Positions 1 to 64,000 of a stretch of DNA of 64,000 nt are shown one piece after another. The notes under the pieces were generated by a model that saw only the letters and a program-made list of their open reading frames with translations, ran no database searches and was not told where the DNA came from. The stretch's first letter is position 1, and each line of letters opens with the position of its first letter. Origin of the DNA: Branchiostoma lanceolatum. Taxonomy: Eukaryota > Chordata > Leptocardii > Amphioxiformes > Branchiostomatidae. The position numbers and the translations under genes are program-made. The DNA lies in the NCBI RefSeq assembly GCF_035083965.1, contig NC_089724.1, positions 34,352,722 to 34,416,721 of the forward strand, in the 5' to 3' direction.

Positions 1-359
1 ATTAGTGTCGGTACCTTCAATACTGATTGGGTCATGTCTGTATCGCTCTTTATCCTAATTTGAAAATCCATCAGTGACAAGGCGAGCAGAGGTCGCACAG
101 ATACTGTAACATGAAAGATGCCTACGTGTCACACCCTCAACAGAGGCTTTCAAGCTGAAAATAGGAACATTTGAGGATTACCTGTTATCGCTCTACGATA
201 AGCGCCTTATACAGATTACCTCACACTAATCGCAACTATGCGGCAGAGGTTTCTATTATTCAGTTATTTATTCGACGTCACAGATTAAAAGCTGTATAAA
301 GCCGGCAACAGAAACCTGGTTTCTCTACAAGGCCGGCTCCTCGGCAAATATACCAAGGG

Positions 360-737
360 TACATTCGGCCCACTTTAGAATACGCCGCACCAGTCTGGAG
401 CCCTAGTATCACTGCACAACAATCCATGAAGGTCGAGAGAATACAAAAACGAGCCCTGAGAATTATCCTCGGCCCCCAATATATATCTTATAACGAAGCC
501 CTAACACTTTTATGTCTCCCCTCCTTGGAAAACAGGAGGAAAAACCTTAGCCTTCGGTTTGCCAAATCCTTACTTCGAAATCCTACCTTCAGGAGTTGGT
601 TACCCCCAACCCAATCGGACATCCACGCTAGAAATCTAAAAGGCGCCCACCAACTTTGTATCCCTTTGGCAAAAACAAATCGCTATAAAAACAGTCCCAT
701 TCCATACTTTACTCATCTATTGAATACATACACCTGA
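360..737 (+). pseudogene. C-terminal fragment of a CR1/Jockey-type LINE reverse transcriptase
   Basis: The frame is open for 125 codons and ends at TGA. It starts with a tract reading YIRPTLEYAAPVWSP, then KVERIQKRALRIILG and a segment with SLENRRKNLSLRFAKSLL. This is the conserved post-polymerase region of CR1/L2/Jockey-like non-LTR retrotransposons. The endonuclease and catalytic polymerase blocks are absent upstream, so this is a 5'-truncated copy, the usual product of incomplete target-primed reverse transcription. The fragment's own ATG at 426 is not a real start; coding similarity continues upstream of it. Confidence 0.8.
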
Positions 738-1020
738 TAAAATCTCCCGACGTTTATTCATTTAGTTTACAGTTTGATGTTAGACATTGTTTCATCTTTT
801 ATCATTTGTTGTCAAGAATTTCTGTATTTGTTTTCTTATTCCTCGTACAATACGTTATCCTTTTCTTGTTTCTAGATTTTGAATAGCACTAGTTGTTTGA
901 ATTTAAGTTAGATTTGTTAAATGTAATACGCCTAATGTACGCAATTCAGCATCCTTTTCTGAGGACGCTGCCATGTACTTCAGCGATGTATGAATGATCG
1001 AATCAATAAACTTACTATAT
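738..1020 (+). mobile_element. 3' UTR of the truncated LINE fragment
   Basis: Directly after the LINE stop codon comes an AT-rich tail with 'TGAGGACGCTGCC' near 960 and AATAAA near 1004, followed by TA-rich sequence. A similar 'tgaggacgctgcc' occurs near 17997 and a partial one near 21969, so this looks like a shared LINE tail. Confidence 0.55.
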
Positions 1021-2265
1021 ATACAATGAAACAAACAATAAATGTAGGAAAAACTTACCATCTAAATAATGCTACTGACAAATACAAAAGGTTATCATTA
1101 GAAAACAATAATGGAAGTAAATACAGCTATGATAAAACTACGATGCTGAAAAACCAGGTATGAAATTAATTTGCGAGGCACTGGTTATATCTACAGATAG
1201 AGGACCATGGCAGGTATATATGTTGTCAGTTGAATATATGGAGTTTACCCGGCATTTATGATAAATGAACAACTAATAATTTCTTGATAGATAGAATGCT
1301 GAAGTTTGAGTGCATGTGTTGACGTATTGTTACAGGTTAAGTATTCCAGATACGTTTAATTCGACTGAAGTATAAAAAAGGAAATGTTTCAGTTTTACAT
1401 GAACGAACAGCAAGTTGAAATTGGTCGGTGGAGCGAAGATATCTACTTGGTGAATAAACTTTAACGAAACGAAATATATCAATGAAATAAAAACGAGAAA
1501 GCATTTAATTAAAAAGAAATAAGATATCAAAAAGCTCCCGCCTATGACACAGTGACAGAAGATTAGCGATGGCAAGTCTATCCCTGTATGACAGTTCATT
1601 GCTGTAACATAAGTATTTGGTGGCTCTCCGTTGTACTCTCTCGAGGCCTCGACCTTACGCATGAAAAATCTCGTGTGCGGGGACCACACATGGGAGCAAT
1701 AATCCAAGTGTGGAATTACTAATGAACGTTATAAGTTGAGTTTGACTCGTGATTTCTGGCACTTCTAGCGGTAGTTGCGATTGCAGCTAAATGGTCACCT
1801 TTTATTTTAACGTTCGAGTGTAGATTTGACGCTCTGTGTACCAGTTTCACAGCATCTTAGAATAACAACTTCACCTTTCAACCGGAGAATTTGGTTTATC
1901 CTTCATGACTGCCACTTTCCGTATCAGCTTAAAGGAAAAGCTAGTACTACAAAATCACCCCATACATTCAGATGACGTGAGCAACCAGCCTTCAGTCTGC
2001 TACTGATAGTTATTGTGTTCACATCGGCGGAGGCTAGGCCAAGGCAAGTTACTTTTCAAGACACTTTGAAATGTACAGATACCAGATAATGAATTGAAGT
2101 ATATACGGTTGTTTAGCTTCACCTAACGCAGAATATAGAGTAATGACAACTCTGGCTTGCCATGCTCTGGCTGGTAATGTCGGTATGACTTCGCGGACTC
2201 GGTCGTTCATTCGGTGGTAATAGGAACCATCATTGAGTTATGATACCGTATAGACCTCAGACCTC
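1021..2265. other. AT-rich stretch, no gene recognised
   Basis: I see no coding region with splice sites, RNA gene or repeat that I can name. The longest open frame (minus strand, 1330-1707) is hydrophobic and low in complexity and resembles no family I know. Confidence 0.5.
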
Positions 2266-2269
2266 AAGT

Positions 2270-2840
2270 GCCACAAGTGGTGAATAATAAACCTCAAGTT
2301 GTCAATTATTACAACAAGAGTTCGGAGCTCCATGAAATGTGTATTAAATTTTGCCCATATTTGCATAGTTTATGTTCAACTAGGTTCACTGTCACAAAAC
2401 TTCCAAATGCCACAAGTATGAAATTCCAGTTATCTACCAACATGGAATTACGGTGTTTTCGCATAAATTATGCAAATTAGGTCTTCATTTGCATAAGTTT
2501 TATCTATCAATGTCCCTTCATTCCTCAGTTACATATGTTGCATTTTTGAACTGTCGTACCATTGAACGGAGTGGGTTGATACATGCAACATGATTATGCA
2601 AAATTAGATTCTGATTTGCATTATCAACATTTCATTATATCAAGTAACACTTAAGCTATCCTCATAATAGAAACAAGTATACAGGTTTGGTTGTATATCC
2701 CTTTGTGGTTTGACCACTATCTGTTGGGTCCCTTGGGAATACATGCCCTAGCTTCAAAACTAACAGGTGTGAGCTGCCACCACGTGCCTAGAATGGAAAT
2801 ATAGATTTTCCTCAATACATAATGCCTACGTGGACTACAT
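2270..2840 (+). repeat. Diverged interspersed repeat with ATGCAAAT-type motifs
   Basis: This segment aligns by eye with 29280-29760. Shared blocks include 'cacaaaacttccaaatgcc' versus 'cacataacttccaaatgcc', 'ttccagttatctaccaa', and 'gtcgtaccattgaacggag'. Both contain paired forward and reverse Oct-like words (atgcaaat / atttgcat). It belongs to the same repeat superfamily as 28101-29249. Confidence 0.7.
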
Positions 2841-2861
2841 TTGTGTCTAATCCAGCCAGCG

Positions 2862-3330
2862 CTTGTTCTTCCTGAGAAAACTCAAATACTTTCACGTCGC
2901 CTTTGAAGACACCGTCTACATCCCCTCCGTGGGCCCGATTATCGAATATTAGTATGCTGCACCAGTATGGCATCACCGTCTGGCTACGTCCCAGTCTAAC
3001 AAAATCGAGATAATCCAGCGCGGAGCAGCGCGAATCATTCAGGGATCAAACTACACCAGCTATGGCGAAGCCTGCTCACAGCTCGGCCTATCCTCTCTCC
3101 ACCTGCGGCGTGAGAACCTGACTTTGAAGTTTGCTAACTCTCTTTTAACATTGAAGTTTGCTAACTCTCTTTTAACATCGAATCAATACCGTCACCTCCT
3201 GCCGCCTAACAGACAGAGTATCAGTGGCAGACAGACTCGTTCCTCTAATAACCTGGACTTGTTGTACTGTAGAACTGAACGGTGCAGGAATAGTGCTGTC
3301 CCCTATATGACACGTATGATAAATCACTGA
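2862..3330 (+). pseudogene. Decayed LINE reverse transcriptase C-terminal fragment
   Basis: The frame begins FFLRKLKYFHVAF and continues through YAAPVWHHRL, RGAARIIQGSNYTSYGEA and LSSLHLRRENLTLKFANSLL. This is a second CR1/Jockey-like C-terminal region, from a different lineage than the copy at 360. It is dead: an in-frame TAG interrupts the conserved EYAAPVW motif near 2957. A 27 bp tandem duplication at 3124-3177 doubles the segment LKFANSLLT. The 3' tail continues to an AATAAA near 3586. Confidence 0.75.
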
Positions 3331-3600
3331 TCGTGCAATCGACATCTGTACCTGGACAATTTTGCACTGATTGCTACTAGGCCTTGATGCCTTTTAACTT
3401 AATATATCAGACCTCTCAATCTGCAAGTTAAATTCAATTGTGGATTTTAGATTTATGTATTTCTTATTCTCAATTTTGTCTTGGTACTCAGTAATATTCA
3501 AATATTTTAATGATTATCATGTTCTTGTTGATGCCCTTTTATGAGTTGGGCTGGTCTTGTCGCGACATGTAAGTGTGATTAATCAATAAAGTATTACTAC
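3331..3600 (+). mobile_element. 3' tail of the second LINE fragment
   Basis: AT-rich untranslated tail after the LINE stop. It ends in 'caataaagtattactactg', a short polyadenylation-like signal followed by an imperfect microsatellite, as expected for a CR1-like 3' end. Confidence 0.5.
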
Positions 3601-3814
3601 TGATTACTGTGTGCGAGTAAATTTTGGTTTCAAAATGAAATCTGTAATCTCCTAATGTATCAAAACGACAAATGTAAATTTTCAAAAGCGTTTCTCAGAA
3701 ATTAACCAATGCATTTACATGTATAGTAAAGGGTCTATGCGTCATACAGGAATCCGTATCTCTTATATGGGTAGGAATTTTCTTACGAATTTTTTTTTCG
3801 AAATCAATCGCTTA

Positions 3815-3870
3815 CAAAATGCCTGCATTGATGTCATCCTTTAAATTTACTTGCTGTGGCCTAACAAAGG
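3815..3870 (+). repeat. End fragment of the 'AGGCCACAG' TIR transposon family
   Basis: The stretch 'gatgtcatcctttaaat' followed by 'ttacttgctgtggcct' matches the right terminal inverted repeat of the element at 52698-53994, which reads 'gatgtcatccataaaaattacttgctgtggcct' across its end. Only this end is recognisable here. The rest of 3601-4470 holds nothing I can name. Confidence 0.6.
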
Positions 3871-4474
3871 TCTACGCTAGTATTTTGCTGGAAGCTACAG
3901 TAACTATTCCATCACACACAGACTATATTTCTACACATGCTGTAGTCAATGCATGCTTAATTTTTTTCCCTATCAAATGTCCCAATGAACATTCCTTCCT
4001 CCGTATCACAAAATCATAGTCTGAAGTTACAAGTGGGCATCATTTCCAGTTTTTTAATAGAAACGTGCCAAAGTGCATGGATTTCATCCATAGAATAATA
4101 TCACTGTTGTCTATGTAATTGTGATGAGTAGAAAATTTTCCAAACACAAAGGAAAAGTCTTTCATCAAAATGATGATATACAGCCGAGCTTTTTAAAGAC
4201 CGAAGCATTATTGACGCAACGATACATTGTAATACATTTCACTTAGTAGCAGAGTGCAGGATACTGGAAAATTCAACTCGGTATCTGAGATTTGATCACG
4301 CACTCCCATCCTGGCTCCTCCTATCTACATCCGTTGGAAATTATATTCTGATAAACAAAATGAGCGTCGGACATATGTCCATTGAACCTAGTGATAGTTT
4401 CATTCGTAATCTTAGGCCATTTTTGATAGTTGTCATTCATGTTCATGCGCTGTGATCAGGCTTATAGGAAATGT

Positions 4475-4700
4475 ATCTGTCGTGTGGCTAGGATTGTTGG
4501 CTTAGAATCAGAAGGTCCTGGGTTGGAACCTCTTGCAGGACCCATTGTTGTGCTCTCTTAACGGTGCACACTGCAGTTCTTCTGCGACCGGGGTCCGTGG
4601 TAGTGCGCGACAAAAAAGTGACGAACGTGTTTCGAGGGTCTGGGCTCGAGTTCACATTTCTCAAAATGTGCTTCGAACTGACGTTAGATACCAACGAGGC
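4475..4700 (+). repeat. Possible tRNA-derived SINE fragment
   Basis: A tRNA-like layout is visible: 'gtggctaggattgttggc' in the A-box position, then 'cctgggttggaacctc', which resembles a degraded B box. There is no well-formed cloverleaf, so I treat it as a SINE remnant and not a tRNA gene. It lies just upstream of the LINE. Confidence 0.3.
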
Positions 4701-4803
4701 TGAAAAGGGTATGAATTGGTGAAAATCTAGTTTCGATCCGAGCCTTACTTCCGGAAACTCACCCGCGTTGATAGTAAAGTGGTTGGTGGGGAAGATACGT
4801 TGA

Positions 4804-5676
4804 CCGTTTTATCACATACCTCGTTTTTTGTCCGCTCTCGAGCTCCCTGGGATATATGATATTCACAGAAGCAGTACCATAACGGCGGCCATCGACAACA
4901 TCAGCAACATCAAAGACTCCACAACTAAGACTGTTATTCTCCACGTCGGATCCAACGACCTAGATAACAGCAAAACACACCCTGACTCAGTTCAAAGGAC
5001 GCTCCATAACACCAGCAAGCTACTCAAAACAACAAAGAAGTCCTTCCCGAATGCGAGGGTAGCTGTGTCCCAGGTACTACAAAGAGGGTCGAACCACAAT
5101 TCCACATTGAACACAAACATCAAAGCATACAATCAGGAGGTACTCAAACTATCAAAGAAATCAGACTTCATATACATCAAACACAGGAAGCTGACCCAAG
5201 ACAGGCGGCTTTATCTACAGGACCAAATCCATCTAGACCCCAGGAGTGGGACAAAACTCCTAGTAGCAGATGTAAAGCGAACTCTTGCATCACCGTCTAT
5301 TCCACCAGCGAGCCCGGCACAGCCCCCCATGACGCGCCCACAACATGGACACCGTCCCTCCGGCCAGCATACTAACCCGGGATCTCTACCCACCGCCACC
5401 AATCGTGACAACGTCATCCCGTCACGAGGCGGTTTCAGAGGACAACCATTCAAGAACAGCGCCAACGCCGTGCCACTTGGACCAAGGATCACTCCTAGTC
5501 AACCATCTAAGAGTAGCTCGACAACAGGAGGCCAACAGGTTGGGGGAACTCAACACGTTACAACAACTTCGATCACCACGCTGCAGCTACCGGTACGACT
5601 CAGCAAACAGGCCGCTCTACCATGGAAGGAGATCGGTAAACGCATCCGCAGAGCATGGGACATTCTTATATCCTGA
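4804..5676 (+). CDS. LINE ORF1 remnant with SGNH-esterase-like domain
   Basis: The frame opens after a TGA at 4801 and runs to TGA at 5676. Numbered from the TTG at 4828, the motif VILHVGSNDL (residues 36-45) matches block III (GxND) of SGNH hydrolases, and DQIHLDPRSG (132-141) gives the C-terminal Asp-x2-His of block V. ORF1 proteins of CR1-like elements often carry such an esterase and are thought to act in membrane or RNP handling. The block I GDS serine motif is not seen, and there is no ATG near the start; the first in-frame Met lies in the Pro-rich tail. Residues beyond about 150 are Pro/Ser/Thr-rich. The N-terminus is therefore probably lost or displaced by a frameshift. Confidence 0.7.
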   Translation, partial: PFYHIPRFLSALELPGIYDIHRSSTITAAIDNISNIKDSTTKTVILHVGSNDLDNSKTHPDSVQRTLHNTSKLLKTTKKSFPNARVAVSQVLQRGSNHNSTLNTNIKAYNQEVLKLSKKSDFIYIKHRKLTQDRRLYLQDQIHLDPRSGTKLLVADVKRTLASPSIPPASPAQPPMTRPQHGHRPSGQHTNPGSLPTATNRDNVIPSRGGFRGQPFKNSANAVPLGPRITPSQPSKSSSTTGGQQVGGTQHVTTTSITTLQLPVRLSKQAALPWKEIGKRIRRAWDILIS

Positions 5677-5914
5677 TCTCTGGTTCCTTGAATGAACTTT
5701 GATTTGATCCGGTGAAAACATTTAACGCGACCGAGGTAAAGTCATTCCCTTTCTTCGGTTATACATTTTGCTATTCACATATATTCTGTCCAGTTTTTCA
5801 TACTAGACGATGAATTATGTTCGTTTTTCTTTCTCCGTTTTCTCTATTGTGTGACTATATGCCATAATAACCGACTCCGTGTAGCTATTATATACCCTCA
5901 TTCAAATTCAGAGG

Positions 5915-8900
5915 ATGCCAAAAAAGTCTGCCCTAGTTTTTTCTTCTTGGAACATCCAAGGCAGCTGTTGTAAGAAATTTAACGATGAAGAATTTATTTC
6001 CTATGTAGTAAATAGTGACGTTATTTGTGTCCAAGAGACCTGGTTGGACAGTCATGTAGAATTAGATATACCAGGTTATAGTGTTTTCTCTAGCAGTAGA
6101 ATTAGAAGTAAAAGGGCAAAACGAAATTCGGGGGGTGTTGCAGTTTTTTTCAAAAGTTTGTACAGGAAAGGGATTTCTAAATTAGCCAGTAGTACGGTAG
6201 ACAGTGTATGGTGCAAGTTTGATAAGCATTTTTTTGGTCTCGAAAATGACTTATATTTATGCAATGCCTATATCCCCCCCGAATCTTCTTTTAAATCGAC
6301 TCATGAATCTCCCTTTGAAATTCTCTCTAATGACATATGCAAATACTCTAATCTAGGTGACATCGCTGTGTTAGGCGATTTAAATGCAAGAACTGGCTTG
6401 CTAATAGAAAATTATTTTGACACTTTTGCGCTTGACAATCCTACATCGGACGGTATCAGTTTCACCAAAAGTAGACATAACAGAGATATCAAAGTTAATA
6501 ACTATGGCAAAACATTGATAGATTTATGTTCAGCAGCGGATTTGACTATTCTAAATGGCAGATTCGCGGGGGACCTAAAAGGCGACTTTACCTGTTATCA
6601 CTATAATGGATCTAGCGTTGTCGATTATTGTATTGTAAGCAAGTCTCTATTGTCCGATGTACAATATGTAAGTATTAGTCCAATCACCCAATTTACCGAC
6701 CATTGCCATGTTTCCTTCTCACTGTCAACAAAGTATTCCCCTCATGTTCCAAAAACTACCAACCAGATTAAACCCAAGCCAACAGCATTCATTTGGAACG
6801 ATGAATCAAAATTAACATATCAAAGTACTCTAGATAATCAATATACAATTTCAGAATTTCAAAAATTTTGCCAAACATCTTTCTGTTCGACAGAAAAAGC
6901 TGTCACAAACTTCACAGATTTATTGTTAGACGTAGCTAAAAAGTCACTTAAAGCAAAGCCCATTAGACAAACAAAGAAACCCACAAAAAGCGGTAAGAAA
7001 AACAAAGCTTGGTTTGATCAGTGCTGCTGGTCTTCACGCCAACGTTTGAAAAGACTATCGCTGGCATTGAAGAAAGAACCGTGGCTAAAAGACACTAGAA
7101 ACAAATATTTCACAGCTTTGCGTGACTACAAAAAACTCATCAAACAGCGTAAACGGAAGTACAATTCCGACCTTCTGTTAAAATTGGAACATTTTAACAA
7201 AAACAATCCAAAGGAGTTTTGGTCACTTTTAAAGTATTTGGACAAAGAAGTAAATGGAAAACACAAGTCAAATACTTGCGATCCCAATATTACGTCAGAA
7301 GAATGGATACAACATTTTACAAGTTTAAATAATCTGATTAATGACAATAGTTTTGACACTATTTTCGAAAAAACGGTCACTGAATACCTTAATCAATTAG
7401 ATAGTCAAACCCCAAGCCCCTTAGATTTCCCATTTACTGCAGGGGAAGTCTTGAATGGTTTAAGTTTATTGAAAACGGCAAAAGCTTCCGGTATTGACTC
7501 AATTTCAAATGAAATGTTGAAGTATGGGGCAAAAACCTTATGTCAGCCATTAGTGACTCTGTTCAATACTATACTCAACAAAGGCAACTTTCCTTCTAAC
7601 TGGAACACAAGTATTCTTACGCCAATATTCAAATCAGGCGATAAATCTAATGTAGACAATTACAGAGGAGTAGCAATTTCTAGTTGTCTATCCAAATTAT
7701 TTACGCTCATCCTAAACAACAGGTTACAAAACTTTGCAGAAAGTAACAACCTATTAGATGACTCTCAATTTGGGTTCCGGAAAAGATGTAGAACTTCAGA
7801 TAATATATATATCCTAAAATCTTTAATAGACAAATACACAAGTAAAAAAGGTGGGAAACTATTTGTATGCTTTGTTGACATGAGGAAGGCATTTGACAGT
7901 GTTTGGCGGGATGGGCTGTTCTATAAGTTGTATCAATGTGGTATTGGAGGAAATTTCTTTAATATTATAAAATCCATGTATAGGGACGTGAATTATGCCG
8001 TTAGATTAGACAATGGACTATCAAACTCCTTTCCTTCCGTATGCGGAGTAAGACAAGGATGTAATTTAAGCCCTTTACTATTCAATTTATTCATAAATGA
8101 CATATCTAAGTGCTTTGATCCCACGAAATGTGATCCTGCAGTCCTAACTTCAAAATCCCTAAATTGTTTATCCTGGGCAGACGATCTCGCTCTGATATCA
8201 TCGTCAAAACAAGGGCTACAGCATTGTATTGATTGCCTAGAAAAGTATTGTAAGAAATGGAAACTATCTGTCAATGTTTCAAAAACCAAGGTTGTTGTTT
8301 TCGGCAAAGGTTCTAAGAAGAAATACAAATTTCATATTTATGATAAAGAAATAGAAATCACTGACAGCTATACCTACCTCGGTATTCCGTTTACATCATC
8401 GGGTAAGTTCAAAACTGCCAGGAAATATTTAAAAACCAGAGCAATGAGAGCACTTTTTAAACTCAAGGCTCTTCTACTCTCTAACAATGACATTTCAATC
8501 AATCTTGGGAAAAACCTATTTGATAAATTCGTCAAGCCCATCTTTATGTACGGCTCAGAGATCACATGCTTTGACCGTTCTTCCAAAACTATGAAAATTA
8601 TTGCATCACATACCGGTAACATCCGTGAATCTTCTCAAAAGGTTCTGTCAACTTTACTAAAAATACTTGATATTCAAAATAACTTTCCTGCCACCATTCG
8701 AAAAACCATCTCTTCTGAATCTAATAGTACCTATGTTGTATGTTTCGAAAGAAATACAGATAAAGAAATACTAATGCGTCATGCCAATAGCCAAACTCTA
8801 CGAGAGAACGGCTTCCAAATCATAAACCTACACGCAAATCAACATATTCCAGAATTTGACATCATCGATATACGTTTCCAGAAATTCCTGTTAGGTATAC

Positions 8901-9676
8901 ATGCCAAAGCCTCAAACGATGGTGTCAGAGGAGAAATGGGAACTTTCCCAACGATGATGGACGCAGAAATGCAACTTGTAAAATACTGGCACCGCTTAGT
9001 TCATTTACCCGAAGATACCTTACTTCGGGAGGCATACAATGCTGTTCTTTTAGGAGAACATGATTGGGTTGTCCACGTGAAAAATATCCTCAACTTCCAC
9101 GGTTTTGGACATATATGGCTGAACCCGAAGTCATACCATATAGATATAATCAACACTCAGCTACGACAACGTCTACAAGATGTTTATATACAAAATTGGC
9201 ATTGCGCTATTCGAAACAATTCCAAACTTTCCTTTCTTTCTACCTTAAACAAGATTTATAAGCAAGAAAACTACCTTTCAAACATTAAGAGCCTCGACGT
9301 ACGTAGAGCAATCACAAAACTCAGAATTGGCTGCCATAAATTAAGTATAGAAACGGGGAGATTTCAAAAACTCCCTATAGACCAGAGGGTTTGTCCATTT
9401 TGTCCAGAGGTAGTTGAAGACGAATATCACTTTTTGATTGTATGTCCCAAATATTTTGATTTACGTAATTCTCTATACTCAATGCTATCGTTGGACTTAC
9501 CAGGATTTATCTCAATGGACTTAAATAGCAAATTTAAGTACATAATGACATGTGACAACCCATGCATGGTATACATTGGGAAATTTATCAAAGAATGTCT
9601 AGACGTAAGAAACTCCTCCAATAATTGTAAAATCCCATTGTCATCCCATACTACTACACCATATTGTATAAGATAG
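5915..9676 (+). CDS. LINE ORF2: endonuclease and reverse transcriptase (intact)
   Basis: 1253 codons without interruption. The N-terminal apurinic-like endonuclease shows SWNIQG (11-16), QETWL (40-44), GGVAVF (73-78), GDLNART (154-160) and TDHCHV (261-266). The reverse transcriptase spans roughly 500-860: KASGIDSISNEML (523-535), VDNYRGVAISS (580-590), FVDMRKAFDSVW (653-664, first catalytic Asp), GVRQGCNLSP (711-720) and SWADDLALIS (753-762), where WADD replaces the usual YADD/FADD. Near the end is a CCHC knuckle, C1160-x2-C1163-x8-H1172-x4-C1177, a common C-terminal finger in this group. It would nick target DNA and copy the element's RNA there. The ATG is at 5915. The lack of any stop argues for recent activity. 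Confidence 0.93.
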   Translation: MPKKSALVFSSWNIQGSCCKKFNDEEFISYVVNSDVICVQETWLDSHVELDIPGYSVFSSSRIRSKRAKRNSGGVAVFFKSLYRKGISKLASSTVDSVWCKFDKHFFGLENDLYLCNAYIPPESSFKSTHESPFEILSNDICKYSNLGDIAVLGDLNARTGLLIENYFDTFALDNPTSDGISFTKSRHNRDIKVNNYGKTLIDLCSAADLTILNGRFAGDLKGDFTCYHYNGSSVVDYCIVSKSLLSDVQYVSISPITQFTDHCHVSFSLSTKYSPHVPKTTNQIKPKPTAFIWNDESKLTYQSTLDNQYTISEFQKFCQTSFCSTEKAVTNFTDLLLDVAKKSLKAKPIRQTKKPTKSGKKNKAWFDQCCWSSRQRLKRLSLALKKEPWLKDTRNKYFTALRDYKKLIKQRKRKYNSDLLLKLEHFNKNNPKEFWSLLKYLDKEVNGKHKSNTCDPNITSEEWIQHFTSLNNLINDNSFDTIFEKTVTEYLNQLDSQTPSPLDFPFTAGEVLNGLSLLKTAKASGIDSISNEMLKYGAKTLCQPLVTLFNTILNKGNFPSNWNTSILTPIFKSGDKSNVDNYRGVAISSCLSKLFTLILNNRLQNFAESNNLLDDSQFGFRKRCRTSDNIYILKSLIDKYTSKKGGKLFVCFVDMRKAFDSVWRDGLFYKLYQCGIGGNFFNIIKSMYRDVNYAVRLDNGLSNSFPSVCGVRQGCNLSPLLFNLFINDISKCFDPTKCDPAVLTSKSLNCLSWADDLALISSSKQGLQHCIDCLEKYCKKWKLSVNVSKTKVVVFGKGSKKKYKFHIYDKEIEITDSYTYLGIPFTSSGKFKTARKYLKTRAMRALFKLKALLLSNNDISINLGKNLFDKFVKPIFMYGSEITCFDRSSKTMKIIASHTGNIRESSQKVLSTLLKILDIQNNFPATIRKTISSESNSTYVVCFERNTDKEILMRHANSQTLRENGFQIINLHANQHIPEFDIIDIRFQKFLLGIHAKASNDGVRGEMGTFPTMMDAEMQLVKYWHRLVHLPEDTLLREAYNAVLLGEHDWVVHVKNILNFHGFGHIWLNPKSYHIDIINTQLRQRLQDVYIQNWHCAIRNNSKLSFLSTLNKIYKQENYLSNIKSLDVRRAITKLRIGCHKLSIETGRFQKLPIDQRVCPFCPEVVEDEYHFLIVCPKYFDLRNSLYSMLSLDLPGFISMDLNSKFKYIMTCDNPCMVYIGKFIKECLDVRNSSNNCKIPLSSHTTTPYCIR

Positions 9677-9797
9677 ACTAGTACACCATATTGTATAAGA
9701 TAGACGGATTAGCCTAGTAGAATGTTATCTATGTACCAGTGAATGCCATACTCTGTACCCTGTACAATTGTTGAGCAATAAAGTTATTATGATAAAA

Positions 9798-10525
9798 CGG
9801 TCACAATCTTCCCCATCAACCTCTGCTTGGAGAGTGACCGCAAGGTCAAGTAATCCGTGAAGATAAGACTCAAATCATAGGTTTTCTCCATACTTTTGGA
9901 TCCAGATTTTTCGGTTATCGATATAGCAATGTGTAATCTTTTATATTTCCTGAAGTCCCAACTTCGTAGCGTTTTACGGTTGCGCAGTTTTGGTCGTCCG
10001 CAAAGACTTCCTGGTATCAGTGCGCGATAACGGTAACCCGGTCTTGTCGCCTGATTACGCGAATCATGCGTTCTATTTGTGTTTTGCATCGTTTCGCGCC
10101 ATCGGGGATTGCGGAAAACGTATCCTTACAATTTTTTTTCATTTTTCATTATTGCAAAGACAGAATGATGACATTTATTGTCGTGTCAGTCATTATCCTG
10201 GGAAAATCTGTCTTTTACGTGCAGCGGCCTTGGTAGAATGCAAAAAAAATAGCAGTTTTCCACAGAAAATGTCAACCGAGCTTGTCGGTCACTGGCAAGG
10301 CACCCCTTTCCACCGGAAACATTGAATTGCCCAGAAAACGATGTTTGGAGTAGCGCTGAGCGTCTTTCTGAGAACGTGTCAGATCGGCCCCGAATCGTAA
10401 AAAAAACTCCTTAGGGGCCTTCGCCTTTGACGTATTACCCACAATGCATTTCGCTGTACATGCGCAGTTGGAACCATGAAGCTCCTCATTGCGCAATGCC
10501 GTGTGTATGAAGATGCGTTACTCAC
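9798..10525. other. Intronic or flanking sequence next to the GPCR exon; no other gene seen
   Basis: Between the LINE tail and the GPCR exon's splice donor (GTGAGT, read on the minus strand at 10520-10525) I find no second exon, RNA gene or named repeat. If the GPCR gene continues leftward, this is part of intron 1. Confidence 0.5.
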
Positions 10526-10859
10526 ACATGGTCTCGCCCAGGTACCAGGGGTAGACTATCCAGGTGTCCAGCAGGCCTACGGGCACGCACACCAGCAGGA
10601 ACAGCAGGTCAGCCACGCTCAGGTTCACCAGGAAGTAGTTGGTGGTTGTGCGCATGTCCAGACACCTCCACACCACCACACACACCAGGATGTTTCCAGC
10701 CACGCCCGCCGCAAAGATGACGCAATACAGGGCCGTCACGGCTATCCGGGCCGTCTCAGTCATGTCGGTGTATACAGGGTCTATCCACTGAGGATCCGAC
10801 TCATTCAAACTCTGACTACAATTACAGTCTGTCGTGTCGTTTACGCACGAATAATTCAT
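10526..10859 (-). CDS. First coding exon of a peptide-type class A (rhodopsin-like) GPCR
   Basis: The ATG at 10859 begins MNYSCVNDTTDCNCSQ. A second in-frame ATG lies ten codons upstream at 10889 but gives an unconvincing extension. The N-terminus has four N-glycosylation sequons (NYS, NDT, NCS, NES) and no signal peptide. TM1 has AGVAGNILVCVVVW with the conserved Asn 1.50. Loop 1 is MRTTTNYFLVN. TM2 has LSVADLLFLLV with Asp 2.50. The exon ends at the conserved Cys 3.25 (WYLGETMC), cut after the first base of that codon by donor GTGAGT. The MRTxTNYFLVNLSxADLL pattern resembles orexin/allatotropin/NPFF-type receptors, but the exact ligand group is not decidable from TM1-2. Plasma membrane receptor; remaining exons lie outside the window. 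Confidence 0.88.
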
Positions 10860-10889
10860 CTTTTTTAAAGTAATGATGTAAATGTTCAA

Positions 10890-11394
10890 TAATCAAAATA
10901 GTCTCTGCTACAACATAAATGGCTGTTTAGTGTCAAGATAGTCCTCTCGCACCACTAGTACTAGTCTCCAACCAAAAGTCTACGAAAAGTCAATATTACT
11001 TCGTTTTGTCTGATTTAACCTCACGTACCCGTTCCACACGAGTACACACGTTCAGATTCAAATGGCCACGACATTTCCTGCAAGCCCCCACGCCCTTCCA
11101 CTGAACTTAACACCCTTCTATACTTCCTTTCTTAAAGTCATTGTCGTCAGTGTAACTATTCACAACTGGTGTCCATATACGTCCTTCAGAATTCAAGTTT
11201 TGTCAGAGACGGAGATCAGGTCTAACTAACGCCGAGTGTCTGTCTGTTGGTCACGTGGCCATGTTAAAGTCCGATCCAACTTGTCAATATACCTGTAAAT
11301 AAATAGATAAATAGATATTTTGAAAATCCGGTCACAAGTCTACACGTGGCCGTTTATAACTTAACCTACGGCCGGTCACAACTCTACTCCAGAG
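10890..11394. other. 5' flank of the GPCR exon; no defined promoter seen
   Basis: This should hold the 5' UTR or promoter, or an upstream intron, of the minus-strand GPCR gene. I could not support a TATA box or initiator at a credible position. Confidence 0.35.
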
Positions 11395-11560
11395 TCGGAC
11401 TTGGGCTGAGTGTGCTCCAAGTGTGCTTGGAAAATGTCTGTGTAAACTGGGCCTAAACCGGGCCTCAAAGGCTCCATGTATAAAGAGGAGCCACACCTGC
11501 ACACTGATCGAAAAGACTACGAGCCCATCCCCGTGTGAGTGGTTCAAACCTTACAGTCTG
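11395..11560 (+). repeat. SINE-like repeat, copy 1
   Basis: The part 'gagccacacctgcacactgatcgaaaagactacgagcccatccccgtgtgagtgg' (read across 11490-11543) aligns with 'gagcccaccacacttatcgaaaagagtagcggtccttcccgaagtgagtgg' at 13650-13700. The tRNA-like head visible in copy 3 is not recognisable here. Confidence 0.5.
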
Positions 11561-11634
11561 TACTTACTATACAAAATCGGTGTGTTTTATGGCGGTTTAT
11601 CGGTTATGCGAAATAACCATATACATGTAAGTAC

Positions 11635-12514
11635 TAACGTTACATGACCAGTTATCGTGCACAACCAGTTATCGTCCAGTTTGGGTCATGTCCACATGTC
11701 GCGGTGTATTATGCAGAAGCATGTTCTCATGAGCAATAAATAACGTCATAACTATGATCCTTAGCCATAACTCTTCTTTATACTCAATACAATGAAATAG
11801 GTTTACGTCCAGCAACATAACAAAATAAACTCCTGAATCAGTAACAACAAGTTTCATGGAAGCGTGATGCATGACGTATTTCATATGTAATCCGACACCG
11901 CGTACTTCATCGTGTTTTTTCAAACTTACACGATAGCTAGCAACTGTTAAAAGTAGCCGACGTTAAGCCTTTTTTTGATGTTCAAACTATCCATGGTGAT
12001 TCGAGGTTGAAAACTCTTACAAGTTTTAGGAAGGTTTGATACAACCTAGCGACCTCCGCACTGGTGGTACATTTTTGCACAGCAAAACATTATGGCCATG
12101 CGTTATCAAGTGCCGCCCATGTCGGTGAAATTCACTACACAACATTGTCTTCTTCAATCGCGTCAAGCAAGCGGCAGGACAATATAGTGGTTTTACTATC
12201 ATTTGTCTGTAGACTACTTTGGACAGTTACTGTGCATTTTTTTCTGGTCTACGTATACGTTCTTCAAGTATAGCGCTAGAAGGAGAAAGACTGAAGTGGA
12301 CGATAATGGGTAACCCTAGCACAATTGTTCATCATAGACCTCAGTGTAATCCATGCTTGCACGGCGTTAAACAGAACAGAGAAAACTTACAGACCATGCA
12401 TTTTCTTTTTAGAAGAGCTGATATTTCTTCCCATGGGTTAAACATTTGGCTCTGTCCGCGCGGTTTGAAGATTCGTTTTTGATAAATTGGATGGTAGTTG
12501 GTAATGTTACGTTA
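11635..12514 (+). mobile_element. Non-autonomous TIR DNA transposon, 0.88 kb, copy 1
   Basis: The ends are inverted: left 'taacgttacatgaccag', right 'ggtaatgttacgtta'. About 30 bp next to each end also pair imperfectly (ATCGTCCA against TGGATGGT). The interior matches 21140-21912 (inverted) and 61085-61970, for example 'aggtttacgtccagc' and 'catgacgtatttcat'. Open frames inside are not conserved between copies and I do not regard them as genes. No transposase is seen. Confidence 0.75.
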
Positions 12515-13040
12515 GTCTAACCTACAGCGCTGTTCGCATTTGTTACGTCCGTGAAGCAAGTACAGAATAAAGAAAGAAATGAACAGCTGAATTTTGGGAA
12601 TTTTAACTTAGGCACACGTGCGTTTTCCAAACGCATAACACCAACTTTCACTCATCAGCAATAAGTTCTAAAGATATAACACACCCCGGTCTGTGCGATA
12701 CAAATCATGCGTTGAGTGCTGTATGACAGAATCTTACAGTAAGGCACATGGCTATCTCATCTCTTCCACAGTTGAACATTGCATTATATTTAGGCGCATA
12801 GAAGCGCTAATAACTGTGCGAAACAACATGAAGGAATACGGCGAGCAGCTGAATCAACGATGGAGCTCTCACAGAAATATTCTAACCTGTTAAAGGTGTG
12901 TTTGAGTACAAATACGCTTCGGGAGGTTCCCATTTTTGTTTCTTTGCATTTGTTTGTTTATATAATGCATATCCTGTGAACCGCCTCATGGCACAACGCA
13001 TCAGGTTTGTACTGATGAGTACGAGCTGCATATGTCCGGA
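12515..13040. other. No gene or repeat recognised
   Basis: AT-rich sequence between the 0.88 kb element and the inverted SINE pair. Nothing I can support. Confidence 0.45.
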
Positions 13041-13044
13041 CAGA

Positions 13045-13295
13045 TTCATTTGATCCACTCACACCGGGAAGAGCCCCTACTCCTTTCGATAAGTGTGGTT
13101 CTTTTTAAACGTGCTTTGGGTGTGGCTCTCATCAAAACGGGAACCTCCATTTAACGTCTCATACGTGGGTCGTCCCCAACGGAAGCTAAGTACTCATTTA
13201 GACCTAAGTCGAGTGAAGAAATTGGTGTTTATTACAAAAGCAAAGGGCGCAACATCGGGGCCTGTCAGGGATTCGAACTCAGCGCCAATATCAAA
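13045..13295 (-). repeat. SINE-like repeat, copy 2, minus orientation
   Basis: Read on the minus strand this matches copy 3 at 13483-13715: 'gggattcgaactcagcg' at 13268 lies in a tRNA-like B-box position, and 'cctccatttaacgtc' and 'cgataagtgtgg' are reverse complements of 'gacgttaaatggagg' and 'ccacacttatcg' in copy 3. The two copies face each other about 190 bp apart and could form a hairpin in RNA. Confidence 0.65.
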
Positions 13296-13482
13296 CCTTG
13301 ATAGAATTCTATTTCTCATACAGGTACCCGACATATCTCGTAGGGTAAGTCTTACTCTATGACTCCGGATTCAACATTACGCTCTGATCTATTGAAGAAA
13401 ACAGCTCACTACAATTGGGGAAAACTGTCATGCCGTAAACAGCTGTTCGGCACTCCTTGGAAGCTTGAGCTGAATAAAGTGG

Positions 13483-13715
13483 CGTCGCGTGGCGTAATGG
13501 CAGGGTGTTTGGCCCAGAACCCAAACGTCCTGAAGTGAATCCCTTCACTCAGGTGACAAATGGCTTCGGTTAGGGACGTACCTCGGAAGGGACGTTAAAT
13601 GGAGGTACTCAGGTGTTTGAGCAATGCCACACCTCGAGCACGTTAAAAGAGCCCACCACACTTATCGAAAAGAGTAGCGGTCCTTCCCGAAGTGAGTGGA
13701 GCAAATGGACCTGTC
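13483..13715 (+). repeat. tRNA-derived SINE, copy 3
   Basis: The head 'gcgtggcgtaatggcagg' resembles an RNA polymerase III A box, and 'gtcctgaagtgaatccc' a degraded B box. A shared body follows ('gacgttaaatggagg', 'ccacacttatcgaaaagag', 'cttcccgaagtgagtgg'). This is the most complete copy of the family. Confidence 0.65.
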
Positions 13716-15627
13716 CAGATATGCAGTTTTTATCGTTCCGTACAACACTTCCCAGCACCATGAATGGCTGTTGACGTTAAATGTCTGGACAACAGATCCG
13801 TGCACTCTGTATGTGCTAAACATGATAACCTACACTGTCTTTCTTTGGGAGAGGGAAACAAAACTATTGCAGCCCACCTCAATTTTACGCCGGCTCTTTT
13901 TTGCAACACCCTCTGATTTCTTTTTATACATTGGCCTGTTATTTCACGGGGGTATGTCACTGGGCTGTGACACGTTGGTGACCTCGCGGAGACCTAAGTT
14001 GGTTATGTGTTACATTAATTTCATAATGGGGATATCATGCAAAATGTACAAGTATGACTAAAAAGACAACACAACACACATCGTAAAAAGATTCACTTTT
14101 TATCGATGAAATTCGAGGACCGCTCTGTCAAATCCCTCGGTCGCAGGGAGGTCGCCAACATGCCGAAGTCCAGTGAAATGTGTTGGGAAGACTTACCTTG
14201 GGAACGGCGGTGATAGACACAGCGCAGGCAGCAAGCAGCGCCTTCTTGACGCCGCCACTCTCCCTCCACGGCGACGCAAGACTGAGTCCCTTCTTACTCG
14301 GTGTGCTGTACTGGTGGGCGGTGCGTGGGACGTGCGTACGTGACTACAATATTAATGGTGCGCAATTTATCATTCTATGTTTTATCGATGCCATAAGCAT
14401 AATTCTTACAATGCAAAAGTAGGTAAGTACATGAAATATTGCTTTGTTATTAAAAAAGATCTTGAAACCCTATCTGATTGTAACACGATATTAAAGTTTA
14501 TTCCTAATTACGCCCCCCCCTCCTCCGCCCCCACCCTACTCGGATGGTGCCCTCGCTGAGACGGACCGATTTGACGGAGCACACTGCGAGTTGCATGGAG
14601 AGAAAACGAATTCTTTAACGATTTGTGCGTTTTGTACCCTTTTCAGTCATACTGTTATATTTTTCATAATAGTCGAGGGTTAAGGGAATCCAACTTAGGT
14701 TGTAGCGCGACTACCGTATGGTGGACTGCTGGCCTTAGCAATTACATTGTTAAGATTTAATTTGTATATCTATGGTGTACTTTGTATATAGTTGACTGTA
14801 CGAAAGTTGATTCAATAAAGTTTGTTTTCTCCATGTTTTATTTCGAAGTACAGTACAGCCTAGGTTGCAAACTGTAACCTATGACCTGCTAGCTCCTCTG
14901 GCATATCATTCAGTCTATTTGGCCAGTTTCTGCTATTTTTCCAGTAACATGCAAAGTCTGGAAGAGACTGCACCCTCCCTCCAAAAAGACAATCTGCTTG
15001 GGATCTAATATCAAACTTTCCTCTGAGATATCAAACTATCATGACAACATAATGTTCTCATACTAGCACCTTCATTTTCGCTGCAGAATCAACCGTGGCC
15101 GATAGGTGTCTCTCGAAAAATAGCTGCTTCGAGAAAGATCTCAACTCTGCACCCCAACAACTAAATAACCTAGCCAACCTGAAAATCAACCTTCTTGACG
15201 ACCAAGACGTTGTACCTGTAGTGCTGTAAAGATGGGCGTTCACAACGTACCAAAGGCAACACGATTTTTGAAAGGCTTTGATACACATCGATATGCATTG
15301 ATTTTCATGCTCTGACTCGTAAAAACCGAGACCAGTAATCCCCTTGCAGTTGTAAATCCTCGAGGAGAGAATGCTCCAGACAAACGGAATTGGATATAAT
15401 CCATAGCGCGCCACATGGTAATTCACAACCTACACTGCGAGTAACCACAAGGACGCACACACGTACACATCAATTTGAAGGCTGCTTTTATTGGACTTTG
15501 AGGACGATATTGCTGCAGGAAGCCCCACTTATGTTCGGAGGAGGTCGTCATTGGAAGTCCAGACCGCACGCTATGACTCAGCGTCTCGGCGTCAACTCCA
15601 CGCATAATTTCCCAACAGGATGCTAGA
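13716..15627. other. No gene recognised
   Basis: This stretch contains a C-rich run near 14513-14535 ('cgcccccccctcctccgccccc') and an AATAAA at about 14814. I could not connect these to any exon. Open frames here are short and lack splice context. Confidence 0.45.
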
Positions 15628-15752
15628 TTAGCCTCCGTTGCAGACTCCTTCCGGCTATTTTCATTTTCTAAGTTCCAGTTTTACTATTTCATTTTTTCTT
15701 GTTGTTGGCTTGAAAAAGGAAACAGCCGGGAGGAGTCTGCATCGGAGGCTAA
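15628..15752. mobile_element. Short MITE with 'TAGCCTCCG' TIRs
   Basis: The left end 'tagcctccgttgcagactcc' and right end 'ggagtctgcatcggaggcta' are nearly perfect inverted repeats; next to them 'ttccggct' pairs with 'agccggga'. The element is about 125 bp with a T-rich interior. A second copy lies at 35811-36001. Confidence 0.8.
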
Positions 15753-17045
15753 TGCTAGATGGCGCATTTTCTATTAACCTATAAGCTACAGTAGAACCCG
15801 TTTCGCTGCACATCCCATTTATCAGCGCATTTGGTGCAATAATGCAATAAAGTTGCCCAGCTGGACCGGAAGTACACTGTATCATACAGGAGGTGAATAG
15901 TTTATAAACCTCGGTGTGCTGTATGAACTTGTTAGCACGCATTTAGATGTTAGAAAACTTCTGTTATACAGCTAACGTTACAGTGTGGTAATACCGTAGA
16001 TTCCACCTCTTGTTAGGGCCACGTTTATGTATTAAAACAGTAACTTTCAAATTCTCAGGAAAGACATCCCAGGACACAGTGAGTGAAATCAGTAAGCGCC
16101 AGAGAGGCCCCTCTTATATTTGGACAGATTAGACTGTGTACATTATGGTAATGAGTTACTGTACAATGTACTGTACTACGTATCCAGTGGGTAGATATGG
16201 TTACTATATAGATGACTTAGATCAGTGATAGACCATTCTCCTTATAGCAGAGCCAAACCCGCGTATACATCGTTCGGGTGAATGTAGGAAGCTTCTAGGA
16301 CGCGGATTCAGCTCTGCCATAAAAGAATGCGACAGATGATCACGTCAGCACCACACCGCCAAAAGCGACAGCTATGTCCGTCGACGTGTCTGTAACCCTT
16401 GCCGAGTCGCTGCGGTTTCCGACTGGATGTACGTAAAGACGCCGGTCTTTTATTATTGCAGCAGTATGTGAATGTAGCGCTGCTGCGAACCTAAAACCAC
16501 CGACAACACCCCATGTCATCCTTAACGCGAAATAAAATCCCCGCGAACTTAAATGCATTCACAGTAATAAGACACTGTACAGATAGAGACCAATTTTTAT
16601 TGAGTACAGCATGCTGTCTGCCAAAGCGTAAAGCCGCCTTTGGTAGGGGTGCATCTCTCAATGGTTCCTACACGCCCCGTGACCCGCGTGGGACCATCCA
16701 TACGATTCCTATCAACGTGATTCAGATTGTCAATGTCAGTTTTAAACATATTCGCGGTATTGTGCCTCTACACAGGCAGTTACCGGCTCATTTGTACCGC
16801 GTTTGCCGATTTTAGCGCACCCTTTTAGTTAACTTGTCGACCATGTTTGGACAAATCTAGTGCAGTTATCAGGCATTGGTGACAATGCGCCGTGTAGACA
16901 TGCGGAGTCACTAACAATGGAGTGAATGGGAACCGATTTGGGATTTTTGGATTCGGTGCAATTAAATGGAGAGTGCGTTAATCCGTTATGCAGTTAAGTG
17001 GATTCTACTGTATATGTATATGTTTCTAAGCAGTTATGACCCAAG
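15753..17045. other. No gene recognised
   Basis: Intergenic. Short frames only, without acceptor/donor pairs or protein similarity that I can recognise. Confidence 0.45.
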
Positions 17046-17061
17046 TCCATTTCTTTCTTTA

Positions 17062-17140
17062 CGCCACGACAAGCAAATTTCATGGATGACATCCTCTGTA
17101 GACTCCAAATCTAATAGAGAAAAAACAAACAAGATGGATA
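17062..17140 (+). repeat. Left-end fragment of the 'AGGCCACAG' TIR transposon family
   Basis: 'gccacgacaagcaaatttc' followed by 'atggatgacatcctctgtag' and 'actccaaatctaatagag' aligns with the left end of the 52698 element ('ggccacagcaaataaatttt', 'atggatgacatcctccgcgg', 'actccaaaattaatgag'). Confidence 0.65.
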
Positions 17141-17860
17141 CATTTTGAAAATGATACCAAAGATGCCTAAATTTCAAAATAAATACCATAAAAGTTTAAC
17201 ATGAATTGATGCGACATGATATCACTGTTAGCAAGTCTTTCATTCCGGTATTCAAGAAGGGCACACTCTGACACTAGTGCGGTAAACTAGTATCATTTAC
17301 CAAATGGTCTACTACGTCATCAAATTGGAGAAATTTCGCTCACCATAAAAGTAACGTTATGTATGTATGTATAGATTTTACGACAAAATGGTGCCCTTAT
17401 TGCTATTCTTATAATATCGTGACAGCGCTTAACAGGCATTGAGCAGCAGTTTTGTGACTTTGGATTCCTCATTATGATCATTTAGATTTTGTAGGTTTGA
17501 GCGGTCTGTATTATCATTTTCCAGAACTTTCATCTTTACTGATGATGTGAGTTTGAATTTGGAACGTCCAAAAGCTGAATGTTCATTAAGATAAGAAAAT
17601 TGATTTTTGGTATTGCTAGGACGGAGACATTGTGCATGGGATGCATCAGACTCGCGTCTTCCAACCTGATAGAAAAGTAGTGATGATCCAGTGGGTCGGA
17701 GTAAAGCTCGTTTTATAAGAATACCCCGAAACCACAGTAAATTCCACATTGATAGCTCCGATACTTGACTTATACAATAACTAAAAATACATCCGGAAGG
17801 CACCATTATAAGAACTATGCAATTCTACAGCTCAACTGTTGGAGACTGTTAGTCAACTTC

Positions 17861-18662
17861 TTTTAGAACTCCCACCCTGCATGCAGCGCCCAGAATCCCA
17901 CCGTCCTGATGGGACCGAGAAGAACTTGATTGATGTGGGTGGTAAAATGATGGGGTTCTGTTATTGTCTGTTATGATTGATGTATGAGGCCCTCTGAGGA
18001 CGCTGCCTTAAGCTACCCGTGCGTAAAGTGCGTTCATTACTACATACTGGTCTCTCTTGGCATGTCCAACAGGGAGAAAGGTGGTCCGACAGTAACGCTG
18101 CGTACCTAGACATACCATCAGGTACAGATAAAGGTACAGCCGTTTAGGTGCAGGTGCAGGGGTTTAGTACAGATATAGTGGTTTAGGTGTAGGTACAGTG
18201 GTTTAGGTCATCATCAGGTACAGGTACAGCGGTTTAAGTGCAGGTACAGTGGTTTAGGTACTGGTACAGGGGTTAAAGGCATACACAACCCCAGAAGCGG
18301 ATGTAAGTTGTTAAAGACCACATCTTTATGATTACAAAATCAACCGAATTTACAGCAATTATTCACAGATGGTCAAATAAATGAACCATTTATAATCCAG
18401 AAATTGAGCAGTGCCCATTTTTGGGTCAACGCAATAGAAAAATTAAGTTGCTAAGGGTGTAAATTGATGAACAACTATTCACACACAAGCTACAAGCATT
18501 AGTTTTAACATCGGACGGAGATTTCCTAAGAGCGCCCCATTTTTGTGATGGTCTTTTTTCAAGTCTTAAGTATGGGTTTCAATGGGATGATTGTAAAATC
18601 CTTCTCGGTCCCATCAGGCTGGTGGGATTCTGGGCGCTGCGTACAGGGTGGGAGTTCTAAAA
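17861..18662. mobile_element. Non-autonomous DNA transposon, 0.8 kb, with ~70 bp TIRs
   Basis: The left end begins 'ttttagaactcccaccctg' and the right end finishes 'cagggtgggagttctaaaa'. The inverted repeat continues inward through 'cgcccagaatcccacc' and 'gatgggaccgagaag' against their reverse complements at 18603-18645. No transposase is present. Inside are a LINE-like 'tgaggacgctgcc' word (17997) and the minisatellite at 18119-18280. The target-site duplication is not certain. Confidence 0.85.
18119..18280 (+). repeat. Minisatellite, ~24 bp unit with GGTACAG and GGTTTAGG words
   Basis: Degenerate repeats of the type 'aggtacagtggtttaggt' run for about 160 bp (for example 18193, 18240 and 18254). 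They lie inside the 0.8 kb TIR element. Confidence 0.75.
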
Positions 18663-21139
18663 TCAAAGATTACAGTCCATTTTTGACCCAAAGCAATTGG
18701 AAAAAACAGTACTTAAGGATATAAGTTGGCAAACAAGTATCCATGAACACATTGCAAGAAGAAGGGTTGTTGTCTGTAACGAATACGGCATGTGGGTACA
18801 CTTCACGTTTTCCAAGCATTGAACGTCAGACGCCATCCAATGACGCGATTCTTTCTGAATTCGAACCTGGACGGCGGGCGATATCGACTTCCGGTCACCT
18901 TCGACCTTCTCCTGATATTACGCAAGCGGACAGATTCCCGACAAAGACCGAGAGGACGCTCTTAATACTCGTCTGGTATTTTTTGTTTGCATCAACAATC
19001 TTCAACAACATGTATATCATCTATCGCAACAAAAGATACAAGTAAAACTTTCGATACAAAGGAAGTCGCTGAGATACCGGCAAAACCTAAAAAATGTCAC
19101 GACCACCTATTCGTAACTTCTGTAGCTGAGGCTGTGCTGTGCAATAAACTTATTATTGTTTATCAAAATTACTGTATCTTCTAGGTGGGTGTTAGAATCA
19201 ATAGTACATGTATGTACACACCTCAGGACATGCCACTGCAAGCATCCCCCCCCCCACGTATACTGGTCGTCCGGAGGGTTGGCAATCAAGCCCTCCTTAT
19301 ATATACATGATGTGTCCTTGGCATGACGCCTGGAGACAACTAATGATTTTTATACGGTGTAACTGGTGGACAAAACGGCTTTTCAGACCAGGGATTAATT
19401 GACAAGTTTAACAGGGTCGATCTAGTCTCCCGAGTTCTTGATGTTGACAAGAGTAGGATGTACTTGTACCTGAACTCCTGACAACTACGGGCCAAGTAAT
19501 CTGTCAAAGACGACGAACTGAAGGGTGCGTCTGTTGCCCAACGGAGCTTCTTATATTGTGTGATGTCTTGGGACAAACAGGAATCTATCAACACTGGCAA
19601 TCAATCAACTTTGATCTATACTACCAGCCGAATTCAAGGTGCTTTGGAAAATTGATGTTGTGTTTCCGACCTCGGTCCTGAAAAATGTATGGACTTGGTA
19701 GATAGGGATTCTCTTTCTTTTTATTTTTTTTATAGATTTCGGCCGAAGTCATCCAACAAATTCCGTTAATCTGAAACTGAAATGCAGCAGGACACTGGTA
19801 TTTTCAACGTCATATTGTAAGTGTACAAGGCACAAGTACATTGATAAACTGAACGAAGGAGTACAATGCGCATTCTTACGTCAACTGTTTAAAGCCTTAA
19901 AAAAGAGTTCTTATATTCCACACTATTTCAACATATTACTATCTGTTAGCAGAGTGTGGAATGCGGCAAGTCTTTGAAAAAATCCATTACGTAGCCGAGA
20001 ACGAAAATGTCATGTCCCTTGCCAGCGGTCGACCTCGAAAAAGGCTCGGATCTGTCGTTTAACCGGAAACACAGCATCGTTTTCCCCAGGCCTTACTGTA
20101 TCTGCACAAAGTGTCTCATGGGAAATTATGTACCGTAACAAGCCCTTTTAAAAGCTATATGTTATAGTTATTTCTTTTAGAAAAATAAATCAATTAAAAC
20201 AAATCATATCAATCCCTGTGTGTTTTATGATTCAGTAACAGGGTTATCATATAAACGCAATGTTATTACATGAACTAATGATTTTCGAATATTGGTTGTT
20301 GAAGCGTGCGGCATGCGATGTATGTAACGCGACTTCACCTAAATCCGCAGGGTAGCATATATCCGGGATTTTTAAAAACGGGGTATTTAGGGATTCAGAG
20401 TATTTATGTTGATGCAACATCAGTAATACCGCCAGGAATGCAGACTTGACAAACTAACTGTCTAGAAAGCTTTGATAACCATGCATTCGGAGACGATGCA
20501 GTCAGAAACTTTCCTTCCTATATTGGAACATTCGGCCACATCATGATAATAAATAAATAAATAAATCCTGGGAGATTTGTACTACAATGTTGTTCACTGG
20601 AAGTTCGGAACCCGCTTCCAACACTGCGCAAATCAGATATTTAAGCATGCTTAATGGCATTCGTAATTGAAGCTTAAAGAGGAGCCCGGCGTACCCTGGA
20701 TAACGCAATAAGGAAGTACTCCCCACTGTGACCTTCCCAGAAGTTTGAGGGGTGAATTGGCCCCCATAACTACATAAACTCATAAAAATCCCAGACTGTC
20801 TTCAAGCTGAAAACGATAGCTGGAGCAGATTTGCATACAGTACTGGTCAAAATTCAATTATTTTTCTCTTGCTGAATTGTCAAACCTTGCTGAATGGCCA
20901 AGATAGATGTAACAAAAGTACATGATCAAGGCTAATATACCAGCTGCAACTTTCAGTATTTGGAAAACCAACCTTGTGCTCAAATTCCAAATCTAAGTAT
21001 CAAAGTGTCTAAATCTCCAATTGTGTCCATGTATTTATATCTTGAAAATATCTTACTCACAGTAGAATAAGCTTTGATAGTTGTGTTTCTAGAAATGTGG
21101 CCAGAAAAGAAACCAGTACAAACGGGTGCTATGTACATG
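18663..21139. other. No gene recognised
   Basis: Short frames only. (AAAT)n occurs near 20549-20565 ('aataaataaataaataaat'). The open frames at 18743-19045 and 20541-20783 lack splice signals and recognisable similarity. Confidence 0.45.
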
Positions 21140-21912
21140 TAACGTAACTTACCAATTATCGTCCAATTTATTAAAAACGTATCTATCTTCAAACCTCGTG
21201 GACAGAGCCAAAAGTTTAGCCCATGGGAAGAAATATCAGCTCTTCTAAAAAGAAAATGCATAGTCTGTAAGTTTTTCTCCGCCTGTTTAAAGCCGTGCGA
21301 GCATGTATTCATACTGAGGTCTATGTTGAAGAATTGTGCTAGGGCTACCATTATCGTCAACTTCAGTCTTTCTCCTTCTAGCGCTATACTTGAAGAGCAT
21401 AGACCAGAAAAAATGCACATTAACTGTCCAAAGTAGTCTACAGACAAATGATAGTAGAGTCACTATGTTTGTCCTGCCGCTTGCTTGACGCGATGGAAGA
21501 AAACATGAGCGGCACGTGGCGTTAACGTGATAAACGCATGGCCATGATGTTTTTGCCGTGCAAAAATGTACCACAAGTAAGGTTCGCTAGGTTATATCAA
21601 ACCTTCCTCAAACAGTTTTCAACCTCGAACCGCCATGGATAGTTTGAATATCAAGGATAGGCTTAACGTCGGCTACTTTTAACAGATGCTAGCTATCGTG
21701 TAAGTTTGAAAAACATGATGAAGTACGCGGTGTCGAATTGCATATGAAATACGTCATGCCTTTCAGACGTTGCGTCCATGCAACTTGCTGTTACTGGTTC
21801 AGGTGTTTATCCTGTTATGTCGCTGGACGTAAACCTATTTCCTTGTTTTGTATAAGAAAGAGTTATTACTAAGGATACTTATGACGTTCCTTATTGCTTC
21901 TGAGAACTAGCT
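21140..21912 (-). mobile_element. 0.88 kb TIR DNA transposon family, copy 2, inverted and truncated
   Basis: The reverse complement aligns with 11635-12514. The end 'taacgtaacttaccaatt' at 21140 corresponds to the right terminus of copy 1. Similarity fades near 21912, before the other terminus, so the copy is truncated there. Confidence 0.75.
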
Positions 21913-23452
21913 TTGGCAAAATCAATCTCAAACAATCTTTATTGTGAAACCAACCTTGCAGGCATGTCTGAGGACGCTGAATTTCATTAGATTTCTTACA
22001 ATTTCAAAAGTACGTTAAAAACATTCCAGTTGATCAGATAAAAACTACATCACAATATTCATATTGGACTCAAGGGTCGGTAAGTGCTCATGAGGAATAT
22101 ATTTGCACAAGTACATCCGTGGGTAGGGCAGCACGCCTGGCTACGCGCAGGTAGTGTGTCGCCCATTCTCCGTTAACGTGTGCAATTGCTGTCGCACAAG
22201 AATATCCAGGTAGCTAATTGTTCAATCGCACATTGCCATCGACTTTGGTAGCTTAATGTCGCCATTAGATATAAGAAATACGATTACCTACGATGAGTAC
22301 GCTTTTTACCTTCATGGCAGGCTATTTTTAGGTCGTTAGGGACATTACTTTGGTTTGTAACCGTCAAAAAAGACCCGTCGCAAATCCCAATAGCACAATA
22401 GGCACTGCATTTACATGCTGAAAAACGCGTTTCTTGAATAGAATTTTATCAATGATTTATACCTACCGGTGAGGTCAACATGAAACAAGCAGCGGATTTT
22501 GTCCAGGTGGACCAAATCTCAAGCACAGGTGCCATTTATGCCTGTTGCAAGTTTTTAACTTTGACTTACGTTACGAAAACGAATGAATAAAAATCTGTCA
22601 CAAAAAGAGTGATTTGCCCGAATTTCTTATGTGTTTTGTTCTTATATATTATACGTGCTACAGATACACCCGACCACTCCTCATTTCAGGGTCGCCATTC
22701 CTTTACGTATAATCACGAAACGGGCGCCATCTATCGATGGGCATTATATTTGCAGCATAAAGAAAGTATCAACCCCTTGACTTTACACAACTGTCACAAA
22801 ACTGTTTCACGAATGTTACACAACTTTCTGACAAAACTTTCTGAGTTTTTCTTGCTACATCCTATAGCTTAGGTTTAAAGCCAGCGATATGTAAATGTGC
22901 CCTGTCAGGTATTCTAACTGTTTGTGTCTCTCACATCTAACGTTATATTTGTCATGTCTCAGGTGATGAAGTTAATTTAGCATAAGATAAACTCAACGGA
23001 CTATATATATCATCTTTAAAGATCTTTTAAAGACGTTCAAAAGCGCCTGTTGTAGGACTTTGGGTATCTGAAAATATTCTCCGGAACACATTTTGCCTGA
23101 TTTTTCCCCTTTTTGACGACATGGGTGGGTGTGTATGTAGTTCAACAGCATAACTCGAAAAGGTGAGTATGGATGTTAATGACATTTGGCAGGTGAGTAG
23201 CGGTTGTGGGAAGGTAGGTAAAGTTGCAAAAATATTACCTCTTGTTATCTCGTCAGTTGTATACAAAAGCTTAAATTTCGTTTAGCTGAAAATTCGGCAG
23301 CTGCTCTGCTGAGTTGAAATGTATCGTCTTCTTGTCACATTTCTCTGCCATGTAGTGCGCTTGCGCTCAGCTTTGTTATCACGGTGCTGGTGCGTTACAG
23401 AGGCTCCGAGTAGCCCATGAAGATGCCCATAAAATGCTAATTTGCTAACCCA
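21913..23452. other. No gene recognised
   Basis: A partial LINE-tail word 'tgaggacgctg' occurs at 21969. Otherwise there is nothing I can name in this stretch. Confidence 0.45.
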
Positions 23453-23639
23453 CACTGCACGAAATGGCCTCGTATCCCGGCGTATACGTACAGGGATTCC
23501 TCCGGAAATATTCCATATCCCGGTGCGGATTTAGCGTTTCCGTTAGTTATGGAAACGCTAAATCCGCACCGGGATATGGAATATTTCCGGAGGAATCCCT
23601 GTACGTATACGCCGGGATACGAGGCCATTTCGTGCAGTG
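23453..23639. mobile_element. 187 bp palindromic MITE of the CACTG family, TSD CCA
   Basis: The left terminus CACTGCACGAAATGGCC and right terminus GGCCATTTCGTGCAGTG are perfect inverted repeats, and pairing continues almost without a break to a small centre near 23540-23552. Flanking bases are CCA on both sides (23450-23452 and 23640-23642), a perfect 3 bp duplication. The first ~40 bp match the end of the 3.5 kb element at 54731. This is a foldback derivative made from that terminus. Frames read through it on either strand are by-products of the palindrome. Confidence 0.93.
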
Positions 23640-24560
23640 CCATGTCTACCAAATACTGCAAGCGTGAAAGTTCCGTCAGGTACTACTATAGATTTAACTT
23701 TCTTTTGCTTCAATTGAATAATTCATCGGTCGATCGATGTTCCTGTCTTTCTCAGTTGCATATATCACATGGTAAAGTATGAGATAAGACTGTTCTTGTG
23801 CAGAAGATACGTATGTCACATACCATCGAATGCTTTATTCATCAAGACATCGACAATTGCAACTGCTGTTACGGATTAATATATCATGAATGATTGTATA
23901 TTCATGAACAAATTTTAGTTGAAATTTGCCAGTGAAACTTTCACTACATCATTTGGTTTACTTTTCTGTACCACTCCATGGCTCAAAGGTATAGAATTGT
24001 ACTATCTCTCAGTGTCAGTCTACATCAAATCATTAGTAGCTAATACAACAAAACTCAGAAGCAATAAACACTGCCTAGACATCGATCGATACAATAATAT
24101 GCCATCCAGTGTCCTCCTAGAAAAAATGCTATTGAAAGATAAGTACCATTCATTGACAGCATGTGCAACTTGTAACGAAGAAAGAATTGAATTTCTCAAT
24201 AATTCAGATATCAAAGTGTAAGACTAGCTATAGTGCACACATTACCCAAGACAAGTACAAAGACGTTTCATGTTCTTATGTCATGCCCTTACACAATTTA
24301 TGTCTATCTAGGCTAATACACATATTCATATAATTCCAGGCCAAAAAAAAACAAACACGCAACATAAAGACTCAAGAGCCACGTGTGCTGTATGCCCCCA
24401 TTGTGCATTATACAATCTACATTATACAGATTGGTATCTAAGCGAAACTAGATTAATGTTACTGGCCAGCGATCGTATACAACGTTTTGCTTTACTTTGG
24501 ACCTGCCACAATTGTTCTGTTGGGTAATTAACTTTGATTTTTTGTGTCCTTTCTTTTTAC
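23640..24560. other. No exon recognised
   Basis: This lies downstream (minus strand) of the FN3-like gene's last visible exon, so it should hold an intron or the next part of that gene. I could not support a further exon. The plus-strand frame 23919-24221 has no splice context. Confidence 0.4.
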
Positions 24561-24831
24561 CCACTGCCTGGATAGGACAGCACGAAACTCCCAGTCGTGC
24601 ACAGCCCGGCTTGGTTGACAGCAGTGATGACGACATGATGCTCTTTGTTGCTGTCCACACCGTCCAGGCGCATCTCGGTCTTCTCTGTTTCTCTCCACTG
24701 CATGACGTCAGTTCCGGCTGCCTTGGTTCCCATGGAAACCTCGTACACGAGGGAGGAGTTACTGAGGAACACGCCTGTCCAGTCGAACACCATCACTCCC
24801 TGCTGGGGCCACCAGCTCCGGAACCTGTTTC
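24561..24831 (-). CDS. FN3-like repeat protein, exon (last one visible)
   Basis: The acceptor '...ctgtccacag' precedes GAAACAGG, and the exon joins in phase to 25343-25547 (G plus GA gives Gly). It reads NRFRSWWPQQGVMVFDW, then VYEVSMGTKAAGTDVMQW, then HHVVITAVNQAGLCTTGS. This is the W...YEVSxGT...Vx(W)...Y/HxVxxxAxNxAGL pattern of fibronectin type III-like extracellular repeats. The donor is GTAAAA after SYPGSG, leaving phase 2; the continuation of the gene to the left is not found. Probably secreted or cell-surface. Confidence 0.8.
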
Positions 24832-25004
24832 CTGTGGACAGGAACGAACATATTCATCAATACAGGAACGAAAATATGGTGCAGATATGCCATATATATC
24901 CTGATTGTGTTCTTTTCTCACAAACATTCAACTCCACCATAAGTGTAACACTTACTTCATAAGTACTAATTGGAACTGCTACTATTTTATGTAGGGTTGG
25001 TATG

Positions 25005-25240
25005 GTGATGGGCAAGTGAGTAGAGCGTTTGTATTTCATTCGGTAGGTCGTAAGTTCGATCCCCAACCGAGTAGGTATTGCAAATACTGTTTTCTCTAAT
25101 TAGCACCCAGCATTAATTTGGGAATATAACTCCAAACCAGTAAACTAGCCCACTGATGTGCTGCTTGCACAATATTGTGCGGTCCAATAGTTGGGCGCCA
25201 CCCTATGCACCATGACGTGTGGGGCGGACTTTAACCTAAC
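25005..25240 (+). repeat. tRNA-derived SINE, family 2, plus copy
   Basis: 'gggcaagtgagtagagcg' fits an A box and 'gtaagttcgatccccaac' a B box. The tail words 'tagcacccagcattaattt' and 'gggcgccaccctatg' recur in the minus-strand copy at 49475-49752. The copy lies in an intron of the FN3-like gene. Confidence 0.75.
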
Positions 25241-25342
25241 TTTAGTATGGTGTATTCTAAAGGCAATACTTACTTAATTGTAAGTAAGTATTCTAAAGGC
25301 ATTGGAAAAACCAATTGTAATAAACCCTGGGACAGAACTTAC

Positions 25343-25547
25343 CCATTACCAGCGGTCGCTCAATCTCCACATAAATGTCTGAGGTAACGTCATCACTGAC
25401 CATGCCCCCATGATTGACAGCCCTGACGTGTACGTCATACCTGTTGTAGCCGTGCAGGTGGAGCCCTGAGAGGGTTGCGTGAGTCTGTCCGTTCAGACCA
25501 ACATCGATCCAAGGGAAGTCAGTCAAACCAGGACCAGTCACACGGCA
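25343..25547 (-). CDS. FN3-like repeat protein, exon
   Basis: The acceptor '...ctttccctgacag' precedes TGCCGTGTG, and the donor is GTAAGT. Translation CRVTGPGLTDFPWIDVGLNG, then HGYNRYDVHVRAVNHGGM, then DIYVEIERPLVM. It supplies the second half of an FN3-like module whose first half is the 25749-25884 exon (phase 0 join, NYQ-CRV). It ends in phase 1 and splices cleanly to 24561-24831. Confidence 0.82.
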
Positions 25548-25748
25548 CTGTCAGGGAAAGCAAGATACATAGATTTAGAATATTTATAGGAGACATTCTA
25601 TGACAAAATAAAGCTAGTGAAATTTTGCTTAGTCTACAGCCATGTTAGAAATATTGCTTCAATTAAAGATCCCGTTAAGTACGTGGTTGACAGTTTGTTA
25701 AGAATTGAGTGAAGCTACTTGACAGGGCCTAGATATGTTTTTCGTTAC

Positions 25749-25884
25749 CTGATAATTCCGTATGCCAGTTACATCAAAGAACCCTTCCCATGACAGGTGG
25801 ATGACGTCATTAGTAGACTGATGGAAGGCGCGGGACGGGTAGTAGGACTGGGGCTCACTCATTGTCTCTACAATGGCGTGGTCA
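25749..25884 (-). CDS. FN3-like repeat protein, exon (block II copy)
   Basis: Acceptor '...tttgtaccag' and donor GTAACG. It joins in phase 2 to the preceding exon (AG plus T gives Ser): SDHAIVETMSEPQSYYPSRA, then FHQSTNDVIHLSWEGFFDV, then TGIRNYQ. The LSWEGFFD...Y segment is the start of an FN3-like module. The paralogue at 26933-27068 differs at only a few residues. Confidence 0.82.
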
Positions 25885-26111
25885 CTGGTACAAAGGGAAC
25901 AAACAAGTCAAATACTCGTGGCTGAACAAAATCTTTTCCTTTCACAATTTGTGTTTAGTCACCGGTCTAAGATTCATTCATGCTGTGCTGTTCGATGAAT
26001 ACTTAAATTGTAGAAATCACTAAGTTAATGCTTTACTCTAAAACATGCCCAGCTGCAGCTAGCTTTGTTTTCGATATGTTGCAGAAAGCTTGTGATGTCT
26101 AGCCAGTCTAC

Positions 26112-26304
26112 CTGTTTGGCGGCTGAGTGACAATGGTTACGCCGTCTGACGTCAAGTGTGACGTCATCCCTGCGTAGTTATGACAGCGGAGAGTGGAGTA
26201 GACAGTATCGCCGTGGGTCAGGTGACCGGAAAGGTCAAAGGTGGCGCTGTAGAGTGATGGCTGCTGGGTAAACTGCTGGACCTCTCCTGATCCTGGACCC
26301 AAAC
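26112..26304 (-). CDS. FN3-like repeat protein, exon (block II copy)
   Basis: Acceptor 'ttgcaacaag' then GTTTGGGTCC; donor GTAGAC. It encodes GLGPGSGEVQQFTQQPSLYS, then ATFDLSGHLTHGDTVYSTLR, then CHNYAGMTSHLTSDGVTIVT, then QPPN. This is the back half of an FN3-like module. Entry phase 1 fits the upstream exon 27686-27794 as well as 27289-27481 does, so the two copies could be alternatives. Confidence 0.78.
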
Positions 26305-26633
26305 CTTGTTGCAAAGGAGAATATCCAGAAGAATAAAGGAAATTACACAAAATGCTTTTTTTCCATTTCACAAAAATATCACATAGAAAGAGAAAAGAAA
26401 TAGACTCGGAGAACTGATACAAACGTAAACCACGGATATATTTTCAAATTCATGATACAGATTACGATGGAATATTCATGAAATTGAAACAAAACTTAAA
26501 ATTACAACGTGAGTATACGTAATATGCATCATATGAAATCATAGATTGATGACAAATGGCGAAAAAGTATGACAGAATTAACATCCGACTAAAATTAATA
26601 TGACAGAAATATTGACAAATAAATGCGACAGAA

Positions 26634-26717
26634 TCAGTAGCAAACAAAAAAGCCCAGGAAGTTCAGACCAACATCAATCCAAGGGAAGTCAGTCAAACCA
26701 GGACCAGTCACACGGCA
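26634..26717 (-). pseudogene. Truncated duplicate of the CRVTGPG exon
   Basis: The exon keeps its acceptor and the first 19 codons (CRVTGPGLTDFPWIDVGLN), identical in protein to the 25343-25547 exon. The duplication breakpoint then fuses it to foreign sequence (FLGFFVCY) and a TGA at 26634-26636. The original donor is lost. A transcript using duplicate block I straight through would stop here. Confidence 0.75.
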
Positions 26718-26932
26718 CTGTCAGGGAAAGCAAGATACATAGATTTAGAATATTTATAGGAGACATTCTAAGGTAAATAAAGCTAGTGAAAAATGCTTTC
26801 GCTCATTTTGCTTGGTCTACAGCCATGGTAAAAACACTGCTTGCAGTCAGAGATCCCGTTAAGTACGTAGTTGACATTTTGTTAATAATTGAATGAAGCT
26901 ACTTAACAGGACCTAGATATGTTTTACGTTAC

Positions 26933-27068
26933 CTGATAATTCCGGATGCCGGTAACATCAAAGAACCCTTCCCATGACAGGTGGATGACGTCATCAGTAG
27001 ACTGATGGAAGGCGCTGGACGGGAAGTAGGACTGGGTCTCACTCATGGTCTCTACAATGGCGTGGTCA
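26933..27068 (-). CDS. FN3-like repeat protein, exon (block I copy)
   Basis: Acceptor '...ctgtaccag', donor GTAACG. It reads SDHAIVETMSETQSYFPSSA, then FHQSTDDVIHLSWEGFFDV, then TGIRNYQ. It is almost identical to 25749-25884, with both splice sites preserved. Phase 2 in and phase 0 out. The only phase-compatible downstream exons are the truncated 26634-26717 exon or the intact 25343-25547 exon. Confidence 0.75.
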
Positions 27069-27288
27069 CTGGTACAGAGGGAACAAACAAGTCAAATACT
27101 CGTGGCTGAACAAAATATTTTCATTTAACAATTTGTGTGTAGTCACCGTCTAAGATTTACCCATGCTGCACTGTTTGATAAATGGTTCAATTGTAGAAAT
27201 CACTACGTTAATGCTTGACTCTAAAACATGCCCAGCTAGCTGTATTTTCAATACGTTGCATAAAGCTCGTAATTTCTAGCCAGTCTAC

Positions 27289-27481
27289 CTGTTTGGCGGC
27301 TGAGTGACAATAGTTACGCCGTCTGACGTCACGTGTGACGTCATCCCTGCGTAGTTATGACAGCGGAGAGTGGAGTAGACAGTGTCGCCATGGGTCAGGT
27401 GACCGGAAAGGTCAAAGGTGGCGCTGTAGAGTGATGGCTGCTGGGTAAACTGGTGGACCTCTCCTGATCCTGGACTCAAAC
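27289..27481 (-). CDS. FN3-like repeat protein, exon (block I copy)
   Basis: Acceptor '...ttttcaacaag', donor GTAGAC. It encodes GLSPGSGEVHQFTQQPSLYS, then the same HGDTVYSTLRCHNYAGMTSH tract as the block II paralogue, ending TIVTQPPN. It joins 27686-27794 in phase 1 to give CEVALGLSPGSGE, a natural FN3-like YEVxxG strand. Confidence 0.8.
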
Positions 27482-27685
27482 CTTGTTGAAAAGGAGTTTA
27501 TCCAGAAGAATAAAGGAAATTGCAATAAATGCGACAGAATCACTAGCAAACAAAAAGGGCAGGAAGTACACTAAATCAGTATTAAAAAAACCCCACTTAA
27601 TCAGAATAGATAAGTTATGGGAGCACAGTTTTGTCCGGGTTAGTATGACAGAAGCGATTTATTTCTATGTACAACTCAGCCTCAC

Positions 27686-27794
27686 CTAGCGCTACTTCAC
27701 AGAAATCCACCTCACTCTCGTCATCAGTGACGTTCCAGTGGAGCGTGATGACGTCAGATTGTTGGAAGTCCACGTCTTCTTCATCACCGCCGTC
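27686..27794 (-). CDS. FN3-like repeat protein, exon
   Basis: Acceptor '...ctgttttcgtcag' and donor GTGAGG. It reads DGGDEEDVDFQQSDVITLHW, then NVTDDESEVDFCEVALG. This is the first half of an FN3-like module (HW...CEVALG), with an N-glycosylation site NVT and an acidic linker. Phase 0 from 30272-30451; phase 1 into 27289-27481 (or its duplicate). Confidence 0.82.
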
Positions 27795-28100
27795 CTGACG
27801 AAAACAGACGTTCAATTGTGATGATGTGTGATGGGTACTTTAAGCAGATACAAGAGGCTCAGTCACAGACTCTGGGTGCCAATACCAATTGAAGAAACAG
27901 CGAAATGAAGGCATTTCTTTCAGGTCATGTCAGTGTCCCTCAAGTCGGTTTAGTTTGCACGTCTTACATACATGTCGTAGAGATTATATCCTGGCTGATT
28001 CGGTGATAATGCCGGTAGAGATCCCATTAGGAGTCCGTGAATCTGAAGAAATTACCAATTTGAAAGTTTTAACTTTTCAACCTCGATTCATTCCATATTA

Positions 28101-29249
28101 AACTAGAGTTCCACGACCTCATACCTTCGCCAAATGATTCTAACCTTTATGACTTGTGTATTAGTAGTGTTTCTCATCAATTATAAATCATACCAGTTGA
28201 TTGTCTTAAAATATAACATGTCCAAAGTATGAGCTTAACAAATTATGAGCTCAACAAAGAAGGTTATGCTAATATTTTTCTATTAATTATGCAAATGAGG
28301 CCCGTATTAGCATAAATTGATTCAACGATGTTCACATTCACATAACGTCCCGATGCCAAAAAAAAGTATTAAATGTATGAAATTGCCGTCATTTGCCAGT
28401 GTGGAATTAGAGAAGTTACTCATTGAGTATGCAAATTAGCCCACATTAGCATATTTTCTATCTATAAACATTCCTCTCTTCCTCTCTTCCTTCTCTTACA
28501 ATTTGAATAGTCATATCATGGAACAAAGCGGATTTTTAAAGTTGCCTCATTAATTATGCAAATTAGAATCTGATTTGCATAATTATTGTCCAATCATACT
28601 AAGCATCACACAAGCTATCTACATACCAAAAATCATGACCATACATCAAGCCCATCTTGTTATAGTATTTTCTCATTCATTATGCAAATAAGGTCTTCAT
28701 TTGCATAGTTCATATCAATTAATATTTCTCTCTTCCTCAGTTACATATGTCACATGTTTCAGAGTCCTATCATGGAATTTGGCGGATGTATAAACTTTCC
28801 TCATTTATTATGTAAATAAGATACTGATTTGCATAAGAAGTGTCTAATTATGTACATCATCACTCAAGCAATCTACCTACCAAAAATCATTACTATCCAT
28901 CAAGCCCTTCTTGAGTTATTCCCTTTCAAAGTCAGATGCGAAACCTGCTCCTGCAGTTCCAAAAAAGCCGCTAGGGGGCCCAAACCACACCAATTTGGGG
29001 TCCAAAGATCTATCTACCACTCAAAAAAAAGTTCCATAGCATGTCCAGAATACGAGATATCAAAACAGGAAGTTCCGCTGCAGTACCGTAAGAAGCCGCT
29101 AGGGGGCCCAATATCTAATCGTTTTTAGGTCTCATCAAAACCTACCAACAGACTAAATACCAAGACAATCCATCAAGGCATTCTCGAGTTATCCTCTACA
29201 AACAGACAAACAAACGCTACCCTCTGCATAACCTTCTCGGCGAAGGTAA
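28101..29249 (+). mobile_element. 1.15 kb AT-rich interspersed element with TACCTTCGCC ends, copy 1
   Basis: The left end has 'cataccttcgccaaatgat' and the right end 'ccttctcggcgaaggtaac', so the ends are inverted around ACCTTCGCC. It is nearly the reverse complement of 62381-63540 along its whole length. The interior is built of ~126 bp degenerate units, each with an ATGCAAAT-like word paired with atttgcat (28289, 28429, 28556, 28682, 28810). Open frames inside (for example 28829-29128) are shared with other repeat copies and are not genes. The copy lies in the intron between FN3-gene exons 27686-27794 and 30272-30451. Confidence 0.85.
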
Positions 29250-29254
29250 CAAAA

Positions 29255-29810
29255 GTTCGGCGACCTCAAATCTCCATGAAATATATATTATGCAAATTAG
29301 GCCTACATTTCCATAATTATATTTGACTATTTTCACTGTCACATAACTTCCAAATGCCACAAGTATGACATTCCAGTTATCTACCAATATGGAATTACAG
29401 TGTTTTCTCAATAATTATGCAAATTTGATCTTCATGTGCATAACTTTTATCTATCAATGTCCCGTTATTTCTCAGTTACAACATATGTTGCATTCTTTAA
29501 CTGTCGTACCATTGAACGGAGTGGGTTTATAAAATGCCCCCTTAATAATGCAAATTGAATTCTGATTTGCATTATCACCATTAAAAGTAACACTTAAGCT
29601 ATCCACATAATGGAAACAAGTATACAGGTTTGGTAGTGTACCCCTTTGTGATTGGACCACCAGCTGTTGGGACCTGGGGAATTCTTGTCCCAGATTTGAA
29701 ACTTACAGGTGTGAGCTACCACAACATGCCTAGAATGGAAGTTAAGATTTTCCTCATTACTTATAAAAATTGAGTCCCAATTTGCATAATTTGTCATTCA
29801 TTGTGTACAT
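29255..29810 (+). repeat. Diverged relative of the ATGCAAAT-rich repeat
   Basis: It aligns with 2270-2840 (for example 'aaatgccacaagtatga', 'cagttatctaccaa', 'ccattgaacggagtggg'). It abuts the 28101-29249 element. Sequence to about 30100 may be further degraded repeat, ending in a short CA-rich run (30042-30066). Confidence 0.7.
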
Positions 29811-30271
29811 CTCTGTCTAAGCTACCTGAATAGTAAATAACATGAAAATCTGTTGCTCCTTTCTTCAGTTATACTCCTTAGAAGATTTTGACAAATACGC
29901 CATTGCAGTTCCACTGACACATACCAGGGGGCCCAAAATCGACCTTGACCTATCTCCTCTCAACACCTACCCACATACTAAATATCATTACAATCCATCT
30001 ACACGTTCTTCAGGTATGCTGACTTTAAGTATCCGGGTGACACACATACACACACGCAAACACACACGCAGACACGCTCAAAAAATATCCCCATGAAAAG
30101 TCTTTTTTCACATGGAGATAATAACATGAAATTAAAGATTCATTAATTCGAGACCACCGTAACACATTCCCAGCAACCTGATCGTGATCGCTGACGAAAG
30201 AGACTTCGAGCAAGATCTTTACCGGTAGAATCGGCGATTTTGCCGGATGTAATATGTGACATATGTGATAC

Positions 30272-30451
30272 CTTGATTACGGAGATAACAGGAGGTGTCA
30301 GGTCTACCAGGATTGGGTCCGAGTACACAACGGAACGGAGAGCGGCCTCGTTTTCAGCCACGACTGTCACGTGAACAAAGGAACCGTGATTCAGTGTCGC
30401 GTCTTCATTTTGCGCATGTGTGTTTCTTCCAACGGTCTTGAAGTCTTGTAG
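30272..30451 (-). CDS. FN3-like repeat protein, exon (most upstream one visible)
   Basis: The acceptor '...ttgaactcag' precedes CTACAAGAC; the donor is GTATCA. 60 codons, phase 0 at both ends: LQDFKTVGRNTHAQNEDATL, then NHGSFVHVTVVAENEAALRS, then VVYSDPILVDLTPPVISVIK. HGSFVHVTVVAENEAAL is the F/G-strand pattern of FN3-like repeats, and VDLTPP is a typical inter-module linker. Earlier exons and the signal peptide are not located; they should lie at higher coordinates. Confidence 0.8.
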
Positions 30452-32456
30452 CTGAGTTCAACCTACAAAAATTTAAAAAAAAAAGAATAAACAATAATCA
30501 ACAATGGCAATACAAATATAGTTTGTTTTTTAAAGTTAGAGCCACTTCTCACTATACTAGTTGTTGAAGTCTAAAAGTGAGGTCTACGTAAATGAAAGTT
30601 GCCCCAAAATGATTAAAATCATTGCATATCTTTATCAAGCTGACTAGATCTAGGCAGGTTAATTTGATACAACCTAATGTTGAACTTACTAACTGCAAGC
30701 AGTCATTGTGCAAACATGCATGATTATAGAACTGTATACAAGCAACCGAGCAAAGGCCCCAGAAGCTTTTTTGGCGACGCCTCAGGGGGGGAGCCTATTG
30801 TATAGTACTGCTTTCGGTTTGCCAAATATTCTAGGATTTTCACAAACGCATTCCCTAGGGAATTACTTTTTGGCAACGCCTTGCAGGTATGGCCTTTTCT
30901 ATAGCAAGGACGAAATTCCATTGCATACGGCATAGAAAATGCCCTAGTTTGTATACACTTTTACAGCTGTTTATCGATGTTTGAAATAAAGTTTCTGGAT
31001 GTTGCAATGTATACCCATCCATCACAGCTAGCGCTGTTTCTCAATGTTTCAAACGTTTTTGTTTTTTGTTATCATGAATGACATGCTTGGACTGGCTCTT
31101 CTTTTATTATCATGAGTAAAGTTTGATTTTGAAAGGTAAATAAGTCACAGCTTTCAAAGAAGCTGTCCGGATTTTTGCAAAAGGCAGCAACAACAATATG
31201 TCACTACGTTTGATTGATTTTTCTTACAAGCTTTGCTTCATTCAATAAGAAAATGATATGCTTGACATACGTATAATTCGAGTTATTTTATCTGCATCTT
31301 TGAAGCTTCGAAAGACTAACATAGTAAGGATAAAGAAAGTACACATAGACAAGGCTTTCCGTACACTAAGCACGGTAGACTTTTAAGACGGACTGACTAT
31401 GACTTCGTGATACTGGCTATGCTAACATACATGTTTTTGTACTCTGCTTTGTAGTCCACTTCAGTAAAGTATAAAACAAAGGAAAACACATTTTTGGGAA
31501 TCGTGGCACATAATAACAGAAAACTGTGTCATCAATTACTAGAATAAGTGTTCCGAGTTGATCAGGTGTTGCACTAGTACTCGTATCTTCTTGCAAGTTG
31601 GTGAGAGCGTGCAATCGTATCACAGCTTTCGTACACACTTATTGTTTACAATATTCTTGTGGGGTTTTCAATTTCAATTATGTATATCCACCCCTAGCCT
31701 GTGTTTACACAAGCTCTCTCTGGCGGAGATTAATGACCCCCTTTTGGGGGCGGTATCCGTCGGGCCGGCCGCTAGGAGCGCGAAGTAGTCAGGCTACATC
31801 CACCCCAGGTATGATTAGAATCGTCGTCGGCCAGGTTAATTACCTTGTGTACGATTTCGATATACATATGCAATAGATTTGAATACTATATACACACAAA
31901 ATACATAATGGAATAGACAATATATTAATATATCCGTGGTATAAACATGTAAGTCCGCGATATTTCTAACTAGCGTCAGGTTTTGTCTCGCTGTAGTAGC
32001 GGTTGAAGCAGCGCAATCTATTGGCTTCACATCGTGGCTCTGCTACAGATCTGGTTCTCTCTCGTTCCCTTCCTTTTGTCGACGACACTTGTTGTGTGGC
32101 TCCCTTGCTCGGTCCCGACGTTTCGGACGTCTGCTACGGATCTCCTAGGGATGCAGCTCGTCTCACCGACATCCAGTAGAAGGTATCGATCTGCCGACTT
32201 CCCCACTGACACATCGGTATGTGTAAGATGTGGCAGGAACATCTCGTCGTCATCACTCTCGTCCCATATGGTCCGCCTGTGCAGGTATAGAGACGGAAAC
32301 GGTCGGTGGAGCTGGCTACCAAAATCAGTTAACAAACTGTTTAAAAGAAGCTATGGCAGCCATCCAATCCCTACAAATATTTCAGTCTGTGAAACCGTCA
32401 AATTATGAAATCTTTAAAACTCTATCGGCACTTATGTACATGAAATCACAATAATA
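30452..32456. other. No exon confirmed
   Basis: Expected to be intron or upstream region of the minus-strand FN3-like gene. The plus-strand open frame 32007-32408 starts hydrophobically but has no ATG and no confirmed splice partner. I see no named repeat. Confidence 0.4.
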
Positions 32457-32457
32457 C

Positions 32458-32869
32458 ACCTTTCTCACGCGGCGGACATGATAGAATGAAGACGAGGCCA
32501 ATGACGCAAAGAAGCAAAAATAATGTACAGATTTAGTTTCCCTCCTAAATCACATTAAGTTTTAAAATATGATATCCAAGTATCAATAGTACAACTAATG
32601 TAATGCACAAAAAAGATGCAGCAATTTAGAGCTTCGCTGACCGATCCCATAGTCTCCGCCCTCCTCTGTCAAAACGTAGAAATGCAAAATAAAAACATAG
32701 AAATGCAAATATTTGACAGTCATGCAGCCACTTCCTCATTGGTCGATTCTCTAAATATCAGGTTATCATTGGCTAAACTACTAATTGTGATTGACAGTTA
32801 GGATCGGTCTGATGTTTGCCACAAGGGCCTCGTTTTCATTCTATCATGTCCGCCGCGTGAGAAAGGTCT
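32458..32869. mobile_element. MITE with ~44 bp TIRs (ACCTTTCTCACGCGG)
   Basis: The left end 'acctttctcacgcggcggac' continues as 'atgatagaatgaa'. The right end has 'ttcattctatcatgtccgcc' and 'gcgtgagaaaggt', the exact reverse complement. About 410 bp with a non-coding interior. Confidence 0.88.
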
Positions 32870-32889
32870 ATAGACTATTCCAATATTAC

Positions 32890-32999
32890 CCGAATAAATG
32901 TTCATCGTAGTTGTTCGGCTGCATGTGTTCTACGTGGACTAAGTCGCCATTTGAATGGTCGTAAAAGCATGTGTTGCAGAATCTTACATTCAGGAGCTG
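32890..32999 (-). CDS. Candidate internal exon, unidentified
   Basis: A strong polypyrimidine tract and acceptor ('gttttttttctacag') precede an open segment reading QLLNVRFCNTCFYDHSNGDL, then VHVEHMQPNNYDEHLF. A GTAATA donor-like site follows. It could be an upstream exon of the minus-strand gene, but no phase partner was found and no domain is recognised. A chance frame remains possible. Confidence 0.3.
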
Positions 33000-34680
33000 C
33001 TGTAGAAAAAAAACACCAAAAAAACACAACGAACAAAGATTAATATTGTTATACGCTTCTTTTGTCTTTATTGCCAATACATACCAAACAGAAAACACTG
33101 TAGAACACTAGCCTCTACCAGTCTCTGCGGGTCGCTGGGAAAATAGTAGAAATTGGCCAAATAGAGTCAATTGTATGAAGGGAGTCGGCTACGGAGAGAG
33201 GGTCAAAGAGGCAACCCAGCGGATGGAAATGTTATCCTCCATGGCCAAAGTCCCCCGGCAAATGTTCTCTCTATAGCCGACGCTGTTAGTCTGGTAGAGA
33301 CTAGTAGAACACCGTGTAACCAATCTGTTCCTAGAAATTTTCCGGTCTGCAAAAGCTCTCCAGTAATGAAAGCTATTGACACCTTGTCAAACTTCGGTCA
33401 TGACGTAATTAATTATAAGTATCTGTATCTATATAGCCGGTATAAACGCCATTAGGCGTAACACACCAGCTTCGCAGGCACGCGGCGTGGCGGCAGCAGC
33501 TGGTTATTTTACACCGAACGGTCTGTTATACCTAGTCCGGCCTCCCCTCCCAAAAGAAAAAAAGAAAAGAAAAAAGGGCACATATACCTAAAAGCATTTT
33601 GTTGCAGATATTCTTGTACTATCCTTCCCCTAGGTATATGTAACGAACTAGCCCTCAGGAATGCAATTCACTGGTATCAGTACAGTTATCAGCTATGAAC
33701 AGTAATGTACCTCCCCTCCTGGCTAACCGGCAACTTCCGTCTGACACCCCTTTTTACGACTTCGGCTTCAGTGAACGAACACAATAGGACTCTGATTTCG
33801 ACTGCCTGTGTGGTCGTTTCTATATGCCGGCCGCAGTTTTCCGTGAAAACACGTCTTATACATGTATGCAAACTCTACCTAAAACACACAAACTACCTAA
33901 CCATTTTGGCAAAGGTAAAACAAAATACTAACTGCAAAAACACTACAATGCCACCTAGGTGTCTGGCTGTATGATCATTTCAAACACGACATCAAATGTA
34001 TTCAATTCCACAGTAGACAATGCACCACAGCCAGCCTCATATATTCTTCTACATTTGTATATCTTAAACAGTGAAAATACGAGCGTATAGCATCAGCGCT
34101 GTACATGACGTTGGCTTCAATCATGTACTAGATGCCCGGGTTAAATGTTGACGGTTTGGACAAACTATCACGGCTTCGGCACAAATTCCACAAACTGGTT
34201 ATTCAACACACGGCGTGGCTCAACTAATCGGTAAAATCAAACTTATCGCCTACCTTCACAGGAATCTGTCATCATCTGCATAAGACTAACCAAACATATT
34301 CAAGATTCAATATAGACAAAGTAAAAAATACATCAGCAAAGTATTATAAAAGTAACTGAAATAGCAGTGCCCACCTCCCGCCGCCATGAATGTTCTCCTG
34401 TAGAACTAAAGTAGAGTACACACATGTGCTTGTACGCGAAAGCTTGTACATATCCCTCCGCTTCTGGAGTCAGCTGTAATGCAGTGCTACACCATTGTAT
34501 AAATGACAGAAAAATAAACGTTACCCTGGTACTTACTGCAAAATTATATTGCAATCTGGGAATCATGTTATTAGTTTGAAAACGAATACAAAATCAATAT
34601 TCAATAAGCTTTGAATATGTCTCGCACTTCTTTCTGGCGGCGTTTATATACAATCTGTCCAAGAGGATATTTGGTCTGAT
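33000..34680. other. No gene recognised
   Basis: Between the two divergently oriented multi-exon genes. Short frames only. An A-rich run lies at 33550-33578. Confidence 0.4.
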
Positions 34681-34940
34681 TTCCGTGGGGACAAGTGTAC
34701 TGTAATTCTTGTTTTTTTCACTATAACTTTATGTTCACAGCTGTTTTCACGGTCACCTCTGTACCGTGAACTTATCATCCCAGTGATAAATATGTAGTTA
34801 TTATTTATGATTCCTTCACACATCCGTTCTGTAAATCACTTGCCACCACCGTGAACTTAAACTTCAGTGAAAATGTCCATCAGTCTTACACCGTGAAATC
34901 TTTACTACCGTGAAGATACAGTGAATTACGGTTTTAGGGT
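34680..34940. repeat. Degenerate repeat rich in ACCGTGAA words
   Basis: 'ccgtgaactta', 'accgtgaaatc', 'accgtgaagat' and 'cagtgaattac' recur within 200 bp, some inverted as 'ttcacggtcac'. This resembles a decayed MITE; clear ends are not visible. Confidence 0.45.
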
Positions 34941-35552
34941 TTTAGGGTAGGCGCCTACACCCCAGCCCAAAATTGTAGACTAATAGAGGGCATTGAAACA
35001 TTGAAAGTGTTGTTTTTTTTTGGTGTAAAGTATTGGCAAATCTGGGGTGGCTATGACAGGTCAGACTTCACACTTGTAGAATTTGTTGAAAAAAACTACC
35101 TTTCTCTATCTTTTTGTCTTCTGGATCCCCGGGAGATAGTGAAATGGTCGCGAGCGGGCCCAAATGGAATGACTCAAGGGCTCTGGCTCGGGGGGTGTTT
35201 CCTTGGAGAATAGCTGTATAGAAGTTCTCGTAATTCTGTTAGATAACAGTCGACAGAACAGGTTAGGATTTGAGGGTAATTTTCTTGGTCAGAATCTTTG
35301 ATTTCTGAGATCAAGGAGGTTGCTTAGATAATCACACCTTATCATATGTCTGTCAACTTCTCCATAGGGATGCATGCATTTATGATTATAGGGACAAACT
35401 GTAATACCCTACTCCCCCTTCTATCTTCGCGTATAATGTATGGTCAGACAGGGGACAGTTCACGAACTGTTCACTAACCCTTCCCTGTAGGATCGACATC
35501 AGATGTATGTACCAGATTTTCCAATTCTTTCTGAGTTAAATGCTAATTTGAA

Positions 35553-35764
35553 TACTGTAAATGCGTTTTGAGTTTGCGTGGTTATTCATTTCGCAGTAGG
35601 GGAAACAGTAGATGTATTCGCGGTGATTCTAAGTTCGCGTTTGAAACAATAGTAGCGCCAAAGTCTTAGATGGACAAAACGTTTCCCGGTCACCTAAGGT
35701 CCGCGCTGAAAAGTTCACCGCCAAAGTAAAACCACCGCAAACAGTTCTTCATTTCCAGTACATG
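35553..35764. mobile_element. Decayed MITE with TACTGTAAATGCG / CCAGTA ends
   Basis: The left end 'atactgtaaatgcgttt' and 'gcgtggttattcatttcgc' are imperfectly inverted at the right end in 'aaaaccaccgcaaacagttc' and 'atttccagta'. Inverted CGCGGTG / CACCGC words lie inside. About 210 bp. Confidence 0.55.
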
Positions 35765-36352
35765 GATGACCAAGGAGGTTGGGATGACATCCACAAATAC
35801 ATGAATTTTTGTAGCCTCCGTTGCAGACTCCTTCCGACTGTTTTCTTTTTTACGTTACCGTTTTCTTATTTACCACATATTATTATTTTTTTCTTATCGC
35901 TGGCCGGCCAGCAATAGCTAAAAACTGAAGAAAAGAAATGTAACGATGAAACTGTAACTTGAAAAAGAAAACAGCCGCAAGTACTCTGCAAAGGAGGCCA
36001 CAAGTTTTGGACGTTTGAAGAAAAAAAAGAGTTAGGCCATACTTTAAATGGTAAAAAGATGCGAAATGAGAAATTAGAATTCATGCTCTCAATTATAAAA
36101 ATGTATATTTCTGAAAACATATACTAATGTCGCAAATGCCAAAGTCAAGTCCAGACTCGAAAAAGACTGCACTAGTATATGTTTTGAAATAACAAAATGA
36201 AGAACCTATATCTCTGCATGCCATACTCTGTGCTCTGACCAAATAAATTTCATAATAAAAGCAACTTTTCTTTTGAATATTTTTCAATAGCACGCTCCCA
36301 TTAGCTGGGTTCCCAAGAGGATCTCATTCATATAATCCAATCAACTTGGTCT
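35765..36352. mobile_element. TIR element of the 'ATGTTGATTTGATTATAT' family, hosting a nested MITE
   Basis: The right end 'ctcattcatataatccaatc' and 'aacttgg', with the preceding 'cacgctcccattagctggg', match 47580-47643. The left part near 35770-35805 ('gggatgacatccac') resembles the left end of the 47289 copy but is degraded. It is split by the MITE at 35811-36001. Confidence 0.5.
35811..36001. mobile_element. MITE with 'TAGCCTCCG' TIRs, second copy, nested
   Basis: The left end 'tagcctccgttgcagactcc' is identical to that of the 15628 copy. The right end reads 'gtactctgcaaaggaggcca'. The interior is T-rich and longer than in the first copy, with a GGCCGGCC palindrome at 35902. Confidence 0.75.
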
Positions 36353-38336
36353 TATACATACAGCAAATTACTTTCGTCAATAATGAAATGTCATCGTTGG
36401 ATTTAATAAAAAAAGTGCTAAAAAGTTTTTTTAACTGCAAACCAGTGACCAAAAAACATGTAGCTATATTTTGTATATGTATTTAGGAATCAACTAATTA
36501 TCTATATACATACAATGTTTTGAACATAGGTAGAGTATACGTAATGACTATTGTTACAAAATCCAATAGTTGAATTCAAATGGTAGGGAGTCGGGATGAA
36601 TTATTACCTTCGCCGAAAATGTTATGCGTATGTATGTATGTGTGTGTGAACAGCATACTTAGGACAGCTTCTGTTATTTGAGTGAACTGGAACATAGGGC
36701 TTACGGAACATTGAGATTTCGAAACATAGAGATTTCGGAACATAGGGCGGTCACCGATGTAAACATGCAGGCTTTGACTATGCCATCGATCTCAGTATGA
36801 GTATATAACGTTACAGCACGATAGATTATGACAAAGCTGTGTTACCAACCGATTATAGTTTGTCACAAACTAATACAAAAGTTGAGCCTTTGCTTTTTTT
36901 ATTGACTGTTTGGCAAGCGTTGCAATTATGTAAAATGAAACAGTAATTTTATCAAGGAACTTACCACGAGGGGGCAGATCTATGAGATCGATGCGATCGG
37001 GCTGGAGTTGACTGCATCCCGCGGTGGCTTCTGTGTCGGTCCCGGTGGCATCAGGGTGGATACTTCATTTACGTTTGGAGTATGCTGAAATGTTCTGAGT
37101 GGACGTGACTTCAATACCTGACCTTTGTGAAAATGGAAGCGTCTTAAGGCTAAGCGTTTGGGACACCTACCCTGCGCGTCCCAAGTCATTCCAAACGGGC
37201 AAGGCTCGTTTTTGTCCGCCTCGTCCTCGTCTGGGCCGTTTAGACTACGGCCAAGAGTATATACGTATACATATATATCTCATATGTCTTTTATCCCTTA
37301 GTCTAGATATTTGAACGTTGGGGCTACACTAAGATCTGGCAAATTATGCTAATTAAGACTTAACTTGAAAACTTTGTGGCACTTGAAGGTATCGTGAAGA
37401 TTAACACAGTAAGATATAAATCATGCAAATGAGGACCTTCTTTGCACAATTCTTACGTCGCCGGTGTGTTTTTTAAACACCACTCTTGTTAAAATTGTTA
37501 CATAACATGATATTTCCTTTAGTATGGCAATCGCAATAAGGACATCCGAATATGCAACTATCAGGTACCGTATTAAGACAATTGTAGATGATATACCGTT
37601 AGTTATACCGGTATGTTTGAGAATCAGTACTATTTGTATGATAACCTTCCTTTACGTGTCACGGATGTCATGTTAAACCTGGTGCCTAACGAAGTTAATA
37701 ATTCCGTACCGTACTACTGTTGCGGGTGTGCCGTAAAACACCCAGAACGAGTAAACACATTGCAACATATATACTACGTATACATCCCTTTACATAATTT
37801 GTATGATTCATACTAATGTAATTATAAAAGCTACAGAAGAAGCTATAATTGTTATAAGATCACTTTGCGTACATCCATATTCATTGAATCTACTGAGTAA
37901 GCGATTGGTATGATTACTTTTCAATTTGAACTCATTCAGAATATTGACCTCATATGTACGTACATGTATGTATTATATCATTTATTTGTGTATTGACCTT
38001 ACCTGTATATATTCTTTACTTTACCTTGATTTCCAGGTCTTATATAACAGCAATGTTGTGTACATGTATTGAGCAATCAATAATGTTCAAGAGGTGTTTT
38101 TCTGTGCAGTAAATTATAGATCTATTTCTGCTGTTGAATATATGTTTTGCCGATACCAAAATTTATGTGCCCAATTTGAACCACGAAACAGTCCAGAAAT
38201 GTTATATATAGAAGTTTAACAATTACAGAGTTTGTCATTTAAGTATTCTTGTTACTGTTCTTTTCTTTGTCATGTATATATGTTCTATTCATATATGATT
38301 TCAGGAGCGCAATAACTCCAAATGCCTCCTTGTTAC
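36353..38336. other. Mostly unassigned; weak exon-like segment and repeat scraps
   Basis: Scraps of the TACCTTCGCC repeat occur at 36606-36655 and an ATGCAAAT-type repeat at 37335-37460. GC-richer sequence at 36968-37110 is open in several frames on both strands, with a strong minus-strand donor (GTAAGT). I could not decide whether it is an exon. Confidence 0.4.
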
Positions 38337-38409
38337 ATTGCCGACGCAGAACTGCCTGAAATGTAGCATGGTCGGTGTTACAGACGTGACGCATTTTACG
38401 TGTTACAGA

Positions 38410-39076
38410 CGTGACGTAATATTCGGAAACTAAACTGTAGCATATCTGAGTCCGGATATGTTGCGTTGTAAACTGTTCCCGTTTCCAATCATAGATATTT
38501 ATCCGTATACACTAGCTGTCCGTAGCAAAACAACCCCGTAAACGCTGTGGAAAACTCGGAATATTAGGGTAATATTCGGAAACTTAAGTGTTGAATATCC
38601 GAATTCGGATACGCCGAGTGGAAATTTGTTCCCGTTTCCAATCATAGATATTTATCCGTATACACTGGCTGTCCGTCGTAAAACAACTCCGTATACGTTG
38701 CGGATAACTCGAAATAGTAGGGTAATATTCGGAAACTAAAGTGTTGAATATCCGAATTCGGATACGCCGAGTGCAAATTTGTTCCCGTTTCCAATCATAG
38801 AAATGTATCCGTATATACAGGCTGTCCGTAGCAGAAAAAAATCCGTATGTGCTACCGGAAACTCGGTATTTTCGGAAAATATTCAGGAAATAAAACGTTG
38901 CATATCCCGGACTGGATACGCCGAGTGCAATTTTGTTCCCGTTTCCAATCATAGATATTTCTCCGTATACATAGCCTATCTATATCAGGAAATTTCTTGA
39001 TATTGTCGGAAACGTGATGATTTCGGGAATTTTCATAGTATTGAAACGCCCGGAAATGACCCCCTTTCGCGCAGTG
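38410..39076. repeat. ~152 bp tandem array ending in a CACTG-family-like terminus
   Basis: The word 'gttcccgtttccaatcatag' recurs at about 38476, 38628, 38780 and 38934, a period near 152 bp with about 3.5 units. Each unit carries 'atatccgaattcggatacg'-type words. The right end 'cccctttcgcgcagtg' is, inverted, CACTGCGCGAAAGGGG, close to the CACTGCACGAAATGGCC terminus of the 3.5 kb elements. A matching left end was not found. Confidence 0.75.
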
Positions 39077-39690
39077 AGATAAACTGTACTAAACAAGATA
39101 ACACGATAGCAAGCACTATTTACCAATTGCTGATGTCACATGTTCGTAAGGTCATCTGTCAGAGTTGATTGGAATATTGGAGTAGTGAAACTGTACTTTG
39201 TTTACTTGAACCCTACTTGAACGCTTTTTTTTGCATCCTGGGAGTGTGTGTGTGTGTTCAGGTCTGCCCCTCCAACTCTCAAACTACTTATCGAATGACC
39301 ATCAAATGTTCAGAGAGTGGAATAATTTCTTAATGTCATTTGCCTAAACTTTTAAAAAGTGTATTCTCGTTAAGCTCAAAGGTATGCGGCAAACTTTTCA
39401 CAAATGGATGTCAACAGAATATCAATATCAACTGAGACAACTGTTCTCAATAGCAATAATACCGACGTTAAGATGACGTCATAAAATGATTATGAAATAG
39501 GACTGTTTAACAATAGCTAATGGTTTAGGGCTGATCAGGCCATATGTAAACCCCAAAACAATGAAAATAGATTCAAGACGTGTATTGAAATGTTTTTTTG
39601 GGGATCTGAGTATGGTTAACTCTTTTATTATTCTAATCATATTCAATTTTGTGTCGTGAGTACATTTAAGCTACTAATTTTTGGTTCCAG

Positions 39691-39841
39691 GAATGAGAAA
39701 CGGAACTACCTTGGTGGTAGGTTTATTGACGGAAGAAGATGTTTCCACTGAATATACTTCGGACGCGTCTGTCAACTTCAAGTCCTTCATTGCTAATCCT
39801 GACTTTACTGCAGGGTTTACCGACCGCTGGCTTAGGCACAG
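39691..39841 (+). CDS. Type I membrane protein with cadherin/CSPG-like repeats, exon a
   Basis: The acceptor 'tttttggttccag' precedes GAATGAG; the donor is GTATAAG. It reads MRNGTTLVVGLLTEEDVSTE, then YTSDASVNFKSFIANPDFTA, then GFTDRWLRH. It enters with two bases and leaves with two; the next exon completes Arg. No domain is recognised in this exon alone. Earlier exons were not found, so the gene's 5' end is unknown. The following nine exons keep one continuous frame to a stop at 48117. Confidence 0.7.
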
Positions 39842-40097
39842 GTATAAGTGATCAGTCTACATAAAGGGGCGAGGGAAGGTTCTATCAAGTGCTTTTCATT
39901 CAACCCTTTTCAAAACATTAACCTTTTGGGGGCACATAGAAAAGAAATTGTTTACATAAAGAGTGATTGGGTTAACGTGTTAATTTACTACAGTGTCTTC
40001 ACGTGTATATCCTTGTGGAATTCGTTAATTCCGTTGTACATTTGACTTAAATTGGTTCCCATGATGTTTCAGTCATGAAACATTGTTTTGTTTACAG

Positions 40098-40240
40098 AGT
40101 TAAACTTTGGTTTGGCGTGAATTTCTTCGTCACCACGCTGGGAAATGTCGAGATACCAGGTCCCATCAACATCACTGTGCCAATCAACACAACAGAGATA
40201 GAGCCGGGACTGGAACCACGACTGCTCTACTGGAACTATG
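40098..40240 (+). CDS. Membrane protein, exon b
   Basis: Acceptor 'ttgtttacag', donor GTAACA. Continuing the frame it reads RVKLWFGVNFFVTTLGNVEI, then PGPINITVPINTTEIEPGLE, then PRLLYWNY. Two N-glycosylation sequons (NIT, NTT). Phase 1 out. Confidence 0.75.
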
Positions 40241-40624
40241 GTAACATACGTTATTTGTTGGTATTTGAGACTACCGTTTGTGATTAAGGAAAGTTGCACC
40301 TGCATTCTGAATGTAACCAAGACCATCCAGCTACATTGTGCCCCTAGCAACTTTTGAATTGTCGTTGTGCGAAAGAAAACATATATTAAGAAGATTGTAA
40401 CGTATCTGAGTATTTGCAGTAGGCGCGTTGTTCATTCAAATCAAATATTGAGTCAGAGAGATAATGTAGATTTCTTTTAGTAACTTGTACGGCTTTTTTT
40501 AAATAACCCTCAGGGAATCTTGACCTTTTGCATAATATATGGGGTGATTATTTATGAATGAAGCTCTCAAAATGCATTTCGTTTAATTTTTTTCGCTTAT
40601 TTTATCTTACAAAACCTACTGAAG

Positions 40625-40719
40625 AAATACAAGAGTGGCAAGATGCACAGAGGACCTGTGACAGAGGGATGTCGGTACAATCTATGGTTGATTGGTCAGA
40701 CCGTTACGCCCATTTCCAG
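40625..40719 (+). CDS. Membrane protein, exon c
   Basis: It begins after 'aaacctactgaag' (an alternative in-frame acceptor is ten bases further on) and ends at CAG before GTCAGC. It reads EIQEWQDAQRTCDRGMSVQS, then MVDWSDRYAHFQ. Phase 0 out. Confidence 0.62.
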
Positions 40720-40973
40720 GTCAGCACTGCGTTTCTAAGATAAGTTTAAGTCATAAACCATTTTGGTGACTTGAAATCAAAAACACTCTTGCTTTTGCAT
40801 TTGCCCTTTGTGATGAATTTCACAGAAAAAGTTTGTGCAGAATCAAGATAACTATTGAACCAAACAATTTATCTGTGTATCTATTGAGAAAAACTACATG
40901 GATAAGTATTTTCCATCATTATTGTCAAACACGTCACAAGATATATTTCCAACAATTTCGCCGCCCTTTTCAG

Positions 40974-41267
40974 GTGTGCAAGACCGATGTTAACAACAAC
41001 AAAATAGGTTCTGAGCAAGCCCGGGTGCCTAGAAGTGTACAAAACACTGAACAAATCTTCCAAGGCCCGGCACACTTCGCCCTCGCCGCTGTAGAGAAGA
41101 GCTCCTCGAACTCCTGGCCCGTCATCGTTTCTCACAGTCGCGTACAAGCACAGGATGATGAAAAAAAGGCAATTTGGATCAGATATTTTGACCTCGATGG
41201 GGATCGCCTTTTTTTTTCAATCTCCGTTCCACCCTTGTTTAGAAATGTCCGACTTCAAGAGGAGGAG
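40974..41267 (+). CDS. Membrane protein, exon d
   Basis: Acceptor 'cgcccttttcag'; probable donor GTTTGT after EEE. It reads VCKTDVNNNKIGSEQARVPR, then ...HFALAAVEKSSSNSWPVIVS, then KKAIWIRYFDLDGDRLFFSI, then SVPPLFRNVRLQEEE. FDLDGDRLFFSIS resembles the D-x-D-G-D-x-L calcium-type segment of cadherin/CSPG-like repeats. Its frame (phase 0) continues at 45125, so the 3.9 kb intron between them contains the CACTG transposon. Confidence 0.75.
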
Positions 41268-43121
41268 GTTTGTAATCATGGATTTGAATTGAGCACATCT
41301 ATCTTTTGTCATCCTCAATTTTAAAATCTGATATGAAATAAAAACAAAACCAATCATAGGGTTTGCTTTATATCACCAAATGATGCTAGTGACACAAAGT
41401 CACAGGGTTCTTGATTATTTTGTTGCAACACGTCTTGTATGTCAGCTCATGTTGTCATGTGTTTTTAATTGTGAACTGTTGGTTTTCAAAAGTACATATC
41501 AGACTAGCACTGCACGAAATGGCCACGTATCCTGACGGATCCGACGTATCCGGAATCGGGCCTCATGACGTTTCCGAGCGAATCCGGAAAAATCCCAGTT
41601 CACTGCTCGGATACTGAGGTGCCCGCAGATCCGACCAATTCCGACGCCGTATTCCTCTGGATCCGTGATGCGCCTCGGATATCCGAAAATATTTGTGCGG
41701 ATCCCTCGTTTTTTTATATTTGGAATGTTCGGATTGTTTGTATGTCGGTAGTTGTTTCGGATCCTGACGAATAAATACACACGGCACGGCATGATCTCAT
41801 TTCCTGACGAATCCAGCAGATCCGGAATTACGCATTATAGCAGACACGGAACGTTTCCGATTGAATCCGATGCACTTCAGATCCGACAATTCCGGCGCCG
41901 TATACGTCTGGATCCTTCATACGTTTCGGGTACAAATATGGAACGTTTCCGAGCAAATTCAGACAAATACCAGGTACAGCTCAGATCCGGCAATTCCGAC
42001 GCCGTATACGTCTGGATCCGTGATGCGCCTCGGATACCTGAGGATATTTGCGCGAATCCTTCGTTTTCAGATATTTGTCAATATGGCAGAGATAATCGGA
42101 TTGTTTGTTTGTCGGTAGTTGCTTCGGATCCTAACCAACAAATACACACTGCACGGCATGATCTCAGATCCTGAAAAATCCAGCAGATCCGCAATCGTGC
42201 ATCATAGCAGATACGGAACGTTTCCGATTGGATCCGATGCACCTCAGATCCAACAATTCCGACAAATCCTGACGTATCCGGAATACGGATTCGTGTCCAA
42301 TCTCCCACAAGACACTGCGTGTCATGACGTCAGGCGCGAGAAACGGTTTTGTCGGTGAACAGCACGGAGACAAGAACGGCGTTTCATCACTCTCTGTGCT
42401 TAACATGGCATCGTCAGAGTCTACAATGGTCGACCAGTGATTTTTAGTGACTTGAGAGTCGAAGGGGATTCGGTGTAAACTCAAACGCGCGGCATTGCGA
42501 AGTAGTCTTCTTCGTGCATGCAATATTCGTCGCCCCCCTCCCCCTTGTAAAGTTGGTAGGGAGTCGATTCATCATTTAGAGGGACTGCCCTTTGGTAAGT
42601 ACAAATTGGAAAATTCCTGTTTCTAACTAGTTTGAACGTCAGTTATCCTCCTATTGTGGCTTGACATATCATCGCATTTGCATGACATTAAGAATTGTCC
42701 AGTCGACCTGCACTTCTGCACCGTTAGGATCTAGGAAATTTATAGCTTTCAATTTGTTCGTTCTTGCCAATGGTCAACAGACATTTGTGTCTGGTTAACG
42801 TTTCAGATACAACATAGCAAGCGGTTGAGGGAAAGATAATTAAAGATATCCTGTAACGGAAGAGAATGTCATAAGTATTTGTCCCACAAAGGTCCCACAG
42901 TTTGTGGATAGTGAGCTGGAACTTATGTGGAGGTAGTAGTGTGTTTCAGTGATTATTGCATTCAGTTATAGCTGTACATGTTTGATCAATATCATATTCA
43001 AGTTATGAATGTAAGTTTGACGTATTCAATTAAACGATGCCAGATTCATTTTTTACAAATGTGATTATGTGATATGTTTAATATTTGTCATTGTTTCCCT
43101 TTATATATATATCCTATACAG

Positions 43122-43230
43122 CATCGGCAGATACTTCCTTCACGAATGCAGCACATGTTGTGAGGACCTTAGCTTGGCTTGGAACAAAGCAATCAGCTGT
43201 CAGATGCTCAGAGTACCTCAGGCTCCTTCG
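43122..43230 (+). other. Exon-like segment inside the CACTG transposon core
   Basis: Bounded by 'ttatatatatatcctatacag' (acceptor-like) and GTAAGG (donor-like). Two frames are open; one reads IGRYFLHECSTCCEDLSLAW, then NKAISCQMLRVPQAPS. The segment and both splice-like sites are preserved in copy B (56524-56632, minus). A second open segment, 43466-43645 (SSQDELQAESNMLDTEEISL...), is also preserved in copy B, but the phases of the two do not match. It may be a captured gene fragment. Confidence 0.35.
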
Positions 43231-43344
43231 GTAAGGCTTAAGTCCTTCATTGGTACACTTCAATGTTAGCTGAGACAGGCATGATGGATACCCAATGTCC
43301 CTTGTTTTTTGTTAGCTGCTGTGATGAAACGAAGCCCATCACAG

Positions 43345-43377
43345 CAAGGAGGTTATATAGTCTATATAACCTCCTTG
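43345..43377. repeat. Perfect 16 bp-arm hairpin in the transposon core
   Basis: CAAGGAGGTTATATAG, a single T, then CTATATAACCTCCTTG. It is conserved in copy B at about 56384-56416. Function unknown. Confidence 0.85.
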
Positions 43378-44473
43378 ATCACAGTTATGTCAAAATCATG
43401 TGACATGTTACTTAAATACTAAGGATGTGAATTGATATTTATTCATCAATTGGTTATATCATATAGGAACTGGTTCATCACAAGATGAACTCCAAGCTGA
43501 GTCCAACATGCTAGATACAGAAGAAATCAGCCTTGCCTGTACCTTACCAAGAGTGCATGGAAGAAGTGAACTCAGATGTAGTCAGAGAATGGGGAGAGGA
43601 CGATTATACAAATGCAGTTCCACGGCATATACTACTTACGTGTAAAATGTGGCGTGTCATCATGGGAGTTTTTCAGACAGTATAATGTTACTTTGAAGTT
43701 TCTATTTTCAACCTCTGTATTTGAAAATATTTGTATCTGATATCTTTAAGACGAAGAACTGGCCACAAATAAGGCTTTAATTACATGAGTAGAATATGTA
43801 GAACATGTAGAAATTTTGGTCCAAGTGCACTATACGGCAGTAAATATTACCACCATGATGTGATGGTTGTTAATTGTAATACATTTTGTAACAATTGTGC
43901 TTACACAACCCCAATTTACCGACATTAACCTGCATATGCAGAGGTGCTTTGAGTATGTGGATGTCCCTCGGCCTGTCTTAAACGAAATTGATTATTTAGC
44001 CACATAGAACTTCCGTATTGTATTTGATAGTTTTGAACTTAGAAATGCATATATGTTGAAATATGAAATAATGTTACATTCAGGCTTTCCCAAAACTTCC
44101 TGTCATTGAATAATAATGTTTTGGGTATCGTTAAATTAAGAATGCACGCGTATTTATGAATAATTATATAATCAACCATTCTATCAAACTTTGTGTGTTT
44201 GATTTGTACATATTCGTGGCAAATACAAACATATTCAGAGTCACAATATGTCAAAGATTGTAGAAAGTCTGTATGTTGGATCAGTCTGTATCCGTGGCAA
44301 ATACATACTGTACGTATCTGTCAGGATCTTGGGCAATTTCGTGCAATGTACGGCCCCATATCCGTCGAAAATTCCTATTTTTGTATTCCTCCGGATCTGA
44401 GGTTCCGGATCACAGTCCGCTTGTATCCGTCAGTATCCGCCATTTTCTTTTAAAAAATACAGAAAACTTCCTG

Positions 44474-45020
44474 TACGTATCCGTCAGGATCTCTGGCATT
44501 CCCGTACAGTGTACGGCTCCGTATCCGTCGAAAATACCTCATTTTCGGATTCCTCCGGAAATATTCCCGATCCCGGTGCGGAAATTTTCGGATCCGTTAG
44601 GTTGGATTCGTCAGTATCCGTCAGTATCCGCCAAAAATACAGAAAAATCCCTGTACGCATCCGTCAGGATCTGTGGCATTTCCGTACAGTGTACGGCTCC
44701 GTATTCGTCGAAAATACCTTACTCTCGGATTCTTCCGGAAATATTCCATATCCCAGTGCGCATTTAGTCGGATCCGTCAGGTTGGATCCGCCTGTATCCG
44801 TCAGTATCCGCCAAAAATACAGAAAAATTCCTGTTCGTATCCGTCAGGATCGGTGGCATTTCCGTGCAGTGTACGGCTCCGTATTCGTCGAAAATACCTT
44901 ACTTTCGGATTCTTCCGGAAATATTCCATATACCGGCGCGGAAATAGTCGGATACCTTACACGAATCCGCCTGTATCCGTCAGTATCCGTCAGTATCCGA
45001 CAAAAATACAGAAAAATACC
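44474..45020 (+). repeat. ~180 bp tandem units in the right transposon arm
   Basis: Units beginning near 44474, 44652 and 44833 share 'cgtatccgtcaggatc', 'ggcatttccgtacagtg', 'tacggctccgta', 'tccggaaatattcc' and 'cagtatccgccaaaaatac'. Each unit carries a degenerate copy of the element's own terminus. Confidence 0.88.
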
Positions 45021-45124
45021 GGTACGTATACGCCGGGAAACGAGGCCATTTCGTGCAGTGTAGGAACCCCAAACATTCCCTGTTAACCATTTAATCTTGT
45101 TCACCTTGCGCCTTTCCTTTCTAG

Positions 45125-45674
45125 GAATACGCAGTTGTGTTCTACAACCCTTGTCTTGACTGTTACGGCACAGACAAGTTCAACATTTCAGCTGTAGAGA
45201 CGTTACCAGTAAACATGAACCCGCACAGCATCAACATAGAGCTCGTGGTGGAGGTGGAGCCCCGCAATGACGACCCAGTTCTAATTGTCCTTGTTGAGGA
45301 TGAACCCGCTTTGATAGTTCCGACCAAACGATTAGACCTGACAGTTGAGGTGAACCGTGTGTCCAATGTGTACTACCGAGACCTCCACGTCGTTGTGGGA
45401 GCATACGATGTCGAAACGGCTGACACAGTAACTCTGCAGTTCAGTGCTGAAAGTAATGACACCGTGTCCACATCACAGCAGGAACGGCGGGTTGAATTAG
45501 AGCCTGCCTGCACCACCAACTCTACGTGGTTTTCAGTTGTTCGAGAACACAGCAGAAACGATTCCTCAAGACGTCTACATCTGGACCCGTGTGACATTCA
45601 GGCACCGCATCCCGTACAAGACATGGCCTGGGTATTCACTACCCTCACCTACAGACCACATAGAAACTTCACAG
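45125..45674 (+). CDS. Membrane protein, exon e (cadherin/CSPG-like repeats)
   Basis: Acceptor 'cctttctag', donor GTGATG. 183 codons plus one base. NPCLDCYGTDKFNISAVETL, followed by INIELVVEVEPRNDDPVL, matches the end of a cadherin-like tandem repeat (YxGTDxFxIxV...V.I.V.PxNDxPV). The C-terminal part ends LTYRPHRNFTG, again the F/YxPxxNFTG motif of such repeats. Several N-glycosylation sites (NIS, NDT, NST, NDS, NFT). Extracellular. Another frame open at 45537 is a shadow. Confidence 0.85.
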
Positions 45675-45831
45675 GTGATGCATTATATAGTTGTCTTGAA
45701 AGACATGAATTCATGGCTATGGAGTGTATTTTGTCTTTATTTTTTGTGCAGTTTTGTTCATGTAGATATCCTCAAGTTCTTGGTTAAACTCATACGAATT
45801 GAGACTGATTCCAATATATTTGTATTAATAG

Positions 45832-46000
45832 GTAAGGATGTGATCAAGATCAACGCCATGGATCAACATGGCGGCCTTTCCCGTGTCGTGACCCTTGACC
45901 TTTACGTTTTGGAGAACCTGTGCCAACACGGCGGAGAATGTGTTGGTGATGTCACCGATCCTGACTGTACATCAAAGGACAGGGCCAGTGGGTTTGATGG
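45832..46000 (+). CDS. Membrane protein, exon f (repeat end and EGF-like start)
   Basis: After acceptor 'tgtattaatag', phase 1 completion gives G-KDVIKINAMDQHGGLSR, then VVTLDLYVLENLCQHGGECV. The second piece is the end of the adhesion repeat running into an EGF-like module (C-x4-G-x-C). Donor GTAAAG after FDG, phase 2. Confidence 0.85.
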
Positions 46001-46236
46001 GTAAAGGTTTATAATCACACTCTTGGTGTTTGCTGCGGTACGATGATTAAAGCCATAGATGATTTTTGTTGGCAATAGTCTTTTAACTTCATCTAAATCA
46101 ATTTCAAAAGACAACATGATCTTATATCAATAACAGTAGAGAATACGATGCGGTAGGAAAATAATCATGTGATAGCAGTACAACGAGTTGCATGCACGTT
46201 ATGACATACTTTTGATGAGTATGTCCTCATACACAG

Positions 46237-46348
46237 GTACTGGTGCAATTGTACGAGCGCTCCCGGCTGGTCAGGCAGTCTGTGCCAGACCGACTATGAC
46301 GAATGCCTTTCAATGCCATGTCCGAGTAATTACACATGTATTGACCAG
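46237..46348 (+). CDS. Membrane protein, exon g (EGF-like modules)
   Basis: Acceptor 'catacacag', donor GTGAGA. It reads YWCNCTSAPGWSGSLCQTD, completing the first EGF-like domain (C-x-C...GWSGxxC), then YDECLSMPCPSNYTCIDQ, which opens a second (DEC...C...C). The spacing resembles calcium-binding EGF modules. Confidence 0.88.
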
Positions 46349-46520
46349 GTGAGAAAACAGGCTTATAACTGCAACACTCCGAAGCTGGATGTTATTGAGC
46401 ATTTCAAGTCGTATTGTTGAGAAGGTAATATCACAGGAACAAATATCTATAAATCATAATTACCATATTCAGAGGAGGCAAGGGCTTGTCGGATATATAT
46501 TACCTCCATCCCATAATTAG

Positions 46521-46663
46521 GTGAACGGTTACGTCTGTGAGTGCGGGAATCCCGGCTGGCCCTGCGCGGGATACTGGGAAGCTTGGCAGATCTGTTTGAT
46601 CGTGTTGGCTGCTGTGTTCCTGCTACTCCTGGTAATTGTCTTCTGGAAGTGGAAAAAAACCAG
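46521..46663 (+). CDS. Membrane protein, exon h (EGF end and transmembrane helix)
   Basis: Acceptor 'cccataattag', donor GTATTC. VNGYVCECGNPGWPCAGYW closes the EGF module. ICLIVLAAVFLLLLVIVFW is a single membrane-spanning helix, followed by the basic stop-transfer KWKKT. This fixes a type I topology. A degraded copy of this exon lies at 50690-50830. Confidence 0.9.
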
Positions 46664-46825
46664 GTATTCTTGGTTAAATATCATTATTGGTAACCCTGCA
46701 GGTGCGATGATTTTGTACAGCAAAGACCTCAATAATAGTCTCTTTCTACTATCATGTTTTACCAAGCATATCCAGTATAGTCTATGTACAAACCTTGCAC
46801 ACTTTTATCTTCATTACGTCTACAG

Positions 46826-46894
46826 TATCAAGAAGGCAGGTTCTATGTTCTTGGGAAGGTCAAGAGTGTCACCAGCGACAACTTTGATTCAAGT
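46826..46894 (+). CDS. Membrane protein, exon i (cytoplasmic tail)
   Basis: Using acceptor 'tacgtctacag' the exon reads SIKKAGSMFLGRSRVSPATT, then LIQV, with phase 2 out into the next exon. An internal acceptor at 46839 gives a protein-like alternative (FYVLGKVKSVTSDNFDSS), but its phase then hits a stop in exon j. Donor GTAAGT. Which acceptor is used needs transcript data. Confidence 0.6.
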
Positions 46895-47288
46895 GTAAGT
46901 AAATATCGCATTGAATGTTCATTTCGAATCTAAGCGTGAAAATCTAAGGGTGGAATTGCCATTGGCTTATACAGAATCTAAAAGATCAATGCTCATTACG
47001 GGTTTGATCGTAGACTTGTGTGAATTGTTACTTAGTAAAAAGTGATGTTGTTAACATTTATATTTTCTTAACATTTTACGACGCCGGTAACGATTTTGTT
47101 AGAGTACGTATCGTGCTTTGCATTTTTTTATAATAGCTTTTTATCAATCTTAAGTATATAAAAAATATTCCCGCAGAATTCAAGCGGAATTTAAGTTTCA
47201 ACATAAAGTATCATTAAACCTAAGAAAATTTAAGTCAATCTTTAGGAAGAACTCTTATGGACACGGCATTCCAGCCAGTAAATTTAAA

Positions 47289-47645
47289 TCAGACCATGTT
47301 GATTTGATTATATGGATGACATCAGCGCGCGCATAAATTTTCGTCCGTTTCCAAAATTGAAAAAAAAGGCCATACTGCAAATCAACAAAGCAGCTGCAAA
47401 ATTAGAAAATATAGGCTGTAGATTGCAAAAGAATATTTCGGAAAACGGATGTTAATATTGTAGAATACCAAAGTCAATTCCAAAGTCAAAGAAGAAGATA
47501 CTCTATGTGTTTAGTTTTGTTCATCCTTCCTGGCTACATAGACTTGAGGCAACTTTGTTTGCCAAATTTATTTTATTCGCACGCTCGCATCAGGTTTGGG
47601 GTTCCCAGATGATGTCATCGATATAATCAAATCAACATGGCCTCA
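47289..47645. mobile_element. MITE-like TIR element in the membrane-protein gene intron
   Basis: The left end 'ccatgttgatttgattatat' plus 'ggatgacatc' is inverted at the right as 'gatgtcatcgatataatc' plus 'aaatcaacatgg'. About 355 bp. The interior resembles 36000-36300. The words at 47315 also resemble the 'AGGCCACAG' family. Confidence 0.8.
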
Positions 47646-47726
47646 CCAGGAATACAAAATGCTGGTAGGAGATTGTTTATCTAGTTGTAATGATGTTTCT
47701 ACTTGGTTCTATATATCTTACATCAG

Positions 47727-47826
47727 GAACCCAGTTCATGGTGTAAGTGGTGGCGACAATGACGTCAAGCCATCTGAACCCGACTGTGTTACTGGGACGG
47801 GCAGGGCTGGACCCGTCTCGTGCAAG
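47727..47826 (+). CDS. Membrane protein, exon j (cytoplasmic tail)
   Basis: Acceptor 'atatcttacatcag', donor GTAAGA. After the split Val codon it reads NPVHGVSGGDNDVKPSEPDC, then VTGTGRAGPVSCK. Phase 0 out. Cytoplasmic; no known motif recognised. Confidence 0.75.
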
Positions 47827-47939
47827 GTAAGACTCGGGCTACTGAATGATCTCCACCGTCGGTAAAAGAGAAATTTTAATATGCGGGAAATTTAAGTTTA
47901 TGTATTGAAATAGGTAATGAGAAACATCTCATATTTCAG

Positions 47940-48119
47940 GTACGCAGCGCTTGGGATGATGACGACTCTTCGGATCGACGGGCTGCCGCCTTGCTGAACT
48001 GGGAGTGGAGCCCTAAGAGCAGTGCCGAAACACGTGACCGTCCCATGGGTGTGCTGGCTTGTGCTGTCACTGAGCTGAGGCCGCTGCGAGGGACGCCTGT
48101 TAAGAAGACCGAACCCTGA
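47940..48119 (+). CDS. Membrane protein, terminal exon k
   Basis: Acceptor 'ctcatatttcag'. It reads VRSAWDDDDSSDRRAAALLN, then WEWSPKSSAETRDRPMGVLA, then CAVTELRPLRGTPVKKTEP and TGA (48117-48119). This closes the open frame that begins at 39691. Confidence 0.85.
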   Translation, partial: VRSAWDDDDSSDRRAAALLNWEWSPKSSAETRDRPMGVLACAVTELRPLRGTPVKKTEP

Positions 48120-48246
48120 ACGAGAGAATGGCCATCATACCTATTCGGATTTTGACTTGACAAAGGCGCTTGTAGGCATTTGCTTCAGCCAATAGTGTAA
48201 CTGTTGAATTTTTGGGCTGATTTTTGTCAGATAATTTCCTGAATGT

Positions 48247-48252
48247 AATAAA
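48247..48252 (+). terminator. Probable polyadenylation signal AATAAA
   Basis: AATAAA lies 128 bp after the stop codon of the membrane-protein gene, a normal distance for a short 3' UTR. Confidence 0.6.
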
Positions 48253-49474
48253 GTATGTTATTTCGCAATAATTCTTAAACCGAACCAAAATTTACGTTTA
48301 GATAAACAGCAGGAACGTCTGATGCTGTATGTTAATGTACGATTTTCTCCCGAGTATAATGCAATGTAATGTCTCATTAATATAATACATATCAACATTC
48401 ATTCATTACATAAATTTACCTTTTTCATTACAATAACCCTACCTTAATCATGACAATTGGTTTTGAATTAATTCTTCTTTTTGTTGTTTGTTTTTTCCGC
48501 TTTGCGAGCAAATAAAAATGCTAAAGCAGCAAACATGTTTCTACAGAGTTGTCTTTTACGATATATGCAGAGAGCCCTACAAATATTACTGGGGAGCTTG
48601 TGAATAGTACTTACATTCAATGACGTGCTTCATTAATCAAAGTTATCATAAGAGATCAGAAAATGAAAACAACACCTGAAAACTCTTCAATGACTTGTCT
48701 TCGTTTTTATCAATGCCTGGATGAGCACTACACGTTATTCATAATGGACATGTTTTCAATTCTCTACCTCTACGTTAGCCTGATTGAATCAAGTTATAGT
48801 GGCCAACCCATCAACTGGCCCCGGGGGGGGGGGGGCATTAACGCCCCGGACAGTGGAAATTCGTTACACAGTGTACCTCTACGTGATTGAAATTAATTCA
48901 TAATCCGAAATGGGGGACGACGTATTTTGTTCAGAATTTGTTCCTCAAATTTCCTACTTGAGACATGCGTGTGTGAGTTTTGGATAGTATCATAAACCAT
49001 ATATTTTTTAAAGTCACCATTTTCCTAGCAGTTAATTACAAAACGTTGCTTCAGGACGTTATAACTAAAATACGACATCTAGTAATTGAATAGTATCACT
49101 TGCCCATGTCTTCAGGAGAAAGAAGTGTAGGTTAGCGGTGTTATAGGAAAACGAATTGATGACATCGATCAGGGCGCGTATTTCTAAAAAAAAAGATTCT
49201 TTCATTTCGGAGATGGTCCGCATAGTTAGAAAATACCAAAAATCAGTGTCACTTTCCACAGGTGCACTTATTGTATACAGGATTCAAATACTTGTTGACC
49301 GTAAGACCTATTATCTTTTCTGTGAAAAATATACTTTTTGTTTTGCTTTTTATTGGCATATCTTCTTTTTGTCGCTCTCGCATGAAATTTGGAGTCTGCA
49401 TGCCTTGGGTGATTTCCTTACTTGCAGCCTTAAAAGATGATACCGATGTTTGACAAACTCACACCGAGCCATTC
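48253..49474. other. No gene recognised; G-run
   Basis: A 14-base G run at 48824-48837 ('ccccgggggggggggggg') is the only standout. Short frames without splice context. Confidence 0.45.
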
Positions 49475-49752
49475 ATGTGACCAGGGCGTCTTAAAATGGC
49501 ACATAGGGGTGGCGCCCATCTCCATATGTATACCCCTTGGGCGACACAAATTTGGGCAAGTCACTAAAGCAGGGGCCTGTCCGCTGGTAGTGATGTGTGT
49601 GTTTAACTTATATACTTTTCCCCAAATGCTGAGTGCTAAGCAGAGAGCGTGGTATGTACCATCCTTTAAGTCTTTGGTATGACCCCGCCTGGGATCAAAC
49701 TCATGACCTACCGTGTGCTAGGCGAACACTCTACTAACTAGGCCATTGTACC
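49475..49752 (-). repeat. tRNA-Ala-like SINE, family 2, minus copy
   Basis: On the minus strand 'atggcctagttagtagagtg' (A box), 'gttcgcctagcacacgg' (an anticodon-arm-like segment with AGC) and 'gagtttgatcccaggcg' (B box) are followed by the tail words 'tagcactcagcatttgg' and 'gggcgccacccctatg' shared with 25005-25240. The stems do not pair well enough for a working tRNA. Confidence 0.78.
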
Positions 49753-50689
49753 GGAAATACCGAGCCATACCCTTCTAGTAAATATGGGGTAGCTCTCCTT
49801 AAACAGCAGACCTTACGATTAAAGAACATCTTGTAGTTGCAAATAAGACCTGTTAGTGATCAAAGTCAGGGACCAGAAAGTAGATCGTTGTACTCAAGCG
49901 ACTTTATCTATTTTGACACCAATTGACAGCCATTTCAAAAGTTTGAAAAATGGTTTCATTGCTCCTAAAAACGTATTTTACCGAAGCGTAATTCCTTTTC
50001 TACCCGTTCCATTTTCTATTGACTGTAATCTTTAACGTTAAATCACTGTTAGTGCTGATCATTAAAATCTTTATTGAGTGTGCCACTTGGCATCTACATT
50101 CATTGTGCTCACATAATATACATGGGATAAGACAGTTGTCATATTTTAAGATCTACAGAACGTATAAGAATCTTACGCTGATATGTTGGTTTATTGGTCA
50201 TTATTGCACTCTTGAATTGTAGACAGATAAGGAGAGATTCGTCTGATGATTCCAGCTACCTGGCATTGGCAGTAAAAAGAGATCTTACGATTCTCTATTT
50301 GTACTTTAGACATTGAATATGATTCTAAACAATCCATTGAGCATTTTGTCATTTGCTTAGTGTCATAATGAGAGAATGATGGGGATGTTTTACCTTTGGA
50401 AAATTTACCGCAATGATATAGCCCCAGCGTGATAAAGGACCACCGTAATGAGACGCTGTATATCAGTTACCTTGTTCGCCAGTATGATTGAAGCCATTTC
50501 TTTTTCCCCGTGCCTGTGTTTGCTTGCTTGTTTGTTTGTTTGTTTGTTTGTGGACAGAAAAACTTAACAAGTTGTGACTGGATCAAAAAGCTATGTGAAG
50601 GTGAAAAAGATAAACATATTTCATCATTACTCTCCAGACGGATTCTTTAATATTCTTTCGCAGCATAACTTCTAGTTTTTGAATCGCGT
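49753..50689. other. No gene recognised; (TTTG)n
   Basis: The microsatellite 'tgcttgcttgtttgtttg...' lies at about 50519-50551. Nothing else I can support. Confidence 0.45.
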
Positions 50690-50830
50690 GATTTGGACAT
50701 GCACTGCTCAAGCCTTTCAGTGGCTGTGCGGGGTACAGTGCCTGGCAGATCTGTTTGATCGTGTTAGCACTTGCAAACGTGCCTGACAATAGTATTCCGC
50801 AGGAATTGGAAGAGGTCCTGGTATTCATGT
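50690..50830 (+). pseudogene. Degraded duplicate of the transmembrane exon (exon h)
   Basis: 'gtggctgtgcggggtacagtgcctggcagatctgtttgatcgtgttagc' (read in pieces: 'gcggggtacagtgcctgg', 'cagatctgtttgatcgtgtt') aligns with exon h at 46555-46610 ('gcgggatactgggaagcttgg', 'cagatctgtttgatcgtgtt'). The frame and the hydrophobic stretch are broken soon after. A relic of a local duplication, about 4 kb downstream of the source. Confidence 0.7.
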
Positions 50831-52697
50831 TATGAATTATCAGTCAGCTTTGTTGGATATGAATTGCAACTTTATCCAGTATTCACGGTTTACGATTTAC
50901 AAAAATGTCGCGTGGTGGCGCTTTTTGTGCATTTTAAGTATAGAGAAAGCAGATCTGAGAAATGTTGGTCCTAAATCTCTAGCGGTGAATCGAAGGAACG
51001 TCACACGGGAAGGGTGTCTTCGACCTTATTTGAAACCCTTTATCGTGATATTCAGATTCCTTTTGAACAATTAAAGACTTTATTGAATTTGTAAGTTCTT
51101 CTTAAATGCCAGGCGTTCGACATGTATTATCAAAACATTGTAACAGGAACCAGCCACAAGATAACGTTTTTAACAACAGCCATGTTAATTTTTTCTGTTG
51201 ACATATAAAGACAACTGAATGTTGGCGCCTGCGTTGGAATCGATGGCTCATGTCACAATTTGGTCACCGAAACAGTAACGCTATTTTTGTCGATTTCTCC
51301 ATGTGGATCATAAGGGCTTCAGGTAAAATTCATACCGTATCTTTTTTTACTCCCGCACACTTATAAAATTGGTTTTAAAAATATACAAACGATTATCGAT
51401 GTAGGTCTGTAATTATTAGTATGCTTGTCATTTTTCTGCTTCGATTTCACTATTTATTTCTCTAGGATTTCTGTATTATTATGTATCTATTATATTTGCT
51501 ATTCCTGAGTCGCCAGCTTCTTTTGGAAAATCTTTAGATACTGTTTAAAAAAGAGGGGTCTGCGATAATTACAATTTCTAGACATATGCATATAATCAAA
51601 TGTATACATTCAGTCGGCCAACGGTTATGCATGCATTTGTATACGTGGTAACGGTACGAGAATGCATCCTGTACTTTTGAAGATATACTTAGAGCTATAA
51701 GGGATATGAAGAGATGTAGGAAGAGTCACGGACATCCGTGCAAAAAACGACCCCGGCAGGAGTACATACAATATCCGGTGTCGCGCCTAATGTTTGCTCC
51801 GACAAATTTATTTTCTGTGGGGTCGTGTGCGTTAATGTTACGGCAGTGTTAGGGCTAGGTTTATGGCTATTCAAAGTCAATTTGTCACTGGAACCTAAGT
51901 CCACCTTTTTAGTATATATATAAGCCCCATAAAGTACCGAGTAACTGTCACTAGAAACCCCATGAAGTGGCCGGGTAAATAATTGGTAGGGGCAAACATC
52001 TGCCTCAACACTGGTACATGCCACGTAATGTTTGGCATATGTAAAGACATTATACGGTGAGGTTTTTGTTGTCCTGAAACAACATGGGTAAGTGTGCTTT
52101 AAAATGTCTCAGGCTGTAACGTTGTTATTTTCCTATATCAGGACAAGTTATCTCACCAGTTGTTTATCTTTGGGATGTTTGATTTAAATTCGAAGCACCT
52201 TAAAAAGTCGACTTATAACTTACAAGTTTCTTTGTGCTCAAGGACTATTTCCCTTTGCAGAAATCCATGTGTTGGTGGGGGTCGGTCCGTTCCTGAGAGT
52301 TTCTTTTATGTAGTAGACATAAAAATTAACCTATCCTTCATATGTTTTAAACTTAGAAATAGTGTGGCAAGTACCCCACGACATTTGTGTAGCAAAACCT
52401 ATGTAATGTTTATGCCATTTTTTACAAACGTATACAAAACAGAAAGGGCAGGATGTGACCAGGGCGAGGCTTATCTTTACTTTACACTTATTTTCGTTTG
52501 AACTAACGCTGAACAGTTTATCAAATCTGCAAGAAAATGTTTCTCGACATGTATATTCGTGGGTTTATCAATGGTCATATTGACGGGGTAGTGAGGGTGT
52601 AGAATCCGTCGAAGCTAATGAAGTAAAAAAAAAACGAAAGTGTAAGCCAACACGGATGTGAATTACTTTAGGCCTTCATTTCTTGTTTATTTTACTA
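50831..52697. other. No gene recognised
   Basis: AT-rich intergenic sequence. Short open frames lack start context, splice sites or similarity. An AATAAA-like region and palindromic 'tatatata' words occur near 51911, but I assign nothing. Confidence 0.45.
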
Positions 52698-53994
52698 AGG
52701 CCACAGCAAATAAATTTTATGGATGACATCCTCCGCGGACTCCAAAATTAATGAGATAGGGCGAAAAAAAAACAAGCCGGGGCAAAAAAAACAAGATTCC
52801 AATATTTTCAAATTTTGAGATCATAATTCTTGATAAGGCCACAGCAAATAAATTTTATGGATGACATCCTCCGCGGACTTCAAAATTAATGAGATAGGGC
52901 GAAAAAAAAACAAGCCGGGGCAAAAAAAACAAGATTCCAATACATGTATTTTCAAATTTTGAGATCATAATTCTTGATAAACAAGAATTGAGGTGACAAA
53001 ATATGATATCATGACCAACAGGTCTTTTAGTCCTGTATTCATTCATATATAATATAAAACCTCCTGGATTCAGCAGTAAACATGTCCTTGTAGATGTGTA
53101 TACATCTCAATAGACTTACTACAACAAATGCAGAAAAGAACTTGTTGTACCATCATCTGAAGCAACTACACTGGCTTTTCATATGCGATGAAACACCTTG
53201 TGTATACAGCTCAATTAACTAGACCCCACCCCCATTATTTATATAAAGTCCTTGCTAGAGCAAATGCAGAAAACAGCTTGTTATTATACCATCATGGGCA
53301 GGAACTACACTAGTTATTCATATGCAAGGAAACACCTTAGACTGTCAACGTTTACGACATATTTGCCAATTTTTGGCATGTCGACCTCCGTCGGAGGGCA
53401 ATGAAATTTCTTGTTTTTTATTTCGAAATCAGGCGAAAATTAATGAGCGCGCTGATGTCATCCATAAAAATTACTTGCTGTGGCCTAAACAAGAATTGAG
53501 GTGACAAAATATGATATCATGACCAACAGGTCTTTTAGTCCTGTATTCATTCATATATAATATAAAACCTCCTGGATTCAGCAGTAAACATGTCCTTGTA
53601 GATGTGTATACATCTCAATAGACTTACTACAACAAATGCAGAAAAGAACTTGTTGTACCATCATCTGAAGCAACTACACTGGCTTTTCATATGCGATGAA
53701 ACACCTTGTGTATACAGCTCAATTAACTAGACCCCACCCCCATTATTTATATAAAGTCCTTGCTAGAGCAAATGCAGAAAACAGCTTGTTATTATACCAT
53801 CATGGGCAGGAACTACACTAGTTATTCATATGCAAGGAAACACCTTAGACTGTCAACGTTTACGACATATTTGCCAATTTTTGGCATGTCGACCTCCGTC
53901 GGAGGGCAATGAAATTTCTTGTTTTTTAGTTCGAAATCAGGCGAAAATTAATGAGCGCGCTGATGTCATCCATAAAAATTACTTGCTGTGGCCT
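52698..53994. mobile_element. 'AGGCCACAG' TIR transposon with internal tandem duplications
   Basis: The left end 'aggccacagcaaataaattt' plus 'tatggatgacatcc' is inverted at the right as 'gatgtcatccataaaaat' plus 'tacttgctgtggcct'. The left 138 bp are present twice (52698 and 52836), and the 508 bp body with its right end is present twice (52979 and 53487), nearly identical. No transposase. The right end stops only 30 bp before the hydroxylase start codon. Fragments of the family lie at 3815, 17062 and perhaps 47313. Confidence 0.85.
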
Positions 53995-54023
53995 AACGTA
54001 TATTTGCTTTGGATGCAGATGTG

Positions 54024-54090
54024 ATGAACGTTTTCCTGCTTTTTCTGTTGGTACCCCTGCGCGTCCGGCTGGTGTCTGCAAATGCCAAAG
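54024..54090 (+). CDS. P3H: Prolyl 3-hydroxylase-like protein, exon 1 (signal peptide)
   Basis: ATG at 54024-54026. MNVFLLFLLVPLRVRLVSAN is a signal peptide with a hydrophobic core and an SAN-A type cleavage region, as required for an ER-lumen enzyme. The donor is GTAAAA after AAAG, phase 1; the leftover G plus CT of exon 2 gives Ala. An upstream ATG immediately followed by TGA (54019-54024) overlaps the start by one base. An acceptor-like 'ttgctttggatgcag' ends at 54018, so an upstream untranslated exon is possible. Assignment to the catalytic exons rests on strand, phase and proximity. Confidence 0.6.
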
Positions 54091-54239
54091 GTAAAAGATA
54101 GGAATTTATTTTCCCTGCGATTTTCTAAAGAGAGAGAGATTTTCGATACGATACTATAGATATCGATTATGCATATAGTGACATCGTTTGCGTAATGATG
54201 AGAAAATACTGTAATTCCAAAGTGGTAAATGACGGTTAA

Positions 54240-54345
54240 ATAACATCGTTGGAATATTTAAGTTAATTTGAAAATGAAGGTCATCAAACATAAACTATGC
54301 AAATCAGGGCCTTATCTGCATAATGGTGAGAAATACTAGAATGAA
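54240..54345 (+). repeat. Fragment of the ATGCAAAT-rich repeat
   Basis: 'aactatgcaaatcagggcc' followed by 'ttatctgcataatg' shows the paired Oct-like words of the 28101/62381 family. It lies in intron 1 of the hydroxylase gene. Confidence 0.5.
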
Positions 54346-54497
54346 TGTCTTTGCTAAAATTGAACTTTGTCCGACTTGTTTTATTTGGGAAGACAAGGTC
54401 GTAAACTTATAGAGCAATGACGTTATTTGAATGATTGATAAAAAACCTTTATGATACGTCATTTATAACGGTTGATATTATTTCGCGAAGGAACTCA

Positions 54498-54730
54498 AGT
54501 TACCTTCACCGAGAAGGTTATGTTTAGCCCAGCATTTGTATGTCTGTCTGTCTGTCTGTCTGTGTCTGTCAACAGGATAGCTCGAATGCCAGAATGGATT
54601 GCCGTCATGCTTTGCAGGTGAGTAGTTATTGGTGAGACCTAAAACAATTAGACTTTGGGCGCCCTAGCGTCTTTTTATGGTTCTGCAGCGGAATTTCTTG
54701 TTTTGATATCTCGTGTTCTGGACATGCTAT
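54498..54730 (-). repeat. TACCTTCGCC repeat, left part, split by the CACTG transposon
   Basis: It begins 'gttaccttcaccgagaagg' and includes a (GTCT)n run at 54539-54570. It matches 62381-62604 up to 'tctggacatgctat', where copy B is inserted. The repeat resumes at 58240 ('ggtcttgatttttgagcgg', against 'ggaacttaattttgagtgg' at 62605). Confidence 0.85.
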
Positions 54731-57700
54731 CACTGCACGAAATGGCCTCGTTTCCCGGCGTATACGTACCGGTATTTTTCTGTATTTTTGTCGGATACTG
54801 ACGGATACTGACGGATACAGGCGGATTCGTGTAAGGTATCCGACTATTTCCTCACCGGTATATGGAATATTTCCGGAAGAATCCGAAAGTAAGGTATTTT
54901 CGACGAATACGGAGCCGTACACTGCACGGAAATGCCACCGATCCTGACGGATACGAACAGGAATTTTTCTGTATTTTTGGCGGATACTGACGGATACAGG
55001 CGGATCCAACCTGACGGATCCGACTAAATGCGCACTGGGATATGGAATATTTTCGGAAGAATCCGAAAGTAAGGTATTTTCGACGAATACGGAGCCGTAC
55101 ACTGTACGGAAATGCCACAGATCCTGACGGATGCGTACAGGGATTTTTCTGTATTTTTGGCGGATACTGACGAATTCAACCTAACGGATCCGAAAATTTC
55201 CGCACCGGGATCGGGAATATTTCCGGAGGAATCCGAAAATGAGGTATTTTCGACGGATACGGAGCCGTACACTGTACGGAAATGCCAGAGATCCTAACGG
55301 ATACGTACAGGAAGTTTTCTGTATTTTTTAAAAGAAAATGGCGGATACTGACGGATACAAGCGGACTGTGATCCGGAACCTCAGATCCGGAGGAATACAA
55401 AAATAGGAATTTTCGACGGATATGGGGCCGTACATTGCACGAAATTGCCCAAGATCCTGACAGATACGTACAGTATGTATTTGCCACGGATACAGACTGA
55501 TCCAACATACAGACTTTCTACAATCTTTGACATATTGTGACTCTGAATATGTTTGTATTTGCCACGAATATGTACAAATCAAACACACAACGTTTGATAG
55601 AATGGTTGATTATTCATAAATACGCGTGCATTCTTAATTTAACGATACCCAAAACATTATTATTCAATGACAGGAAGTTTTGGGAAAGCCTGAATGTAAC
55701 ATTATTTCATATTTCAACATATATGCATTTCTAAGTTCAAAAACTATCAAATACAATACGGAAGTTCTATGTGGCTAAATAATTAATTTCGTTTAATACA
55801 GGCCGAGGGACATCCACATACTCAAAGCACCTCTGCATATGCAGGTTAATGTAAGCACAATTGTTACAAAATGTATTACAATTAACAACCATCACATCAT
55901 GGTGGTAATATTTACTGCCGTATAGTGCACTTGGACCAAAAATTTCTACATGTTCTACATATTCTACTAAAGTAATGAAAGCCTTATTTGTTGCCAGTTC
56001 TTCGTCTAAAAGATATCAGATACAAATATTTTCAAATACAGAGGTTGAAAATAGAAACTTCAAAGTAACATTATACTGTCTGAAAAACTCCCATGATGAC
56101 ACGCCACATTTTACACGTAAGTAGTATATGCCGTGGAACTGCATGTGTATAATCGCCCTCTCCCCATTCTCTGACTACATCTGAGTTCACTTCTTCCATG
56201 CACTCTTGGTAAGGTACAGGCAAGGCTGATTTCTTCTGTATCTAGCATGTTGGACTCAGCTTGGAGTTCATCTTGTGATGAACCAGTTCCTAAATGATAA
56301 AACCAAATGATAAATAAATATCAATTCACATACTTAGTATTTAAGTAACATGTCACATGATTTTGACATAACTGTGATCAAGGAGGTTATATAGACTATA
56401 TAACCTCCTTGCTGTGATGGGTTTCGTTTCATCACAGCAGCTAACAAAAAACAAGGGACAATGGGTATCCATCATGCCTGTCTCAGCTAACATTGAAGTG
56501 TACCGATGATGGACTTAAGCCTTACCGAAGGAGCCTGAGGTACTCTGAGCATCTGACAGCTGATTGCTTTGTTCCAAGCCAAGCTAAGGTCCTCACAACA
56601 TGTGCTGCATTTGTGAAGGAAGTATCTGCCGATGCTGTATAGGATATATATATATAAAGGGAAACAATGACAAATATTAAACATATCACATAATCACATT
56701 TGTAAAAAATGAATCTGGCATCGTTTAATTGAATACGTCAAACTTACATTCATAACTTGAATATGATATTGATCAAACATGTACAGCTATAACTGAATGC
56801 AATAATCACTGAAACACACTACTACCTCCACATAAGTTCCAGCTCACTATCCACAAACTGTGGGACCTTTGTGGGACAAATACTTATGACATTCTCTTCC
56901 GTTACAGGATATCTTTAATTATCTTTCCCTCAACCGCTTGCTATGTTGTATCTGAAACGTTAACCAGACACAAATGTCTGTTGACCATTGGCAAGAACGA
57001 ACAAATTGAAAGCTATAAATTTCCTAGATCCTAACGGTGTAGAAGTGCAGGTCGACTGGACAATTCTTAATGTCATGCAAATGCGATGATATGTCAAGCC
57101 ACAATAGGAGGATAACTGACGTTCAAACTAGTTAGAAACAGGAATTTTCCAATTTGTACTTACCAAAGGGTAGTCCCTCTAAATGATGAATCGACTCCCT
57201 ACCAACTTTACAAGGGGGAGGGGGGCGACGAATATTGCATGCACGAAGAAGACTACTTCGCAATGCCGCGCGTTTGAGTTTACACCGAATCCCCTTCGAC
57301 TCTCAAGTCACTAAAAATCACTGGTCGACCATGGTAGACTCTGACGATGCCATGTTAAGCACAGAGAGTGATGAAACGCCGTTCTTGTCTCCGTGCTGTT
57401 CACCGACAAAACCGTTTCTCGCGCCTGACGCCATGACACGCAGTGTCTTGTGGGAGATTGGACACGAATCCGTATTCCGGATACGTCAGGATTTGTCGGA
57501 ATTGTTGGATCGGATCCAATCGGAAACGTTCGTATCTGCTATGATGCACGATTGCGGATCTGCTGGATTTTTCAGGATCTGAGATCATGCCGTGCAGTGT
57601 GTATTTGTAAGTTAGGATCCGAAGCAACTACCGACAAACAAACAATCCGATTATCTCTGCCATATTGACAAATATCTGAAAACGAAGGATCCGCGCAAAT

Positions 57701-58239
57701 ATCCTCAGGTATCCGAGGCGCATCACGGATCCAGACGTATACGGCGTCGGAATTGCCGGATCTGAGCTGTACCTGGTATTTGTCTGAATTTGCTCGGAAA
57801 CGTTCCGTATTTGTACCCGAAACGTATGAAGGATCCAGACGTATACGGCGCCGGAATTGTCGGATCTGAAGTGCATCGGATCCAATCGGAAACGTTCCGT
57901 GTCTACTATAATGCGTAATTCCGGATCTGCTGGATTCGTCAGGAAATGAGATCATGCCGTGCCGTGTGTATTTATTCGTCAGGATCCGAAACAACTAGCG
58001 ACATACAAACAATCCGAACATTCCAAATATAAAAAAAACGAGGGATCCGCACAAATATTTTCGGGTATCCGAGGCGCATCACGGATCCAGAGGAATACGG
58101 CGTCGGAATTGGTCGGATCTGCGGGCACCTCAGTATCCGAGCAGTGAACTGGGATTTTTCCGGATTCGCTCGGAAACGCCATGAGGCCCGATTCCGGATA
58201 CGTCGGATCCGTCAGGATACGTGGCCATTTCGTGCAGTG
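54731..58239 (-). mobile_element. CACTG-terminus DNA transposon, 3509 bp, copy B, TSD TAT
   Basis: This is the inverted counterpart of copy A (41508-45060), alike over the arms and core with small indels. Termini are CACTGCACGAAATGGCC and GGCCATTTCGTGCAGTG. TAT flanks both sides (54728-54730, 58240-58242 read as ctTAT... TATgg; the G of the right terminus is at 58239). The uninterrupted host repeat at 62595-62615 reads 'catgctatggaac', with TAT once, confirming the 3 bp duplication. It lies in the putative first intron of the hydroxylase gene. No transposase. Confidence 0.93.
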
Positions 58240-58475
58240 TATGGTCTTGATTTTTGAGCGGTAGGTAGCTCTTGGGAGGGAGAGTATGTCATATAGGTTT
58301 TTGCCCCCTCGCGGCTTTTGGTATTGCAGGAGCAGATATTGTTTCAATCTTTGAACGACAAGTATTGGTTGACGGATCATCATAATTTATGGTATGTAGA
58401 TAGCTTAAGTAATGATTTATATAACCATATGCTGATTTTGCAGTAGTCAATTTGTATCATTAATGAGCTGATATT
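58240..58475 (-). repeat. TACCTTCGCC repeat, right part after the transposon
   Basis: This continues the host repeat: 'gagcggtaggtagctcttgg', 'ccccctcgcggcttttggta', 'ttgcaggagcagatattg' align with 62617-62705 ('gagtggtagatagatcttcg', 'acccctagcggcttttttga', 'ctgcaggagcaggttttg'). Confidence 0.8.
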
Positions 58476-58521
58476 CGAAAGAGTAAGCTCATCTGTGTTT
58501 GTAGAGTACATATTGTAAAGT

Positions 58522-58785
58522 TTTGATCTTTGATCCAACACAAAGAAGGAACTCACCATGCCTTTTCGGTCGGAAGTCCAACCTTCCTCTGATGTTTCAT
58601 TCACTGCCCTGAAAACCGGGAAGCTTTTGTCCTCCTCCTCTTTTTGGTTCGCTGCTGACGTCATCACCTTTCTAGCTTCCTGGCGTTTAGCGCAATGAAT
58701 CAAACATCTGAGGAAGGTTGGAGTTCCGACCGAAAATTCCTGGTGAGTTTCTTCTTTGTGTTTAATCAAAGCTGGGAACGTTACT
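58522..58785. mobile_element. Foldback element (long imperfect palindrome)
   Basis: 'acacaaagaaggaactcacc' and 'ttttcggtcggaagtccaac' plus 'cttcctctgatgtttc' are answered by 'ctgaggaaggttggagttcc', 'gaccgaaaattcctggtg' and 'gtttcttctttgtgtttaat'. The arms are about 90-100 bp around a central ~70 bp containing 'tgctgacgtcatcacc'. Non-coding MITE-type insertion. Confidence 0.8.
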
Positions 58786-58869
58786 ATTAGTAAGCTAAGT
58801 CTATTAATCCGCGCCATACCACCAGAGGACTCTAAAACACATGACATGTGTAAGTAAGAAAGAGAAAAA

Positions 58870-59100
58870 TATCGATAGATATCAATTATACAAATGAATA
58901 CCTAATTTGCATTATCTTTAACAAAGTACCATACTTCCATAGTGGAAAATGATTGGGATTTCATCCTTGCAGCATTTGGAAGTTAAGTAGATATGAACAT
59001 CATTAGACATAAATGATGCAAATGTGGGTCTTCTTTACATAAGTTTGAATTGCAAAGGCTCGAAAAGTGTACATGGATACCATTATGGCAAAGGTTAAAC
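58870..59100. repeat. Diverged ATGCAAAT-type repeat
   Basis: 'aattatacaaatgaatacc', 'taatttgcattatc' and 'gatgcaaatgtgggtcttc' show the paired-octamer pattern of the 28101 family. Decayed. Confidence 0.5.
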
Positions 59101-59138
59101 TTTTCTGCAACTAAAAAAGAATTTACTGCCTTTTTCAG

Positions 59139-59251
59139 CTCTCTGTCCGAAGTGTGACGTCAGCAAGTCGATATCGCCCCCTGTCCCGGTTGAGAGTAGT
59201 TTAGGGCTCCCTGATGGAAATGCTGAATTGTGTGAATTTTGTCTTCATCAG
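59139..59251 (+). other. Alternative exon-like extension upstream of hydroxylase exon 2
   Basis: A strong acceptor ('actgcctttttcag') precedes CTCTCTGTCC. Joined to exon 1 it gives ALCPKCDVSKSISPPVPVES, then SLGLPDGNAELCEF. Read through into exon 2 it is out of frame with the hydroxylase and meets TAA at about 59329. A donor at 59233 would leave an intron of only ~19 bp. It could be a truncated isoform, a sequence error or chance. Confidence 0.3.
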
Positions 59252-59403
59252 CTGCAGCCACTCCAAAACTTCCTGTATACGGATACGACATGGTGGATGT
59301 CACGCTTACCGCGAACCCGGGGGATCTAAAGGGGGAAAAGCGAGTACTTGTGGATGGCCTGGCTACACAGGGGGAATGCGACATGATGCTCGACTTGGCA
59401 CAG
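59252..59403 (+). CDS. P3H: Prolyl 3-hydroxylase-like protein, exon 2
   Basis: Acceptor 'ttttgtcttcatcag', donor GTGACT, phase 0 out. It reads AATPKLPVYGYDMVDVTLTA, then NPGDLKGEKRVLVDGLATQG, then ECDMMLDLAQ. The L-x-G-x-x-RVLxDGxxxxxEC pattern is the start of the leprecan-family C-terminal catalytic region, just before the 2-oxoglutarate/Fe(II) dioxygenase fold. The usual N-terminal TPR-rich half of vertebrate P3H1-3 was not found between this exon and the signal-peptide exon. Confidence 0.8.
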
Positions 59404-59835
59404 GTGACTTAACTTTGATGTTATCCTACTTAGCTTATGCCTGGATTCAGATGGATTGTTTGAACTTCAAGCAGGTGTTTTCGACAAATAGAACGATCCG
59501 AAAGCTTGGCGTAGAAATACACTTGCTTGTCGGCCGCAGCCAATAGTCTTACCGCTAACTGTTGTACTATCATTGGTTGAGCTGCTCATCGTGTGGGACT
59601 GTCAGGATCAGTCTATTGCTGAAGTCAGGTGTCTATGACCTATTTTAAAGATTACGTGACCTTATGTGACGTCAGCAATTAGTTTATATCGCTCGCTATC
59701 TCAAGTGAACTTGGCGATTGGTCATTCGAATTCCGCACAAGACTGCAGCATATTGGTCCTTTTTTCCTAATTGTCATAGATTCAATACGATTGCTCATTT
59801 TTCAATAATTATGCTTAACGTGAATAATCATACAG

Positions 59836-59922
59836 GTGGGAGCAAAACCAGATATCGAAGGTTCCCACTGGTATTCTGAGTACGAGATTTTTGAGGGGCT
59901 GGAAGTTCTGCAAGCAGCACAG
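59836..59922 (+). CDS. P3H: Prolyl 3-hydroxylase-like protein, exon 3
   Basis: Acceptor 'aataatcatacag', donor GTGGGC; 29 codons, phase 0 at both ends. It reads VGAKPDIEGSHWYSEYEIFE, then GLEVLQAAQ, corresponding to the family's segment with E-x-F-x-G-L-x-V-xxA. No catalytic residues here. Confidence 0.82.
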
Positions 59923-60010
59923 GTGGGCGCTCGGTATAATCAATGCAATTAAGTCAATTGTTTTGGTTCTTTAGTTGGCACCTCTTAACAAATCCGTTAC
60001 TTCATCATTT

Positions 60011-60040
60011 TTATGTTATGTTATGTTATGTTATGTTATC
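60011..60040 (+). repeat. (TTATG)n microsatellite
   Basis: Six near-perfect copies of TTATG lie in the intron between hydroxylase exons 3 and 4. Confidence 0.95.
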
Positions 60041-60307
60041 AGGTTAAACAACTTTTTAATTATCTGGTAGCATGATTTTATGCAGAGTATATATTAATGT
60101 GGTCTTGTGTAATTTAGTTATGTTCGTTACCTTTTTTACATTTGTTTTTAACTTTGAGTTGTAAGCCCATAGCTCATTGAAAAACGCATTTTAAGCCATA
60201 CATGTTTGTACCCCCTGGTAAAATAGATAAACCAAACAAACATATAAAGATAAATGTTGAAATGTTTAGAGCTCACAGCATGAAATGAGATTGAATTTTT
60301 CCCTCAG

Positions 60308-60455
60308 CTTGCTCAACAAGGTGCAGTTCCAATTGACTCCGCGGAGAAGCTCCTTACTTTGAGTGATAAGGCAAGACGCTTCGTACTTGGCTACTTTGGC
60401 CTGCCAGAGCTGTACCTTACGTACACGCACCTTGTCTGCCGCACTGCAGATGCTA
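60308..60455 (+). CDS. P3H: Prolyl 3-hydroxylase-like protein, exon 4
   Basis: Acceptor 'gaatttttccctcag', donor GTAAGT, phase 1 out. It reads LAQQGAVPIDSAEKLLTLSD, then KARRFVLGYFGLPELYLTYT, then HLVCRTADA. The L-Y-x-x-Y/F-T/S-HLVCRTA motif is highly characteristic of the leprecan prolyl 3-hydroxylases. Confidence 0.9.
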
Positions 60456-61084
60456 GTAAGTATACTAGAAACATATGTGAGTCTGATCCTGCAAAAGGCT
60501 GCAGTAATCGTGAGGACGTAAATCAAAGTTTTATCTTTAATATACATTGAAGCGACCTTGAAGACCAAGTAAGGGTACCTAGTAGACAAAATTACTTGGA
60601 CTTAACATTGTTCAATTAGCTGTAAAGATTTAGTTCAACTTTGCCAACATACTCGCCTGTGACTCTGTGCCACCCTGCTGGCCTTTGTGCCATAGCTGTC
60701 AGCCTTTATTTAGAGGTGAAGGATGTCAACTTCTTAATGACTTTCTCCTCCCATTCTGTCTTCTTCACAAACATACACATACATGTATGTACAGCAAACA
60801 ACACAGAAAGCTGAATACACTAAAAGATGGGAACTGAAGAGAACGCCATTCTGTTTTGATCTCAACATCGTTTGTTTAGTTACCTCCGTTTGAAGAATGA
60901 ATTGTTTTCGATCTGTCTATTTGTGTGTCCATCTGTATTCCCCGGCTGAGTTTGCTCGGCTCCATCTTCCCCCCAGTCCTGCAGGCTGAGTGGGCCGGGT
61001 CAGAAATGACGTCTATAGGCTTAGTTGGCCGGAATCAAAATGTGTTTCCCCCGGTCCAGGTCTGTGTAGCGTAGGGCTGCTACA
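60456..61084. other. Intron 4 sequence, nothing further recognised
   Basis: Intronic between hydroxylase exons 4 and 5. No repeat I can name before the 0.88 kb TIR family copy. Confidence 0.5.
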
Positions 61085-61970
61085 AGTTATGGTGCACTAT
61101 CAATTAATGTCCACATTGGGCCATGCCCCCATGTCGAGGTATATCATGCTGAAGCCGGTACTTATGAGTGAAAAAAACACGCCAGGAGTATGATCCTTAG
61201 TCACGACTCTCCTTTATACGAAGCAATGAATTAGGTTTACGTCCAGCGACAAAGTAGAATAAACTCCTGAACCAGTAACGGCAAGTTACCTGGAAGTGTT
61301 ATGCATGACGTATTTCATAAGTAATTCGAAGCCGCGTACTTCATCTTGTTCTTCAAACTTACGCGATAGGTAGTATCTTTTAAAAGTAGCTGATGCCAAA
61401 CCTTTATTTTGTATCCAATTATCTTTGGCGATTCAAGGTTTGACACTCTTTATCATCATCATGAAACATTTACTAGTTTTAGAAAGGTTCGATACAACCC
61501 AGCGACCCCCCTCATGTACGCTGCATTTTCACGCGTCAAAAATTATTGCCATGCGTTCATCACGTGAGCTACGCGTGACGTCAGTGTTTTTGAAATTCAC
61601 AGTACAAAATTATTTTCATCTATCGTGTCAAGCAAGCGGTGGGTCAAACATAGTGACTTTACTATCGTTTGTCTCTAGACTACTTAGGACGATTTATGTG
61701 CAATTTTTTAAAATCTATGTTCTTCAAGTAGAGCGCTAGAAGGAAAATGACTGAGGTGGACCATCATAGGTTTTCCATAGCACAACTCTTCATCATAGTC
61801 CTCAGTGTAAATCCATGCTCGCATGGTGTTAAACAGACGGAGAATAGCTTACGGATCGTGCGTTTTTCTTTACAGAAGAGCTGATGCTTCTTCACGTTGG
61901 TTAATCATTTGGCTTTGTCCGCACGGTTTAAAAAAATTACGTTTTGAATAAACTGGACAGTAAATGGTAG
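61085..61970 (+). mobile_element. 0.88 kb TIR DNA transposon family, copy 3, intronic
   Basis: Aligns in the same orientation with 11635-12514: 'taggtttacgtccagcgac', 'actcctgaaccagtaac', 'tgcatgacgtatttcat', 'aagcaagcggtgggtc' and 'aagtagagcgctagaagg' against their counterparts. The ends are degraded. No transposase. Confidence 0.78.
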
Positions 61971-62153
61971 CGGTATGTTAGAGGAAACGAATGTTGTTGT
62001 TGATGAGGTCAGAAAACCATGGATGACATGCGAAAGAGATGCAATTAACGGGTTAAATAGACATGGTAATGCTTAAATCTGTCAATATATTTACGGTATA
62101 CTATTGATATTTCACGGAAATTTGATACCTTCAATTTCTTGTTGTGTTTGTAG

Positions 62154-62271
62154 ACTCCACAGATGACAGGACAGACTTGAGCCACCCCGTCCACGCGGAC
62201 AACTGCCAGCTCGACCTTTCTGACTTCTCCTGTCCGCAAGTCCACCCCCTGTACACACCCAGACATTACAG
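62154..62271 (+). CDS. P3H: Prolyl 3-hydroxylase-like protein, exon 5 (iron-binding HxD)
   Basis: Acceptor 'cttgttgtgtttgtag', donor GTATGC. It completes Asn and reads STDDRTDLSHPVHADNCQLD, then LSDFSCPQVHPLYTPRHY. The HPVHADNC motif holds the H-x-D iron ligands of the 2-oxoglutarate dioxygenase site. In the family this is followed by a Cys and a (P)PAYTxRDYSA segment, here CPQVHPLYTPRHYSA across the splice. The enzyme would 3-hydroxylate proline in procollagen-type substrates in the ER. The distal His and the 2OG-binding Arg lie beyond the window. Confidence 0.92.
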
Positions 62272-62380
62272 GTATGCTCGGCAGTTTCCCTAACATTAAA
62301 GTCGGTCACTTTGTACGCCGTATGAAAAACATTGACAGCCTATTCATGGCACAGCAGAGCAGAATTTCATCTTGTGTTCA

Positions 62381-63540
62381 TTACCTTCGCCGAGAAGGTT
62401 ATGCAGAGGGTAGCGTTTGTTTGTCTGTCTGTTTGTAGTGGCACAGAATAACTCAAGAACGCCTCCATGGATTGTCTTGGTATTTGGTATGTTGGTAGGT
62501 TTTGATGAGACCTAAAAACGATTAGATTTTGGGCCCCCTAGCGGCTTCTTGCGGTACTGCAGCGGAACTTCCTGGTTTGATATCTCGTGTTCTGGACATG
62601 CTATGGAACTTAATTTTGAGTGGTAGATAGATCTTCGGACAGAGAGTAAGTGGTGTGGATTTGGGACCCCTAGCGGCTTTTTTGAAACTGCAGGAGCAGG
62701 TTTTGCGTCTGACTTTGAAAGGGAATAACTCAAGAAGGGCTTGATGGATGGTAATGATTTTTGGTAGGTAGATAGCTTGAGTGATGATGTACATGATTAG
62801 ACACCTCTTATGCAAATCAGTATCTAATTTGCATAATTAATGAGGAAAGTTTATACATCCGCCAAATTCAATGATAGGACTCTGAAACATGTGATATATG
62901 TAACTGAGGAAGAGATAAATATAAATTGATATGAACTATGCAAATGAAGACCTCATTTTCATAATTAATGAGGAAATACTACAACAAGATGGGCTTGCTG
63001 GATGGTCATTATTTTTGGTATGTAGATAGCTTGTGTGATGCTTAGTATGATTGGACAATAATTATGCAAATCAGATTCTAATTTGCATAATTAATGAGGC
63101 AACTTTAAAAATCCGCTTTGTTCCATGACATGACTACTCGTATTCAAATTGTAACTGAGGAAGAGAGAAATGTTTGTAGACAGAAAATATGCTAATGTGG
63201 GCTAATTTGCATACTTAATGAGTAACTTCTCTAATTCCACACTGGCAAATGACGGCAATTTCATACATTCAATACTTTTTTTTGGCATCGGGACGTTATG
63301 TGAATGTAAACATCGTTGAACCAAATTATGCTAATACGGGCCTCATTTGCTTAATTAATGAAAAATATTAGCATAACCTTCTTTGTTGTGCTCATAATTT
63401 GTTAAGCTCATACTTTGGACATGTTATATTTTAAGACAATCAACTGGTATGATTTATAATTGATGAGAAACACTCCTAATACATCAGTCATAAAGGTCAA
63501 AATCATTTGGCGAAGGTATGAGGTCGTGGAACTCTAGTTT
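62381..63540 (-). mobile_element. 1.15 kb TACCTTCGCC element, copy 2, intronic
   Basis: Reverse complement of 28101-29249 over its full length. It starts 'ttaccttcgccgagaagg' and ends 'tggcgaaggtatgaggtcg' followed by 'tggaactctagtttta'. It contains the intact version of the site (TAT at 62602-62604) where CACTG copy B is inserted in its relative at 54730. The ~126 bp octamer-bearing units are visible here too. Confidence 0.88.
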
Positions 63541-63961
63541 TAGTTATTCGAACGTTTCTCTTCCACCTTAGGATAGGGACAAGTAAAGGGATTTCAGGCG
63601 ATGACACAGGGGCGTAGATATTTAGCAGTATTTTGTTGCTTGCAGCATAACACAATCGAATTTTCTTTTAAATTGTATGTAAGTTCCCTCGAGTGCAGAA
63701 TTCTTGTTAGCAAAAGCTCATTAGAATGTAGCAGTAGTAGTATAGAGTGTGATACATAGCTCGAAAAACATCTAGTGCTTCAAAGTAGAAAAATGATTTT
63801 TTTATTCACACTTTTCTTTTTACGCTTCTTTATGTATGTCTAGAAATGTGCACTTTTGTTCTTGGCATTGGGAATCGATTCTATTTCAGTAGTTCTTGTT
63901 ATGAAAGCGTGCCAACAAATATGAAAGTCTAATTTAAGTCTTCTTTGTTTTTGACTGCTAG
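63541..63961. other. Intron 5 end, no feature beyond the acceptor
   Basis: AT-rich intronic sequence leading to the acceptor 'tttgtttttgactgctag' at 63961. Confidence 0.5.
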
Positions 63962-64000
63962 TGCTGTCCTATTCCTCAATGATGGCTTCAAGGGAGGAGA
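63962..64000 (+). CDS. P3H: Prolyl 3-hydroxylase-like protein, exon 6 (cut by window end)
   Basis: After the acceptor the frame (AG plus T gives Ser) reads SAVLFLNDGFKGGE. It corresponds to the YSA-x-L-Y/F-L-N-x-x-F-x-GGx-F core strand of the dioxygenase fold. The exon and gene continue beyond 64000. Confidence 0.85.

Follow-up and report, generated by a model that had tools for sequence, protein, structure and literature searches.

Two inverted, near-identical CACTG-ended elements, very probably separate insertions of one non-autonomous CACTA/EnSpm-like transposon family

The stretch of DNA analysed here (64,000 nucleotides, referred to as the window) contains two long, near-identical elements, A and B, which lie in opposite orientation 9670 bp apart. 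Their limits, terminal repeats and target duplications are the following:

41508-45060, forward strand: copy A, a non-autonomous CACTG-ended transposon of 3553 bp (end scan and alignment)
54731-58239, reverse strand: copy B, 3509 bp, inverted relative to A (end scan and alignment)
41508-41524, forward strand: 5' terminal inverted repeat of A, 17 bp, perfect
45044-45060, reverse strand: 3' terminal inverted repeat of A, 17 bp, perfect
54731-54747, forward strand: terminal inverted repeat of B at the low-coordinate end, which is the 3' end of the element
58223-58239, reverse strand: terminal inverted repeat of B at the high-coordinate end, which is the 5' end of the element
41505-41507, no strand: left target duplication of A, TAG
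45061-45063, no strand: right target duplication of A, TAG
54728-54730, no strand: left target duplication of B, TAT
58240-58242, no strand: right target duplication of B, TAT

When A and B are aligned, 3464 of 3504 positions are identical (98.9%), and the differences amount to 40 substitutions (22 transitions and 18 transversions) and nine indels. Both copies are bordered by perfect 17-bp terminal inverted repeats, CACTGCACGAAATGGCC, with CACTG at one end and CAGTG at the other. The coordinates, opposite orientation, near-identity and spacing of about 9.7 kb reported in the first-pass annotation proved exact to the base by alignment and end scan, and its view of A and B as transposons is borne out by the inverted ends and the 3-bp target duplications. 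The 17-mer end occurs exactly six times in the window, twice in each of three elements, and 10 times when up to three mismatches are allowed, where 100 shuffles gave 0.11 on average. The third element is a miniature member of the family:

23453-23639, no strand: 187-bp fold-back miniature element with 89-bp perfect arms and the same 17-bp ends
23450-23452 and 23640-23642: duplication of the 187-bp element, CCA

Two exons resembling prolyl 3-hydroxylase lie downstream of B:

59299-59406, forward strand: prolyl 3-hydroxylase-like exon, 9.0 bits, not significant alone
60305-60457, forward strand: prolyl 3-hydroxylase-like exon

Joined by hand, they match prolyl 3-hydroxylase 1 (8k0e) with an E value of 8.6e-9; the second exon in its unjoined frame matches the same protein at 0.00018. 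From these similarities it is plausible that B sits inside an intron of a hydroxylase gene. A hydroxylase gene around B, with its first exon between the two copies, had been proposed previously. The exons downstream were recovered, but the forward frames of 46900-54730 showed no similarity that would represent exon 1. A membrane-protein gene around A is weakly indicated by an EGF-like match, which scores 17.5 bits where the cut-off is 27 (E 0.0044), and by visual inspection of the frame 46521-46898, which shows a hydrophobic stretch. The EGF-like match was the best of four with E up to 1, none at the cut-off, when ten single frames of the flanking DNA were compared to Pfam. Whole-frame Pfam scans of the flanking DNA, which are insensitive for single exons and covered the minus strand only for 45061-54730, returned no family at E 0.1 in 12 translations.

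The target duplications were examined through an inventory of all end pairs in the window of the form CACTG...CAGTG, with 14-bp ends, at most two mismatches and a length of 61-20000. Matching flanking triplets were found in three of the 13 pairs, namely A, B and the 187-bp element, and in all three the fourth flanking base is unmatched. Forty Markov-1 control sequences contained a mean of 1.4 end pairs (the largest number being 6), none with matching triplets. Copy B is nested inside an older repeat, of which the window holds two diverged copies without the element:

62381-62794, forward strand: paralogous empty site for B in a diverged copy of the repeat, single TAT
28848-29258, reverse strand: second paralogous empty site for B, single TAT

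Compared to the joined flanks of B, the first of these is 73% and the second 70% identical. Since both cross the insertion site with a single TAT, the duplication at B is 3 bp long. For A, the joined flanks had no further match in the window; for the 187-bp element, they had none that spans the junction. The TAG and TAT duplications are thus as originally described, and the independent arrival of the two copies holds as well, since the duplications differ and the site of B is empty in two other copies of the repeat.

The internal organization of A is tripartite, with boundaries drawn by eye:

41508-42300, forward strand: 5' subterminal region, ATCCG-rich, with partial internal duplications at a spacing of 355-367 bp
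42301-44270, forward strand: core, AT-richer, nearly motif-free and without a Pfam domain
44271-45060, forward strand: 3' subterminal region, 180-bp tandem units with repeated CGTCAGTATCCG

With these boundaries, the ratio of observed to expected CpG is 1.54 in the 5' end, 0.68 in the core and 1.58 in the 3' end, the window as a whole having 0.88. The motif ATCCG occurs 51 times in A, always in the first 900 bases or after base 2700, which leaves 1.8 kb free of it between two outer ends of about 0.9 kb each. This corresponds to about 14 occurrences per kb over A versus 1.2 elsewhere in the window. Its extension CGTCAGTATCCG is present six times in A and nowhere in the window outside the three elements.

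When the six frames of A and of B were compared to Pfam, no transposase domain reached the cut-off, a DDE transposase of the CMC clade included. Sub-cut-off matches with E up to 1 (RELT at 0.12 and TnpV at 0.017 in A, Eno-Rase at 0.18 in B) were judged to be due to chance. A 36-residue reading of the core gave one match to solved structures, a designed protein (E 0.00048), which was dismissed as meaningless, no stretch having passed on its own. By eye, splice-like signals can be seen in the core, with donor-like GT at 42595 and 43231 and acceptor-like AG immediately ahead of 43122 and 43467. CACTA-like ends, a non-autonomous constitution and a core without transposase recall the Pack-CACTA elements, which PMC8903248 portrays from plants, and with its splice-like signals the core might be a fragment of a host gene captured by an animal CACTA/EnSpm-like element. 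We consider such an animal counterpart unlikely. No captured gene was recognised, and the core of A gave no Pfam match.

Short subterminal repeats in both orientations are typical of CACTA/EnSpm elements, and in A the motif ATCCG is found 33 times in forward and 18 times in reverse orientation. The termini are not the canonical CACTA...TAGTG. They follow the CACTG variant, which A and B carry on perfect ends and which is known from CNIRT6, a CACTA element whose 3-bp duplications vary (PMC12810828). The duplications in the window are likewise variable, reading TAG, TAT and CCA, with empty-site support for B only. According to PMC4158355, CACTA ends are highly conserved and the duplication of the superfamily is 3 bp; other papers give 5 nt for CACTA elements in rice and maize (PMC8903248) and 2 bp for an animal CACTA element of the TRC type (PMC4298943). 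Taken together, A and B very probably belong to one non-autonomous family of CACTA/EnSpm-like DNA transposons and were inserted separately by cut and paste, with the transposase encoded elsewhere. Membership in CACTA/EnSpm is provisional: neither copy yielded the defining transposase. No full-length relative was seen either, so the superfamily call rests on the ends, the duplication length and the anatomy.

Several known systems offer partial likenesses. The zebrafish element EnSpmN6_DR is non-autonomous too, and is said to carry terminal inverted repeats and to lie in a gene-bearing animal region (PMC3485254), a resemblance at the level of description. CNIRT6 shares the CACTG beginnings and the variable duplications; as summarised in PMC12810828, it differs in its size of about 7.5 kb, its 24-bp ends, a transposase of its own and a fungal host. 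With its perfect fold-back structure and the family ends, the 187-bp member (23453-23639) resembles MITEs, whereas A and B are far longer and possess a 2-kb core. A literature search on CACTG-ended EnSpm elements and their duplications found no paper, nor did one on CACTA/EnSpm elements in amphioxus; the look of the flanking repeats may hint at a lancelet as host. Pattern scans for the end of the element gave no stretch in viral contigs and none in genome contigs of bacteria and archaea, a result to be expected for an animal host. At most, the family is a new one of a known general type, and ordinary in that respect.

Other superfamilies were compared on the basis of their duplications. Elements of one Chapaev group duplicate 4 bp and those of Transib/ProtoRAG 5 bp. 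The former were rejected because the fourth flanking base is mismatched in the three members and the empty site of B shows 3 bp, the latter because only 3 bp are duplicated here. PIF/Harbinger was set aside as well, its duplication being TTA or TAA for most elements (52.4% in rice and 81.2% in maize; PMC8903248) and the triplets here TAG, TAT and CCA. Chapaev duplications are generally 3 to 4 bp long (PMC4079192), and a Chapaev3 origin in place of CACTA/EnSpm would account for the CAC ends and the 3-bp duplication common to A and B. Among all the elements examined in that source, however, Chapaev3 duplicates TWA between A and T, and none of the three triplets here is TWA, which makes this assignment very unlikely.

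The arrangement of the pair itself raises further alternatives. Long, near-identical inverted repeats are a plausible substrate for non-allelic crossover, and 3.5 kb of inverted sequence with 98.9% identity at a distance of 9.7 kb could permit the segment 45061-54730 to flip its orientation in the population. After a single crossover between A and B, one copy would be flanked by the triplets TAG/ATA and the other by CTA/TAT. Instead, both copies keep matching triplets, TAG/TAG and TAT/TAT, and the two flanks of B adjoin each other in two further copies of the repeat around it, so that they belong together. With both duplications matched, the sequenced arrangement either dates from the insertions or arose by an even number of flips. 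Barring the latter, the segment has, on balance, not been inverted in the sequenced haplotype; flips in other individuals, or an even number of them here, are possible. The earlier suggestion that the pair can drive inversion therefore stands as far as a possible substrate is concerned, but not as a net event in this sequence, and a pair that recombines in this manner is a very improbable account of the locus.

The same suggestion had been coupled to the idea of one large composite element made of A, B and the intervening DNA (16.7 kb). Its outer ends are indeed CACTG inverted repeats without a mismatch in the 14 bp compared. This outer pair (41508-58239) is flanked by TAG on one side and TAT on the other and thus by no duplication, indicating that the 16.7-kb block was not inserted as one unit, while A and B each possess a complete duplication of their own. 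The composite reading contradicts this evidence and retains hardly any credibility. Near-identity of long repeats is also a known cause of misassembly, and an artefactual second copy had been named in the first-pass annotation as the outcome that would undo its own claim. An artefact is just as remote: A and B are set apart by 40 substitutions and nine indels, each has flanks and a duplication of its own, and B has an empty site.

Separate insertion of A and B is consequently the preferred reading. The transposase that moved both copies would come from another place in the genome and presumably be of the CACTA/EnSpm type. This transposase or a helper protein may bind the subterminal arrays; TnpA is a helper protein of this kind in plants. 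The identity of 98.9% suggests that the family was recently active. The opposite orientation of A and B would be a matter of chance, and their present order would be the order in which they landed, the pair not having arrived as a unit. A pair of separately landed, oppositely oriented copies about 10 kb apart is an ordinary configuration. The near-identity of the copies points to probable recent activity of a DNA-transposon family in an animal-like genome, and matching duplications combined with empty sites allow an inverted pair to be tested for recombination or composite arrival from one sequence. The sequenced haplotype is neither recombined nor composite, barring an even number of flips.

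The differences between A and B are unevenly spread. Seventeen of the 40 substitutions fall inside one 650-bp stretch (simulated p of 0.012), three other sizes of scanning window giving p values of 0.055 to 0.086. This clustering may reflect mosaic ancestry or gene conversion without crossover.

Beside a 153-bp tandem array (38416-38971) lies a further sequence related to the ends of the family:

39061-39076, reverse strand: lone related end, CACTGCGCGAAAGGGG

A search for its partner with up to three mismatches retrieved only the six ends of A, B and the 187-bp element in the window. Both the lone end and the 187-bp element were missing from the first-pass annotation. As single-stranded DNA, the 187-bp element is predicted to fold into one hairpin of -123 kcal/mol, compared to a mean of -25 kcal/mol for 200 shuffles.

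The second copy of the CACTG-ended transposon (B, inverted relative to copy A) is nested within a more diverged copy of an older repeat family of about 1.1 kb, so that two further copies, found by repeat comparison in the window and 93-97% identical to each other over the pieces listed, can be used as empty sites. Both transposon cores also carry a 33-bp near-perfect palindrome around AAGGAGGTTATATAGTCTATATAACCTCCTT.

28100-29195, - strand: older ~1.1-kb repeat, copy 1
62445-63540, + strand: older ~1.1-kb repeat, copy 2
43345-43377: palindrome, core of A
56379-56411: palindrome, core of B

The window also contains other repeats and coding segments.

38416-39076: 153-bp tandem array, then the end CACTGCGCGAAAGGGG
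52696-53994: nested repeat with tandem units, direct duplication and inverted ends
25491-27532: direct duplication, ~1.2 kb, spacing 1170-1184 (87-97% identity among pieces listed)
5885-9676, + strand: long open frame, 1263 aa stop to stop
10518-10892, - strand: rhodopsin-type seven-transmembrane receptor exon (PF00001, E 5e-14)

The array with its single end is probably a remnant from a related CACTG family. The nested repeat has two tandem units of 138 bp each. It also contains a direct duplication of 508 bp (copies at 52978 and 53486, 100% identical over the 300 bp listed) and several occurrences of the 33-bp inverted ends AGGCCACAGCAAATAAATTTTATGGATGACATC, and has the look of a miniature element that was duplicated recently. 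A domain scan covering 1253 of the 1263 aa of the long open frame returned Pfam matches to an endonuclease (PF03372, E 1.3e-7) and a reverse transcriptase (PF00078, E 1.5e-39), and the frame is that of an apparently intact non-LTR retrotransposon. The stretch CAGY...AWQICLIVLA is, by eye, nearly identical in two reading frames (46521-46898 and 50692-50835), and the membrane-spanning exon seems to be partly repeated some 4 kb downstream.
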